IMG/VR virus record: IMGVR_UViG_3300013093_004149
Span: 1 to 33,766 of that record
Length of the DNA: 33,766 bases
Strand: one strand, 5' to 3'
Source: a virus
Part shown: in pieces, positions 1 through 33,766 of the stretch
Layout of the letters: every line of letters begins with the position of its first letter
Position numbering within the stretch: position 1 is the first letter of the stretch
Made by a program: the position numbers and the translations under genes
The notes under the pieces: generated by a model
Database searches by the model: none
The model's input: the letters and a program-made list of their open reading frames with translations, nothing else
What the model was told of the DNA's origin: nothing

Positions 1-1
1 C

Positions 2-262
2 AGTATAGAAGTTGATCAACCTACAGATACAGCTGGTATTGAACAACAAGCACAGGTTAATGTTAAAACAATGGTTCCGCCATTACAACAAAAACTGGAT
101 TTGATGAAAAAAATGGCCGGTGAAGAAACCTGTGATACGTGTGGTGCAAGCCCATGCGGTTGCGAGCAAGGTCAAGACGAATTAGCTATTATGAAACAAA
201 ACGCAGGAATTGCTCCAGCCATTATCGCTATAGCTGACGAAGACGAACCTTTTGAAGGGTAA
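2..262 (+). CDS. 3' end of an unknown phage protein with a Cys cluster
   Basis: The reading frame is open from the left edge of the window, so the gene starts outside it and only the last 86 residues are visible. They are acidic and contain a compact cysteine cluster, CDTCGASPCGC, around residues 45-55 of the fragment, which could bind zinc, followed by a helical-looking ELAIMKQNAG stretch and a very acidic end (DEDEPFEG). An internal ATG at 71 exists, but coding character continues upstream of it. No family was recognised. The next ORF starts 7 bases downstream. Confidence 0.6.
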   Translation, partial: SIEVDQPTDTAGIEQQAQVNVKTMVPPLQQKLDLMKKMAGEETCDTCGASPCGCEQGQDELAIMKQNAGIAPAIIAIADEDEPFEG

Positions 263-269
263 GTCTTAG

Positions 270-356
270 ATGGCAATCCAAAAATTATTTACTAGTAGAG
301 CGAACGGTACAAACGGCAATCTATTTGTAACTGCAATTGGTAACAATACCATTTAA
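270..356 (+). CDS. 28-aa stub resembling the N-terminus of a phage tail-fibre/structural protein
   Basis: This is a short ORF of 28 codons starting MAIQKLFTSRANGTNGNLF. The opening MAIQKLFTSR(D/A)N is, from memory, a common N-terminus of fibre-like structural proteins in marine T4-like phages, which normally run for hundreds of residues; here a TAA stop follows almost at once. A GAAGGG at 255-260 could serve as ribosome binding site. It may be a remnant of a degraded or recombined fibre gene, or a genuine miniprotein. There is no simple single frameshift that restores a long frame in the following 70 bases. Confidence 0.35.
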   Translation: MAIQKLFTSRANGTNGNLFVTAIGNNTI

Positions 357-365
357 CCAAACCTG

Positions 366-394
366 TTGCTTTTAACGCAGTATCATAGTATACT
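366..394 (+). promoter_or_regulatory. possible sigma70-type promoter
   Basis: TTGCTT (366-371) and TATACT (389-394) are separated by 17 bases, upstream of the gene at 425. The -35 is weak. The -10 lies in the palindrome AGTATACT and resembles the TATACT boxes at 26793 and 27186. Confidence 0.35.
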
Positions 395-410
395 TGTTGA
401 GTAAAAACTC

Positions 411-418
411 AATAAATA
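411..418 (+). promoter_or_regulatory. late-promoter-like octamer AATAAATA
   Basis: The octamer has 7 of 8 matches to the T4 late promoter TATAAATA. It follows directly on a small hairpin (TTGAGT, AAAA, ACTCAA at 395-410). Only 6 bases separate it from the ATG at 425, so a transcript starting at the usual late distance would be nearly leaderless. Confidence 0.35.
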
Positions 419-424
419 CACACT

Positions 425-1963
425 ATGATATTTGGATACTTCACCCTAATAGTTGCCTTACTAATCGAAATGGTTGGTGCTTACTACAGTATCACCGGCC
501 TTGCCGCTATCTTTTCGGGTGCGGTGATCCCAATTCTTATCATGGGCGGAAGCCTGGAACTGGGCAAGGTCACTGCCGCAGTTTGGTTAAAGAACAACTG
601 GGAACGAGCCGGCCTACAATATAAACTGTACCTACTACCGGCTGTGGCCATGCTGATGCTGATTACCAGCATGGGTATTTTTGGTTACCTGTCCAAAGCA
701 CACAATGATCAAAATCTAGTATCGGGTGATGTGCAAGCCAAAATTGCCATCTATGATGAAAAGATCAAAACTGCACGGGAAAACATCGAAGCTGATCGTA
801 AACAACTTCGACAAATGGACGATGCTGTTGACCAAGTAATGGGTCGAAGCACAGATGAAAAAGGTGCAGACAAATCGAATGCCATTCGCAAGAGTCAACA
901 ACGTGATCGTGCGGCACTGGCCAAAGATATTGAAGCTAACCAAAAACTCATTGCGTCACTTAACGACCAAGCCGCACCTATACGAGCAGAGGTTCGTAAA
1001 GTAGAAGCCGAAGTTGGCCCAATCAAGTATATTGCTAAATTAATCTACGACGACAATCCCGATGCTAACATATTAGAAAAAGCGGTAACCTGGGTCATTA
1101 TGATTATTGTAGCAGTATTTGATCCACTGGCACTTGTATTAATTCTAGCCGCACAACAATCATTAAAATGGGCCAAAGAGAAAAAAGAAGAAGATGAAGA
1201 TTTACGCATAGATCAAGAACTTGAAGAACTTAAACGTGATTTAGAATTACCAACCGTAGAGGACGACCCTAACACTCCCGATCCAGTTGTGGTAGAGGAG
1301 CCTGCGGCTGTAGTGGCCCCAGAACCTCAAACGGACGTTGACCTTGTCAACGAGCTTGTAGCCGATAACAAACCTGAAAAAGAATTAGAGTACTTTATTA
1401 TTGAGGATGCCGACGACGAGGAAGAACATCCTTACCGTGGACAAGGCCTAGCACCGGGTATGCCATTACAGGCCAGTTATGTACAACCTAAATCTGTAGA
1501 AGAAATTGTAGACGAAATTGTTAAAAAGGTCGCTCCTTTAGAAGAAGCCGAAATAGAAGAGCCCCCTTTAGAATTAGATCCGGTTATCGATGAGCCTAAC
1601 CCACGTGCCAACGAAGCCGCACCCGGTCGCAACCGCGGTATTATTAACACACACCTATTAGCCAAAGCAGACAACGTACCCAATTTAGGTAAAGCAAGTC
1701 ACAGCGACTTTGGTAATATATTTCCTGTAAACCCAGACAAAGGTGATTTGTACCTACGTACAGACTACTTGCCAAATCGTTTGTTCAAATTCAACGGTCA
1801 AAAGTGGATACAGGTTGACAAAGATCAAAATAACATATATGCTTATGAGGATCGCTACATCCGTCATCTAATAGATCAATTAGACGCTGGAAAATATGAT
1901 CCGGAAATGTTAACTGATGTAGAACGTGACCAAATCAAAGACTTTATAGAAAAGAATGCATAG
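425..1963 (+). CDS. membrane and coiled-coil protein with structural-type C-terminal domain
   Basis: This 512-residue protein begins with membrane segments at about residues 3-22, 28-45 and 72-92. A long charged helical region (about 100-195) follows, then another hydrophobic segment near 220-245, a very acidic Pro/Glu-rich linker (about 250-400), and a small C-terminal globular domain (about 425-475) with the GDLYLRTDYLPNRLFKFNG type motif seen in phage structural proteins. From memory, similar proteins are conserved in cyanophages and pelagiphages as coil-containing or membrane proteins of unknown role. The start ATG follows the AATAAATA element closely and has no strong Shine-Dalgarno sequence. 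The stop overlaps the next gene by 8 bases. Confidence 0.85.
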   Translation: MIFGYFTLIVALLIEMVGAYYSITGLAAIFSGAVIPILIMGGSLELGKVTAAVWLKNNWERAGLQYKLYLLPAVAMLMLITSMGIFGYLSKAHNDQNLVSGDVQAKIAIYDEKIKTARENIEADRKQLRQMDDAVDQVMGRSTDEKGADKSNAIRKSQQRDRAALAKDIEANQKLIASLNDQAAPIRAEVRKVEAEVGPIKYIAKLIYDDNPDANILEKAVTWVIMIIVAVFDPLALVLILAAQQSLKWAKEKKEEDEDLRIDQELEELKRDLELPTVEDDPNTPDPVVVEEPAAVVAPEPQTDVDLVNELVADNKPEKELEYFIIEDADDEEEHPYRGQGLAPGMPLQASYVQPKSVEEIVDEIVKKVAPLEEAEIEEPPLELDPVIDEPNPRANEAAPGRNRGIINTHLLAKADNVPNLGKASHSDFGNIFPVNPDKGDLYLRTDYLPNRLFKFNGQKWIQVDKDQNNIYAYEDRYIRHLIDQLDAGKYDPEMLTDVERDQIKDFIEKNA

Positions 1964-2276
1964 TAATTTTATTACACCACCGGACTACGTAGAAACAGTT
2001 TTAATTATCGGTGCTACTGACTTAGAAACAGCTCAGTGCGCTGAAGTTTGTAAAACAGCCAATACCAGCTACGATGTATATTTTTATCGCCCAGCTATGG
2101 CGCAAAAAGAATGGTTAAGCCGTGTGTATTTAAAAGCAGACATAGTATTAAGTCCCCAAGATCTAGCACTGGATTTTTTAGAAGATAGTGCTTTTATAAC
2201 GGACCAAGGAAACAAGATACATTTTTTTGGAACCAAACAAAAAATAGTTACACCAGCAGATTACTTCAATAAATAA
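1956..2276 (+). CDS. conserved-type phage hypothetical protein (106 aa)
   Basis: The start codon lies inside the last codons of the preceding gene (8-base overlap), which suggests translational coupling. The protein has an alternating beta/alpha pattern: a strand-like ETVLIIGATD near residue 13, a helix, YDVYFYRP near 40, and a second strand-like IVLSPQD near 65. This could be a small Rossmann-like or receiver-like fold, but no diagnostic motif is visible. Its last codons and stop (2268-2275) form an AATAAATA element just before the bS21 gene. Function unknown. Confidence 0.75.
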   Translation: MHSNFITPPDYVETVLIIGATDLETAQCAEVCKTANTSYDVYFYRPAMAQKEWLSRVYLKADIVLSPQDLALDFLEDSAFITDQGNKIHFFGTKQKIVTPADYFNK

Positions 2277-2280
2277 ACTT

Positions 2281-2526
2281 ATGGCATATTATAAAGGCGT
2301 AGTTACTTGTAGAGGCAATTCAGTTACAGTCGGTATCGACGGTAACGTAGAAAAGGCAATGCGTAAATTCAAGAAGAAAGTGCTAGAATCTGGCCTACTT
2401 CGTGACCTTAAAGAACGCGAAACCTACGAAAAACCTACTACACGACGCAAGAAAGCTAAAGCGGCGGCCAAGAACCGTTGGCGTAAAAAATTAGCTTCTG
2501 AATCGTTGCCCAAAAAACTTTACTAA
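2281..2526 (+). CDS. rpsU: ribosomal protein bS21 homologue
   Basis: The 81-residue protein matches bacterial small-subunit protein bS21 from about residue 22 to the end. It shows the basic AMRKFKKKV helix, the YEKPTTRRKKAKAAAKNR block that corresponds to bS21 YEKPTTxRKRAKA, and a basic tail ending in LY. The first 20 residues (YYKGVVTCRGNSVTVGIDGN) form a short beta-type extension in place of the usual N-terminus. bS21 sits near the 3' end of 16S rRNA, close to the anti-Shine-Dalgarno region, and helps initiation. Viral bS21 is known from aquatic phages and is thought to replace the host copy and bias initiation towards phage mRNA. The gene is 4 bases after its neighbour. Confidence 0.9.
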   Translation: MAYYKGVVTCRGNSVTVGIDGNVEKAMRKFKKKVLESGLLRDLKERETYEKPTTRRKKAKAAAKNRWRKKLASESLPKKLY

Positions 2527-2541
2527 TTCACGTTTTTCGTG

Positions 2542-2549
2542 TATAAATA
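2542..2549 (+). promoter_or_regulatory. T4-type late promoter TATAAATA
   Basis: This is an exact match to the T4 late-promoter octamer, 66 bases before the hsp20 start. A short CACG-CGTG inverted repeat (2530-2542) precedes it. Confidence 0.7.
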
Positions 2550-2553
2550 TTAT

Positions 2554-2578
2554 TGTAGATGCCCGGGTGGGGTCTACA
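2554..2578 (+). promoter_or_regulatory. 5' UTR hairpin ahead of hsp20
   Basis: TGTAGA (2554-2559) pairs perfectly with TCTACA (2573-2578), with a GC-rich interior in which CCC can pair with GGG. It would lie at the start of the late transcript from 2542. The same layout, an outer 6-bp stem followed by GCTTAATAAAGGA and the ATG, recurs before the phasin-like gene (26819-26846), which suggests a shared leader type, perhaps for mRNA stability. Confidence 0.45.
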
Positions 2579-2615
2579 TTTAATAGTCATACTTGCTTAA
2601 TAAAGGAGAAAAATT

Positions 2616-3071
2616 ATGACACAACTTGAAATTCGCACACTCGATTTACCTTCATTTGTAAACCAAATTCATCGCCAAACAATTGGCTTTGATCGTATGT
2701 TTGAAGAACTAAATCGCACATTCGCCAACAGTCGTACCGACGGCAACTATCCTCCACACAACGTAGTTAAACTAGATGACACTCACTATGTTATCGAAGT
2801 AGCTGTTGCTGGATTTGCCGAAGACGAAATTGATGTTGAACTAAAAGAAAACGTTTTAACAGTCAAAGGCGAGCAAAACAAAAAAGACCAAGAAGTTGAG
2901 TACTTACACAAAGGCATCAGTGCCCGTAATTTTGTAAGAACCTTCCCATTGGCCGAACACATTGAAGTGCGTGGTGCTACAGTCAAAAATGGTATCTTGG
3001 CTATTGCTTTGGAGCAGATTGTTCCAGAGGAAGACAAGCCGAAAAAGATTGCCATTACGTTTGCAAAATAA
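2616..3071 (+). CDS. hsp20: small heat-shock protein, Hsp20/IbpA family
   Basis: This 151-residue protein aligns along its length with IbpA-type alpha-crystallin chaperones. It has the N-terminal TIGFDRMFEELN segment, an alpha-crystallin domain at about 45-140 with YPPHNVVKLDDTHYVIEVAVAG, the VKGEQ strand, the hallmark-type YLHKGISARNFVRTFPLAE and the A-x-x-x-N-G-I-L motif (AxVKNGILAIAL). It is an ATP-independent holdase that keeps unfolding proteins soluble in the cytoplasm. Hsp20 is common in T4-like phages of cyanobacteria and marine bacteria, where it may help assembly or stressed-host protein folding. An AAAGGAG (2602-2608) precedes the ATG, and expression is probably late from 2542. An intrinsic terminator follows. 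Confidence 0.95.
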   Translation: MTQLEIRTLDLPSFVNQIHRQTIGFDRMFEELNRTFANSRTDGNYPPHNVVKLDDTHYVIEVAVAGFAEDEIDVELKENVLTVKGEQNKKDQEVEYLHKGISARNFVRTFPLAEHIEVRGATVKNGILAIALEQIVPEEDKPKKIAITFAK

Positions 3072-3089
3072 ACGAGTAGGCTGTATAAT
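3061..3089 (+). promoter_or_regulatory. sigma70-type promoter upstream of clpS
   Basis: TTGCAA (3061-3066) and a perfect TATAAT (3084-3089) lie 17 bases apart, straddling the hsp20 stop. The predicted start near 3096 falls inside the left arm of the terminator hairpin at 3090-3113. RNA begun here would lack the full left arm and would escape that terminator. Confidence 0.5.
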
Positions 3090-3122
3090 AAAGGGGAGTA
3101 CTAACTTCCCTTTATTTTTATT
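3090..3122 (+). terminator. intrinsic terminator after hsp20
   Basis: AAAGGGGAG (3090-3098), loop TACTAA and CTTCCCTTT (3105-3113) form a 9-bp stem with one G-U pair, followed by the T-rich tract TTATTTTTATT. The clpS start codon lies immediately after the tract. Confidence 0.7.
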
Positions 3123-3455
3123 ATGAGTGAAAAACTAATGTCCAAAACTAAAACGCATATTGACGTGCGCCCACGTATTGACCCAAAAATCAATATTCAA
3201 GAACCACCGCAGTATCGTGTAATTTACATCAATGACGAGCAGACTACACAAGAGTTTGTTGTAGAAACACTCAAAATTATCTTCAACTATGATGAAGGTG
3301 CCGCAATGGCAATCACTATGAAAGTACACGAAGAAGGTTCGGCTGTAGTGGCAGTACTACCATACGAGCTTGCCGAACAAAAAGGTATTGAAGTTACACT
3401 ATTGGCCCGTAATAACGGATTCCCACTACAAGTAAAAATTGAACAAGACGTATGA
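3123..3455 (+). CDS. clpS: ClpS, N-degron adaptor of the Clp protease
   Basis: The 110-residue protein has a flexible N-terminal tail (1-27) and a ClpS core at 28-108. ClpS carries proteins with N-degron residues to ClpA for degradation by ClpP, and the tail engages ClpA. Core residues N37, D38, V46, V68 and H69 match the E. coli pocket residues N34, D35, V43, V65 and H66. E39 replaces D36. The gatekeeper position (E. coli M40) is Q43, and the E. coli M62 position is T65, so the binding pocket is altered. Two starts are possible, 3123 and 3138, differing only in the tail. The stop overlaps the next start (ATGA). A phage ClpP gene is also present at 30909, but no ClpA is seen. Confidence 0.92.
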   Translation: MSEKLMSKTKTHIDVRPRIDPKINIQEPPQYRVIYINDEQTTQEFVVETLKIIFNYDEGAAMAITMKVHEEGSAVVAVLPYELAEQKGIEVTLLARNNGFPLQVKIEQDV

Positions 3456-3928
3456 TTTTTAATCACATTAGAAAATTAAAAGAAGATGGCAAAAAGATTG
3501 GCATCACCTTTAGTACCTTTGATATGCTTCATGCAGGACATATTGCTATGCTTGCTGAAGCAAAGAATCATTGCGATTACCTAATTGCTGGCTTACAAAC
3601 AGATCCAACTATAGATCGTCCTGATACTAAAAACAAACCAGTTCAAAGTATTGTAGAACGTCAAATACAATTGGCCGCTTGTCGTTATGTAGACGAAGTA
3701 GTAGTTTACCAAACAGAACAGGACCTAGTAGACTTGCTATTAATCCTTCCAATTGACATTCGAGTACTTGGTGTTGAATATGAGCAATCGGAATATACCG
3801 GTAAACGTGAAGGACTAATGCGTGGTATTATGCCAATCTTTAACCGTCGTGATCACAGTTTCTCTAGCTCGGGTTTACGTAACCGTGTAGTAGAAGCTGA
3901 GTCAATGAAACTACTCAAGGCAAAATAA
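3452..3928 (+). CDS. cytidylyltransferase-like nucleotidyltransferase
   Basis: The 158-residue protein is a small alpha/beta nucleotidyltransferase. It has the signature HxGH (HAGH, residues 27-30) that binds the nucleotide phosphates, preceded by TFSTFDMLH, and the C-terminal SSSGLR motif (138-143) equivalent to the family's ISTTxLR. Its length and motifs resemble glycerol-3-phosphate cytidylyltransferase (TagD) and the nucleotidyltransferase domain of HldE/RfaE. It would join a sugar- or polyol-phosphate to a nucleotide. The substrate cannot be told from sequence. Coupled by ATGA to clpS and by TAATG to the exonuclease, it belongs to the same operon. A link to the glycan genes at 17-26 kb is possible but unproven. 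Confidence 0.85.
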   Translation: MIFNHIRKLKEDGKKIGITFSTFDMLHAGHIAMLAEAKNHCDYLIAGLQTDPTIDRPDTKNKPVQSIVERQIQLAACRYVDEVVVYQTEQDLVDLLLILPIDIRVLGVEYEQSEYTGKREGLMRGIMPIFNRRDHSFSSSGLRNRVVEAESMKLLKAK

Positions 3929-4461
3929 TGGATGTAATGTTAGACTTAGAAAGTTTGGGCACACGCCCAGACTGTGCTATCCTTACCTTGGGTGCTGTTA
4001 AGTTTGACCCATTTACTCCAGACGCATTTGGCGATAGTTTATACTTCCGAATTGATGTTGATGAACAGTTGGCACTAGGTCGTAATGTACAAGAGGACAC
4101 ACTCAGCTGGTGGATGAGCCAGGCCGAAGATGTACGTGAAGAAGCCTTGGGCGAGCAGGATCGTATTAGCCTGGAAAGTATGTATCGACAACTAAACAAA
4201 TTCTTAGTTGGTGTTGGTAGTATTTGGTGCCAAGGCCCTGCGTTCGACATTGTTATCCTGGAAAACATTTATCGTCAAATGGGCTGGCCCACCCCTTGGC
4301 AGTATTGGCAAATACGTGACAGCCGTACGCTATTTGGTGTACACGGTGATCCACGTGAAAAGAACAAGGCTGGCCTACATAACGCTTTAGAAGATTGTGT
4401 GAGTCAGGCACAAGGTGTACAGGCAATTTACCACGCACTCAAATTGGATCGAGTCAAATAA
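3928..4461 (+). CDS. DEDDh-type 3'-5' exonuclease (DexA/RNase T-like)
   Basis: The 177-residue protein carries the full DEDDh catalytic set: D6 and E8 (MLDLESLG), D107 (GPAFDIVILE), and H151 and D156 (HNALEDC). These residues bind the two metal ions of DnaQ-fold exonucleases. The MxDLExxGxRPxxAIxxxGAVxF start is typical of T4 DexA-like and exonuclease VIII-like phage enzymes that trim 3' ends of DNA or RNA. The start shares an A with the previous stop (TAATG). Probable roles are DNA degradation, recombination or nucleotide salvage. Substrate preference is not visible. Confidence 0.9.
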   Translation: MDVMLDLESLGTRPDCAILTLGAVKFDPFTPDAFGDSLYFRIDVDEQLALGRNVQEDTLSWWMSQAEDVREEALGEQDRISLESMYRQLNKFLVGVGSIWCQGPAFDIVILENIYRQMGWPTPWQYWQIRDSRTLFGVHGDPREKNKAGLHNALEDCVSQAQGVQAIYHALKLDRVK

Positions 4462-4464
4462 ATT

Positions 4465-4770
4465 ATGCAGATAGTCTGGGATCAAGAAGTCGTTGAAAAA
4501 TTAAGCAATAACCATACAGTATTAGAATTGGAATCATTTATGATTAACGGTGAATCTCGTACTGTATATTGTGTTGTACCTCCAGAAAAAATTGGCTTAG
4601 AGGGTTTTGCTACACTTGACGGCCGCAAAGCACTACACAGTCAATTTATTACTGCTTATCACGAAAAAAACTACACTCTTTGTCAAGAATTGTCAGAGCT
4701 ACTAATAGGTTCATTTGGTGGCGAATTAGACAGTTTTTACGAAGAAATCCTTTCTAGAATTACCAAATAA
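4465..4770 (+). CDS. conserved-type phage hypothetical protein (101 aa)
   Basis: Three bases separate this gene from the exonuclease stop. The protein has an N-terminal mixed region (QIVWDQEVVEKL), a beta segment SRTVYCVVPPEKI near residue 30, and a helical, acidic C-terminal half (LCQELSELLIGSFGGELDSFYEEIL). The end is similar in character to phage proteins that carry a C-terminal helix of this kind. No catalytic motif or membrane segment is seen. It closes the clpS operon, as the curli operon begins after a hairpin and late promoter. Confidence 0.75.
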   Translation: MQIVWDQEVVEKLSNNHTVLELESFMINGESRTVYCVVPPEKIGLEGFATLDGRKALHSQFITAYHEKNYTLCQELSELLIGSFGGELDSFYEEILSRITK

Positions 4771-4792
4771 ACCCACATCATTTGTTCTAGAT

Positions 4793-4813
4793 CCTACGAT
4801 AAATACTCGTAGG
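4793..4813 (+). promoter_or_regulatory. late-promoter octamer in the loop of an inverted repeat, heading the curli operon
   Basis: GATAAATA (4798-4805), 7 of 8 to TATAAATA, is enclosed by the perfect 7-bp inverted repeat CCTACGA / TCGTAGG. A second imperfect hairpin, AGAGTC-TTGAC-GATTCT, lies in the leader at about 4816-4833. These are the only promoter signals seen for the curli operon. Confidence 0.55.
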
Positions 4814-4865
4814 AGCAGAGTCTTGACGATTCTACTACCATTATAATAATAAAAGAGGTAGAGTG

Positions 4866-5348
4866 ATGCGTTTTATCAAACAAGCTAGTATAGCTATTCT
4901 AACAGCAACCGCATTTTCAGCGGTAGCTACCCCAATCAATGATTTTTCTTTTAAGAGCCCAGCATTTAACGGTAACGGATATGGAACCTACGTTCTTACT
5001 GTTGAAAACGAACAATATACTAGACAACAAGCCGTATTAGCGGCATTACAGTCTGCTCAACAAGCGGCCGCTAGTGCCGCACAAAATCAACCTATTAATC
5101 AATTCTTAACTAACTTAGAGTCACGCATATACGCCCAGGTTAGTCAAAACGTAGCCACACAGATGTTTGCTGGTGGTAGCTGTAGCGGCGGAACTAGCGC
5201 CTGTAGTGGTAGTATTAACTTTCAAGGAAACACATTGAGTTGGATTAAAGATCCAACAAATCCAACTAATATTTTGCTTACTGTCAGAGATAATGTAGGC
5301 AACACAACGGTAATTAATGTACCGTTAAACTCGTTTAATATGAACTAA
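4866..5348 (+). CDS. csgF: CsgF, curli secretion/nucleation factor
   Basis: A signal peptide (MRFIKQASIAILTATAFSAVA) is followed by TPINDFSFKSPAFNGN, which matches the conserved mature N-terminus of CsgF (FxFxNPxFGGNP). In E. coli this segment inserts into the CsgG pore as a second constriction and helps tether the nucleator. The C-terminal beta region (GNTLSWIKDPTNP to VINVPLNSFN) fits the CsgF fold. At 160 residues it is about 20 longer than E. coli CsgF, with an Ala/Gln-rich helix and a two-cysteine loop (GGSCSGGTSACSG) near residues 101-117. I chose ATG 4866 over GTG 4863 because AGAGG (4853-4857) is better spaced. The csgG start follows 1 base after the stop. Confidence 0.9.
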   Translation: MRFIKQASIAILTATAFSAVATPINDFSFKSPAFNGNGYGTYVLTVENEQYTRQQAVLAALQSAQQAAASAAQNQPINQFLTNLESRIYAQVSQNVATQMFAGGSCSGGTSACSGSINFQGNTLSWIKDPTNPTNILLTVRDNVGNTTVINVPLNSFNMN

Positions 5349-5349
5349 G

Positions 5350-6555
5350 ATGAAAAGATTATTACTTTTATCTTCAATTATTTTAGTGTTATCCGGTTGT
5401 GCTGTTACCCAAAAGGCAGGGCAGTTGGCAGGGATCGAGCACGAACCAAAGGTAGCTGAAAATAAGTTACAAAAAGAGTTTGACGCAGTACCACCGCCGG
5501 CAGGACCAAAGCTAAGTGTAGCAGTCTATAACTTTGCTGATAAGACCGGACAGCGTAAGCCTACTCCGGGAGTGGCAAGTTTTAGTACAGCAGTTACACA
5601 GGGTGCTGATGTATTTTTAATTAAGGCCTTACAAGATGTTGGTAATGGTCGTTGGTTTGATGTAGTTGAACGTGGCAATATTGATGCCTTAACCAAGGAA
5701 CGACTAATCATCAAACAGATGCGAGAAGCATATGAAGGTAAAGATGCTAAACCGTTAATGCCAATGCAGTTTGCTGGTATTATATTTGAAGGTGGTATCA
5801 TTGGTTATGATACAGGATTAGAGTCAGGCGGAGCCGCTTACAGATTTTTAGGTATTGGTCCACAGACACAGTATAGTAAGGATATTGTTACAGTTAGCCT
5901 ACGTGCTATCAGTGTTAACACAGGTAAGATATTGGCGGCTGTAACCGTAACTAAAATCATTTACTCAACAGCAGACTCTGTTGCTATCTTAAAGAGTATT
6001 GATCCGGGGGGTGGTATATTAAATCAAGTGTTTGCTAATAACACAGGAAGTACTAGTGCCACAGCAGGTATATTTGAATTTGAATCTGGTTTAACTATCA
6101 ATGAAGCAAGTACACTAGCTGTTAAAGCGGCTGTGGAAGCGGCAGTAGTAGAAATGATTCGAGAAGGTGAACGCAAGGGTGTATGGGAGTTTCGTAAACC
6201 AGCACCATTGCTAGTACAACAGCCAACAGTGGTACAGCCAGTAGCAGTTGCACCTAAAGCGGAAGAAGTTAAAAAAGAAGTAGAAGTAAAAAAGGAAGAA
6301 CCTAAAGTAGAAGTAAAAAAAGAAGAACCCAAGAATACAACTCAGTACCTAAACGAAACAGCATACTTGTATGCCAAGCCAGATGAAAGTGTTCAAAAAC
6401 GCTGGCAACTGGTTAAAGGTACTCGGTTAGAAGTTATACCTTATCCAACCGGCTGGTATTTTGTAGACGATGGTCAAGGTCATAGGGGGTATGTAAAAGC
6501 GAGTAGTTTAGTAGCATCACCAATGGAGAAGTCGGGGCCAGAGGTCAAGAAGTAA
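5350..6555 (+). CDS. csgG: CsgG, curli outer-membrane secretion pore, with C-terminal SH3-like extension
   Basis: A lipoprotein signal ends in LSGC with C17 as the lipidated cysteine. Residues about 45-290 match CsgG: SVAVYNFADKTGQ, FSTAVTQGADVFLIKAL, RWFDVVERGNIDALTKER, EGGIIGYDTGLESGG and YRFLGIGPQTQY. CsgG forms a nonameric 36-strand outer-membrane channel for curlin export. At the channel constriction, E. coli Y51/N55/F56 correspond to T72/S77/F78 with one extra residue, so the gate chemistry differs. After the usual end (about 285) there is a Pro/Val then Lys/Glu linker with a duplicated VEVKKEEPK unit. An SH3b-like domain (about 333-390, YLNETAYLYAKPDES, RLEVIPYPTGWYFV, GYVKASSLV) follows and would face the periplasm. 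Confidence 0.93.
   Translation: MKRLLLLSSIILVLSGCAVTQKAGQLAGIEHEPKVAENKLQKEFDAVPPPAGPKLSVAVYNFADKTGQRKPTPGVASFSTAVTQGADVFLIKALQDVGNGRWFDVVERGNIDALTKERLIIKQMREAYEGKDAKPLMPMQFAGIIFEGGIIGYDTGLESGGAAYRFLGIGPQTQYSKDIVTVSLRAISVNTGKILAAVTVTKIIYSTADSVAILKSIDPGGGILNQVFANNTGSTSATAGIFEFESGLTINEASTLAVKAAVEAAVVEMIREGERKGVWEFRKPAPLLVQQPTVVQPVAVAPKAEEVKKEVEVKKEEPKVEVKKEEPKNTTQYLNETAYLYAKPDESVQKRWQLVKGTRLEVIPYPTGWYFVDDGQGHRGYVKASSLVASPMEKSGPEVKK
6280..6333 (+). repeat. 27-base tandem repeat in csgG linker (2 copies)
   Basis: Two adjacent copies (6280-6306 and 6307-6333) each encode VEVKKEEPK and differ at a few positions. They form the charged linker between the CsgG core and the SH3-like domain. Confidence 0.8.
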
Positions 6556-6585
6556 TAAAGGTCATTGACCAAGGAATGAAGTAAA

Positions 6586-7470
6586 ATGAAAACAAGACTA
6601 GCTAAAATAATAACAACAATGCTAGCCGTTGCGATGTGTGTAGGTGTCAATGCTGCCGATAACAGCATATACATCGATCAATCAGGTAGTGGAGCAACAG
6701 TCAACGTAACGCAGAACGGTTTTGGTAACGTTGTAAGAGGTGTTCAGCCAATACAAGGTGGGGACGATAATACCGTCGCGGCTAAACTTAATGGCGATAA
6801 CGCATTGGTCAGTATTAACCAAGTTGGTAACCAAAATAAGTTAGATGTTAGCATGGTAGGAACTACACTAGGTGGAGGTTCGGTACCAACAGTAAACTAT
6901 AGCGTACAGGGTAATAGTGCTCGCGCTATATTAGATCTTAACAGCGACGGACAAGGTACATTTGCCAGTAGCTCAGTTGATATAACACAGGTAGGTAACA
7001 ACGCACAAGCCTTAGTTAAAATGACTGGCGGAAATAACAGCCTAAGTGTTAATACAGCTGGTGGTGATAGCAACTCAGTAACAGCTAATATATCCGGCGA
7101 TGCTAATACAACAAGAATTAGTTTAAGTGGTGGCGGCAATAATAACGCAACAGTAACACAGCAAGGCACAGGTAGTAATGCAATTGGTATCAATTCCAGT
7201 GGCGTTAACAATGCTTATACTATAAACCAAAATGGCAGTAACAATACCGCTAGCATAGGTGGTTATGCTGGATCGGGCAGTAGCATGGTTGGTAACGATA
7301 ACGTAGTTGGTATTACACAAGGTGGTATTGGAAATACCGTAGCATTAGGTATGACTGGTAGCAGTAACCAAGTGTCGATTACCCAGTCAACAACAGCTGA
7401 CGCTAACACCGCTAACTTAAAAATTAACGGTAGTAGTAATACTGTGAATATAACACAGAATAATCACTAA
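6586..7470 (+). CDS. curlin-repeat protein (CsgA/CsgB-like), first copy
   Basis: This 294-residue protein has a signal peptide (MKTRLAKIITTMLAVAMCVGVNA). The mature part consists of Asn/Gly/Gln/Ser-rich curlin-type repeats, where units such as SIYIDQSGSGATVNVTQNG, VSINQVGNQNKL, VDITQVGNNAQ, YTINQNGSNNTA, VGITQGGIGNTV and VSITQS recur about every 20 residues. This is the S-x5-Q-x-G-x-x-N-x-x-x-x-x-Q pattern that stacks into the cross-beta amyloid of curli. The protein is about twice as long as E. coli CsgA. It begins with SIYIDQ, like the second curlin at 8750. Whether it acts as major subunit or nucleator is undecided. The AAGGA near 6570 is the likely ribosome binding site. Confidence 0.85.
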   Translation: MKTRLAKIITTMLAVAMCVGVNAADNSIYIDQSGSGATVNVTQNGFGNVVRGVQPIQGGDDNTVAAKLNGDNALVSINQVGNQNKLDVSMVGTTLGGGSVPTVNYSVQGNSARAILDLNSDGQGTFASSSVDITQVGNNAQALVKMTGGNNSLSVNTAGGDSNSVTANISGDANTTRISLSGGGNNNATVTQQGTGSNAIGINSSGVNNAYTINQNGSNNTASIGGYAGSGSSMVGNDNVVGITQGGIGNTVALGMTGSSNQVSITQSTTADANTANLKINGSSNTVNITQNNH

Positions 7471-7471
7471 T

Positions 7472-7648
7472 ATGGTAGACTTACGCTTCCTACAAATGAT
7501 GTATCAACAATGGAGCGACGGTCAAACTAATATTGCGTCAAGGTGGATAGATTTCATTGAGCTGGCCAGTCGTCATACTGGTCTAGCTCAAGATCAATTA
7601 ATGCGAGAGTTACAGAAATGTTATTGGTTCGAACACAAAGGAGACTAA
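7472..7648 (+). CDS. small hypothetical protein (58 aa) inside the curli operon
   Basis: The ATG is 1 base after the curlin stop. The product, starting MVDLRFLQMMYQQWSDGQ, is helical and lacks a signal peptide, so it would be cytoplasmic. It contains WIDFIELASRHTGLAQDQL and ends WFEHKGD. Its last codons carry the AAAGGAG (7637-7643) that could serve the start at 7650 or 7654. It overlaps the longer possible FecR start by 31 bases. No family recognised. Confidence 0.6.
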   Translation: MVDLRFLQMMYQQWSDGQTNIASRWIDFIELASRHTGLAQDQLMRELQKCYWFEHKGD

Positions 7649-8748
7649 TATGGATGGTAGGACTATTCGTACTCTGGCTGAGTATATCACAGAGCTCAAA
7701 CGCCGCGATCGGGACTATAACGGAACAGTTGAACAGCCCAGCTTCGATACAACGGTCGAAGACGACACTAACTGGGACCAAGGGCGTCGGGGTGGAGATG
7801 GACGACGCAGTGAAAACGACGCAGGGTAAAGTTGGTATTACATTTGCAGATGATACAAAGGTACAGGTAAATGAAAACTCACGTTTGGTCATTGACGACT
7901 TTGTCTATGACCCTAAAGCAAAAACTGGTAAACTTGCCCTTAACATGGCTAGCGGCACAGTTAGATACGCATCAGGGGCGATTGCTCATAACAATCCTAA
8001 TAAGGTGGCTATCAACACTCCTACTGCTACCATTGCTGTTCGCGGTACTGATTTTACTGCTACTGTTGACGAACTTGGCGCAAGTACAATAATCTTATTA
8101 CCTAGTTGTCCCAACGGATTTGCTGATGTTAAACGTGATTGTAAAACAGGTATCATTGATGTTATTACTGATGCTGGCACCGTTACATTAGATCAGGCAT
8201 TTCAAGCAACTAAAGTAGAGTCACGTAGTCAACCCCCAACTAAACCTGTAACAATTAATCTTAGTCTTGATGCTATGAATAATCTGTTGATCTTGACTCC
8301 TCCCCCAGAGTTAAAGCGAGCACAGCAAGAATCTAGTACAAACAAGGCAAGTTTATTAACACAAGATTTTCTTAAAGAAGCAGACTTGGGCAACGTACTT
8401 GCCGACCAACAACGACAAATATTTCAAAATCGTTTAGCACAAAACTTTTTAGATCAGGATTTTTTGGCCAATATTCTTACAATGTTGAATCAAGAACTAC
8501 AGGCCGAGCTACAATTATTAAACACAACCAACAATGGTTTATTGCCAGATTATCGTGCCAGCACTGGTATCAAGGCCTATGTAGATGATTCATCTGTTAC
8601 ACTATATCGCGATGATGGTAGCAACAAAGAAAGCGTTACAGTGAATCGTAACGAAACAGCTACAGTTTATATGACGCAGGGTCAGTATACATTTAAGAAT
8701 CGTATTAACTCTGGTAGTGGCACAACAATAACAGTAAAGCAGAACTAA
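7618..8748 (+). CDS. secreted FecR-domain protein
   Basis: The FecR-type domain spans about residues 30-150. It shows a GTITEQLNSPASIQR-like opening, the DDAVKTTQGKVGITFADDTKVQVNE block, LNMASGTVRYASG, and the INTPTATIAVRGTDFTATVD motif typical of FecR domains. A Gln/Leu/Asp-rich helical part (about 225-310) and a beta-type C-terminus follow. Start 7618 gives a signal peptide with a positive n-region (RTQRR) and a hydrophobic core ending SSNAA. Start 7654 sits 10 bases after AAAGGAG but lacks positive charge, so the start is undecided. FecR proteins usually sense or stabilise envelope systems; such domains are often encoded beside CHASE2 cyclases, and one is at 13734. Lying between two curlins, it may be a curli cofactor. 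Confidence 0.88.
   Translation: MLLVRTQRRLIWMVGLFVLWLSISQSSNAAIGTITEQLNSPASIQRSKTTLTGTKGVGVEMDDAVKTTQGKVGITFADDTKVQVNENSRLVIDDFVYDPKAKTGKLALNMASGTVRYASGAIAHNNPNKVAINTPTATIAVRGTDFTATVDELGASTIILLPSCPNGFADVKRDCKTGIIDVITDAGTVTLDQAFQATKVESRSQPPTKPVTINLSLDAMNNLLILTPPPELKRAQQESSTNKASLLTQDFLKEADLGNVLADQQRQIFQNRLAQNFLDQDFLANILTMLNQELQAELQLLNTTNNGLLPDYRASTGIKAYVDDSSVTLYRDDGSNKESVTVNRNETATVYMTQGQYTFKNRINSGSGTTITVKQN
7650..7829 (+). CDS. possible overlapping ORF (59 aa) within fecR
   Basis: This frame starts 6 bases after AAAGGAG (7637-7643), the best-placed ribosome binding site here. It encodes a hydrophilic product beginning MDGRTIRTLAEYITELKR, with an acidic middle and an RRGGDGRR segment. It lies wholly inside the fecR N-terminal region in another frame. 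It may be an overprinted gene, or the start may be bypassed in favour of 7654. No homologue is recognised. Confidence 0.25.
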   Translation: MDGRTIRTLAEYITELKRRDRDYNGTVEQPSFDTTVEDDTNWDQGRRGGDGRRSENDAG

Positions 8749-8749
8749 A

Positions 8750-9562
8750 ATGAAAATTATTGTTATTGTGTTAATTTTAATTGCTGGACTTGAGTATTGC
8801 TCACGTCCTCACGCTCAAACGGTATCTATTGTGGGAGTTGATGCTGGACTAGCTATAGCAAATTATCAAAACAATCCTAGCATTTATATAGATCAAGTTG
8901 GTAGCAGTAATCACGTGATCATACAACAAAATGGAGTTAATAGTGTAGGCGGTGTTAGTCAACAATCAATGCCCGTACAAGGCCAGGGTAACACAGTAAA
9001 GATACGTCAAGGCGATCCCAGTAATCCTGTTGGATCGAGTGCCATTAATGCCGCAGTCTATGGAGACTACAATTACTTAGGACTTAACCAAGGTATTACA
9101 TTAGCCAATCAAACTAACGGACAGGATACAGGTCAACATTATCAATCAGTCTCAGTAACTGGCACAGGTAACCAAGTTAATACAGAACAAACTAATACAG
9201 GTGCTGGTGCCCATTACCTATCGACTGCGGTAACTGGAAACTATAATACAGTTAATGCAAGTCAAACGGACAATACTGCCAAGAGTGCGTCGGTTACAGT
9301 ACAAGGTGACCTTAACAACGTACTAACTAGCCAATCGGGCACAGGTGCTCATAGTTTGGCTGTTAACCTATTGGGTAACAGTAACTCAGCTACAGTTAAT
9401 CAATCAGGATCAACTGCTAATTCGGCTAGTATTTCAATTACCAATGCTGGCGGTCCAGGTAGTGTAAATTTAACACAAACAGGTGGTCAAAATTATTACA
9501 TCAATACAGTTTGTGTACAAGCCGGAGGATGTACTCCTATTACTGTAAGGCAAGGTAACTAG
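8750..9562 (+). CDS. curlin-repeat protein (CsgA/CsgB-like), second copy
   Basis: This 270-residue protein has an N-terminal hydrophobic export signal (MKIIVIVLILIAGLEY, then a probable cleavage after PHAQ). Its mature part carries curlin-like repeats: SIYIDQVGSSNHVIIQQNG, VQGQGNTVKIRQG, VTGTGNQVNTEQ, VTGNYNTVNASQ, VQGDLNNVLTSQSG, LLGNSNSATVNQSG and VNLTQTGG. It shares the opening SIYIDQ(S/V)GS with the first curlin but the repeats diverge, which fits a major/minor subunit pair. The C-terminus has a two-cysteine loop (CVQAGGC) followed by ITVRQG, which could cap the fibre or form a disulfide. It starts 1 base after the FecR stop and closes the secretion operon. Confidence 0.82.
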   Translation: MKIIVIVLILIAGLEYCSRPHAQTVSIVGVDAGLAIANYQNNPSIYIDQVGSSNHVIIQQNGVNSVGGVSQQSMPVQGQGNTVKIRQGDPSNPVGSSAINAAVYGDYNYLGLNQGITLANQTNGQDTGQHYQSVSVTGTGNQVNTEQTNTGAGAHYLSTAVTGNYNTVNASQTDNTAKSASVTVQGDLNNVLTSQSGTGAHSLAVNLLGNSNSATVNQSGSTANSASISITNAGGPGSVNLTQTGGQNYYINTVCVQAGGCTPITVRQGN

Positions 9563-9563
9563 T

Positions 9564-9758
9564 ATGATATCATTTACAGCAAAATACTTTAATCACGGTC
9601 GTAATGTATTGGACGAAGTTGGATTCTATGTACAAGAAATTGGTGGATATTTTGAAACTCACCGAGGATTTGTAGTTGAATTTTTTGTACCTGTAGAGTA
9701 TAGAGATTTTATTTTAATGAAGTACCCTTTCTTAGAAGAAGTAGAGTACGTATTATGA
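9564..9758 (+). CDS. small hypothetical protein (64 aa)
   Basis: The start lies 1 base after the second curlin stop. The product is rich in Phe, Tyr and Glu, with FTAKYFNHGRNVLDEVGFYV and VEFFVPVEYRDFILMKYPFLEE-like segments split by a Gly. There is no signal peptide and no metal motif, so it is probably a small cytoplasmic alpha/beta protein. It is joined by ATGA overlap to the next gene. Function unknown. Confidence 0.65.
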   Translation: MISFTAKYFNHGRNVLDEVGFYVQEIGGYFETHRGFVVEFFVPVEYRDFILMKYPFLEEVEYVL

Positions 9759-9940
9759 TAAAAGGATTGGACGTCCCGCCAATTTGTGGAGTTGACGGTT
9801 GTAAAGAACTTTGCCAACTTGTATCTAAAGTAGGCGATGCTAAAACGTATATGAAAACTTGTCGCCGGCACAACTATATGGATTTGCCCGAAGAACAAGA
9901 AAAACTCGATACATTTTGGCCACCTGTAAACAATAAATAG
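9755..9940 (+). CDS. small Cys/His protein, possible zinc binder (61 aa)
   Basis: The gene overlaps the previous stop (ATGA). The protein contains CGVDGCKELC (residues 11-20) and CRRH (about 36-39), a spacing that would allow a small zinc finger. It also has a basic middle (YMKTCRRHNYMD) and an acidic tail. Its last codons and TAG stop form the AATAAATA element used as a possible late promoter for the next operon. No family name can be given. Confidence 0.65.
   Translation: MIKGLDVPPICGVDGCKELCQLVSKVGDAKTYMKTCRRHNYMDLPEEQEKLDTFWPPVNNK
9932..9939 (+). promoter_or_regulatory. late-promoter-like octamer AATAAATA
   Basis: 7 of 8 to TATAAATA, 99 bases before the barrel protein start. It overlaps the stop of the preceding gene, where Asn-Lys-stop codons can give this string by chance. 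Confidence 0.4.
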
Positions 9941-10001
9941 CTTTGTAAGTTTGAGATTTACTGTCGCTCCCAGCGGGTTCAAAAGCAGTACCGTGCGTTT
10001 C

Positions 10002-10035
10002 CGAGATCAAGAAAAATAATAATAAAAGGATCTCG
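10002..10035 (+). promoter_or_regulatory. inverted repeat flanking the ribosome binding site of the barrel gene
   Basis: CGAGATC (10002-10008) pairs perfectly with GATCTCG (10029-10035). The 20-base A-rich loop holds most of the AAAAGG ribosome binding site, only a few bases before the ATG. A closed stem would present the site in a loop, or occlude its last G, so translation could depend on folding. Confidence 0.45.
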
Positions 10036-10038
10036 ACA

Positions 10039-12033
10039 ATGAAGTTTTTCACCAAGGCCTTAGTGGCCATTTCAGTGTGTCTAAGCCTATCGGCACAGGC
10101 ACAAAGTCTACCAGCAGGTAGCATAGGCTCAGTTCAGGGTAACACAGCCAATCAGTTTAGTAATTATTCATTTAATTTTACCGCTGCCAGTTCGGGTAGC
10201 GATTATGTAGGTTTTGCCTTCCGCCAAGACCCAGCTTACTGGACATTCCAAAATCCGTCAGTGACCACAGGCGGTGGTAGCAACTTGCTGACCAACGGTA
10301 GTCTAAGCGCAGGCGGTCCTGTGCAGGTCACAGTCAACGGTGGCACACAAACAATCAATGCTCCAGCAAACTGGGGTGTGTGGTATCAGAATGGTACTTA
10401 CCCGGCTGCCGCAGGCTCTTGGTCAACAGGTCAATGGTATGATGGTGCTGTCGGCTCGTTTGATGGTATCTATCAGGGTTTCACTGTAACCGGCGGTGTA
10501 ACATACACTATTACATTCACTGCTATGAGTAACAACGCAGTAGATAATAATGCTATTCAGCTAGGTGTTTATGCTGGTCCTTGTACTAGCTTAACACTGG
10601 CCGCTAGTCAGTGCGTACCAAACCTGTCAAGTATGGGCATTATAGCACAACCAAACCAAACAGTTAATGCGGGTAACCCAAGTGCTCCGCCTGTACCACC
10701 AAGTGCTCCAAGTACTCCAACTGTAGTAAGCACAGCCAATGGAACTCCTACAGTAGTTAGTACAACAGCAGATGGCGTAACTGTAGCAACTACAGCAAGC
10801 ACACGTGGCACCACAGCAACAGCAGTAGCTACTACACTTGGCACAACCGCAGTGGCCACAGCAGTTACTGATAGCCGTGCCAGTCAAACAGCACAGAACT
10901 TAAACATTAATCATAATATAACCGTTACAAGTACAACACCGGTAACAACAGTAACTACAAGTACAACACCAATTACTACAGTTACAACTTACACAACACC
11001 ACGTACAGTAACAACAGTAACAACTCCAACATACGTTGATACATACAGCGACGGTAGCACACAAACACGTACAGGTACTCCGGTAACTACAGCTTCAACT
11101 ACTAACATTGTTACAACATCAACCGCAGTGGTTAATGAAGTTCTAACAGCAACAGCACACAGCAACAATGTTGATGTAGCAAGTACTGATACCGGTTACT
11201 CAACACGTATTGACCAATTTGCCAAACTTGGAACAGCAAACAACCGTATGAATGAATCCTTAGACAGTGATCCATATACACGTATTCGTGTTGAAGATGG
11301 TCAAATTCATCAACGTGATTTAAGTGGTCGTGACTATAACTTTTATGTTACAGGTACAGGCCTACAATCAAATACTAAAGATACTTACAACTATTCAGGT
11401 AGCGTATTTGGTCTAGGTATTGAAAAATTAGTTAGCCCTACAGCATTGGTTGGTATCCAATACAATCACGGTACTGTAAACTTGTCAGGTGATCAATCTG
11501 CTGGATCATTAACTAAAGAATCAGCTGGTGTTTATGTAGTTAAGAGTTTTGAAAACGATGTTATGGTTAAAGGTGACATTGGCTATGCTCAAAACACTTA
11601 TAACACAGCACACAGTTTACCAGCCCTAGGTTACAATAATACTGGATCCGCTAGCGGTACTGATAGTTGGGCACAGATCAAAGTTTACTCACCAGCAGTT
11701 AAAGGCTTCCGTGCTTTTGTAGGCGGACGCAGTGAGTCAAATCAAATTGATGCGGTAAAAGAAACTGGTCCAGCATTAACAGCAATGACGTATGCGGCAA
11801 CTACACAAGTTAATAACTCAGGTATTGCTGGTCTACGTTATGATCATAACTTTAATAAGAACTGGGCTGTGGGTGCCGAAGTTGGACATTATACAAATAA
11901 TACAACTGCCAGTGCCATTAACTTTACCTATCATGATGATAAGAACAGTAGCGTATTGTTAAAGATTGCTCGTCAGGATCAATATGGACAAGCAGTTAAT
12001 ACAGCATCATTACAGGCAAGAGTTAACTTTTAA
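10039..12033 (+). CDS. secreted Thr-rich surface protein with C-terminal outer-membrane beta-barrel
   Basis: The 664-residue protein starts with a clear signal peptide (MKFFTKALVAISVCLSLSAQA). Residues about 25-195 form a beta-rich globular domain (SNYSFNFTAASSGSDYVGFAF to YAGPC). A long Pro- then Thr/Val-rich linker (about 210-370) contains TTPVTTVTTSTTPITTV-like repeats. Residues about 395-664 have the alternating amphipathic strands of an autotransporter-type barrel and end ASLQARVNF, with the terminal Phe used as an outer-membrane insertion signal. This suggests an adhesin displayed on the infected cell surface with the N-terminal part as passenger. A transition to autotransporter type V secretion is inferred, not proven. 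It follows the curli operon under its own late element and ends before a terminator. Confidence 0.82.
   Translation: MKFFTKALVAISVCLSLSAQAQSLPAGSIGSVQGNTANQFSNYSFNFTAASSGSDYVGFAFRQDPAYWTFQNPSVTTGGGSNLLTNGSLSAGGPVQVTVNGGTQTINAPANWGVWYQNGTYPAAAGSWSTGQWYDGAVGSFDGIYQGFTVTGGVTYTITFTAMSNNAVDNNAIQLGVYAGPCTSLTLAASQCVPNLSSMGIIAQPNQTVNAGNPSAPPVPPSAPSTPTVVSTANGTPTVVSTTADGVTVATTASTRGTTATAVATTLGTTAVATAVTDSRASQTAQNLNINHNITVTSTTPVTTVTTSTTPITTVTTYTTPRTVTTVTTPTYVDTYSDGSTQTRTGTPVTTASTTNIVTTSTAVVNEVLTATAHSNNVDVASTDTGYSTRIDQFAKLGTANNRMNESLDSDPYTRIRVEDGQIHQRDLSGRDYNFYVTGTGLQSNTKDTYNYSGSVFGLGIEKLVSPTALVGIQYNHGTVNLSGDQSAGSLTKESAGVYVVKSFENDVMVKGDIGYAQNTYNTAHSLPALGYNNTGSASGTDSWAQIKVYSPAVKGFRAFVGGRSESNQIDAVKETGPALTAMTYAATTQVNNSGIAGLRYDHNFNKNWAVGAEVGHYTNNTTASAINFTYHDDKNSSVLLKIARQDQYGQAVNTASLQARVNF
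10921..11032 (+). repeat. Thr/Val low-complexity repeat in the barrel protein linker
   Basis: Recurring ACAACACC and GTAACAACAGTAACTAC blocks encode TTP(V/I)TTVTT-type units. They form an extended, possibly glycosylated stalk between the passenger domain and the barrel. Confidence 0.65.
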
Positions 12034-12035
12034 TT

Positions 12036-12043
12036 GCTAAATA
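12036..12043 (+). promoter_or_regulatory. late-promoter variant GCTAAATA
   Basis: The same GCTAAATA variant occurs at the expected place before minus-strand genes at 17064 and 26730. Here it is followed by the terminator at 12092, so any transcript would have to read through to reach the ORF at 12135. Confidence 0.3.
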
Positions 12044-12091
12044 AAAGTGCGGGCACAAGATAAGGTGTCGCTGAAATCCGTAACCAGTGCT

Positions 12092-12114
12092 AAGGGCCAC
12101 TAGATGGTCCTTTT
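12092..12114 (+). terminator. intrinsic terminator after the barrel gene
   Basis: AAGGGCCA (12092-12099), loop CTAGA and TGGTCCTT (12105-12112) form an 8-bp stem with one G-U pair. The stem runs into a short T tract (CCTTTTC). Confidence 0.55.
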
Positions 12115-12134
12115 CTACCTAAAAGGAGTAAGCT

Positions 12135-12293
12135 ATGAAACAAACGAAATTAGTACGTAAAGTGTATCAGGCTTGCTTCGACCACGATGCCGAGAAACAG
12201 CTTGAACTTCGCAAGAAGGAATATGCCAAAATCTTGAAACACAAGGCCGAGGGCAAACCATTTACAACTAAATGGACAGTAGTACAGGTTTAA
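12135..12293 (+). CDS. small basic phage protein (52 aa)
   Basis: This ORF has a strong AAAAGGAG (12120-12127) 7 bases before the ATG. The product starts [18 protein letters not shown], continues with the charged helix [21 protein letters not shown] and ends TKWTVVQV. Similar short proteins beginning with KLVRKVYxACF are, from memory, frequent in marine T4-like phages, but their role is unknown. It has no neighbour within 40 bases on either side. Confidence 0.7.
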
Positions 12294-12324
12294 CAAAACT
12301 GTAATACTTCAAGCACAGTTGAGC

Positions 12325-12332
12325 GGTAAATA
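12325..12332 (+). promoter_or_regulatory. late-promoter variant GGTAAATA
   Basis: It keeps the TAAATA core, 9 bases before the ATG at 12342. The same variant lies before the minus-strand operon at 19684. Confidence 0.35.
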
Positions 12333-12341
12333 CATAGTAGT

Positions 12342-12992
12342 ATGAAGCATCAAATAGCATTGTTTATCAATCATCCCGAATGCAGTAAAGATTGTTGTGA
12401 TGCTATGACCCTAGCATTAAGCCCACATTTTGACGTCAAACTATTTGATCGAACCCAAGTTAATGAATCTACACTGGCAGGAGTTGACATCGTTGCTTTC
12501 CCCGGTGGCATTGGCGATTCAGATAGTTACGATAGGTTTTTCAGACGCCGTGCGGAAAATACGATTGCAGACTATGTAGCTAACGGTGGGCACTACTTAG
12601 GTATCTGTATGGGTGCTTATTGGGCAGGATCTCAGTACTTTGATATACTAGATGGTGTAGATGCTGTGCAGTATATTCGTCGTCCCAATGCTGATGTGCG
12701 TAGGAGTTATGGCACCACAGCAAAAGTAACCTGGCGTGGTACTACTGAAGATATGTATTTCTACGATGGTTGTGCTCTAATAGGTGATGAAACTAAATTC
12801 ACTACTGTAGCCCGATATGCCAACGGCGACCCAATGGCCATATTTCAAGGGCGTGTAGGTATAATTGGATGCCACCCCGAAAGCCAACTATATTGGTATC
12901 AAAAGCCCTGGCAGTACTTAGAGCCAAAATGGCACAATCAACATCATTGGAATCTTTTATTAGAGTTTGCTGACCAGCTTGTAGTCCGATAA
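12342..12992 (+). CDS. class-I glutamine-amidotransferase-like protein (BPL_N type)
   Basis: The 216-residue protein has the flavodoxin-like GATase1 fold. VDIVAFPGGIGDSDSYD is near residue 48, the nucleophile elbow GICMGAYWAG has C89, and H178 with E180 lies in GCHPESQ, which completes a Cys-His-Glu triad. The GGIGDSDSYDRFF form and lack of a synthetase partner are closest to the biotin-protein-ligase N-terminal-like (BPL_N) group rather than to a nucleotide or amino-acid amidotransferase. The substrate is unknown; these proteins may hydrolyse amide or peptide bonds. Placed between surface proteins, it could act in envelope modification, but this is inference. Confidence 0.75.
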   Translation: MKHQIALFINHPECSKDCCDAMTLALSPHFDVKLFDRTQVNESTLAGVDIVAFPGGIGDSDSYDRFFRRRAENTIADYVANGGHYLGICMGAYWAGSQYFDILDGVDAVQYIRRPNADVRRSYGTTAKVTWRGTTEDMYFYDGCALIGDETKFTTVARYANGDPMAIFQGRVGIIGCHPESQLYWYQKPWQYLEPKWHNQHHWNLLLEFADQLVVR

Positions 12993-12995
12993 ATA
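12988..12995 (+). promoter_or_regulatory. late-promoter octamer GATAAATA
   Basis: 7 of 8 to TATAAATA, 16 bases before the LamG gene. It overlaps the previous stop, and the ACGGAGA ribosome binding site follows. Confidence 0.5.
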
Positions 12996-13011
12996 TTAAA
13001 ACGGAGACAAT

Positions 13012-13737
13012 ATGGCGATAAACATTGGCAATGGCGTAAATATTGGGGGTGGCATCAGTATAGATGTTAATGTGCCAACACCTAGTATTTTGACATCGGG
13101 TTTAGTAATGAACCTGGCTACAGCTCCTGTTAGTGCTACCAATGGTACAGCCTGGACCGACACATCAGGTAGCGGAAATAACGCTACCTTAGTTGGAATT
13201 GGCACATTAGCCTACACCGGTAGTTATGGTGGTGGTATTACTACTACCGGTGGGTCATATATTTCCACTGGTTATAATTTTTCTAGTAATACCTTTACAA
13301 TTAGTATAGCCGCATCATTTAATCCAGCATCTTATTGGTCAACTATATGGGCCGATGAAAGCTGGAGTGCCGGTAAAGGATACCTTTGTTTCTTTGGTAG
13401 TGCCGGTGTTATTAGTGTCGGATCTCCAAGCGGAGGAGCAAGCTATAGCATAACAGGTTATACTAGTGTGGCCATATGGGATTTTGTAATAAGCGGTACC
13501 AGTGTAACAGTTTTTAAGAATGGAACATCATTGGGAACCAGCACATTTGTGGCCCCCGGTGGCGGTTATTCTACTACTAATTTATATTTTGGTGCTCGCC
13601 ATACTAACGGTGGTACGGGCTATACAGATACTATTCCTGCTACATTTTATAGTATGCGAGTTTACAATCTAGCATTGACTAGTACACAAGTAACACAAAA
13701 TTATTCTGTCTTAAAAGGCACATACGGATTACCATGA
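13012..13737 (+). CDS. LamG/concanavalin A-like lectin-fold protein, probable fibre or surface protein
   Basis: The 241-residue protein opens with a Gly/Ile repeat (INIGNGVNIGGGISIDVNV) typical of phage fibre and tail-tip proteins. Residues about 28-235 read as a LamG-like jelly roll: WTDTSGSGNNATLVG, FTISIAASFNP, WDFVISGTSVTVFKNGT, YFGARHTNGGTG and FYSMRVYNLALTSTQVTQNY. The last is the classic LamG final strand with its RVYNxALTxxQV signature. Such domains bind carbohydrate. There is no signal peptide, so a virion role is plausible. The stop overlaps the cyclase start (ATGA), so the two are translationally coupled, which is odd for a structural protein next to a signalling enzyme. Confidence 0.8.
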   Translation: MAINIGNGVNIGGGISIDVNVPTPSILTSGLVMNLATAPVSATNGTAWTDTSGSGNNATLVGIGTLAYTGSYGGGITTTGGSYISTGYNFSSNTFTISIAASFNPASYWSTIWADESWSAGKGYLCFFGSAGVISVGSPSGGASYSITGYTSVAIWDFVISGTSVTVFKNGTSLGTSTFVAPGGGYSTTNLYFGARHTNGGTGYTDTIPATFYSMRVYNLALTSTQVTQNYSVLKGTYGLP

Positions 13738-15788
13738 TGATCAAAAAAATCTTAACCAGTCCTTGGACTGCTCTTTTAACCTTAGCTTTAGTATTAAGCG
13801 TTCGTATCGCTGACCCTACATTTGTTGAATCGGTTCGCTTACGTTATTTTGATACTCTAGTTACAAGTAAAGCACCAGAAGCAATCGGTGTAAGTGTAGT
13901 AAACATTGACGAGAAAGCGTTAGAACGATATGGCCAGTTTCCTTTTAGCCGCGACACATACGGTAACATTATTCGGGATCTTTACAGACGTAATGCTGGT
14001 CTCGTGGTGTTTAATATCCTTACTCCTGATAAAGACAGGATGGGAAAAGATGCGGAATACATCCAAGCACTAAAACAATTTCCAACTATACTGCCTAGTA
14101 TCGGTAGTACACAAACTCGTAATAGCCCAAGAGCACCAGGCTCGGTAATTATTGGTCCATTTGGTCTTGATACGTTTGTAACTTATCCAGGACTTATTGC
14201 CAACATACCCGGTGTTGAACAAGCGGCTGCCGGTGTTGGTATTACAAACACACTACCTGAAGTTGATGGTGTTGTACGTCGTATGCCACTAGTTGTTGCT
14301 TACGATGGTAAACTGTATCCAAGCCTGGCAATGGAGACGCTACGTGTTGCTGGCGCAGACTCTACTGTACAGATCAAAGTAAATGAGAATGGTGTTGAAA
14401 AGATGCGTATTCCAAAGTTTGGTCCTGTTACGACAGATAGTTTATCACGCATTTGGATTGACTGGTCATTAAAGCCAGATGTTTATAGTTTAACTGACTT
14501 GCCTAAAGATTTTGACGGCGAGATCGTTATTGTAGGTGTAAGTGCTCAGGGTCTAAGTAACCCTGTTGCTACAAGTTCAGGCGAAATGTTGCCACAAGAT
14601 TTACAAGCGGCTGTACTGGGTACTGTAATTGCTAACAAAGATCGTGCTGTAATTACACGTCCAGATTGGGCAGAAGGCGCAGAAGTATTAGGTCTACTTG
14701 CCATAGGTGTTTTATTAATTTTCTTATCAAGGTGGACTTATGTTGGTATTATTTCAAGCTGTGTTATTATCGGTGGTAGTATTCCTCTTTCTAATTATTT
14801 GTATAGATCTCATTCTTGGCTATTCGATGTTTCTGCTTTGGTTGGTGGTCTTGTTCTTGTGGCTCTCCATACTTACGGGGTAAAGTTTATAAGTGAGTTC
14901 TTACAGAAGCAGGCTATCAAGAAACAGTTTGCCGGCTACTGTAGTAAAGAAGTTGTAGAGATGCTACAGAAAGATCCGGAGTTAATTAAACGTGGTGTAC
15001 GTAAAGATGTAAGTGTTATGTTTAGTGACCTGCGTGGGTTTACTCCAATCGGTGAACACTACGGCGATGATGTAGCTGGGCTTACAAAATATATGAATGG
15101 CTATATGGATGCCATCAGCAAGCCAATGCTGGATAATCGAGGTATGGTTATTAAGTATGTAGGTGATGCAAGTATGCATATTCACGGTGCTCCTATTGAT
15201 GATACTCGTCACGCACACACTATCATCCAGGTTGGCTTAGATATGCTAGATGCAGTTGATGAGTATACTAAACAGATGGAAGCCCAAGGCTTACCTCCTG
15301 CCGCAATGGGTTGGGGTTGTAACACAGGTATTGGCTTTATTGGCGAAATGGGGTCAACCCAACGACACAGCTATGATATCTTAGGTGATATGGTTTCAAC
15401 AGCGGCACGTCTTGAAGCACGTTGTAAGGCCTATGGTGTGTTAAACATTGTTGGTGCTGAAACATACAACAGAACTAAAGATGACTTCTTCTACTTGCTG
15501 TTAGATAACCTACAACCTAAGGGCAAAACAGTAGCTGACTTGATCTACACAGTTCTACGCACACGTGGTGTTGACTATACAAAAGATCGTGAACAGCACG
15601 ACAAAATGCATTCTCTATACCGAGCCAAGAAGTTTGATGAGGCTGCCGCGATGTGTAAAAAACTAGCAGGTAATTTTGGTGGGCAGATGGATAAGTATTA
15701 CAAGATTTGGATTGAACGTTGCGACTTTATGAAGCAACAAGATTTACCAGATAATTGGAATGGCGAATTCATAGCCCACGAGAAATGA
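13734..15788 (+). CDS. CHASE2-domain class III adenylate/guanylate cyclase
   Basis: This 684-residue inner-membrane protein has one N-terminal helix (about 8-25) and an extracytoplasmic CHASE2 sensor (about 30-300, VSVVNIDEKALERYGQFPFSR at its start). Three membrane helices (about 316-385), a cytoplasmic class III cyclase domain (about 425-600) and a short TPR-like tail (about 620-665) follow. Metal-binding D432 (FSDLRGF) and D478 (YVGDASM) are present, as are K474 and D548, which match the adenine-selecting Lys and Asp, and R559. The transition-state Asn is S555 (GDMVSTAARLE). Most features point to conversion of ATP to cAMP, but the Asn to Ser change leaves activity to be tested. CHASE2 cyclases are bacterial signal proteins; here one lies in apparent phage DNA. 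Confidence 0.93.
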   Translation: MMIKKILTSPWTALLTLALVLSVRIADPTFVESVRLRYFDTLVTSKAPEAIGVSVVNIDEKALERYGQFPFSRDTYGNIIRDLYRRNAGLVVFNILTPDKDRMGKDAEYIQALKQFPTILPSIGSTQTRNSPRAPGSVIIGPFGLDTFVTYPGLIANIPGVEQAAAGVGITNTLPEVDGVVRRMPLVVAYDGKLYPSLAMETLRVAGADSTVQIKVNENGVEKMRIPKFGPVTTDSLSRIWIDWSLKPDVYSLTDLPKDFDGEIVIVGVSAQGLSNPVATSSGEMLPQDLQAAVLGTVIANKDRAVITRPDWAEGAEVLGLLAIGVLLIFLSRWTYVGIISSCVIIGGSIPLSNYLYRSHSWLFDVSALVGGLVLVALHTYGVKFISEFLQKQAIKKQFAGYCSKEVVEMLQKDPELIKRGVRKDVSVMFSDLRGFTPIGEHYGDDVAGLTKYMNGYMDAISKPMLDNRGMVIKYVGDASMHIHGAPIDDTRHAHTIIQVGLDMLDAVDEYTKQMEAQGLPPAAMGWGCNTGIGFIGEMGSTQRHSYDILGDMVSTAARLEARCKAYGVLNIVGAETYNRTKDDFFYLLLDNLQPKGKTVADLIYTVLRTRGVDYTKDREQHDKMHSLYRAKKFDEAAAMCKKLAGNFGGQMDKYYKIWIERCDFMKQQDLPDNWNGEFIAHEK

Positions 15789-15940
15789 TCATTGATAAAT
15801 TGATTGACACGTATGTATGGTGGTTCTTACAGTTGTATTTTTTGCCGTACCGCTTGCCCGAATACGGCAGTGATGTTGATCAGTGGGTCAGTCAGTTTAG
15901 TCTAAACGGTGCTAAGTCTAATCTTTGCAAGCCCGAGTGA
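15785..15940 (+). CDS. small aromatic-rich protein (51 aa)
   Basis: It begins with ATGA overlap on the cyclase stop, which favours this start over the longer frame from 15755. The product starts MIIDKLIDTYVWWFLQLYF and is amphipathic at its N-terminus, then becomes polar (YGSDVDQWVSQFSLNG). It could associate with the membrane. Its last 39 bases overlap the end of the convergent desaturase gene. Function unknown; perhaps a partner of the cyclase. Confidence 0.5.
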   Translation: MIIDKLIDTYVWWFLQLYFLPYRLPEYGSDVDQWVSQFSLNGAKSNLCKPE

Positions 15941-16609
15941 ACTTAGTATTCGTATATAAATCCACCCAATATCAATTTCCCACCAACGTTGACTGAAGCA
16001 AGCATTAGCGCCATCGGCATGATGGTTGTTATGAAGCTCTTCCCCGCCGATCCATATAGCCAATGGCCAGAGGTTACGACTTGTGTCTGCGGTATCGGTG
16101 TTACGATATCCCCACCAATGGCTTAGTCCGTTAATAACACCAGCGGCCCAAAATGGAATCCATATCATCTGGATCCCCCAAATCAATAATCCCCACCAGG
16201 AATAACAAAGTAAATTTAGGACTAATAACAAAGTAATTCCTAAGAAATTAAACCTTGTATATACATTACGTTCTACCCAATCATCTGGAGTTCCAACACT
16301 TAATCTGTTAACCATATCCCTATCTCGGCTGGCTTCGTGATATAGAAAAGCTCCTTTAAATAGAACTGTCCATATACCATATATTTGTGGACTATGTGGA
16401 TCGCCGGGTTGATCTGATTTTTGATGATGTCGGCGGTGTATTGCTACCCATTCAGCTGTGACCATTCCAGTGGTTAGCCATAACCAAAAACGCATAAAAT
16501 GTGCTATCACTGGGTGGAATGTAACTGCTCTGTGCGCCTGGCTACGATGTAGATACAAGGTAACGCAGGCTATGGTAATCTGGACCATTACCAGGATATA
16601 TATTAACAT
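15902..16609 (-). CDS. membrane fatty-acid desaturase
   Basis: The 235-residue protein carries the three histidine boxes of acyl-CoA/acyl-lipid delta-9 desaturases: H21-x4-H26 (HRSQAH), H58-RR-H61H62 (HRRHH) and H193-NN-H196H197 (HNNHH). It also has H164 in GLSHWWG and four hydrophobic membrane spans. It would introduce a double bond into acyl chains in the inner membrane using a di-iron centre, and so change membrane fluidity. Desaturases of this type are known from aquatic phage genomes. At 235 residues it is short for the family, missing part of the usual N-terminal helix region. It is the last gene of the minus-strand unit that starts at 17041, and lies 6 bases after its neighbour. Confidence 0.92.
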   Translation of the reverse strand: MLIYILVMVQITIACVTLYLHRSQAHRAVTFHPVIAHFMRFWLWLTTGMVTAEWVAIHRRHHQKSDQPGDPHSPQIYGIWTVLFKGAFLYHEASRDRDMVNRLSVGTPDDWVERNVYTRFNFLGITLLLVLNLLCYSWWGLLIWGIQMIWIPFWAAGVINGLSHWWGYRNTDTADTSRNLWPLAIWIGGEELHNNHHADGANACFSQRWWEIDIGWIYIRILSSLGLAKIRLSTV

Positions 16610-16615
16610 TGGGAA

Positions 16616-16843
16616 TTAAGCGTAGCTGTTTGTAACAGGTACTGGATGAGTTGTAGTGTGATGTACGATTTCTTCATTTTCGTCGTAAATCTTTACTATA
16701 TGAGAATCGCTGGAATTAGAATGTGTTTGTGTTTGAGATACAGAATGCGCTAATGCTTCTTCCAATGAATCAAAAAAGTGCTCAACGGTATTTAATATTC
16801 CGTTAGACCAACTGTGTGTTTTTACTTTATGTCGTTTGCTCAT
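16616..16843 (-). CDS. small phage protein, paralogue of its neighbour (75 aa)
   Basis: The protein starts MSKRHKVKTHSWSNGIL, has FFDSLEEALAHS near residue 24 and VKIYDENEEIVHHT near 50, and ends NSYA. Each of these segments has a counterpart in the upstream gene at 16844-17041, so the two are tandem duplicates. A short Ser/Thr/Gln-rich insert (SQTQTHSNSSDS) separates the halves here. The strand-helix-strand pattern is that of a compact small domain. The genes abut with no gap. Function unknown. Confidence 0.75.
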   Translation of the reverse strand: MSKRHKVKTHSWSNGILNTVEHFFDSLEEALAHSVSQTQTHSNSSDSHIVKIYDENEEIVHHTTTHPVPVTNSYA

Positions 16844-17041
16844 TTATGCATAACTTTCTGTTGACGCACTTACTACATTATGTGTTAATTCATCATTGTG
16901 ATCAAACACTTTTATACTATCTGCATTTTCAACGTTGTTAGCAAACGTTAATGCTTGCTCTAGATTATCAAAAAAAGCATCTTTAACTTCTAAGCGACCT
17001 AAGCGCCAATGATATGTTCTTACTCTGTGATGTTTAGACAT
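16844..17041 (-). CDS. small phage protein, paralogue of its neighbour (65 aa)
   Basis: The protein starts MSKHHRVRTYHWRLGRLEV, has FFDNLEQALTFAN near residue 23 and IKVFDHNDELTHNV near 43, and ends ESYA. It matches the adjacent 75-aa protein in each block. The AAGGAG (minus strand, 17050-17055) gives a strong start. It is the first gene of the unit leading to the desaturase, with a GCTAAATA late variant 23 bases upstream. Function unknown. Confidence 0.75.
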   Translation of the reverse strand: MSKHHRVRTYHWRLGRLEVKDAFFDNLEQALTFANNVENADSIKVFDHNDELTHNVVSASTESYA

Positions 17042-17053
17042 TAAATGTCTCCT

Positions 17054-18103
17054 TTATTTAAAGTATTTAGCCCAAGTACCTACAGTTTTATTGGTATAGT
17101 GTGTTAATGCCCACTGGTTTACTCTTACGTTGACCTGTGGGAAACGGTATGCTAACATCAATTTACGACAAATATTTTCACTTTCCGTGGGTTCGGCACC
17201 AGTAAACGGTATGGCCCATGGAATTTCTTTAGATCCAACTAGCGGAACACCTTGACTAATAATATCAGCACCAACAATGTTAAACGTTTCTGAAAAACTA
17301 ACTTGTAAGCCAATATCCATACTAGCGCACAACTCTAGGAATCCTTCTCTAGGAGTCCATTGGTGATTGATTAGTTGGTGCCCGTGACCACTAATTTGTT
17401 GGAATAACCCTTTTAGATTGTTTAAGGCTGGCCCGCCTTGCATTTCGATACGTCCAGCATTGACATGGAATCTTAGTTGCTTGCCAATCTTTTCGGCAAA
17501 CTCAATGGCACCAAATGCTTGTAATAAATGATTCTTAAGCGGACGAATAGCACCAAAACAACCAACATCAACCCAGTATTTGTTTTTGTTAAATGGTTTA
17601 GTTATATAGTCCTGTGGGTAGTAATTAGGCAAGTAAATAACACGTTCCGCAGTTTCTTTTTTGGTCCATTGATTTAAGTGCTGTAAGTATAACTGTGTTT
17701 CACGCAACATACGTGGAGCATTACAAGCAATGATAATGTTTTTAAAACGGCTATAATCACCAAGCCAATCCATAGCATTGCCTTCTCCGGCCATAAATGG
17801 CATGTCAGAATGTAAGCGAATAATCCATTTTACATCGGGGTGTAACTTTTGTAAAACAGTAAACTTACTGGGTACTACCCAAAGTGCTTCGATGATAACG
17901 TGTGTTGGTCGGTGTTTGGTAACTAATCGATCAATACAGTTATTGTCAATAGCAACTTCTAAATTGGATTCTATGTTAGAATCTCCGAGCATATTGTGTA
18001 CAAAGCTAGCAGAGTTATATAATCCTGTACTTAGTCCCATATGACTATGTGTAATTGCGTTATAATCTTCTCTACGTTTAAGGATGAATAATATTTTTTT
18101 CAA
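17054..18103 (-). CDS. GT-B-type glycosyltransferase (GT4-like)
   Basis: The 349-residue protein has the two-domain layout of GT-B glycosyltransferases. An N-terminal Rossmann half (KKILFILKRRED, PTHVIIEALWVVPS, WIIRLHSDMPF) is followed by a C-terminal half starting at about 185. That half has VGCFGAIRPLKNHLLQAFGA, the typical sugar-nucleotide domain entry, then FLELCASMDIGLQVSFSETFNIVGADIISQGVPLVGS, which resembles the GT4 donor-binding E-x7-E region. It probably adds a sugar to a cell-surface or virion glycan. The frame needs a TTG start at 18103, because the first strand (KKILFILK) lies directly after it; the next Met is about 20 residues on. A GATAAATA element lies 22 bases upstream. Confidence 0.85.
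   Translation of the reverse strand: MKKILFILKRREDYNAITHSHMGLSTGLYNSASFVHNMLGDSNIESNLEVAIDNNCIDRLVTKHRPTHVIIEALWVVPSKFTVLQKLHPDVKWIIRLHSDMPFMAGEGNAMDWLGDYSRFKNIIIACNAPRMLRETQLYLQHLNQWTKKETAERVIYLPNYYPQDYITKPFNKNKYWVDVGCFGAIRPLKNHLLQAFGAIEFAEKIGKQLRFHVNAGRIEMQGGPALNNLKGLFQQISGHGHQLINHQWTPREGFLELCASMDIGLQVSFSETFNIVGADIISQGVPLVGSKEIPWAIPFTGAEPTESENICRKLMLAYRFPQVNVRVNQWALTHYTNKTVGTWAKYFK
17064..17071 (-). promoter_or_regulatory. late-promoter variant GCTAAATA
   Basis: On the minus strand, 22 bases before the start at 17041. It lies inside the 3' end of the glycosyltransferase gene. Confidence 0.4.
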
Positions 18104-18124
18104 TTTGTTCTCGAATTAACAGAG

Positions 18125-18132
18125 TATTTATC
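18125..18132 (-). promoter_or_regulatory. late-promoter octamer GATAAATA
   Basis: On the minus strand, 7 of 8 to TATAAATA, 21 bases before the TTG start of the glycosyltransferase, in a non-coding gap. Confidence 0.5.
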
Positions 18133-18170
18133 GAAACCAATGAAATAAGATTGTTACAATTGAATTACAA

Positions 18171-18506
18171 TTAACCAGTACCGCCAGAGGCCTCTTGTTC
18201 GTCTGAAGTTGTAGTTTTATCTACTTTAGTAGCATTAATATGTTTCTCAGCTTCGACACGTTCGTGTTCGATAGTCTTGCCACGTAGGTGTAATACTGTA
18301 TTAACTTTTTGATTTAATCGAATCAAATCGTTGTCTAACATACGGATACGATCAATAAGAGCGATAAGCACAGTATTAGCGTCACTGATAACAGGTTTTA
18401 CTTCTGTTGTTGCCCAGGTCCATACGTAATGAATGATGTAGCCCATGCCCACTGCCATGATAATGGGAAAGCCATATTTGTTTACTAGTTCAGCTACATC
18501 AACCAT
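18171..18506 (-). CDS. holin-like membrane protein with coiled coil (111 aa)
   Basis: The protein has an N-terminal hydrophobic helix (about residues 10-32, YGFPIIMAVGMGYIIHYVW). A helical region follows (LIALIDRIRMLDNDLIRLNQKVN), and then a charged Lys/Glu/Thr tail. A single membrane segment followed by a coil resembles the BhlA/UviB bacteriocin-holin type. It is a paralogue of the 93-aa protein at 19403-19684: both have G(F/M)P-A-xG-x-GY in the helix and D(N)D(L/V)IR(L/I) then LxLR in the coil. It is the last gene of the minus-strand membrane operon, 9 bases after DUF4337. AAGGA supports the start. A lysis role is an inference. Confidence 0.65.
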   Translation of the reverse strand: MVDVAELVNKYGFPIIMAVGMGYIIHYVWTWATTEVKPVISDANTVLIALIDRIRMLDNDLIRLNQKVNTVLHLRGKTIEHERVEAEKHINATKVDKTTTSDEQEASGGTG

Positions 18507-18515
18507 GGTATATCC

Positions 18516-19100
18516 TTAAAATAGTAAAAGTGCGCCCTGAAGGCTCAATACCAGACCTAGACCTGCTACAACAAAACTACTCCAGAACAACATCATACTA
18601 ACAGCCAAGATACTTGCTGATAATAACACAATTGCCATTTGATATGCAGTTGACGCATATCCAATCCAGGGACTACGTGTCTTTGCTTCGTCACGCTCGG
18701 CTTCCAATTGTTTAGCCTTGGCTAGCAATGCCCGCTTGCCTTCGGCAGGTTCGTTTTCGTAACGATCAATTTTAGCTTTCATATCTTCAACGCGAGCCCG
18801 ATCGCCAATTCGTTGAGCATCATACAACGACTGCTCTGCTAGACTTTGTTTAAGACTCTTAGCCTGATAAAAATTATAAACATCGCTGGCTTTGATTGTA
18901 TTGTTTAATACAGTACTTGATAGTTTGCCGCCATACCATACGTTAACGGCTAGCAACAACGCAAATACGTTAATAACCATACCTGCTTTGTCTTTGATTT
19001 TTGCTTCACGTTCACTGCGGCTACCTGCCGGTGGCTTTGGTGCGTCGGGATCTTTTGGTGTTTTTGTAATCAAACCTAAAACTGAATCTAATAATGCCAT
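18516..19100 (-). CDS. DUF4337-like membrane protein (194 aa)
   Basis: The protein has a polar N-terminus with RSEREAKIKDKAGM, then a membrane helix (about 41-57). A periplasmic or cytoplasmic coiled region follows with VYNFYQAKSLKQSLAEQSLYDAQ (about 70-95), the hallmark of DUF4337, then KAKQLEAERDEAK. Two C-terminal hydrophobic helices (about 150-190) end the protein. The DUF4337 family is widespread in bacteria with unknown function. The start shares one base with the previous stop (TAATG). Flanked by two holin-like paralogues, it may belong to the same membrane complex. Confidence 0.75.
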   Translation of the reverse strand: MALLDSVLGLITKTPKDPDAPKPPAGSRSEREAKIKDKAGMVINVFALLLAVNVWYGGKLSSTVLNNTIKASDVYNFYQAKSLKQSLAEQSLYDAQRIGDRARVEDMKAKIDRYENEPAEGKRALLAKAKQLEAERDEAKTRSPWIGYASTAYQMAIVLLSASILAVSMMLFWSSFVVAGLGLVLSLQGALLLF

Positions 19101-19225
19101 TATAATATTACTCCTATAATAATTCCTATTGTAAACGCTATGAGCGTGTACTTAATTAAATCTTTGTCGGTCCAAATTTGTTGATCTAATGGGTATTCGC
19201 TTGGATTCCATTTTAAATTACTCAT
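19100..19225 (-). CDS. 41-aa single-span membrane protein
   Basis: The protein has a polar start (MSNLKWNPSEYPLDQQIWTD) and then one membrane helix (YTLIAFTIGIIIGVIL) reaching the C-terminus. Its start overlaps the previous gene by 8 bases (ATGAGTAA) and its stop shares one base with the DUF4337 start, so it is embedded in the operon and likely real. Small spanin- or holin-like roles are possible, but no motif supports a choice. Confidence 0.7.
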   Translation of the reverse strand: MSNLKWNPSEYPLDQQIWTDKDLIKYTLIAFTIGIIIGVIL

Positions 19226-19403
19226 TACCGAATCCTCTCGCAAATTTTTCAATCGGGTCTACTTTTTTAATCAGTCTCACCCCGTTAACTTCTACAAATT
19301 TAAAAATGTCGCCTTCTTTCCAGCCCAGCGCATCAGTATTGAGTTCTTCGTCTAGTTTAATATAATTAGGACATAGATCCCAATTGTAATCATAGTATAA
19401 CAT
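19218..19403 (-). CDS. small hypothetical protein (61 aa)
   Basis: The protein is soluble and has a beta-type core: LGWKEGDIFKFVEVNG and VRLIKKVDPIEKFARGF. The GWKEGD-F-x-x-V pattern resembles small SH3-like or AbrB-like barrels of phage proteins. It is joined to neighbours by a 1-base and an 8-base overlap. Function unknown. Confidence 0.7.
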   Translation of the reverse strand: MLYYDYNWDLCPNYIKLDEELNTDALGWKEGDIFKFVEVNGVRLIKKVDPIEKFARGFGNE

Positions 19404-19684
19404 TAGTCTCTCCTTGCGTCGTTTTTGCCGTCGGCACGCGATATACGATCTACATCGGGACGTAAACCCAATGCATTTGATACTACTGTATCAATACGTA
19501 TAACATCGTGATTCATAGTTTTTACGCGATTATCGAGAGCGGTAATAATACCAGCCATACCTTTGATACTGCCCAGTACGCCCTGTAATAATAGTTTAAT
19601 TGTTAGGTACACAAAATACCCACCACCTAGAGCTGCCGCAACTGGCATACCTAGATCGCCAATGATCTTGAAAATCTCGCCCAT
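19403..19684 (-). CDS. holin-like membrane protein with coiled coil (93 aa)
   Basis: The first gene of the minus-strand operon has an AAGGAG start signal and a GGTAAATA late variant about 30 bases upstream. It has a hydrophobic helix (about 12-32, MPVAAALGGGYFVYLTIKLLL), a coil with ALDNRVKTMNHDVIRIDTVV and a charged tail (RISRADGKNDARRD). It is a paralogue of the 111-aa protein at 18171-18506. The single helix plus coil suggests a BhlA-type holin or a membrane scaffold. A topology with the coil in the cytoplasm is likely. Confidence 0.7.
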   Translation of the reverse strand: MGEIFKIIGDLGMPVAAALGGGYFVYLTIKLLLQGVLGSIKGMAGIITALDNRVKTMNHDVIRIDTVVSNALGLRPDVDRISRADGKNDARRD

Positions 19685-19714
19685 ACTAGCTCCTTGAATT
19701 TTTTATTATGCTAA

Positions 19715-19722
19715 TATTTACC
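19715..19722 (-). promoter_or_regulatory. late-promoter variant GGTAAATA
   Basis: On the minus strand, 30 bases before the start at 19684. It overlaps the end of the glycosyltransferase-like gene. Confidence 0.35.
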
Positions 19723-20929
19723 TGAGCAGGCGCTGTTTTATCAATGGGAAATCAAGGTCAAGACGTTGATGGTATGGGCTATGATTATTAGGTTGACGCC
19801 CATTGTTATATTGACACAGAATATGTTCAAAATTGTCTGACATTTCGTCGACAATAATCTGTTTAAAACCGTTATAAAAATGCTGGTAATTGTAGTCTAG
19901 CGTTTCTAGCATTTCTTTGTGCATTTGTTTTAATAGCACTGGACCAAGATCACATAAACGTTGAATTTCTGCGGTGATTTTTTCTATGCGTATATAATGA
20001 TCTGTTTCTTGATCGTAACTTTCATCTATCCAACGATCAAATGTACGGAAACCATAGCGTTTTAAGTATGCTAAATTTCCCGGCGCCCCTACTAAGATAA
20101 AAGGACGCTTGGCTACAATAGGTTTGAATATTTTTTCAGTCAGATGCAGTTTAGGATCGTAGTAAATTGTTTCTGTTACTATGTGCCACAACGCACTAGT
20201 AAGCTGATCTAATTGTACATTAGCACTCAATGATCCCACAGGAGTATCTGTATCAATCGTTAACGGCTCTTTGCGTCCAGCAAGTGCTTTTATAATGTAA
20301 GGTACCGCTCTGGGGTCGAGCGGATTAGCAGAATCTCGAATGGTATCTTGCCAGGTTCCGTAGTCGTCCTTGAGAAATAAACTAACTAATCCGTGTCGAA
20401 CTAAATCTTGATTGATTAGGTTGCTGACTAAATGTAGTCGATAAGAACGTAATTTACTAGTAAGGTGGTTGTAACATATAAATACTTTTTGATAGTTATC
20501 AAATACTGCTGGATGTGCATATTCAAAATCTCTATACCAATCTAAAGCCGCAAACCCGTGATAAAAATAGTACCAGTCGTACATTTTATAATCTCGACAG
20601 TATTGGCGTTTTGTTTCGCTAATTTCACTATTGGCTAGAATATGTATTTTTCTAGATAGTGTCGGATGATCTGCTGTATTTTTAATTGTGCGATCAAGTA
20701 TAGGTGTTAGATTGTAAAATGGTTCCTGATCAAAGTAGTAGCACCTGATGCTACTACCTAATTTTGGTTCTTGATGATGTATATGATGTCGATTGATATT
20801 AAATCCATTTGCTCCTATAAACATTGTACGATCGTAGGTACCAAAAGGATAAAAATAGTGACTTTGTCCTCGTAAAGGTTGAATAAAGTTACTGTGTAGT
20901 ATATTATAGAATCTGTCTAAGGAGAACAT
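19718..20929 (-). CDS. glycosyltransferase-like protein (exostosin/fucosyltransferase-type C-terminus)
   Basis: The 403-residue protein has a C-terminal region at about 245-330, VTETIYYDPKLHLTEKIFKP followed by KRPFILVGAPGNLAYLKRYGFRTF and WIDESYD. This is the pattern of GT10/exostosin-like transferases, in which E-KIFKP-RPF contacts the nucleotide sugar. The same signature recurs in the gene at 25378 (TEKTVKPILARR, GFKTF, IIDESYD). The N-terminal half has many aromatic residues. It probably glycosylates a host envelope or virion component. Its start lies 2 bases from the divergent dehydrogenase gene and has no visible ribosome binding site, so a later start is possible. Confidence 0.7.
   Translation of the reverse strand: MFSLDRFYNILHSNFIQPLRGQSHYFYPFGTYDRTMFIGANGFNINRHHIHHQEPKLGSSIRCYYFDQEPFYNLTPILDRTIKNTADHPTLSRKIHILANSEISETKRQYCRDYKMYDWYYFYHGFAALDWYRDFEYAHPAVFDNYQKVFICYNHLTSKLRSYRLHLVSNLINQDLVRHGLVSLFLKDDYGTWQDTIRDSANPLDPRAVPYIIKALAGRKEPLTIDTDTPVGSLSANVQLDQLTSALWHIVTETIYYDPKLHLTEKIFKPIVAKRPFILVGAPGNLAYLKRYGFRTFDRWIDESYDQETDHYIRIEKITAEIQRLCDLGPVLLKQMHKEMLETLDYNYQHFYNGFKQIIVDEMSDNFEHILCQYNNGRQPNNHSPYHQRLDLDFPLIKQRLLR
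20879..20907 (+). promoter_or_regulatory. possible sigma70-type promoter for the sugar-dehydrogenase operon
   Basis: TTGAAT (20879-20884) and TATTAT (20902-20907) are 17 bases apart, inside the start of the divergent gene. AAGGAG follows before the ATG at 20932. Confidence 0.4.
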
Positions 20930-20931
20930 TA

Positions 20932-22149
20932 ATGGAAGTAGGATTTATTGGAGTTGGCAAATTAGGAATGGCCTGTGCTGAAACAATGGCAAGCCGTCAC
21001 AATGTTGTTGGGTATGATATTTATCCACGCGAAAGTAGCAAAATTAAAATTGCCACTCGATTAGAAGATGCTGTCTTAGGCAAAGAACTAGTATTCATTG
21101 CTGTACAAACACCACACGATCCCATTTACGGCGGTGATCAACCAATCACACACCTAAAGAACAAAGACTTTGACTATACCATAGTCAACGATGTATTAAA
21201 GCAAGTAAACGAAGTAGCAACCCCCAATCAATTAGTAGTATTAATCTCCACAGTTCTGCCCGGCACAACACGTAGAGAACTGAAGAACAACATTACCAAC
21301 GCACGTTTCATTTACAATCCATACTTAATCGCCATGGGTAGTGTAGAGTGGGACATGGTTAACCCAGAGATGGTTATCATTGGTACAGAGGACGGAAGCG
21401 AGACTGGCGATGCTCGCTTATTGACTGACTTCTATAGGACAATAATGGAAAACAATCCACGTTACGTTGTTGGTACGTGGGACGAAGCTGAATGTATTAA
21501 AGTGTTTTACAATACATTCATCTCGGCAAAAATTGGTCTTGTTAATATGATTCAAGACGTTGCTATTAAACAAGGCAACATCGATGTAGACGTAGTAACA
21601 GATGCGCTGGCTAAGTCTACAATGCGTATTATGGGACCAAAGTATATGACAGCAGGTATGGGAGATGCAGGGCCTTGTCATCCACGTGATAACATTGCCT
21701 TGCGTTACCTAGCAGAAAACCTAGACTTAGGTTACGATATATTTGATACAATTATGAAAGCACGTGAGGTACAGGCACGTAATATGGCACGTTATATTTA
21801 CGACCATAGAGAAGGACTTCCTGTTTATATTCACGGCAAAGCCTATAAGCCTAACGTAGCATACTTAGAAGGTAGTTATAGTTTGCTAGTAGGTTACTAT
21901 TTAAAACAATGGGGTATTGATCCTGTCTACATCGATCCTTTAACAGAAGAATCTGTTCCTGAGTCGGTGATGGGCTGTGTATTGTTAGCGCACAACCAAC
22001 AGGTAACATATGGATACGCTGGTGTAACCGACAATCAAACATTGTATTGCCGTATTGATCCTGGTAGTATTATCATTGACCCTTGGCGCAAGTATCCGCA
22101 GAACGGAAATATTCGAGTTATACACTATGGCAATACCCGCGGTAGTTAA
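20932..22149 (+). CDS. UDP-glucose/GDP-mannose 6-dehydrogenase family protein
   Basis: The 405-residue protein has a Rossmann NAD site at its start (GVGKLG, residues 7-12) and the family motifs AVQTP, STVLPGTTR (106-114) and GDAGPCHPRD. The last holds catalytic C249, and a later KAYKPN corresponds to the family's AFKPNTDD. It would oxidise a nucleotide sugar to the uronic acid with two NAD+, feeding capsule or LPS sugars. The tail YGYAGVTDNQTLYCRIDPG-IIDPW resembles the UDP-binding C-terminal domain. At 405 residues it is close to the usual length (about 390-450). It is first in an operon with an oxygenase and an amidinotransferase. Which nucleotide sugar it uses is not visible. Confidence 0.88.
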   Translation: MEVGFIGVGKLGMACAETMASRHNVVGYDIYPRESSKIKIATRLEDAVLGKELVFIAVQTPHDPIYGGDQPITHLKNKDFDYTIVNDVLKQVNEVATPNQLVVLISTVLPGTTRRELKNNITNARFIYNPYLIAMGSVEWDMVNPEMVIIGTEDGSETGDARLLTDFYRTIMENNPRYVVGTWDEAECIKVFYNTFISAKIGLVNMIQDVAIKQGNIDVDVVTDALAKSTMRIMGPKYMTAGMGDAGPCHPRDNIALRYLAENLDLGYDIFDTIMKAREVQARNMARYIYDHREGLPVYIHGKAYKPNVAYLEGSYSLLVGYYLKQWGIDPVYIDPLTEESVPESVMGCVLLAHNQQVTYGYAGVTDNQTLYCRIDPGSIIIDPWRKYPQNGNIRVIHYGNTRGS

Positions 22150-22645
22150 ATATCATATTCCAAAGTTTTGGGACGACGAATATAAATCGTTAACCTACAT
22201 CAACGAGCCATTCAACGACGATCCAAATGTTGCCCATTGGCTAGCACTAGGTTACCCTGGTAAGTTCACAGGTGATATGTGTGATATGCGTAGCCCACAA
22301 CCGTCCTGGAACGATAAGTTTATTGATTTTTTTAAAGAAGAAGGTTGGCAAGATGTATGTACCAGTTACTATCGTATGATGCCCGGTACTATACTGCCAA
22401 CGCACAGTGATTTATATTTAAAATACATTGATTTGTTTGGCCTGTATGGTCAAGAATTATCAATACGACGAGCTATAGTATTTTTAGAGGACTGGCAACC
22501 CGGGCACTATGCCGAATACATAGACGCACCTTATACAAATTGGCGAGCTGGTGCTACTGTTGAATGGCCGTACGACACCCCACATATGGCCGCTAACATA
22601 GGATCTACTCCGAGATACACTTTACAAATTACAGGACACCAATGA
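22127..22645 (+). CDS. 2OG-Fe(II) dioxygenase-like protein
   Basis: I chose the ATG at 22127, which gives MAIPAVVKYHIPKFWDDEY, over an upstream frame that only extends through the previous gene. The start overlaps the dehydrogenase by 23 bases. The protein has a beta-helix core with H93-x-D95 (PTHSDLY), distal H153 (TPHMAANIG) and R163 (PRYTLQITG). These match the HxD...H iron triad and the 2-oxoglutarate-binding Arg of the 2OG-Fe(II) superfamily, of the aspartyl/asparaginyl beta-hydroxylase-like type. Such proteins are common in cyanophage-type genomes, and they hydroxylate peptides or small molecules. The substrate is unknown. Confidence 0.75.
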   Translation: MAIPAVVKYHIPKFWDDEYKSLTYINEPFNDDPNVAHWLALGYPGKFTGDMCDMRSPQPSWNDKFIDFFKEEGWQDVCTSYYRMMPGTILPTHSDLYLKYIDLFGLYGQELSIRRAIVFLEDWQPGHYAEYIDAPYTNWRAGATVEWPYDTPHMAANIGSTPRYTLQITGHQ

Positions 22646-23562
22646 TTAGTAGTTATAATGAATGGGATAATTTAAAACGTGTAGTAGTTGGCATCGCTGA
22701 CTATGCTAATTGGCCCAGTAAAGATCCAGTCTTTGCGTTAGAGTCAGAAAAAACAACCTGGGAAAAAACTCCAGTGCCCAGTGGTCCTGTGCCACAGTGG
22801 ATTATTGACGAAACCAACGAAGACCTAAACAATTTATGCCAGGCACTTTCTAGTCTAGGGGTTGAGGTTGTGCGACCCACTGGTCTAAACTTTCAAGAAC
22901 TAGGCGGGTTATATAATTATTGTCCACGTGATAGATTTATAGTCTACGGAGATGTTGTTGTTGATCCAGCAATGATGTATCCTTGTAGAGATATGGAATA
23001 TGAATCCTACGTAGATATTTTAGCTGACGCTAAACGTATTATCACTATGCCCAGAGATCAGGGTATGATACTTGATGCGGCCAATGTATGCCGGTTGGGT
23101 GATAAAATGTTATTCCTTGAAAGTGCGTCAGGCAACAGACCGGCGTATGAATGGTTGTGCGAGCAATTCCCCGAGGTAACTATAGAACTGTGTAATTTTT
23201 ATAGTGGCGTACATATTGACTCAACCATTGTACCTTTACGTCCTGGATTGGTGTTAATAAATGGTAGCCGTGTAAACTTTGATACGGTACCAAGAGTATT
23301 CGACGGATGGCATAAAGTATGGATACACGATGTAGAGGCACAAGATTTTTATGAATACCCCTATGCCAGCAAATGGATAGGATTGAATATGTTAGCCGTT
23401 AATCAACATACTGTTATAGTAGATCAACAACAGTCTAATCTATTTGCCTTACTAGAATCATATAAGTTTACAGTTATACCTCTTAAACTACGCCATAGTC
23501 GTACACTTGGCGGTGGCTTCCATTGTGTTACACTAGATTTATTGCGAGATAGCAATAAATAG
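22642..23562 (+). CDS. amidinotransferase-like protein (glycine/inosamine amidinotransferase family)
   Basis: The 306-residue protein shows the pentein-fold signatures of amidinotransferases. It has NEWDNLKRVVVG at its start, YCPRDRFIVYGD near 96, an acidic residue around 150, H191 with D193 (GVHIDSTIVPL) and the catalytic cysteine C295 in GGGFHCVTLDLLR. Family members move an amidino group from arginine to an amine (glycine, scyllo-inosamine or others). Its ATGA link to the oxygenase and the operon start at the sugar dehydrogenase suggest use on an amino-sugar or envelope component. A free small molecule, or deiminase activity in the same fold, is also possible. Confidence 0.85.
   Translation: MISSYNEWDNLKRVVVGIADYANWPSKDPVFALESEKTTWEKTPVPSGPVPQWIIDETNEDLNNLCQALSSLGVEVVRPTGLNFQELGGLYNYCPRDRFIVYGDVVVDPAMMYPCRDMEYESYVDILADAKRIITMPRDQGMILDAANVCRLGDKMLFLESASGNRPAYEWLCEQFPEVTIELCNFYSGVHIDSTIVPLRPGLVLINGSRVNFDTVPRVFDGWHKVWIHDVEAQDFYEYPYASKWIGLNMLAVNQHTVIVDQQQSNLFALLESYKFTVIPLKLRHSRTLGGGFHCVTLDLLRDSNK
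23554..23561 (+). promoter_or_regulatory. late-promoter-like octamer AATAAATA
   Basis: 7 of 8 to TATAAATA, 20 bases before the next start. It overlaps Asn-Lys-stop codons, so coincidence is possible. Confidence 0.35.
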
Positions 23563-23581
23563 TAGTAACATTTGGAATATT

Positions 23582-24313
23582 ATGAACTTTCAGAATTATA
23601 CTGATGCAATACTATCTGCTCTCAAATATAATCCTCGTATGCAGGATGTTATATTTAAAAAGCAACAGATACTTGACACAGTTTACACCACAGAAAATTT
23701 AACACCAACCACAGTATTATTTGTTGGTTTTAACCCCGCAATTATCAGCTGTCAGGCCAAGAGTATTTCAGTGACCGAGATATCAGACACAGCACAACAA
23801 TTTTTAAAAAGCCAGGGAGTAAAATTTACCTATATAGATCCAGCTAAATTAGACGCACACAAAAAGAAGTTTGAGTGCGTAATTGCCATGGATGAGTATT
23901 TTACCTTTGCTGAATCAGACACCGAACAACAAACCAAAATTGCCAATATTTGTAACCTAGCCACAGACTTTGTGATAAGTACAGTTAGGGATTATAAAAA
24001 TCAGGACTACAAAGATCGCGACTTTAGTCAACCAACTAATGTACGCAATGGTTCTGATATTCGTATATACTTAGAATCGCACGATTGGGACCTAAAAGAT
24101 CGAACACGTTGGAATACAATGGTTTACGAAATTGGTCCGGATAGTTCGTTAGTAACTTATGGAACGTTTGAAAGACGTACAATGTTTTTTAAACAGTTAG
24201 CAAAATTTAGTATAGACGCAGGAGCAGTGAATTTCCTCGTACACAAGAACATTATGTATAAGAGTTTAATCAAAAAGAACTACGAACACGTGGTTAGCAT
24301 ACAATTCAACTAA
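23582..24313 (+). CDS. Rossmann/methyltransferase-like hypothetical protein (243 aa)
   Basis: The protein has a helical N-terminus (FQNYTDAILSALKYNPRMQD) and TTVLFVGFNPAIISC near residue 43, which could be the first strand and glycine loop of a Rossmann fold. FECVIAMDEYFTFAESD near 95 resembles the fourth strand of SAM methyltransferases. The rest (FVISTVRDYKNQDYKDRDF, GSDIRIYLESHDWD) fits the same fold, but the typical GxGxG loop is not complete, so SAM binding is uncertain. Upstream is the amidinotransferase and downstream a fibre-like gene. Function unknown. Confidence 0.65.
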   Translation: MNFQNYTDAILSALKYNPRMQDVIFKKQQILDTVYTTENLTPTTVLFVGFNPAIISCQAKSISVTEISDTAQQFLKSQGVKFTYIDPAKLDAHKKKFECVIAMDEYFTFAESDTEQQTKIANICNLATDFVISTVRDYKNQDYKDRDFSQPTNVRNGSDIRIYLESHDWDLKDRTRWNTMVYEIGPDSSLVTYGTFERRTMFFKQLAKFSIDAGAVNFLVHKNIMYKSLIKKNYEHVVSIQFN

Positions 24314-24320
24314 AGAATAA

Positions 24321-25388
24321 ATGGATATACAACAACAAGTCAAAGCAATCGTAGATAACATAATCGCAGAAGTAAACACAAATATACAAAGCCAGATTGA
24401 AAGCATTGTAGAAAAACAAGTAACTGCGTTAGTTAAAAAGATTCCCATACAGCAGATGTTTGAACAAACATTTGCCAGTGGCCTAACAGCTCAAACATTT
24501 GAATTCCCCGACGCCAGTATTCCAGCCACAGCAATACAGTCCGGAAACCTAGCGTTGTCTGGTAGTCAAATCTCTGGTGGCATAATTGAAAATTTTAGTA
24601 GCACTGGTATTGATGACAAATCAACACAATGTCAACTGACAATTCTTGACGAAGCTATTGTAGTCGAAAACAATTTGCTAACACGGGACCTTACTGTCAA
24701 AGGTACAGTCAACATCGAAGGCGATTTAAATATCACTGGAGTAGTTCCCAAGACCAGTACAATGTACACTAGTTTAGTAGCTGATGCTACCAACAATGTT
24801 CGTGCTAGCCTAAATGATTCTGTGTTTGCTGGATTTAGTTCTTTGGTCTTTAAGCAGATTAAAGAAGAAGGATTAGATCTTACCAAGATCACATTAAACG
24901 GTCAAGAAATTGTCAATGGTCCTAATTTAAGTTCAACTATTGTTAATAGTAATCTACGAACAGTTGGCGCACTTACCGAATTACAGGTCGTTGGCGAAAG
25001 TTTGTTTAGTTCAACGCTGTACGTTACTAATAAACGTGTAGGCGTTAACACTATTGAACCTAATCAAAGTTTAAGTATTTGGGATCAAGAAGTTGAAATT
25101 GGATTTGGTAAACTAGAAACCAACGTTGGTATTATTGGATTGCCACGTAATCAGTCCTTAGTACTAAGCACCAACGGTAAGAAAAACATCACACTCAGTC
25201 CTGATGGTGGCGTGGCAGTTGACACTATTTCAATAGGACAGATCACTGTAATGAGCAACGACAGCCCGCCAGCCAATGATATGCCAAAAGGTACTGTAGT
25301 CTTTAACAGTAATCCTAATATTGGTGGTCCGATGGGGTGGGTAAGTTTAGGTGGCGCTCGGTGGGCCAACTTTGGCATTATTGATTAA
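24321..25388 (+). CDS. fibre-like structural protein (355 aa)
   Basis: An N-terminal helical segment (MDIQQQVKAIVDNIIAEVN, IQSQIESIVEKQVTALVKK) may form a trimeric coiled coil. From about residue 60 a repetitive beta region follows, with ISGGIIENFSSTGIDDKSTQ, LTVKGTVNIEGDLNITGVV, LTELQVVGESLFSSTLYV and a GVNTIEPNQSLSIW-like motif near 230. The C-terminus has PPANDMPKGTVVFNSNP and GGPMGWVSLGGARW, typical of phage fibre or baseplate-wedge proteins. It was not matched to a T4 gene. Its last 11 bases overlap the convergent minus-strand gene. Confidence 0.75.
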   Translation: MDIQQQVKAIVDNIIAEVNTNIQSQIESIVEKQVTALVKKIPIQQMFEQTFASGLTAQTFEFPDASIPATAIQSGNLALSGSQISGGIIENFSSTGIDDKSTQCQLTILDEAIVVENNLLTRDLTVKGTVNIEGDLNITGVVPKTSTMYTSLVADATNNVRASLNDSVFAGFSSLVFKQIKEEGLDLTKITLNGQEIVNGPNLSSTIVNSNLRTVGALTELQVVGESLFSSTLYVTNKRVGVNTIEPNQSLSIWDQEVEIGFGKLETNVGIIGLPRNQSLVLSTNGKKNITLSPDGGVAVDTISIGQITVMSNDSPPANDMPKGTVVFNSNPNIGGPMGWVSLGGARWANFGIID

Positions 25389-26469
25389 GCAGTACACGAC
25401 CAAACGGTTGTTTAAAATCGTGATACCAATCTCTTCCATACATTAAATTAAAATTATGATCTACCGTATCACGGCAACGTGCTAGTATGCTGGTCTGATC
25501 TTGGCGACATAACCACTGTAGTTGTTCTAAAGCGGCCTGATGCCGTTGTGTAGCCGGTTCTATTTCATCATAGCTTTCGTCTATGATATCACCAAATGTT
25601 TTAAATCCTAGCTCACGTAAGCCACGTAGTGCGTATCTATGACTTAGGTGTACGAACAATCTACGAGCCAGTATAGGCTTAACAGTTTTTTCTGTATAAA
25701 ACACATAGTCGTTGTTAAAGTTAGTTTCACAGACTAAACTGTAGGCTGTTTGATTATAGACATCTATAGGAATAATCTGACTTAGACTCATACGGTGTCC
25801 ATAGTACCGTACACGATCCACAGTCCACTCTACACCTTCGTGATCTTCAAGGCCTGTTAATTCCCAACGCCACTGTCCGGGGTTATCTGCGCTAAAATTA
25901 ATCTGATGTGTGTTTACGTAAGTTACGGTACCTTGATTAATTAGTCCAGTATCAACAATAAAATCATAAGCCTGATCTCTATGCGGTTTTTTACGGCCTA
26001 ACAATGCGTCAAACATCAAAGGTTTTGTTTGGTATGGTGTTAAACTGTACAGGGTGCTGGGACGTACATTCTTGTAAAAGTGTACACTCGTAGTAAACCA
26101 ATCTAAAAATGGGTGTACTTCACTATAGTGTAATTTATCATTGAGTATGCCGCAGACAAACCACGCAATTTTTGGCCTATCATACCGCCGCATAAAATCT
26201 ACTGTACGTGGATGTAACTCACTGCCTAAAATAATAACAGCTTCACACGAATCATAGACTTGGTCAATGAGTTGTTCTACACTATTGTTGTAGGGATAAG
26301 GAATTTGAAAACAGGCTACTCGGCGCTGATGCTGGCTACCAATAAACGAATCTACATCAGAATAGTAGGTCCAATTATTTCTAATAGGACCTACTAGTTC
26401 ATTAAAGTGATATCTAAAAACTGGTTCACTAACATCAAGGACAAATAGTCCTAGATCTTGAACTGCCAT
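25378..26469 (-). CDS. glycosyltransferase-like protein, second family member
   Basis: The 363-residue protein resembles that at 19718 in its C-terminal half: FYTEKTVKPILARRLFVHLS, LRELGFKTFGDIIDESYDE, and a helical end. From about residue 90 the N-terminal half has ELHPRTVDFMRRYDRPKIAWFVCG, which could be the first Rossmann part. It probably transfers a sugar to a surface or virion glycan. It starts 6 bases after the small membrane protein at 26476 on the same strand, with no ribosome binding site seen, so it may depend on coupling. It converges with the fibre-like gene with an 11-base overlap. Confidence 0.65.
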   Translation of the reverse strand: MAVQDLGLFVLDVSEPVFRYHFNELVGPIRNNWTYYSDVDSFIGSQHQRRVACFQIPYPYNNSVEQLIDQVYDSCEAVIILGSELHPRTVDFMRRYDRPKIAWFVCGILNDKLHYSEVHPFLDWFTTSVHFYKNVRPSTLYSLTPYQTKPLMFDALLGRKKPHRDQAYDFIVDTGLINQGTVTYVNTHQINFSADNPGQWRWELTGLEDHEGVEWTVDRVRYYGHRMSLSQIIPIDVYNQTAYSLVCETNFNNDYVFYTEKTVKPILARRLFVHLSHRYALRGLRELGFKTFGDIIDESYDEIEPATQRHQAALEQLQWLCRQDQTSILARCRDTVDHNFNLMYGRDWYHDFKQPFGRVLLNQ

Positions 26470-26475
26470 TGGATA

Positions 26476-26700
26476 TTACTTAGCGGCTTTTGGTTTGCGT
26501 GTTGTAGCTTTTTTAACTGTGGCTTTTGCTTTGGTAGCAACAACCTTAACTTCTTCTTCAACTTTGGCTTCAACAGCTTTAACTTCAGCAACTTCTTCTT
26601 TGATGGCTTCAGCAATAGTTTCTTTTTTGCTAAATGCTTTGATCAAAGTCCAAGCGATAGCAACGATTAATGCTATACCAATGATTGTTGTAAAATCCAT
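26476..26700 (-). CDS. small membrane protein with Lys/Ala-rich tail (74 aa)
   Basis: A membrane helix (about 5-23, IIGIALIVAIAWTLIKAF) is followed by an acidic helix (about 26-53) and a basic Ala/Lys/Thr tail (VATKAKATVKKATTRKPKAAK), which resembles histone H1 or DNA-binding tails. AGGAG lies in front of the ATG and a GCTAAATA variant is 30 bases upstream, which supports this strand. The opposite strand holds open frames of the same low-complexity region, but they lack start signals. Confidence 0.65.
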   Translation of the reverse strand: MDFTTIIGIALIVAIAWTLIKAFSKKETIAEAIKEEVAEVKAVEAKVEEEVKVVATKAKATVKKATTRKPKAAK

Positions 26701-26729
26701 TTTAAATCTCCTATTCGAATAGATACTAA

Positions 26730-26737
26730 TATTTAGC
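26730..26737 (-). promoter_or_regulatory. late-promoter variant GCTAAATA
   Basis: On the minus strand, 29 bases before the small membrane protein. It is the third GCTAAATA found at a unit start in this window. Confidence 0.45.
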
Positions 26738-26769
26738 GAACATTTTGGTGAAATAAAAATATTAAAATA

Positions 26770-26811
26770 TTGCGTCGCAACATAAATAAATGTATACTAT
26801 AACTTAGTATA
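26770..26811 (+). promoter_or_regulatory. promoter region of the phasin-like gene with two inverted repeats
   Basis: The region holds the perfect palindrome TTGCGTCGCAA (26770-26780), then CATAAATA (26781-26788, 7 of 8 to the late octamer). TATACTA (26793-26799), TAACT and TAGTATA (26805-26811) follow as a perfect 7-bp inverted repeat. TTGCGT and TATACT are 17 bases apart, so the repeat covers a -10 box and the predicted start. This suggests an early and a late promoter, with a possible operator. Confidence 0.5.
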
Positions 26812-26818
26812 GCAGTAA

Positions 26819-26846
26819 ACAAGATGCTGAATAGTTCGGGTCTTGT
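26819..26846 (+). promoter_or_regulatory. 5' UTR hairpin ahead of the phasin-like gene
   Basis: ACAAGA (26819-26824) pairs with TCTTGT (26841-26846). CGCTTAATAAAGGA then leads to the ATG, as in the hsp20 leader. Confidence 0.4.
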
Positions 26847-26878
26847 AATAACATTTCGCTTAATAAAGGAAAAATAAA

Positions 26879-27094
26879 ATGTTTAAATCAATCGTAGATC
26901 AAGTAGCAAAAGCAAGCAAGACACCTTTAACATACGTTGAAGACAAGGCAATCCGTGCTAACCTAGAAACTCTAGTAGATTCTTATGCGGATTTTACTAA
27001 GACTGTTTATGACACCAATTTAGAGTTGGCTAAACAGGTTGTTGAGACTACAAAATCTGTGGACTTTTCTAAGTTTTTCGCAGTAGCTAAGTAA
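26879..27094 (+). CDS. phasin-like helical protein (71 aa)
   Basis: The protein is all-helical and amphipathic, with VDQVAKASKTPLTYVEDKAI, LETLVDSYADFTKTVYDTN and LELAKQVVETTKSVDF. Its E-x-L-x-x-x-x-x-F-x-x-x-x-x-x-x-N-L-E-L-A-K pattern is like the core of phasin family proteins, which coat polyhydroxyalkanoate granules, though it is shorter than cellular phasins. AAAGGA precedes the ATG. The gene stands alone between a strong promoter region and a strong terminator, so it is expressed by itself, probably at high level. The phasin label rests on pattern only. Confidence 0.7.
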   Translation: MFKSIVDQVAKASKTPLTYVEDKAIRANLETLVDSYADFTKTVYDTNLELAKQVVETTKSVDFSKFFAVAK

Positions 27095-27118
27095 TCCTGT
27101 TGTGTAAAAACAACACCC

Positions 27119-27146
27119 AAAAACCCCGTAAAAACGGGGTTTTTTT
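27119..27146 (+). terminator. strong intrinsic terminator
   Basis: AAAAACCCCGT (27119-27129), loop AAAA and ACGGGGTTTTT (27134-27144) form a perfect stem ending in a T run. It separates the phasin-like gene from the next promoter. Confidence 0.9.
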
Positions 27147-27162
27147 ACGGCCAAAATTCCGG

Positions 27163-27201
27163 TAGACCCAAAATGCCCAAAATGCTATACTAACGGTATA
27201 G
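27163..27201 (+). promoter_or_regulatory. sigma70-type promoter with inverted repeat over the -10
   Basis: TAGACC (27163-27168) and TATACT (27186-27191) are 17 bases apart. CTATAC (27185-27190), TAACG, GTATAG (27196-27201) is a perfect inverted repeat across the -10 and start. It resembles the one at 26793. Confidence 0.6.
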
Positions 27202-27221
27202 TAATTAACAAGGAGCTAAAA

Positions 27222-27485
27222 ATGGTTGGATTAACAGTTGTTGAAGGCGATACTATTCGTGCGTACGACTTCAAACCAATGTTGGGCCGTGAAGACTGTT
27301 TTATCGAAGGTCGTGTAGTTGATGCTCACAGCACCGAACAGGGTTACCAGGCTTACAAGATTTTGGTTACCAAAGATTCTTGGAGCGATGCCGAATGCAA
27401 GGGTCGTGTTGGTATTGAAATGTTTGTTCCTTGGCGTGTGAGCTTTAATGAGTTCCAAGGTCGTATCATTAACTTGAGCCGATAA
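27222..27485 (+). CDS. small phage hypothetical protein (87 aa)
   Basis: AAGGAG precedes the ATG by 6 bases. The protein is beta-rich: GLTVVEGDTIRAYDFKPM, DCFIEGRVVDA, YQAYKILVTKDSW and VGIEMFVPWRVSFNEFQGRI. This is the pattern of a small barrel domain conserved in marine T4-like phages, from memory, without a known function. It is the first gene after a strong promoter, so it is likely early. The next gene follows 1 base after the stop. Confidence 0.75.
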   Translation: MVGLTVVEGDTIRAYDFKPMLGREDCFIEGRVVDAHSTEQGYQAYKILVTKDSWSDAECKGRVGIEMFVPWRVSFNEFQGRIINLSR

Positions 27486-27486
27486 C

Positions 27487-27720
27487 ATGAAAACTATGTC
27501 TTGGGAATATAAAATTTTCACACCTGGATTCATACCGGGCGGAGGGTTGTGGCGGTTAGCCCGTAGAGAGGAAGTAGAACTTTTCCGTCCAGATTTGACT
27601 CTGGACGAAAGAGACGAGGCCTGGATTTTACATAATATAAATGAATTGGGTAAAGATGGGTGGGAACTTACACACGTTGAAAAAGACAAGTATTTTTTTA
27701 AAAGGTCAATTATAAACTAA
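27487..27720 (+). CDS. DUF4177-like small protein (77 aa)
   Basis: The protein has MSWEYKIFTPG at its start and LHNINELGKDGWELTHVEKDKYFFKR at its end. The pairing of WEYK with LNxLGKxGWEL is the hallmark of DUF4177, a small ferredoxin-like domain of unknown role. A positively charged insert (LARREEVELFRPDLTLDER) lies between. It is translationally close to the previous gene (1 base) and probably shares its promoter. Confidence 0.7.
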   Translation: MKTMSWEYKIFTPGFIPGGGLWRLARREEVELFRPDLTLDERDEAWILHNINELGKDGWELTHVEKDKYFFKRSIIN

Positions 27721-27784
27721 GGCTGTAATGGGGTCTTGCGATCCTTGGGGAGCCTTGATACCCCAGAAACTTGCGGTCACTTTT

Positions 27785-27820
27785 TGCTGGTTTTTGACTC
27801 TAAATAAAAACCAGCACTTT
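27785..27820 (+). terminator. long inverted repeat with a late-promoter-like loop
   Basis: TGCTGGTTTTT (27785-27795) pairs perfectly with AAAAACCAGCA (27806-27816), followed by CTTTT, so it can end transcription. The loop holds TCTAAATA (27799-27806, 7 of 8 to TATAAATA), placed for the gene at 27837. The 60 bases before it (27721-27780) hold other small inverted repeats (TGGGG/CCCCA) and no gene. Confidence 0.55.
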
Positions 27821-27836
27821 TAATCAGGAGGCTGAT

Positions 27837-28088
27837 ATGCTAGTAGAAGATAAATTTTGTGTTATTGAATTTAACGGCAAGAAATACGATAGCCGTCACG
27901 GTGGCCCATTTGATCGCGGTAGTGCTGACAGTTGGTACAGTCGTCCACGTGATCCACATTTTTACCTGGGTGACAGTTATAACAGCCACGAAGTTACTCG
28001 TGACCTAATGACCCCGGATCAGGTTGAAGCGTACCTTGCTGGTTACGACTACAATGAACGTTTTGGTGGTAAAAAGGATTGGGATTAA
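27837..28088 (+). CDS. conserved-type small phage protein (83 aa)
   Basis: The ATG has a strong CAGGAGG 7 bases upstream. The protein contains CVIEFNGKKYDSRHGGPFDRG, SADSWYSRPRDPHFYLGD and MTPDQVEAYLAGYDYNERFG. The GGPFDRGSADSWYxRPRxPHxxxGD block is a signature I recall from many marine T4-like phages. It has no known role. The many His/Asp/Tyr residues could bind nucleic acid or metal. The stop overlaps the next start (TAATG). Confidence 0.8.
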   Translation: MLVEDKFCVIEFNGKKYDSRHGGPFDRGSADSWYSRPRDPHFYLGDSYNSHEVTRDLMTPDQVEAYLAGYDYNERFGGKKDWD

Positions 28089-28423
28089 TGAGTAATGTAT
28101 TTTTACTCAGCTGGGACTGTGAAGGTCTAGAGGCTGTGGTTAACGTAACCGAATACGAAAAAGCCACAGCCTGGGCCTTGCTAGAAGGCAAGCAAGTAAC
28201 ACCTGAATTGAACAGTATTGTTCAACGATTGTTACTTCGTGCTAGAGCAAACTCACAACGCCATTATGAAATTTATACAATGTCTGCCGTTGACGGAATT
28301 TCGGAAAAGGATATTCGTGAAATGTTTGAAAATGATCCGCAAGGTTCGGCTGAGTTAATACGTGATCGCGGCAACCAGATTTTTTCAGACCGGGTAGAAA
28401 AATCCCGAGTTAAGATTGTTTGA
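28088..28423 (+). CDS. phage hypothetical protein (111 aa)
   Basis: I used the ATG at 28088, one base into the previous stop, rather than the TTG at 28079. The protein begins SNVFLLSWDCEGLEAVVNV and has ATAWALLEGKQVTPELNSIV and ISEKDIREMFENDPQG. The last is an EF-like helical region without a calcium loop. It looks like a cytoplasmic alpha/beta protein. Its end (TTTGACA) contributes the -35 box of the next promoter. Function unknown. Confidence 0.75.
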   Translation: MSNVFLLSWDCEGLEAVVNVTEYEKATAWALLEGKQVTPELNSIVQRLLLRARANSQRHYEIYTMSAVDGISEKDIREMFENDPQGSAELIRDRGNQIFSDRVEKSRVKIV

Positions 28424-28448
28424 CAATAAAATCCCAATAAGGTATAAT
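28420..28448 (+). promoter_or_regulatory. consensus sigma70 promoter
   Basis: TTGACA (28420-28425) and TATAAT (28443-28448) are both perfect and 17 bases apart. The expected start near 28455 is only about 3 bases before the ATG at 28458, so the first gene would be almost leaderless. Confidence 0.8.
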
Positions 28449-28457
28449 ATACAGACT

Positions 28458-28679
28458 ATGAAACTTAATATGAAAAACTTTAGAGTTAGCACTCAATTTT
28501 GGCCCAAGCGAACCTTTGATCCTAAGAGTTCCGACGATTTGGCAGAATATAAATATTTCCTCCAAAAACAGGCCTGGCGTGAAGGTTGCCCGTTTGTATT
28601 AGAGTGGCCTTTCCTTAATGTGATTAGTATGATTGAACACAAAATCACACGGCATCATCTCAGTGTCAAACAAAAATGA
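28458..28679 (+). CDS. phage hypothetical protein (73 aa)
   Basis: I chose the ATG at 28458, since the frame's TTG at 28416 lies in the promoter. The protein is basic and aromatic, with FRVSTQFWPKRTFDPKSSDD, YKYFLQKQAWREGCPFVLEW and MIEHKITRHHL. No signal or membrane segment is seen. It may be a nucleic-acid-binding or regulatory early protein. It is the first gene after the perfect promoter; the stop overlaps the next start by 4 bases (ATGA). Confidence 0.7.
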   Translation: MKLNMKNFRVSTQFWPKRTFDPKSSDDLAEYKYFLQKQAWREGCPFVLEWPFLNVISMIEHKITRHHLSVKQK

Positions 28680-28960
28680 AATTCCTACTGTTTGGTTTAA
28701 TGTTTGTAGCGTCTAGTGTTACAGCTCAGACCTATAGGCCTTACAGTCTCGAGGAATTTACAAACCTAAAAATTTCAAGTGCTCAGTGCCCACGGATTGA
28801 TCAGTGGGTCGAATGGGCAGAAGCCCAACAGCGTATGCGTGGTGTCTATGGTAAACGGCCAGAAGACCTATCAAACGAAGATCGTCTATTCAACCTACGT
28901 GCTCGTGCGTTGATATGGAGTTTGCGTATTGGTTGTGCTAATCCTGACAGGTACAAGTAA
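28676..28960 (+). CDS. secreted periplasmic hypothetical protein (94 aa)
   Basis: A signal peptide (MKFLLFGLMFVASSVTA, cleavage after AQ or A) is followed by a helical, charged domain with two cysteines (about residues 38 and 88), which may form a disulfide. It has YSLEEFTNLKISSAQCPRID and LFNLRARALIWSLRIGC. Together with the next two genes it forms an exported trio. The start is ATGA-coupled to the previous gene and the stop shares one base with the next ATG. Confidence 0.75.
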   Translation: MKFLLFGLMFVASSVTAQTYRPYSLEEFTNLKISSAQCPRIDQWVEWAEAQQRMRGVYGKRPEDLSNEDRLFNLRARALIWSLRIGCANPDRYK

Positions 28961-29520
28961 TGAAATCCATTGTATTTGGGCTAGCGTTGTTGACCACTGT
29001 AGCACAGGCTGACTGCCTGATGCGAGTTAAAACCAACATCAGTCGTAGCAGTATTAACAGTCGTCCAGTTGACATACAACGGTTAGTTACTCCCGATCCA
29101 GCCGGACAAAGATGTGTACTACGATATCGTATACATATTGGCAATGACTGGGAAACAGTCGAAGGCGAAGGTGTGGGATCAACCGAAACCGAAGCCTGTG
29201 TACAGGCCATACGCCCAGAACGTGGAAATATTTTGGCCGAAGTTGAATTGGACAAAGTAAAATCGGACAGCCAAATGGTGTGTAGCGATCTTACCGAAAT
29301 TCGAGTGCGCCCGGTACAGGCCGGCGAAGTCATTTGGGAGAGCGAAGTAGATTTACACGTTCTTCCGGCCGAGCGTCCATACTTTACTTACAAAAGTACC
29401 CAATGCCGAATGTTTGTGGAACGTGGTGCCCGAGATACCAATATGTACCTATACCAAGGTGTTATTTGTAAACAGGACACAGGTCCAAATTCGAAATGGT
29501 TAGTAGTTGACAAATATTAA
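28960..29520 (+). CDS. secreted periplasmic hypothetical protein (186 aa)
   Basis: A signal peptide (MKSIVFGLALLTTVAQA) precedes a beta-rich mature protein with about six cysteines (DCLM, QRCVLRYRI, EACVQA, MVCSDL, TQCRMF, VICKQD), which suggests several disulfides in the periplasm. WETVEGEGVGSTETEACVQAI is a repeated type of strand-helix unit. No family was recognised. It shares a base with the previous stop, and a strong promoter for the following lipoprotein lies in its 3' end. Confidence 0.75.
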   Translation: MKSIVFGLALLTTVAQADCLMRVKTNISRSSINSRPVDIQRLVTPDPAGQRCVLRYRIHIGNDWETVEGEGVGSTETEACVQAIRPERGNILAEVELDKVKSDSQMVCSDLTEIRVRPVQAGEVIWESEVDLHVLPAERPYFTYKSTQCRMFVERGARDTNMYLYQGVICKQDTGPNSKWLVVDKY

Positions 29521-29535
29521 CCAATATTGTAAAAT
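29507..29535 (+). promoter_or_regulatory. strong sigma70-type promoter
   Basis: TTGACA (29507-29512) and TAAAAT (29530-29535) are 17 bases apart, in the last codons of the previous gene and the gap before the lipoprotein gene. Confidence 0.75.
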
Positions 29536-29568
29536 TGTTTTATGTTGTTTAACCAAAGAGGTGTTTAT

Positions 29569-30288
29569 ATGAAGAAGTTAGCAGTTGTCTTAGCAGTAGC
29601 AGGTTTACTCAGTGCCTGTGGTACCACTGGGAATTACAATGCTCAGTTCAAGGAGCTCAATGAGCGCCAAGAACGTCAGACTAAGATCGCTGTTAGCGAA
29701 GCACCAGACTGGATGAGCAGATTGCCTAAGAGCCCTAATGCTGTTTACGAAAACGGTACAGCTACTAGCACAGACTTTGGTATGGCAGATATGAAAGCCA
29801 AGACCATTGCTTATGCTAAAATCTGTACCAGTGCCGGCGGCAAGGTTCGCAGTCAAACCAAAGTGTTTAGATCCGACAACGGTGATGCCAGTGTAGAAAA
29901 TTCTGAAATGGCGATCCGTAGTATGTGCGCCGACATTGATATCACTGGAGTCGAAACTGTAGAAATGAAACACGTTGCCGAAGGCAATCGTATTCGTACC
30001 TATGTACTGGTAGCATTGCCAATTGGTTCTGCTAATGTACTTAGATCTACCAAGGCTGGCGAAGCCCGTGCTCCAGAAGCGTTTAAAGAACTAGATGAAA
30101 TTACAACCGGTAAACCGAGTCAATCTGGTACTCCGGCCCAAAAGGGTGATAAAGTTGGTGTAGTTAACCCAGATGGAACTAGTTCTACCTTAACTCTGAT
30201 GCCAGTAGAAAATGCTGAGTACAAAGAACGTCGTGCCGAAGCACTGGAAAAACCTGGTGCTGTAGTTGGGCAAGTTACAGTTCGTTAA
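29569..30288 (+). CDS. LPP20-like lipoprotein (239 aa)
   Basis: ATG 29569 gives a lipoprotein signal MKKLAVVLAVAGLLSAC with C17 as the lipid site; an earlier frame start lacks it. AAAGAGG lies before this ATG. The mature part has PDWMSRLPKSPNAVYENGTATSTDFGMADMKAKTIAYAKIC, resembling the LPP20/FlgO-type lipoprotein domain (about 45-165) with its A-x-x-x-A-x-A-K-I-C helix. A flexible Pro/Gly tail follows. It would be anchored in the inner or outer membrane, facing the periplasm. Its own strong promoter suggests early or high expression. It may alter the envelope of the infected cell. Confidence 0.8.
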   Translation: MKKLAVVLAVAGLLSACGTTGNYNAQFKELNERQERQTKIAVSEAPDWMSRLPKSPNAVYENGTATSTDFGMADMKAKTIAYAKICTSAGGKVRSQTKVFRSDNGDASVENSEMAIRSMCADIDITGVETVEMKHVAEGNRIRTYVLVALPIGSANVLRSTKAGEARAPEAFKELDEITTGKPSQSGTPAQKGDKVGVVNPDGTSSTLTLMPVENAEYKERRAEALEKPGAVVGQVTVR

Positions 30289-30321
30289 GTACGCCGTTTA
30301 TGATCTAATAAAGTAGTAGTT

Positions 30322-30367
30322 AATGCCCTCCTAAGGTATATTATAAATACCTTAGCGAGGGCATTTT
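30322..30367 (+). terminator. long terminator-like hairpin with a TATAAATA late promoter in its loop
   Basis: AATGCCCTC-CTAAGGTAT (30322-30339) pairs with ATACCTTAG-C-GAGGGCATT (30347-30365), about 18 bp with one bulge, then TTTC. The loop ATTATAA and adjoining bases hold the exact late octamer TATAAATA at 30342-30349. Upstream transcripts could end here and late ones could start here for the SprT-like gene. Confidence 0.7.
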
Positions 30368-30368
30368 C

Positions 30369-30854
30369 ATGGCAAGACCAAATCCCATCAGAGCAATTAT
30401 GGAAGCTCCACTTCCGAGCATTACGTATCAACGTAGGCTACAGTTCCGCCCTAGTTACCAAGATATAAACTACGTATATAAAATCTGTAATCGCTATCTG
30501 TTTGATAATCGCTTAAAACGTCCAGAAATTATACAAGGCAGTCGACGCCAAACCTGGGGATTTTGTAATTGGGAAGATGAAAAACAATGGACAGGTAGCC
30601 ATTGTACTATTCAGCTCAGCGACAAATGGTTCTGCCCACAGTGGTTTATCCAAACTCTAGCACACGAAATGGTACATCAGTATCAATGGGATTTTACTCG
30701 TTTTGAAGAGTATGATGGTGCTATGCCCGAATCTGGTGCCCACGGCCCTAGTTTCTTTATGTGGCGTGATCGATTTGACTACTACGGACTTAGACTAAAA
30801 ACAGCCTACGGTCAAAAGCGTTGGTTCAAACACCAAGATTTCCGCAAGTGTTGA
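30369..30854 (+). CDS. SprT-like zinc metalloprotein
   Basis: The 161-residue protein has the SprT zincin signature HEMVH (H99, E100, H103), and a third metal ligand H125 in SGAHGPSFF, within an SprT-like core at about 30-140 (VYKICNRYLFDNRLKRPEI, GFCNWED, TIQLSDKWF). SprT-domain proteins, such as SPRTN in eukaryotes, cleave proteins crosslinked to DNA; bacterial and phage forms are less known. A GAGGG at 30357-30361 lies in the preceding hairpin stem, so folding may affect translation. The -35 of the clpP promoter overlaps its last codons. Confidence 0.88.
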   Translation: MARPNPIRAIMEAPLPSITYQRRLQFRPSYQDINYVYKICNRYLFDNRLKRPEIIQGSRRQTWGFCNWEDEKQWTGSHCTIQLSDKWFCPQWFIQTLAHEMVHQYQWDFTRFEEYDGAMPESGAHGPSFFMWRDRFDYYGLRLKTAYGQKRWFKHQDFRKC

Positions 30855-30879
30855 CTTCCTAGTACAATTCTAGTACACT
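30851..30879 (+). promoter_or_regulatory. sigma70-type promoter of clpP
   Basis: TTGACT (30851-30856) and TACACT (30874-30879) lie 17 bases apart, 30 bases before the ATG. AAGAGGA follows as ribosome binding site. Confidence 0.65.
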
Positions 30880-30908
30880 ATACAAACTAATTCAACCTAA
30901 GAGGATTT

Positions 30909-31499
30909 ATGCCTAATTTTGTACCTACCGTCTTGGAAAAGACATCTAATGGCGAACGTGCTTACGACATTTATAGTCGATTGCTCAAAGACCGTATTGT
31001 AATGCTAGATACGGATGTTAATGAACATTCTGCTAGTTTACTAGTAGCTCAATTACTATTTTTAGAAAGCGAAGACCCCAATGCTGATATATTATTCTAC
31101 ATTAATAGCCCCGGCGGTTCAGTTACAGCAGGCATGGCTATCTACGATACAATGCAGTTTATCAAACCCGATGTTAGTACCATTGTTATGGGTCAGGCCT
31201 GCAGTATGGGAAGCCTTCTTAGCACAGCCGGAGCAAAAGGTAAGCGATTAATGCTACCACACGCTCGCCATATGATTCACCAACCGTCGGGTGGCGCACG
31301 TGGACAAGCAACAGATATTCAAATCCAGGCGCAAGAAATTCTTAAAATGAAACGTTATCTAACTGAAATCTATGTCAAACATAATTCAGCGGGTAAAACA
31401 TTTGATGAGTTTGCCGCTGATATGGAACGTGATTTCTTTATGAGTGCCGAAGAAGCACTAGCATACGGACTTGTAGACGAGATCATTACACGTCGATAA
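30909..31499 (+). CDS. clpP: ClpP, ATP-dependent protease proteolytic subunit
   Basis: The 196-residue protein is full length and carries the family's serine-protease triad: S99 (GQACSMGS), H124 (MIHQP) and D175 (ERDFFM). It also has the [18 protein letters not shown] oxyanion loop. The N-terminus [30 protein letters not shown] fits the mature axial-loop region without a propeptide. ClpP forms tetradecameric chambers that work with ClpA or ClpX. No Clp ATPase is seen in the window, so it would use host unfoldases, perhaps with the phage ClpS (3123). Possible roles are host protein turnover or maturation of phage proteins. It has its own sigma70-type promoter, so may be early. Confidence 0.96.
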
Positions 31500-31538
31500 G
31501 CCTGTAATAAAACTTTAATAATTTGTTGCGGCGCCAGG

Positions 31539-31577
31539 TATAAATAGTTATATCAGTAGAAACACTGATATAACTAT
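31539..31577 (+). promoter_or_regulatory. late promoter TATAAATA with downstream hairpin
   Basis: The exact octamer (31539-31546) runs into TAGTTATATCAGT (31545-31557), which pairs perfectly with ACTGATATAACTA (31564-31576) around the loop AGAAAC. The hairpin would lie at the 5' end of the mRNA, and GAGGAG then precedes the ATG at 31591. Confidence 0.65.
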
Positions 31578-31590
31578 GAGGAGTCACAAA

Positions 31591-31755
31591 ATGACACAAT
31601 TATTAGAAAAACTTACCAAGTTTTTTAGCACTAAAGAACAATCACGTTTAGAAGCATTTATCATCAGCAAGCGTCCAACTAATGCCGCCGAAGTAGAACA
31701 TTGGACACGCCAGTATGAGCAAGGCAATTCATTTTACTGGAATCGTGGTCTATGA
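31591..31755 (+). CDS. small phage protein (54 aa), DUF3563-like
   Basis: The GAGGAG ribosome binding site is 7 bases upstream. The protein is helical and has SRLEAFIISKRPTNAAEVEHW and TRQYEQGN. This resembles the small DUF3563-type proteins found in Proteobacteria and phages (S-x-L-x-x-(F/Y)-(I/V)-x-x-(K)-P-x-(N/S)-A-A-(E/D)-VE-x-W). The role is not known. It is joined to the next gene by ATGA. Confidence 0.65.
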   Translation: MTQLLEKLTKFFSTKEQSRLEAFIISKRPTNAAEVEHWTRQYEQGNSFYWNRGL

Positions 31756-31859
31756 AAACAATCTGGAAAATTTTAGAAGCCTGGGGTGAAGCTCGTTATG
31801 CCTGCTACATAACTCGCCAAGGTCGCTGGAAAGAAGCACAAAAACTGTATCAAAGATGA
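31752..31859 (+). CDS. small basic protein (35 aa)
   Basis: It starts MKTIWKILEAWGEARYACY, then has ITRQGRWKEAQKLYQR, a single amphipathic helix pair. It is coupled by ATGA on both sides (31752 and 31856), which is the main support that it is a real gene. Its AWGEARYACYITRQGRWKEA is similar in style to other phage miniproteins. No function can be given. Confidence 0.6.
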   Translation: MKTIWKILEAWGEARYACYITRQGRWKEAQKLYQR

Positions 31860-32410
31860 TTACCACCGAATTCTTGTCCATTCGAGACTACCCAAAGTTT
31901 GGCAACTGGTTACAAACCCAGGACGAGGAAACTCTTGAGCTTTATTTTGGTGTATCAGGAAATGATCACGTAATACACGCCCTGATGGATCGTGTAACAA
32001 GTAATCCCAAACAACATTTCTTTTTAATCGCACAAGATCAAGAATGTTGGGTAGGTACGATACATATTGCTGTTAGCGGTCGAGTAGTAGAGTTTGGTAT
32101 TATTGTTGATGCGGAATATCGTGGGCAAGGCATTGCCAATCGTTTAATGGATGAAGCTTTATTATGGGCACGTAACCGTGGCTACAAAGAACTGTTTATG
32201 CATTGTCTAGGGTGGAATAAACCTATACAACACTTATGCCATAAACACGGGTTAGAACCTCGAAATATGTACGGCGACTCAGAAGTAGAAATAAAACTTC
32301 AGCCGGCAAACTGGGGTACTATCGCCCGAGAGTTTTATATCAAACAACAAAATCTGTATCATACATTCGTACAAAATAGCCGAAAATTCTATCAGGAAAT
32401 TTACAGCTAA
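31856..32410 (+). CDS. GNAT-family N-acetyltransferase
   Basis: The 184-residue protein has the acetyl-CoA-binding motif A (R89-G-Q-G-I-A at 89-94, IIVDAEYRGQGIANRLM). It also has ECWVGTIHIAV (the beta-4 region) and the C-terminal motif B LFMHCLGWNKPIQHLCHKHGL. It transfers an acetyl group from acetyl-CoA to an amine, perhaps on a protein, polyamine or sugar. The substrate is not indicated. It ends with a helix-rich tail (FYIKQQNLYHTFV) not typical of the core fold. It is the last gene of the late operon from 31539 before another late octamer. Confidence 0.88.
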   Translation: MITTEFLSIRDYPKFGNWLQTQDEETLELYFGVSGNDHVIHALMDRVTSNPKQHFFLIAQDQECWVGTIHIAVSGRVVEFGIIVDAEYRGQGIANRLMDEALLWARNRGYKELFMHCLGWNKPIQHLCHKHGLEPRNMYGDSEVEIKLQPANWGTIAREFYIKQQNLYHTFVQNSRKFYQEIYS

Positions 32411-32425
32411 AGCCCGCACAGACCT

Positions 32426-32433
32426 TATAAATA
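32426..32433 (+). promoter_or_regulatory. T4-type late promoter TATAAATA inside an inverted repeat
   Basis: The exact octamer is flanked by GACCT (32421-32425) and AGGTC (32440-32444). Its end is only 4 bases from the ATG at 32438, nearer than a T4 late start allows, so the gene may be leaderless or the promoter may act for a start further in. Confidence 0.55.
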
Positions 32434-32437
32434 CTTA

Positions 32438-33373
32438 ATGAGGTCAATAGAATTCGAATCCAAGGACGCAGTTAAACCCATAGTCTATGTTGATATGGAC
32501 GGTGTCCTTGCTGATTTTTTTGGCGAAGTAGCACGTGAGCACGATGTAGCTTACTGGCGTGAAATACACCGCAAAGAATTAGGTGTAGATCAGATTGCCC
32601 AGCAACCTGGATTTTTTAAAATGTTACCGGTGTTGCCAAATGCTGGTAAATTTATGCGTGGCGTTATACACTTAACCAACGGAAAATACAGTATCCTTAG
32701 CAGTCCGTTAATGAGTAACGTTGAAGAGTCCAGCTCAGAAAAAGCTGAATGGCTACAAAAACATCTGCGTCAACATCAACCACAGGCAGTTATATTTGAT
32801 CACGAAAAATATAAATTCGCACGTCAGGCCGACGGAACACCTAATATACTAATCGACGATTGGGAAACCAACATCAAGTTATGGGAAGCCAATGGCGGTA
32901 TTGGTATACTGTATAAAGATCACAACTACAAAGATACTGTACACAAACTAAGTCAGGCCCTGCACGGTAAAATTAAACCTAGTCAAATGGAAGTCGCTGT
33001 ATTTGAAAACGACGAGGACAGCGTTAATCCTAGAGAAGGTAATTTGTATACCAGTCGCGAAGTGTTAAAATATGTCAACGGTATTCACCACGAGTACCAT
33101 ATGCCTAAACCAATATTAAAACATAAAACTTGGGTTTTAAAGAATATTCCTGTAAGCGAACTTAAAACTCCAGAATACGTACATCAAGACGATCCTTATC
33201 GTCGAGTAATTGATATCAATTGGGATCACGTAGAAGAAATTAGTATGCACGACATACGTAATCGTCCGGTGGTTGCTGACTCGGATGGGTGGGTTTTGGA
33301 TGGAAATCATCGTGCTACCGCCGCAAGAGCACGTGGGTTAGAAACTATTCCAGCATTAGTTCCAGCAGACTAA
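32438..33373 (+). CDS. fusion of a HAD/5'-nucleotidase-like domain and a ParB-like domain
   Basis: The N-terminal part (about 12-175) has the HAD nucleophile motif YVDMDGVLADF with D19 and D21, and NILIDDWETN (D140, D141) as the acidic metal-binding motif. This resembles cytosolic 5'(3')-deoxynucleotidases (NT5C type), which remove phosphate from deoxynucleotides. The C-terminal part (about 225-311) resembles ParB/sulfiredoxin-like domains: WVLKNIPVSELKTPEYV, then DSDGWVLDGNHRATAARARG with the D-G-N-H-R-x-x-A-A loop. The ParB-like part could use nucleotide, as ParB CTPases do. The pairing suggests nucleotide metabolism or signalling, but no example is recalled with certainty. The start is the first in-frame ATG, only 4 bases after a late octamer. 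Confidence 0.82.
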   Translation: MRSIEFESKDAVKPIVYVDMDGVLADFFGEVAREHDVAYWREIHRKELGVDQIAQQPGFFKMLPVLPNAGKFMRGVIHLTNGKYSILSSPLMSNVEESSSEKAEWLQKHLRQHQPQAVIFDHEKYKFARQADGTPNILIDDWETNIKLWEANGGIGILYKDHNYKDTVHKLSQALHGKIKPSQMEVAVFENDEDSVNPREGNLYTSREVLKYVNGIHHEYHMPKPILKHKTWVLKNIPVSELKTPEYVHQDDPYRRVIDINWDHVEEISMHDIRNRPVVADSDGWVLDGNHRATAARARGLETIPALVPAD

Positions 33374-33376
33374 ATA
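33369..33376 (+). promoter_or_regulatory. late-promoter variant ACTAAATA
   Basis: The TAAATA core overlaps the stop codon of the previous gene, 22 bases before the nuclease ATG; AAGGAG follows. It may be coincidence. Confidence 0.3.
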
Positions 33377-33398
33377 TACAACAAGGAGATTTTCAACA

Positions 33399-33766
33399 AT
33401 GAAAAAATTATTAGCTATTCTAGCCTTCGCAGTTGCGGGCTTAACAGTAACAACAGCAAATGCGTGGAATCAACGGCAACCATTCCCAGTACAGCAATGC
33501 CAAGCACACGCACCATATGGTTTTCCAAACGCCCAGGGTGTACAGCCATTATGCCAACAGGCTTATCTAGTTGGATATGATGCGGCAGCTAAATTACCAA
33601 AATTTGTAACATATGAATTATTACCACAAAATGCACTTGGTTGCGTGGCTCGTACTAACGCTTTCGCTCCAAACCAATTTGTACCTAACGGTGCAGTTCC
33701 AGGCGACTATGCTGGCACAGGCTACGACAAAGGACACATGGCTCCAGACGGGGACCTAAGCTGGGA
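33399..33766 (+). CDS. secreted DNA/RNA non-specific endonuclease (5' part)
   Basis: The gene is cut by the window end after 122 codons. A signal peptide MKKLLAILAFAVAGLTVTTANA (residues 1-22, probable cleavage before WNQ) precedes a Cys-containing N-terminal region. VTYELLPQNALGC is followed by YDKGHMAPDGDLSW near residue 109, which matches the DRGHxxP motif of the beta-beta-alpha-metal (NucA/Endo_NS) nucleases, with the His as general base. ACAAGGAG lies before the ATG. The protein would act in the periplasm or outside the cell, digesting nucleic acid. It could break down DNA entering from other phages, or scavenge nucleotides. Confidence 0.88.
   Translation, partial: MKKLLAILAFAVAGLTVTTANAWNQRQPFPVQQCQAHAPYGFPNAQGVQPLCQQAYLVGYDAAAKLPKFVTYELLPQNALGCVARTNAFAPNQFVPNGAVPGDYAGTGYDKGHMAPDGDLSW

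Follow-up and report, generated by a model that had tools for sequence, protein, structure and literature searches.

Curli modules in phages were published in 2020-2022 (PMC7029224, PMC9004378, PMC9599517). In the pelagimyophage HTVC008M, the Methylophilales phage Melnitz and HTVC023P-type pelagiphages, the genes run in the order csgF-csgG-curlin-FecR-curlin-CHASE2/adenylate cyclase, and the same order is found in the window analyzed here, a whole stretch of 33,766 nucleotides of viral DNA (Table 1). CsgE is absent from HTVC008M and Melnitz as it is from the window. The window nevertheless differs from the HTVC008M/Melnitz type: its CsgG shows 42% identity across 68% of the length and bears an SH3b tail not present in the CsgGs of HTVC008M and Melnitz (278-280 aa), additional genes fill 4.2 kb between curlin-2 and the cyclase, no histidine kinase was seen upstream, and its relatives are large and only distantly T4-like. 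With the E. coli csgBAC/csgDEFG system (CsgG structures 4uv3 and 6si7) the window has CsgG, CsgF, Sec signals and curlin repeats in common, whereas no CsgE or CsgC was found, FecR and a cyclase are added, and CsgG has other constriction residues besides the SH3b tail. The HfaABD holdfast anchor of Caulobacter (PMC6707917), in which the CsgG-like HfaB is thought to export the curlin-like HfaA and the adhesin HfaD onto the cell surface, can be likened to the window by description only; it is cellular and anchors a polysaccharide holdfast.

Table 1. Features of the curli module and its surroundings in the window
Feature	Position	Strand	Remarks
Inverted repeat TCCTACGA-TAAATAC-TCGTAGGA	4792-4814	+	upstream of csgF; 8-bp stem; fold z -2.65
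Late-promoter-like core GATAAATACT	4798-4807		presented by the hairpin
csgF	4863-5348	+	GTG start; secreted partner of the CsgG pore; Pfam CsgF 7.8e-7; phrog_35372 3.4e-47
csgG	5350-6555	+	outer-membrane lipoprotein pore; lipobox LSGC (C17); C-terminal extension; Pfam CsgG 6.2e-40
CsgG linker, residues 286-329	6205-6336	+	K/E/P-rich; disorder predicted; pLDDT under 60
CsgG SH3b-like domain, residues 330-388	6337-6513	+	all-beta; pLDDT 93-96
curlin-1	6586-7470	+	signal peptide, then curlin repeats; Pfam Curlin_rpt 4.4e-14
58-aa ORF between curlin-1 and fecR	7472-7648	+	conserved among relatives
fecR	7618-8748	+	signal peptide; periplasmic FecR domain at 7810-8088; coiled/beta C-terminal part
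curlin-2	8750-9562	+	degenerate curlin; short form without lectin-type head; assigned by pattern and family
Variable cargo slot, curlin-2 to cyclase	9564-13737	+	Pfam
Cargo slot: two small ORFs	within 9564-13737	+	
Cargo slot: secreted 664-aa protein	10039-12033	+	barrel-like C-terminus
Cargo slot: BPL_N/GATase-like	12342-12992	+	Pfam
Cargo slot: LamG/ConA-lectin-like	13012-13737	+	Pfam
CHASE2 membrane sensor and class III nucleotide cyclase	13734-15788	+	Pfam CHASE2 9.9e-37, Guanylate_cyc 1.3e-15

The sequence-only reading had proposed a curli operon of five genes in phage DNA, and the run proved to be real. By ORF calls, the genes follow one another head to tail at 4863-9562: csgF and csgG first, next an unmistakable curlin, then a gene with a FecR domain and last a degenerate second curlin; the ORFs of the module are all on the plus strand and are spaced by 1-31 nt or overlap. 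The Pfam models for CsgG, Curlin_rpt and FecR were all found, and CsgF exceeded its cut-off (29.7 versus 25.8 bits). CsgG also matches E. coli CsgG (PDB 3x2r, E = 1.7e-38) and phrog_20175 (E = 4.4e-87), and its AlphaFold model shares the fold of 4uv2/4uv3 (Foldseek match to 4uv2, E = 1.4e-16). Curlin-1 matches the solved curlin 8c50 (E = 1.2e-14) and, below cut-off, the NCBIfam CsgB model (E = 8.9e-10). Curlin-2 on its own has no match in Pfam or NCBIfam; it contains seven curlin core patterns versus 0.5 in shuffled sequences (none of 2000 shuffles reaches seven), and 12 of 20 members of its family match Curlin_rpt. These results support a reduced curli (type VIII) cassette. Matches of CsgF to streptolysin S (0.0098) and to the designed protein 7ong were dismissed as chance. 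Three components had been overlooked: the CHASE2-cyclase as a sixth partner, the C-terminal SH3b domain of CsgG, and the 58-aa ORF, which has counterparts at the same position (14 distinct sequences of 56-72 aa).

We surveyed csgG loci in IMG/VR. A curlin and FecR were present at 44 of 44 distinct loci where 3.5 kb or more lay downstream, and the cyclase at 31 of 31 where this stretch reached 8 kb or more. The complete set, two curlins and FecR included, earlier thought unusual, is thus the rule here, as it is in HTVC008M and Melnitz. In pairs with unsaturated dS, dN/dS is 0.04-0.34 for all module genes, indicating purifying selection, and the cargo slot ranges from -42 to about 4,500 nt in relatives. 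That the contig is a chimeric join of phage and bacterial sequence, a possibility raised only as a caution in the sequence-only reading, is refuted, because the module and the phage genes to its left (Hsp20 and others) recur across dozens of viral contigs that are independent of one another, as well as in cultured phages. The description "T4-like" holds only in a broad sense: the syntenic relative G009 (265,680 bp) encodes homologues of the T4-type terminase (gp17), sheath (gp18), UvsX, gp41, gp61 and UvsW at 23-39% identity, and gp4 was found as well. No gp20, gp23 or gp55 was recognized in G009. Within the window none of the T4 core genes gp17, gp18, gp20, gp23, UvsX, gp41 and gp55 was recognized, nor were any Rfam families or tRNAs found. 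At 30909-31499, the gene matching phrog_94 ("head maturation protease") encodes a ClpP (PF00574, 1.6e-81) and so does not demonstrate a capsid module.

Of 63 distinct regions lying upstream of csgF, 48 contain the T4-late-type core TAAATA, compared with 7.1% of random 130-nt windows drawn from the same loci, which backs the late-promoter-like element earlier placed at the head of the run. The exact TATAAATA is present in just three of the 63 and was rejected as the late promoter, the enriched core being TAAATA. The hairpin noted at the same place is real in the window, but was rejected as a conserved RNA element: inverted repeats around TAAATA with stems of at least 5 bp occur in only 14 of the 63 regions, and partly reflect the consensus TTAGTTAAATACTAA itself. 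The conserved core predicts that the module would be expressed late in infection, a timing that rests on the motif because gp55 was undetected in G009. Of the two cultured phages, HTVC008M carries the TAAATA element and Melnitz lacks it.

In E. coli, CsgE is a periplasmic gate that raises curli output, and CsgC is an amyloid inhibitor that occurs only in some lineages. As had been suspected, neither was found by Pfam models (PF10627 for CsgE, with a positive E. coli control; PF10610 for CsgC) in the window or in any of 19 related contigs of up to 265 kb. CsgE enhances export and is not strictly required (PMC7029224), and the regulator CsgD is reported to be typically missing outside Gammaproteobacteria (PMC9599517). 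The constriction of the pore reads KPTPGVASF in the window versus KPYPA-SNF in E. coli. A linker plus SH3b C-terminus is present in 24 of the 57 distinct CsgGs from phages, including that of the window; the domain matches Pfam SH3_3 below cut-off (1.5e-4) and, among relatives, SH3_4 at best at 1.4e-8. Such tails may tether the CsgG pore to peptidoglycan; by this prediction the pore would be fixed to the cell wall. From its structure, the CsgG/CsgF of Melnitz was put forward as a gated pore or pinholin that depolarizes the envelope and times lysis, with fibres secondary (Buchholz et al. 2022; PMC9004378). The late-type promoter core and the absence of the CsgE gate are in keeping with this proposal, but we consider it unlikely: the CsgG pore belongs to the outer membrane and holins act on the inner membrane, and the proposal wrongly assumes that no curlins are present, as all 44 loci have curlins under purifying selection.

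The pinholin proposal also leaves unexplained a pattern in the second curlin. Among 52 second-position curlins, 25 have at least 120 aa ahead of the first curlin motif, and in seven loci this curlin carries a lectin-type head (PA14, GLEYA or F5/8C). Within each of two groups of loci (L014/L016 and L056/L062/L065), csgG, curlin-1 and the cyclase are 96-99% identical, and the repeats of curlin-2 are 75-100% identical, while its N-terminal half is mostly only 20-60% identical. It is evident from these comparisons that curlin-2 heads have been swapped between near-identical modules, and swapped glycan-binding heads point to adhesion as the selected function. In the window itself curlin-2 is headless, and the LamG and barrel genes are mere neighbours of it. 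Head swapping resembles that of receptor-binding proteins, and the C-terminus of the LamG neighbour resembles the virion protein family phrog_8510 (1.6e-5), which together with the late-type core could suggest that fibres or heads join, or bind, the virion instead of the cell. This is highly improbable, since signal peptides and, in CsgG, the lipobox assign these products to the envelope of the host.

The FecR protein (Pfam FecR, 4.9e-11; phrog_37870, 1.7e-126) has a signal peptide followed by the FecR domain, with no anti-sigma-type Pfam match, and its AlphaFold model gives a structural match to 6ovk, the signalling domain of PupR (E = 4e-4). No FecI or FecA was found among the neighbouring window proteins scanned with Pfam. 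FecIRA-type iron signalling, defined by a cytoplasmic anti-sigma region and the partners FecI and FecA, is therefore not what is seen here. It has been suggested that the phage retains the CsgG pore to take up nutrients or iron compounds, with FecR as an iron-citrate regulator (PMC9599517, PMC7029224). The name FecR and a pore that stays open without CsgE would fit, yet we find this very unlikely given the FecR architecture and missing partners described above, and uptake has no need for two curlins with exchangeable heads.

Of the six canonical catalytic residues of class III cyclases, the cyclase (phrog_35576, 7.4e-180) keeps D432, K474, D478, D548 and R559, and S555 stands in place of the transition-state catalytic Asn, as Ser does in many cyclases of this module. 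Among bacterial CHASE2-cyclase homologues without curli genes, 14 of 20 have a FecR gene within 6 kb; the 14 are clear cases, and one further case scored 17 bits. The same clustering is seen in Campylobacterota (PMC9239204), and in S. meliloti a CyaD1 version without CHASE2 gives constitutive cAMP (PMC5498481). With this pairing found where curli are absent, FecR looks less like an iron regulator and more like the sensing half of a pathway that ends in a cyclase. The membrane cyclase pair probably senses the envelope, and we infer a FecR-CHASE2 contact and cyclase activity of the window protein. The module might serve mainly signalling, FecR/CHASE2-cyclase flooding the host with cAMP and reprogramming its metabolism or surface, and curli being the sensed appendage. 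The cyclase at every locus with room and the pair standing alone in bacteria speak for this reading; curli genes that come first in order and are equally constant, and the Ser substitution, make it rather improbable.

On balance, we think it probable that the module puts an adhesive amyloid fibre on the surface of infected cells late in infection, with an SH3b-tethered CsgG pore and FecR/CHASE2-cyclase feedback. A T4-type late promoter would drive csgF-csgG-curlin1-fecR-curlin2 and, farther downstream, the cyclase. CsgG subunits would be exported by Sec, lipidated and assembled into an outer-membrane pore, which the SH3b tails would hold to peptidoglycan and CsgF would cap, and curlins leaving through it would polymerize as amyloid on the cell surface. 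The exchangeable glycan-binding head of the second curlin in relatives implies that the fibre would be an adhesin, sticking the infected cell, or debris left from it, to particles or to other cells. The benefit of such adhesion might be that next hosts are kept near, or receptors masked. Periplasmic FecR may report envelope or assembly state to CHASE2, which would set the output of cAMP or a related nucleotide. Against this scheme, Melnitz-infected cells showed no clumping in cytograms or TEM (PMC9004378). We also counted against it the missing CsgE, the differing constriction residues, the headless curlin-2 of the window, S555 and the undetected gp55 in G009. More tentatively, and with some doubt, cells that the phage is killing may display an amyloid fibre that leaves through a CsgG pore tethered to the wall, bears an exchangeable head for binding glycans and is monitored by a FecR-CHASE2 cyclase, the head being diversified by recombination like a receptor-binding protein; if so, the phage would choose what the dying cell sticks to.

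The module itself is known; what is new is its detailed anatomy, the TAAATA core shared by most upstream regions, the swappable sugar-binding heads in relatives, the putative wall-binding CsgG tail, the FecR-CHASE2 gene pairing and a bacterial operon copy, additions that give the published, widespread phage modules testable handles. The bacterial copy lies in Hyphomonas sp. TMED17 (L112, 9459-15482), where a csgF-csgG-curlin-fecR-CHASE2/cyclase run, with one curlin instead of the two in the window, sits amid bacterial genes on a 705-kb contig. The published statement that FecR and cyclase partners lie outside bacterial curli operons is contradicted by this operon, whose layout shows that these partners are not phage-only. 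Its CsgG is the nearest bacterial relative in the CsgG tree, and in both trees the Hyphomonas locus is placed next to the phages, with long branches.

In the window (33,766 bases of a viral record, 40.5% G+C), the sequence-only reading had placed csgF, csgG, two curlin genes and a FecR gene in one packed run at 4793-9562. This arrangement stands: four of these genes score above the Pfam cut-offs, the second curlin is assigned by its core pattern and family membership, and from csgF to curlin-2 the ORFs are separated by gaps of 1-31 nt or overlap. A CHASE2/class III cyclase gene lies past the right-hand border of that region and had been missed. Unnamed PHROGs families match csgF, csgG, fecR and the cyclase gene (3e-47 to 7e-180), so these are known phage-borne families, and curlin-1 resembles a solved curlin (8c50, 1.2e-14). 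No Pfam or NCBIfam profile passed for the curlin-2 of the window alone; it bears seven G..N.x...Q/N cores, compared with 0.5 after shuffling (none of 2000 shuffles reaches seven), and 12 of 20 members of its family, among them the HTVC008M and Melnitz genes, match Curlin_rpt. Pairwise dN/dS, taken from pairs with unsaturated dS only, ranges from 0.04 to 0.34 across all module genes and is highest for curlin-2 with swapped heads; every part of the module is maintained as protein. That this is a phage type VIII secretion/FecR/CHASE2-cyclase module can in practice be taken as certain. An ORF of 56-72 aa sits at the position equivalent to the 58-aa ORF in 13 other loci.

Features of the module and other genes of the window
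Feature	Position	Strand	Evidence or content
csgF	4863-5348	+	Pfam CsgF 29.7 bits (cut-off 25.8)
csgG	5350-6555	+	Pfam CsgG 137 bits, above curated cut-off
curlin-1	6586-7470	+	Pfam Curlin_rpt 52.6 bits, above curated cut-off
58-aa ORF	7472-7648	+	between curlin-1 and fecR
fecR	7618-8748	+	Pfam FecR 43.4 bits, above curated cut-off
curlin-2	8750-9562	+	curlin core pattern and family membership
Variable slot	9564-13737	+	two small ORFs, 664-aa protein, BPL_N/GATase-like gene, LamG-like lectin gene (Pfam)
664-aa secreted protein	10039-12033		no match in Pfam or PDB
LamG/ConA-lectin-like protein	13012-13737		overlaps cyclase start (ATGA)
CHASE2 + class III cyclase	13734-15788	+	Pfam 1e-36 and 1.3e-15; phrog_35576 7e-180
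UDP-glucose dehydrogenase-like gene	20932-22149		49% identity to HTVC008M counterpart
ClpP	30909-31499		PF00574 1.6e-81

A search of IMG/VR with CsgG as the sole query gave 80 loci. Curlin-1 and fecR follow csgG in all 44 distinct loci with at least 3.5 kb of downstream sequence, and the cyclase is also present in all 31 with at least 8 kb. Upstream of the module, Hsp20 and further phage genes recur in related viral loci, and HTVC008M and Melnitz, both cultured phages, share the module gene order of the window. The linkage, the upstream phage genes and the cultured phages rule out a chimera of bacterial and phage DNA, and comparison with these genomes also shows that a full set with two curlins and FecR, which had been thought unusual, is not rare. 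Indeed, csgF and csgG of pelagimyophages were published in 2020 (PMC7029224), Melnitz has been described (PMC9004378), and the curlins, FecR and adenylate cyclase have been recognised, with CsgE noted as missing (PMC9599517). Together with the gene order in the two cultured phages, these make the gene set, as first described for this DNA, already known. The proposal made for Melnitz, that a CsgG/CsgF pore times lysis (PMC9004378), is deprived of its chief premise by the constant presence of curlins. We favour an adhesive amyloid fibre, expressed late and displayed on the infected cell. No clumping was observed in Melnitz infections (PMC9004378), so capture of siblings by such a fibre is conjectural in its simple form; the fibre may bind particles, debris or other species, or mask the receptor.

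In relatives the second curlin often carries an exchangeable head. At least 120 residues precede the first curlin motif in 25 of 52 distinct complete second-position genes, and Pfam recognises in this N-terminal part PA14 (L004, which is HTVC008M, L014, L016, L054 and L061), GLEYA (L014) and F5/8 type C (L069 and L077); the curlin-2 of the window is a short form without a head. Within two sets of loci, L014/L016 and L056/L062/L065, csgG, curlin-1 and cyclase are 96-99% identical, whereas identity is mostly 20-60% in the N-terminal half of curlin-2 and 75-100% in its curlin repeats. This is the hallmark of a binding head being swapped on an unchanged shaft. The third quarter of fecR also varies between L056 and L065 (48-79% identity, in otherwise near-identical modules), as if it had been exchanged too.

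The 401-residue CsgG of the window consists of the CsgG core, a K/E/P-rich linker of low pLDDT and a domain at residues 330-388 with similarity to Pfam SH3_3/SH3_4, predicted at pLDDT 93-96; the whole-chain mean is only 67, the core being less well modelled than the tail domain. Among 57 distinct complete phage CsgGs, 24 have a homologous tail and five more a different tail of 60 or more residues, and none of this SH3 type occurs among the best 80 bacterial CsgG loci. In E. coli structures the C-terminus of CsgG is periplasmic, and hence tethering of the pore to peptidoglycan would be the likeliest role of the tail. A long tail is also present on one bacterial CsgG (L164); its end resembles, by eye, a peptidoglycan-binding SPOR domain, possibly a counterpart of the SH3b tail in phages.

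In the FecR protein, a signal peptide precedes a FecR domain; the predicted fold of this domain resembles that of the cell-surface signalling domain of PupR (6ovk, E 4e-4). A cytoplasmic anti-sigma part is absent, and therefore the protein cannot act in the manner of E. coli FecR. The closest CHASE2-cyclases were compared in 20 alphaproteobacterial loci that lack curli genes; in 14 of these a FecR gene lies within about 6 kb, usually adjoining, where we estimate a few per cent by chance (assuming up to about 10 FecR genes per genome). Campylobacterota are reported to show this clustering too (PMC9239204). CyaD1 without CHASE2 has been used as a constitutive cAMP source (PMC5498481), so CHASE2 can restrain a cyclase. 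We read FecR and the CHASE2-cyclase as a sensor pair joined to a curli cassette. The window cyclase retains D432 and D478 (metal Asp), K474 and D548 (ATP-type Lys and Asp) and R559 (Arg), with S555 where the catalytic Asn is expected. Phage cyclases fall into two catalytic types, one keeping Asn (e.g., FDYTCLGDGVNLASRLE), a minority among the 40 compared, and one with Ser instead (HSYDILGDMVSTAARLE, as in the window); given this Ser, cyclase activity of the window protein is putative.

The best bacterial CsgG matches are mostly alphaproteobacterial, as in the published papers. Hyphomonas sp. TMED17 (L112) has csgF-csgG-curlin-fecR-CHASE2/cyclase in one run on a 705-kb contig with ordinary bacterial genes on both sides, and clusters with phages, not with other bacteria, in the CsgG and cyclase trees, where the branches are long. 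Either its lineage was the donor or a bacterium captured the phage module; whichever the direction, FecR and cyclase are not confined to the curli operons of phages, contrary to an earlier statement (PMC9599517).

The late-promoter-like element proposed ahead of csgF is supported. In 48 of 63 distinct loci, TAAATA is present in the 130 nt preceding csgF; 7.1% of random windows taken from these loci contain it, permuted hexamers are found in 6-24 of the 63, and Melnitz lacks TAAATA at this position. The usual form, about TTAAATACTAATA and mostly 20-35 nt ahead of the start codon, resembles the T4 late promoter, TATAAATACTATT, and in the window GATAAATACT (4798-4807) lies in the loop of an 8-bp stem. 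We infer late-promoter function from the motif only, since gp55 is not recognised in G009, a syntenic 265,680-bp viral relative. The window has five other TAAATAC cores (413, 12327, 20479, 30344 and 32428); the position of four of them, shortly upstream of ORF starts (425, 12342, 30369 and 32438), suggests further late-type promoters.

The description "T4-like" holds only in a broad sense. No T4 core gene is recognised inside the window; G009, with which it has the csg module and most of the left-hand genes in common, encodes a T4-type TerL (32% over 505 aa) as well as T4-type sheath, gp4, gp15, UvsX, gp41, gp61 and UvsW, all identified by comparison to HTVC008M, whereas neither gp23 nor gp55 is recognisable there. 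The gene labelled head maturation protease by PHROGs is actually ClpP, and the UDP-glucose dehydrogenase-like gene possibly changes surface glycans.

The slot between curlin-2 and the cyclase varies in relatives from a 42-nt overlap to about 4,500 nt. Its 664-aa protein has a T/S-rich middle and a C-terminus that resembles, by eye, an outer-membrane barrel with a final Phe, and similar ORFs occur in four other loci (L026, L054, L076 and L084). The C-terminus of the LamG/ConA-lectin-like protein resembles virion structural families.

Follow-up and report, generated by a model that had tools for sequence, protein, structure and literature searches.

The stretch analysed here, called the window, is the IMG/VR virus fragment IMGVR_UViG_3300013093_004149, 33,766 bases in length. 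It holds a whole curli cassette in the order CsgF-CsgG-curlin-FecR-curlin, with a cyclase gene further downstream:

4863..5348, + strand: CsgF homologue, 161 aa (Pfam CsgF 7.8e-7, over the cut-off; PHROG 35372)
5350..6555, + strand: CsgG pore protein with a C-terminal extension, 401 aa (Pfam CsgG, PDB CsgG)
6586..7470, + strand: curlin-repeat protein, 294 aa, a candidate fibre subunit (Pfam Curlin_rpt 4.4e-14, 8 stretches)
7472..7648, + strand: small 58-aa ORF (more than a dozen loci have a relative at this position)
7618..8748, + strand: FecR-domain protein, 376 aa (Pfam FecR 4.9e-11; PHROG 37870 1.7e-126)
8750..9562, + strand: second curlin-repeat-like protein, 270 aa (other loci have relatives at this position)
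13734..15788, + strand: CHASE2-guanylate/adenylate cyclase (profile match; relatives downstream in many loci)

When the window's CsgF was searched against the PDB, no CsgF chain was matched, and one low-complexity-looking match to a designed protein appeared (1e-4, each piece insignificant). The second curlin-like protein has one weak Curlin_rpt place (4.0e-4), and another search gave none at E <=10. The FecR-domain protein starts with an apparent cleavable Sec signal, as judged by eye, and is therefore probably exported rather than the iron regulator suggested by its name and by the available text of PMC9599517. The CHASE2 cyclase is set apart from the curli genes by other ORFs, among them that of a 664-aa exported protein (10039-12033) with an autotransporter-like barrel end recognized by eye, no Pfam match and relatives in L024, L052 and L082. 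On the minus strand, a fatty acid desaturase gene (15902-16609; PF00487, 1.3e-13) offers a possible lead to the host. No near-identical cultured phage was found for the first 25 kb of the window, and the neighbouring ClpP and nucleotidase used as queries returned distant phages only.

The pore gene itself is clear. Residues 53-217 match Pfam CsgG (PF03783) in a profile search (E 6.2e-40, 137 bits vs a cut-off of 20.8), with a second Pfam CsgG piece in the C-terminal part of ORF 5350-6555, and residues 1-285 align with solved E. coli CsgG chains in the PDB (phmmer, E 1.7e-38). An N-terminal lipobox, LSGC with Cys17, can be read in the sequence, and the LPAM_1 match (0.023) lies below its cut-off. 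The protein shares with E. coli CsgG (3x2r, 4uv3, 6l7a) the core, the lipobox, the position of the constriction loop and a CsgF partner gene. It differs in about 120 extra residues with an SH3b domain, in a 20-residue extra loop and in having T/S/F in place of Y/N/F at the constriction; further, unlike the E. coli curli system, the window yielded no CsgE gene. Because CsgE is not defining outside the model gammaproteobacteria, membership of the CsgG and curli family stands despite its absence, and the ORF is assigned on sequence grounds as the CsgG of the curli type VIII secretion family. Its parts are the following:

5500..6201, + strand: CsgG core, residues 51-284 (phage CsgG alignment and PDB alignment)
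5557..5586, + strand: constriction loop, residues 70-79, with T72, S77 and F78 (PDB alignment, phage/bacterial comparison)
6004..6063, + strand: insertion of about 20 residues, residues 219-238 (vs E. coli CsgG and most phage CsgGs)
6202..6336, + strand: linker, residues 285-329 (V/K/E/P-rich, mostly predicted disordered)
6278..6331, + strand: duplicated 27-base unit coding VEVKKEEPK (two copies, tandem-repeat search)
6337..6513, + strand: SH3b-like domain, residues 330-388, including W369 (profiles, fold prediction, structure comparison)
6514..6552, + strand: C-terminal end, residues 389-401 (DNA kept in L007, which is without the SH3 domain)

The insertion at 219-238, which we place in the outward-pointing second membrane hairpin of CsgG, is common to the window and its nearest relatives (e.g. 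L005, L008, L010 and L013) and has low pLDDT in the full-length AlphaFold2 model.

Relatives were collected by scanning viral contigs with short peptide patterns of the window CsgG, some of them located in the tail, and 80 viral loci were kept. From 62 distinct proteins, with the window added and the near-copies L004 and L060 and a short L019 fragment left out, 60 non-redundant rows were obtained, all of which (60/60) match Pfam CsgG. For comparison, 42 bacterial CsgGs were retained from 47 ORFs after dropping two that were too distant, one partial second copy and two repeats; L083 and L084, both among these 42, may represent phage sequence within a metagenome bin. With phmmer, T72/S77/F78 fall opposite E. 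coli precursor residues Y66/N70/F71, presumably mature Y51/N55/F56, with one inserted residue. This is the alignment given in the preliminary description of this DNA, and no realignment to Tyr/Asn/Phe emerged. The further idea that the changed constriction is special to this protein did not survive the comparison. Among the 60 phage rows the Tyr51 position holds Q in 31, T in 12, V in 8, A in 4, I in 2, S in 2 and a gap in 1, and Tyr in none; the Asn55 position holds S in 58, N in 1 and a gap in 1, and the Phe56 position L in 39, F in 20 and a gap in 1. Even in bacteria Tyr51 is found in just 7/42, and the window's loop length, together with Ser at the Asn55 and Phe at the Phe56 position, recurs in 6/42. 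The constriction was accordingly rejected as a special feature, since it falls within ordinary variation among the 60 phage and 42 bacterial CsgGs.

Past the core, the window protein continues for 117 residues after residue 284, while E. coli CsgG has 277 residues in all, in agreement with the extension of about 120 residues described earlier. The VEVKKEEPK duplication described with it is an exact 9-residue repeat coded by a 27-base unit (TRF: 1.9 copies at 6278-6329, 96% match, score 97). The full-length AlphaFold2 model gives pLDDT <50 across most of residues 286-326; because of its modest overall confidence (mean pLDDT 69, pTM 0.49), this model was used for the tail only. Across 35 tailed proteins located with a tail profile, which was built from the tails that it then found and is in that sense circular, the linker ranges from about 37 to 113 residues. 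Because its length varies so widely, the linker is better seen as a probable leash than as a rigid part.

The end of the leash is folded in the predictions. The isolated window tail falls just under the Pfam cut-offs, with 25.9 bits against 27 for SH3_3 (E 1.1e-5) and 22.9 bits against 24.1 for SH3_4 (E 7e-5). Homologous tails match SH3_4 in 18/29 and SH3_3 in 17/29 cases at E <=0.01 (best 8.6e-11), and that of L035 reaches 38.9 bits with SH3_4. A profile of the other phage tails of the main class (type I, see below), built with the window and L009 left out, gives the window tail 60 bits; this profile and the Pfam scan of 29 tails are the less circular of the tail checks. AlphaFold2 predicts for the tail alone an SH3-type barrel whose last strand is preceded by a short helix (pLDDT 85.6), and residues 330-388 have pLDDT about 95-97 in the full-length model. 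The predicted structure is thus a confident SH3-type barrel and not disorder throughout. Profiles, fold prediction and relatives agree on a module of SH3 type carried by a flexible linker with repeats, which is what the preliminary description had read from a single sequence. Because other phage tails pass Pfam, the profile reaches 60 bits and AlphaFold2 returns a barrel, we regard the call of residues 330-388 as a bacterial SH3 domain, albeit one modelled rather than solved, as above doubt.

The top structural matches of the predicted tail are largely cell-wall SH3b domains. They include those of the NlpC/P60 enzymes NlpC1 and NlpC2 (Z 8.5, 10.2), of the phiSM101 (Psm) endolysin 4krt (Z 9.3, rmsd 2.5, 67 aligned) and of InlB (Z 7.8), with a Bacteroides dipeptidyl-peptidase VI near the top. 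YrvJ, an integrative model that superposes at rmsd 6.7, heads the list with Z 10.4. Numerous peptide-binding SH3 domains of eukaryotes are matched as well, at Z 6-7, and the Foldseek E-values against the PDB lie just above 0.001. W369 is Trp in 24/24 type I tails (alignment A2), W or Y stands at 352 and an aromatic residue at 381 (each likewise in 24/24), and SH3 identity among type I members drops to about 20%. The window SH3 is not notably positive in charge (7 K/R vs 6 D/E). The nearest folds, namely the SH3b domains of endolysin, NlpC/P60 and InlB type, together with W369 make peptidoglycan binding plausible.

The preliminary description was silent on the whole cassette of this virus fragment and on the tail being common to many relatives. 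SH3 tails of type I occur in 25/60 phage rows and divergent SH3-like tails, type II, in 5/60 (30/60 together), whereas 27/60 are complete without SH3 and 3/60 are truncated where the contig stops; the sorting into type I, type II and no tail was done by eye, and the tailed share is a biased estimate because some search patterns lay in the tail. The CsgGs without SH3 either stop right after the core or carry the linker alone. We are less sure of type II as SH3-like on its sequence features: all five have Val at the position of W369, none of the five matches an SH3 family in Pfam, and comparison of the type I and type II profiles gives 83% probability over 36 columns only. The contigs of L003 and L004 break off at the linker with its repeats or at the opening residues of SH3, which may reflect assembly trouble at the linker repeats. 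A viral scan with the window tail as query added L145, a known CsgG on the contig of L003, and a chance match, L146.

The tail has come and gone repeatedly. On a tree built on the CsgG core with the tail left out, the three tail states take at least 11 changes, against a shuffled mean of 22.4. When bacterial and cultured-phage CsgGs are included, the SH3 tail needs 10 changes, 7 of them forced by well-supported branches. The tail is missing from the bacteria, from the cultured phages and from the earliest branches (L076, L077 and L080), which points to a gain within the phage group, on a tree with several long branches and a root that is not firm. In L007 the pore is 93% identical to that of the window and the SH3 domain is missing; core residues 51-215 are identical at 162/165 positions, and the DNA of the last csgG codons is still there. 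L005 shares 159/165 core residues with the window but only 18/59 in SH3. In the other major clade, L009 has a core of about 74-75% identity to the window, yet shares 28/37 residues in the linker and 43/60 in SH3 (these segment counts for L005, L007 and L009 come from global pairwise alignments, in which the linker may shift by 1-2 residues). L005 and L037 make a second discordant pair (core 70%, SH3 75%), and over 276 pairs of type I proteins the identities of core and SH3 correlate weakly (Spearman 0.31). Because it is absent from the close L007 and common to the distant window and L009, the tail behaves as a swappable module.

Similar behaviour is seen for the cassette as a whole. Most loci keep the same cassette gene order, whatever the CsgG tail, and the CsgF and curlin-repeat neighbours keep theirs in nearly all. 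The window (1-9562) and L074 (135-6030) share a closely similar run of Hsp20-ClpS-cytidylyltransferase-exonuclease genes before the cassette, 87-96% identical (the adjoining 101-aa ORF 67%), while their cassettes are far apart (CsgF 51%, CsgG 48%, curlin 37%). Such similar genes ahead of very different cassettes make the cassette look like an exchange hot spot, and by these comparisons both the tail and the whole cassette are evidently exchanged as modules. A derivation of the SH3 domain from some other gene carried by these phages was considered and rejected: in 16 records the tail profile matched seven at their own tailed CsgG, plus marginally G035 (0.005, internal stop), and revealed no donor gene.

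Phage curli (T8SS) cassettes have been in print since 2020, in pelagiphages and in Melnitz (PMC7029224, PMC9599517, PMC9004378), so phage csgF-csgG is already known and the system itself is not new. As far as the available parts of these papers go, the window is like the pelagiphage and Melnitz cassettes in its csgF-csgG-curlin-FecR-curlin order, in the cyclase nearby and in having no CsgE. The CsgGs of Melnitz and HTVC008M, at 278 and 280 aa, have no tail, unlike the tailed protein of the window at 401 aa, and are 40-42% identical to its core. No SH3-tailed CsgG was found in searches of the open PMC literature. Of two papers that combine the words CsgG, SH3 and curli, one mentions SH3 in its accessible text just within a reference (PMC7217966) and the other uses it of a different protein (PMC8159010), and the word SH3 is absent from the accessible text on Melnitz (PMC9004378). 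What is new here, judging from the alignments and the tree of the pores, is the recurrent predicted SH3 tail on phage CsgGs, with about ten changes.

The pairing of CsgG and SH3 may not be unique to phages, as two bacterial loci (from the phylum of a Bradyrhizobium) suggest. L131 and L136 each encode a CsgG-family domain followed by a weak SH3-like C-terminus; the CsgG match is divergent in L131 (1.3e-20) and weaker in L136 (4.6e-10), compared with 6.2e-40 in the window, and the SH3 scores are marginal (SH3_4 0.0023; SH3_2 0.22). Among the ORFs of 50 bacterial loci (L083-L132) there was no match at E <=1 to the phage-tail profile, which is narrow and missed the weak SH3-like end of L131; L136 lies outside that set. 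The bacterial sequence inspected comprised 30 + 9 + 10 loci, part of 122 genomes with a CsgG-family match. In one metagenome bin, Rhodobacteraceae Water_Bin34, there are four CsgG-family matches, and those of L083 and L084 cluster with the CsgGs of cultured phages, so that the bin may contain phage contigs.

The preliminary description had also proposed that the tail might replace CsgE. CsgE (PF10627) was detected in 0/39 viral records, all of them fragments or of unknown completeness, while the E. coli control was positive. In 27 of these records the CsgG has a tail of type I or II and in 12 it has none, and CsgE is missing from both sets alike; the tail therefore does not track CsgE loss, and a role as a CsgE substitute was rejected. 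In the available text, printed pelagiphage curli modules are without CsgE (PMC9599517), and CsgE is described as absent from alphaproteobacterial and phage modules.

In known CsgG pores the ring sits in the outer membrane with its C-terminus in the periplasm, and a periplasmic position of the window's tail would follow from this. The reading that we prefer, at a rough probability of 0.5, is that the tail tethers the pore to peptidoglycan in the periplasm. The CsgG core of this phage-borne cassette would assemble into the usual lipid-anchored ring and, together with the neighbouring CsgF, would let the next-door curlins out of the infected cell. The tail would hang in the periplasm as a flexible leash of about 45-55 residues with an SH3b end, in up to nine copies per pore, and binding of these SH3b domains to peptidoglycan would tether and position the pore. 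We favour tethering because a periplasmic leash with an SH3b domain can reach peptidoglycan and because TagV offers a printed parallel. TagV, a lipoprotein of the outer membrane, has a 4krt-like SH3b domain as well as a conserved Trp, and it has been proposed to bind peptidoglycan and to support a type VI secretion machine (PMC7614798). Going by the available part of that paper, TagV resembles the window CsgG in combining an SH3b of endolysin Psm (4krt) type with an outer-membrane lipoprotein tied to a secretion machine; unlike the window protein, it is a separate accessory protein and not fused to a pore, and its peptidoglycan binding is itself a proposal. Against a tether stand the dispensability of the tail, the type II domains without the Trp, the lack of marked positive charge and the eukaryotic SH3 matches. 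Among non-redundant proteins with complete tails 27/57 are without SH3, as are Melnitz and HTVC008M, and no clear substitute wall-binding domain was seen in the tail-less records among 16 searched, where the only OmpA-type domain belongs to G007, whose CsgG is tailed, and the one additional SH3 match, in G035, is marginal.

Those eukaryotic matches, at Z 6-7, bear on a different role, as SH3 folds bind peptides too. The SH3b domain might recruit or gate a substrate: in the periplasm it would bind a curlin or the FecR-domain protein and thereby feed or plug the pore. The absence of CsgE, the usual cap, from 39/39 viral records would leave room for such a part, and frequent exchange of the tail would be in keeping with partners that vary from cassette to cassette. 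However, CsgE is absent with or without a tail, 12 of the 39 records being tail-less, and tail-less pores keep the same neighbours; L005 and the window have a core identity of 96% and a FecR identity of 87%, but share only 18/59 SH3 residues. We consider recruitment or gating unlikely. The same exchange could arise if the tail were a near-neutral passenger, spread by recombination at a repeat-prone 3' end and with no consistent function, as its patchy distribution with about ten changes, the tandem repeats in the linker and the loss of SH3 from L007 with both flanks kept might indicate. Open frames and an SH3 core that is kept across diverged tails (W369, W/Y352 and the aromatic 381) speak against this, and make a passenger more unlikely still.

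Proposals in print for the purpose of phage curli, in the portions available, range from sibling capture to lysis control. Lysis timing, with the pore as a gated secretin or pinholin, has been proposed for the tail-less CsgGF of Melnitz in the available text of PMC9004378, and an SH3b tail could bring such a pore to the wall due for cutting. The window tail resembles the domain of the phiSM101 endolysin, and phage endolysins commonly use SH3b for targeting. The curlin-repeat genes directly after csgG in the window point instead to fibre export, the Melnitz record too is annotated with two curlin-repeat genes beside csgG, and no lysin was identified beside the cassette in a search that was not systematic. 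Of the readings weighed here, lysis timing appears the least probable.

Returning to the tether, its frequent exchange permits a tentative extension, possible though doubtful in our estimate. The pore may be wall-docked and modular, with the SH3b domain as an interchangeable adaptor that is swapped from one phage curli cassette to another independently of the pore and is under selection to diversify in a manner akin to receptor-binding modules. If this is true, during infection the pore would dock to wall states or partners that differ. The tail looks wall-binding, is often swapped and can be cleanly removed, and so provides a handle on the role of the pore during infection, and it suggests a ready-made way of fixing a CsgG-type nanopore to peptidoglycan.
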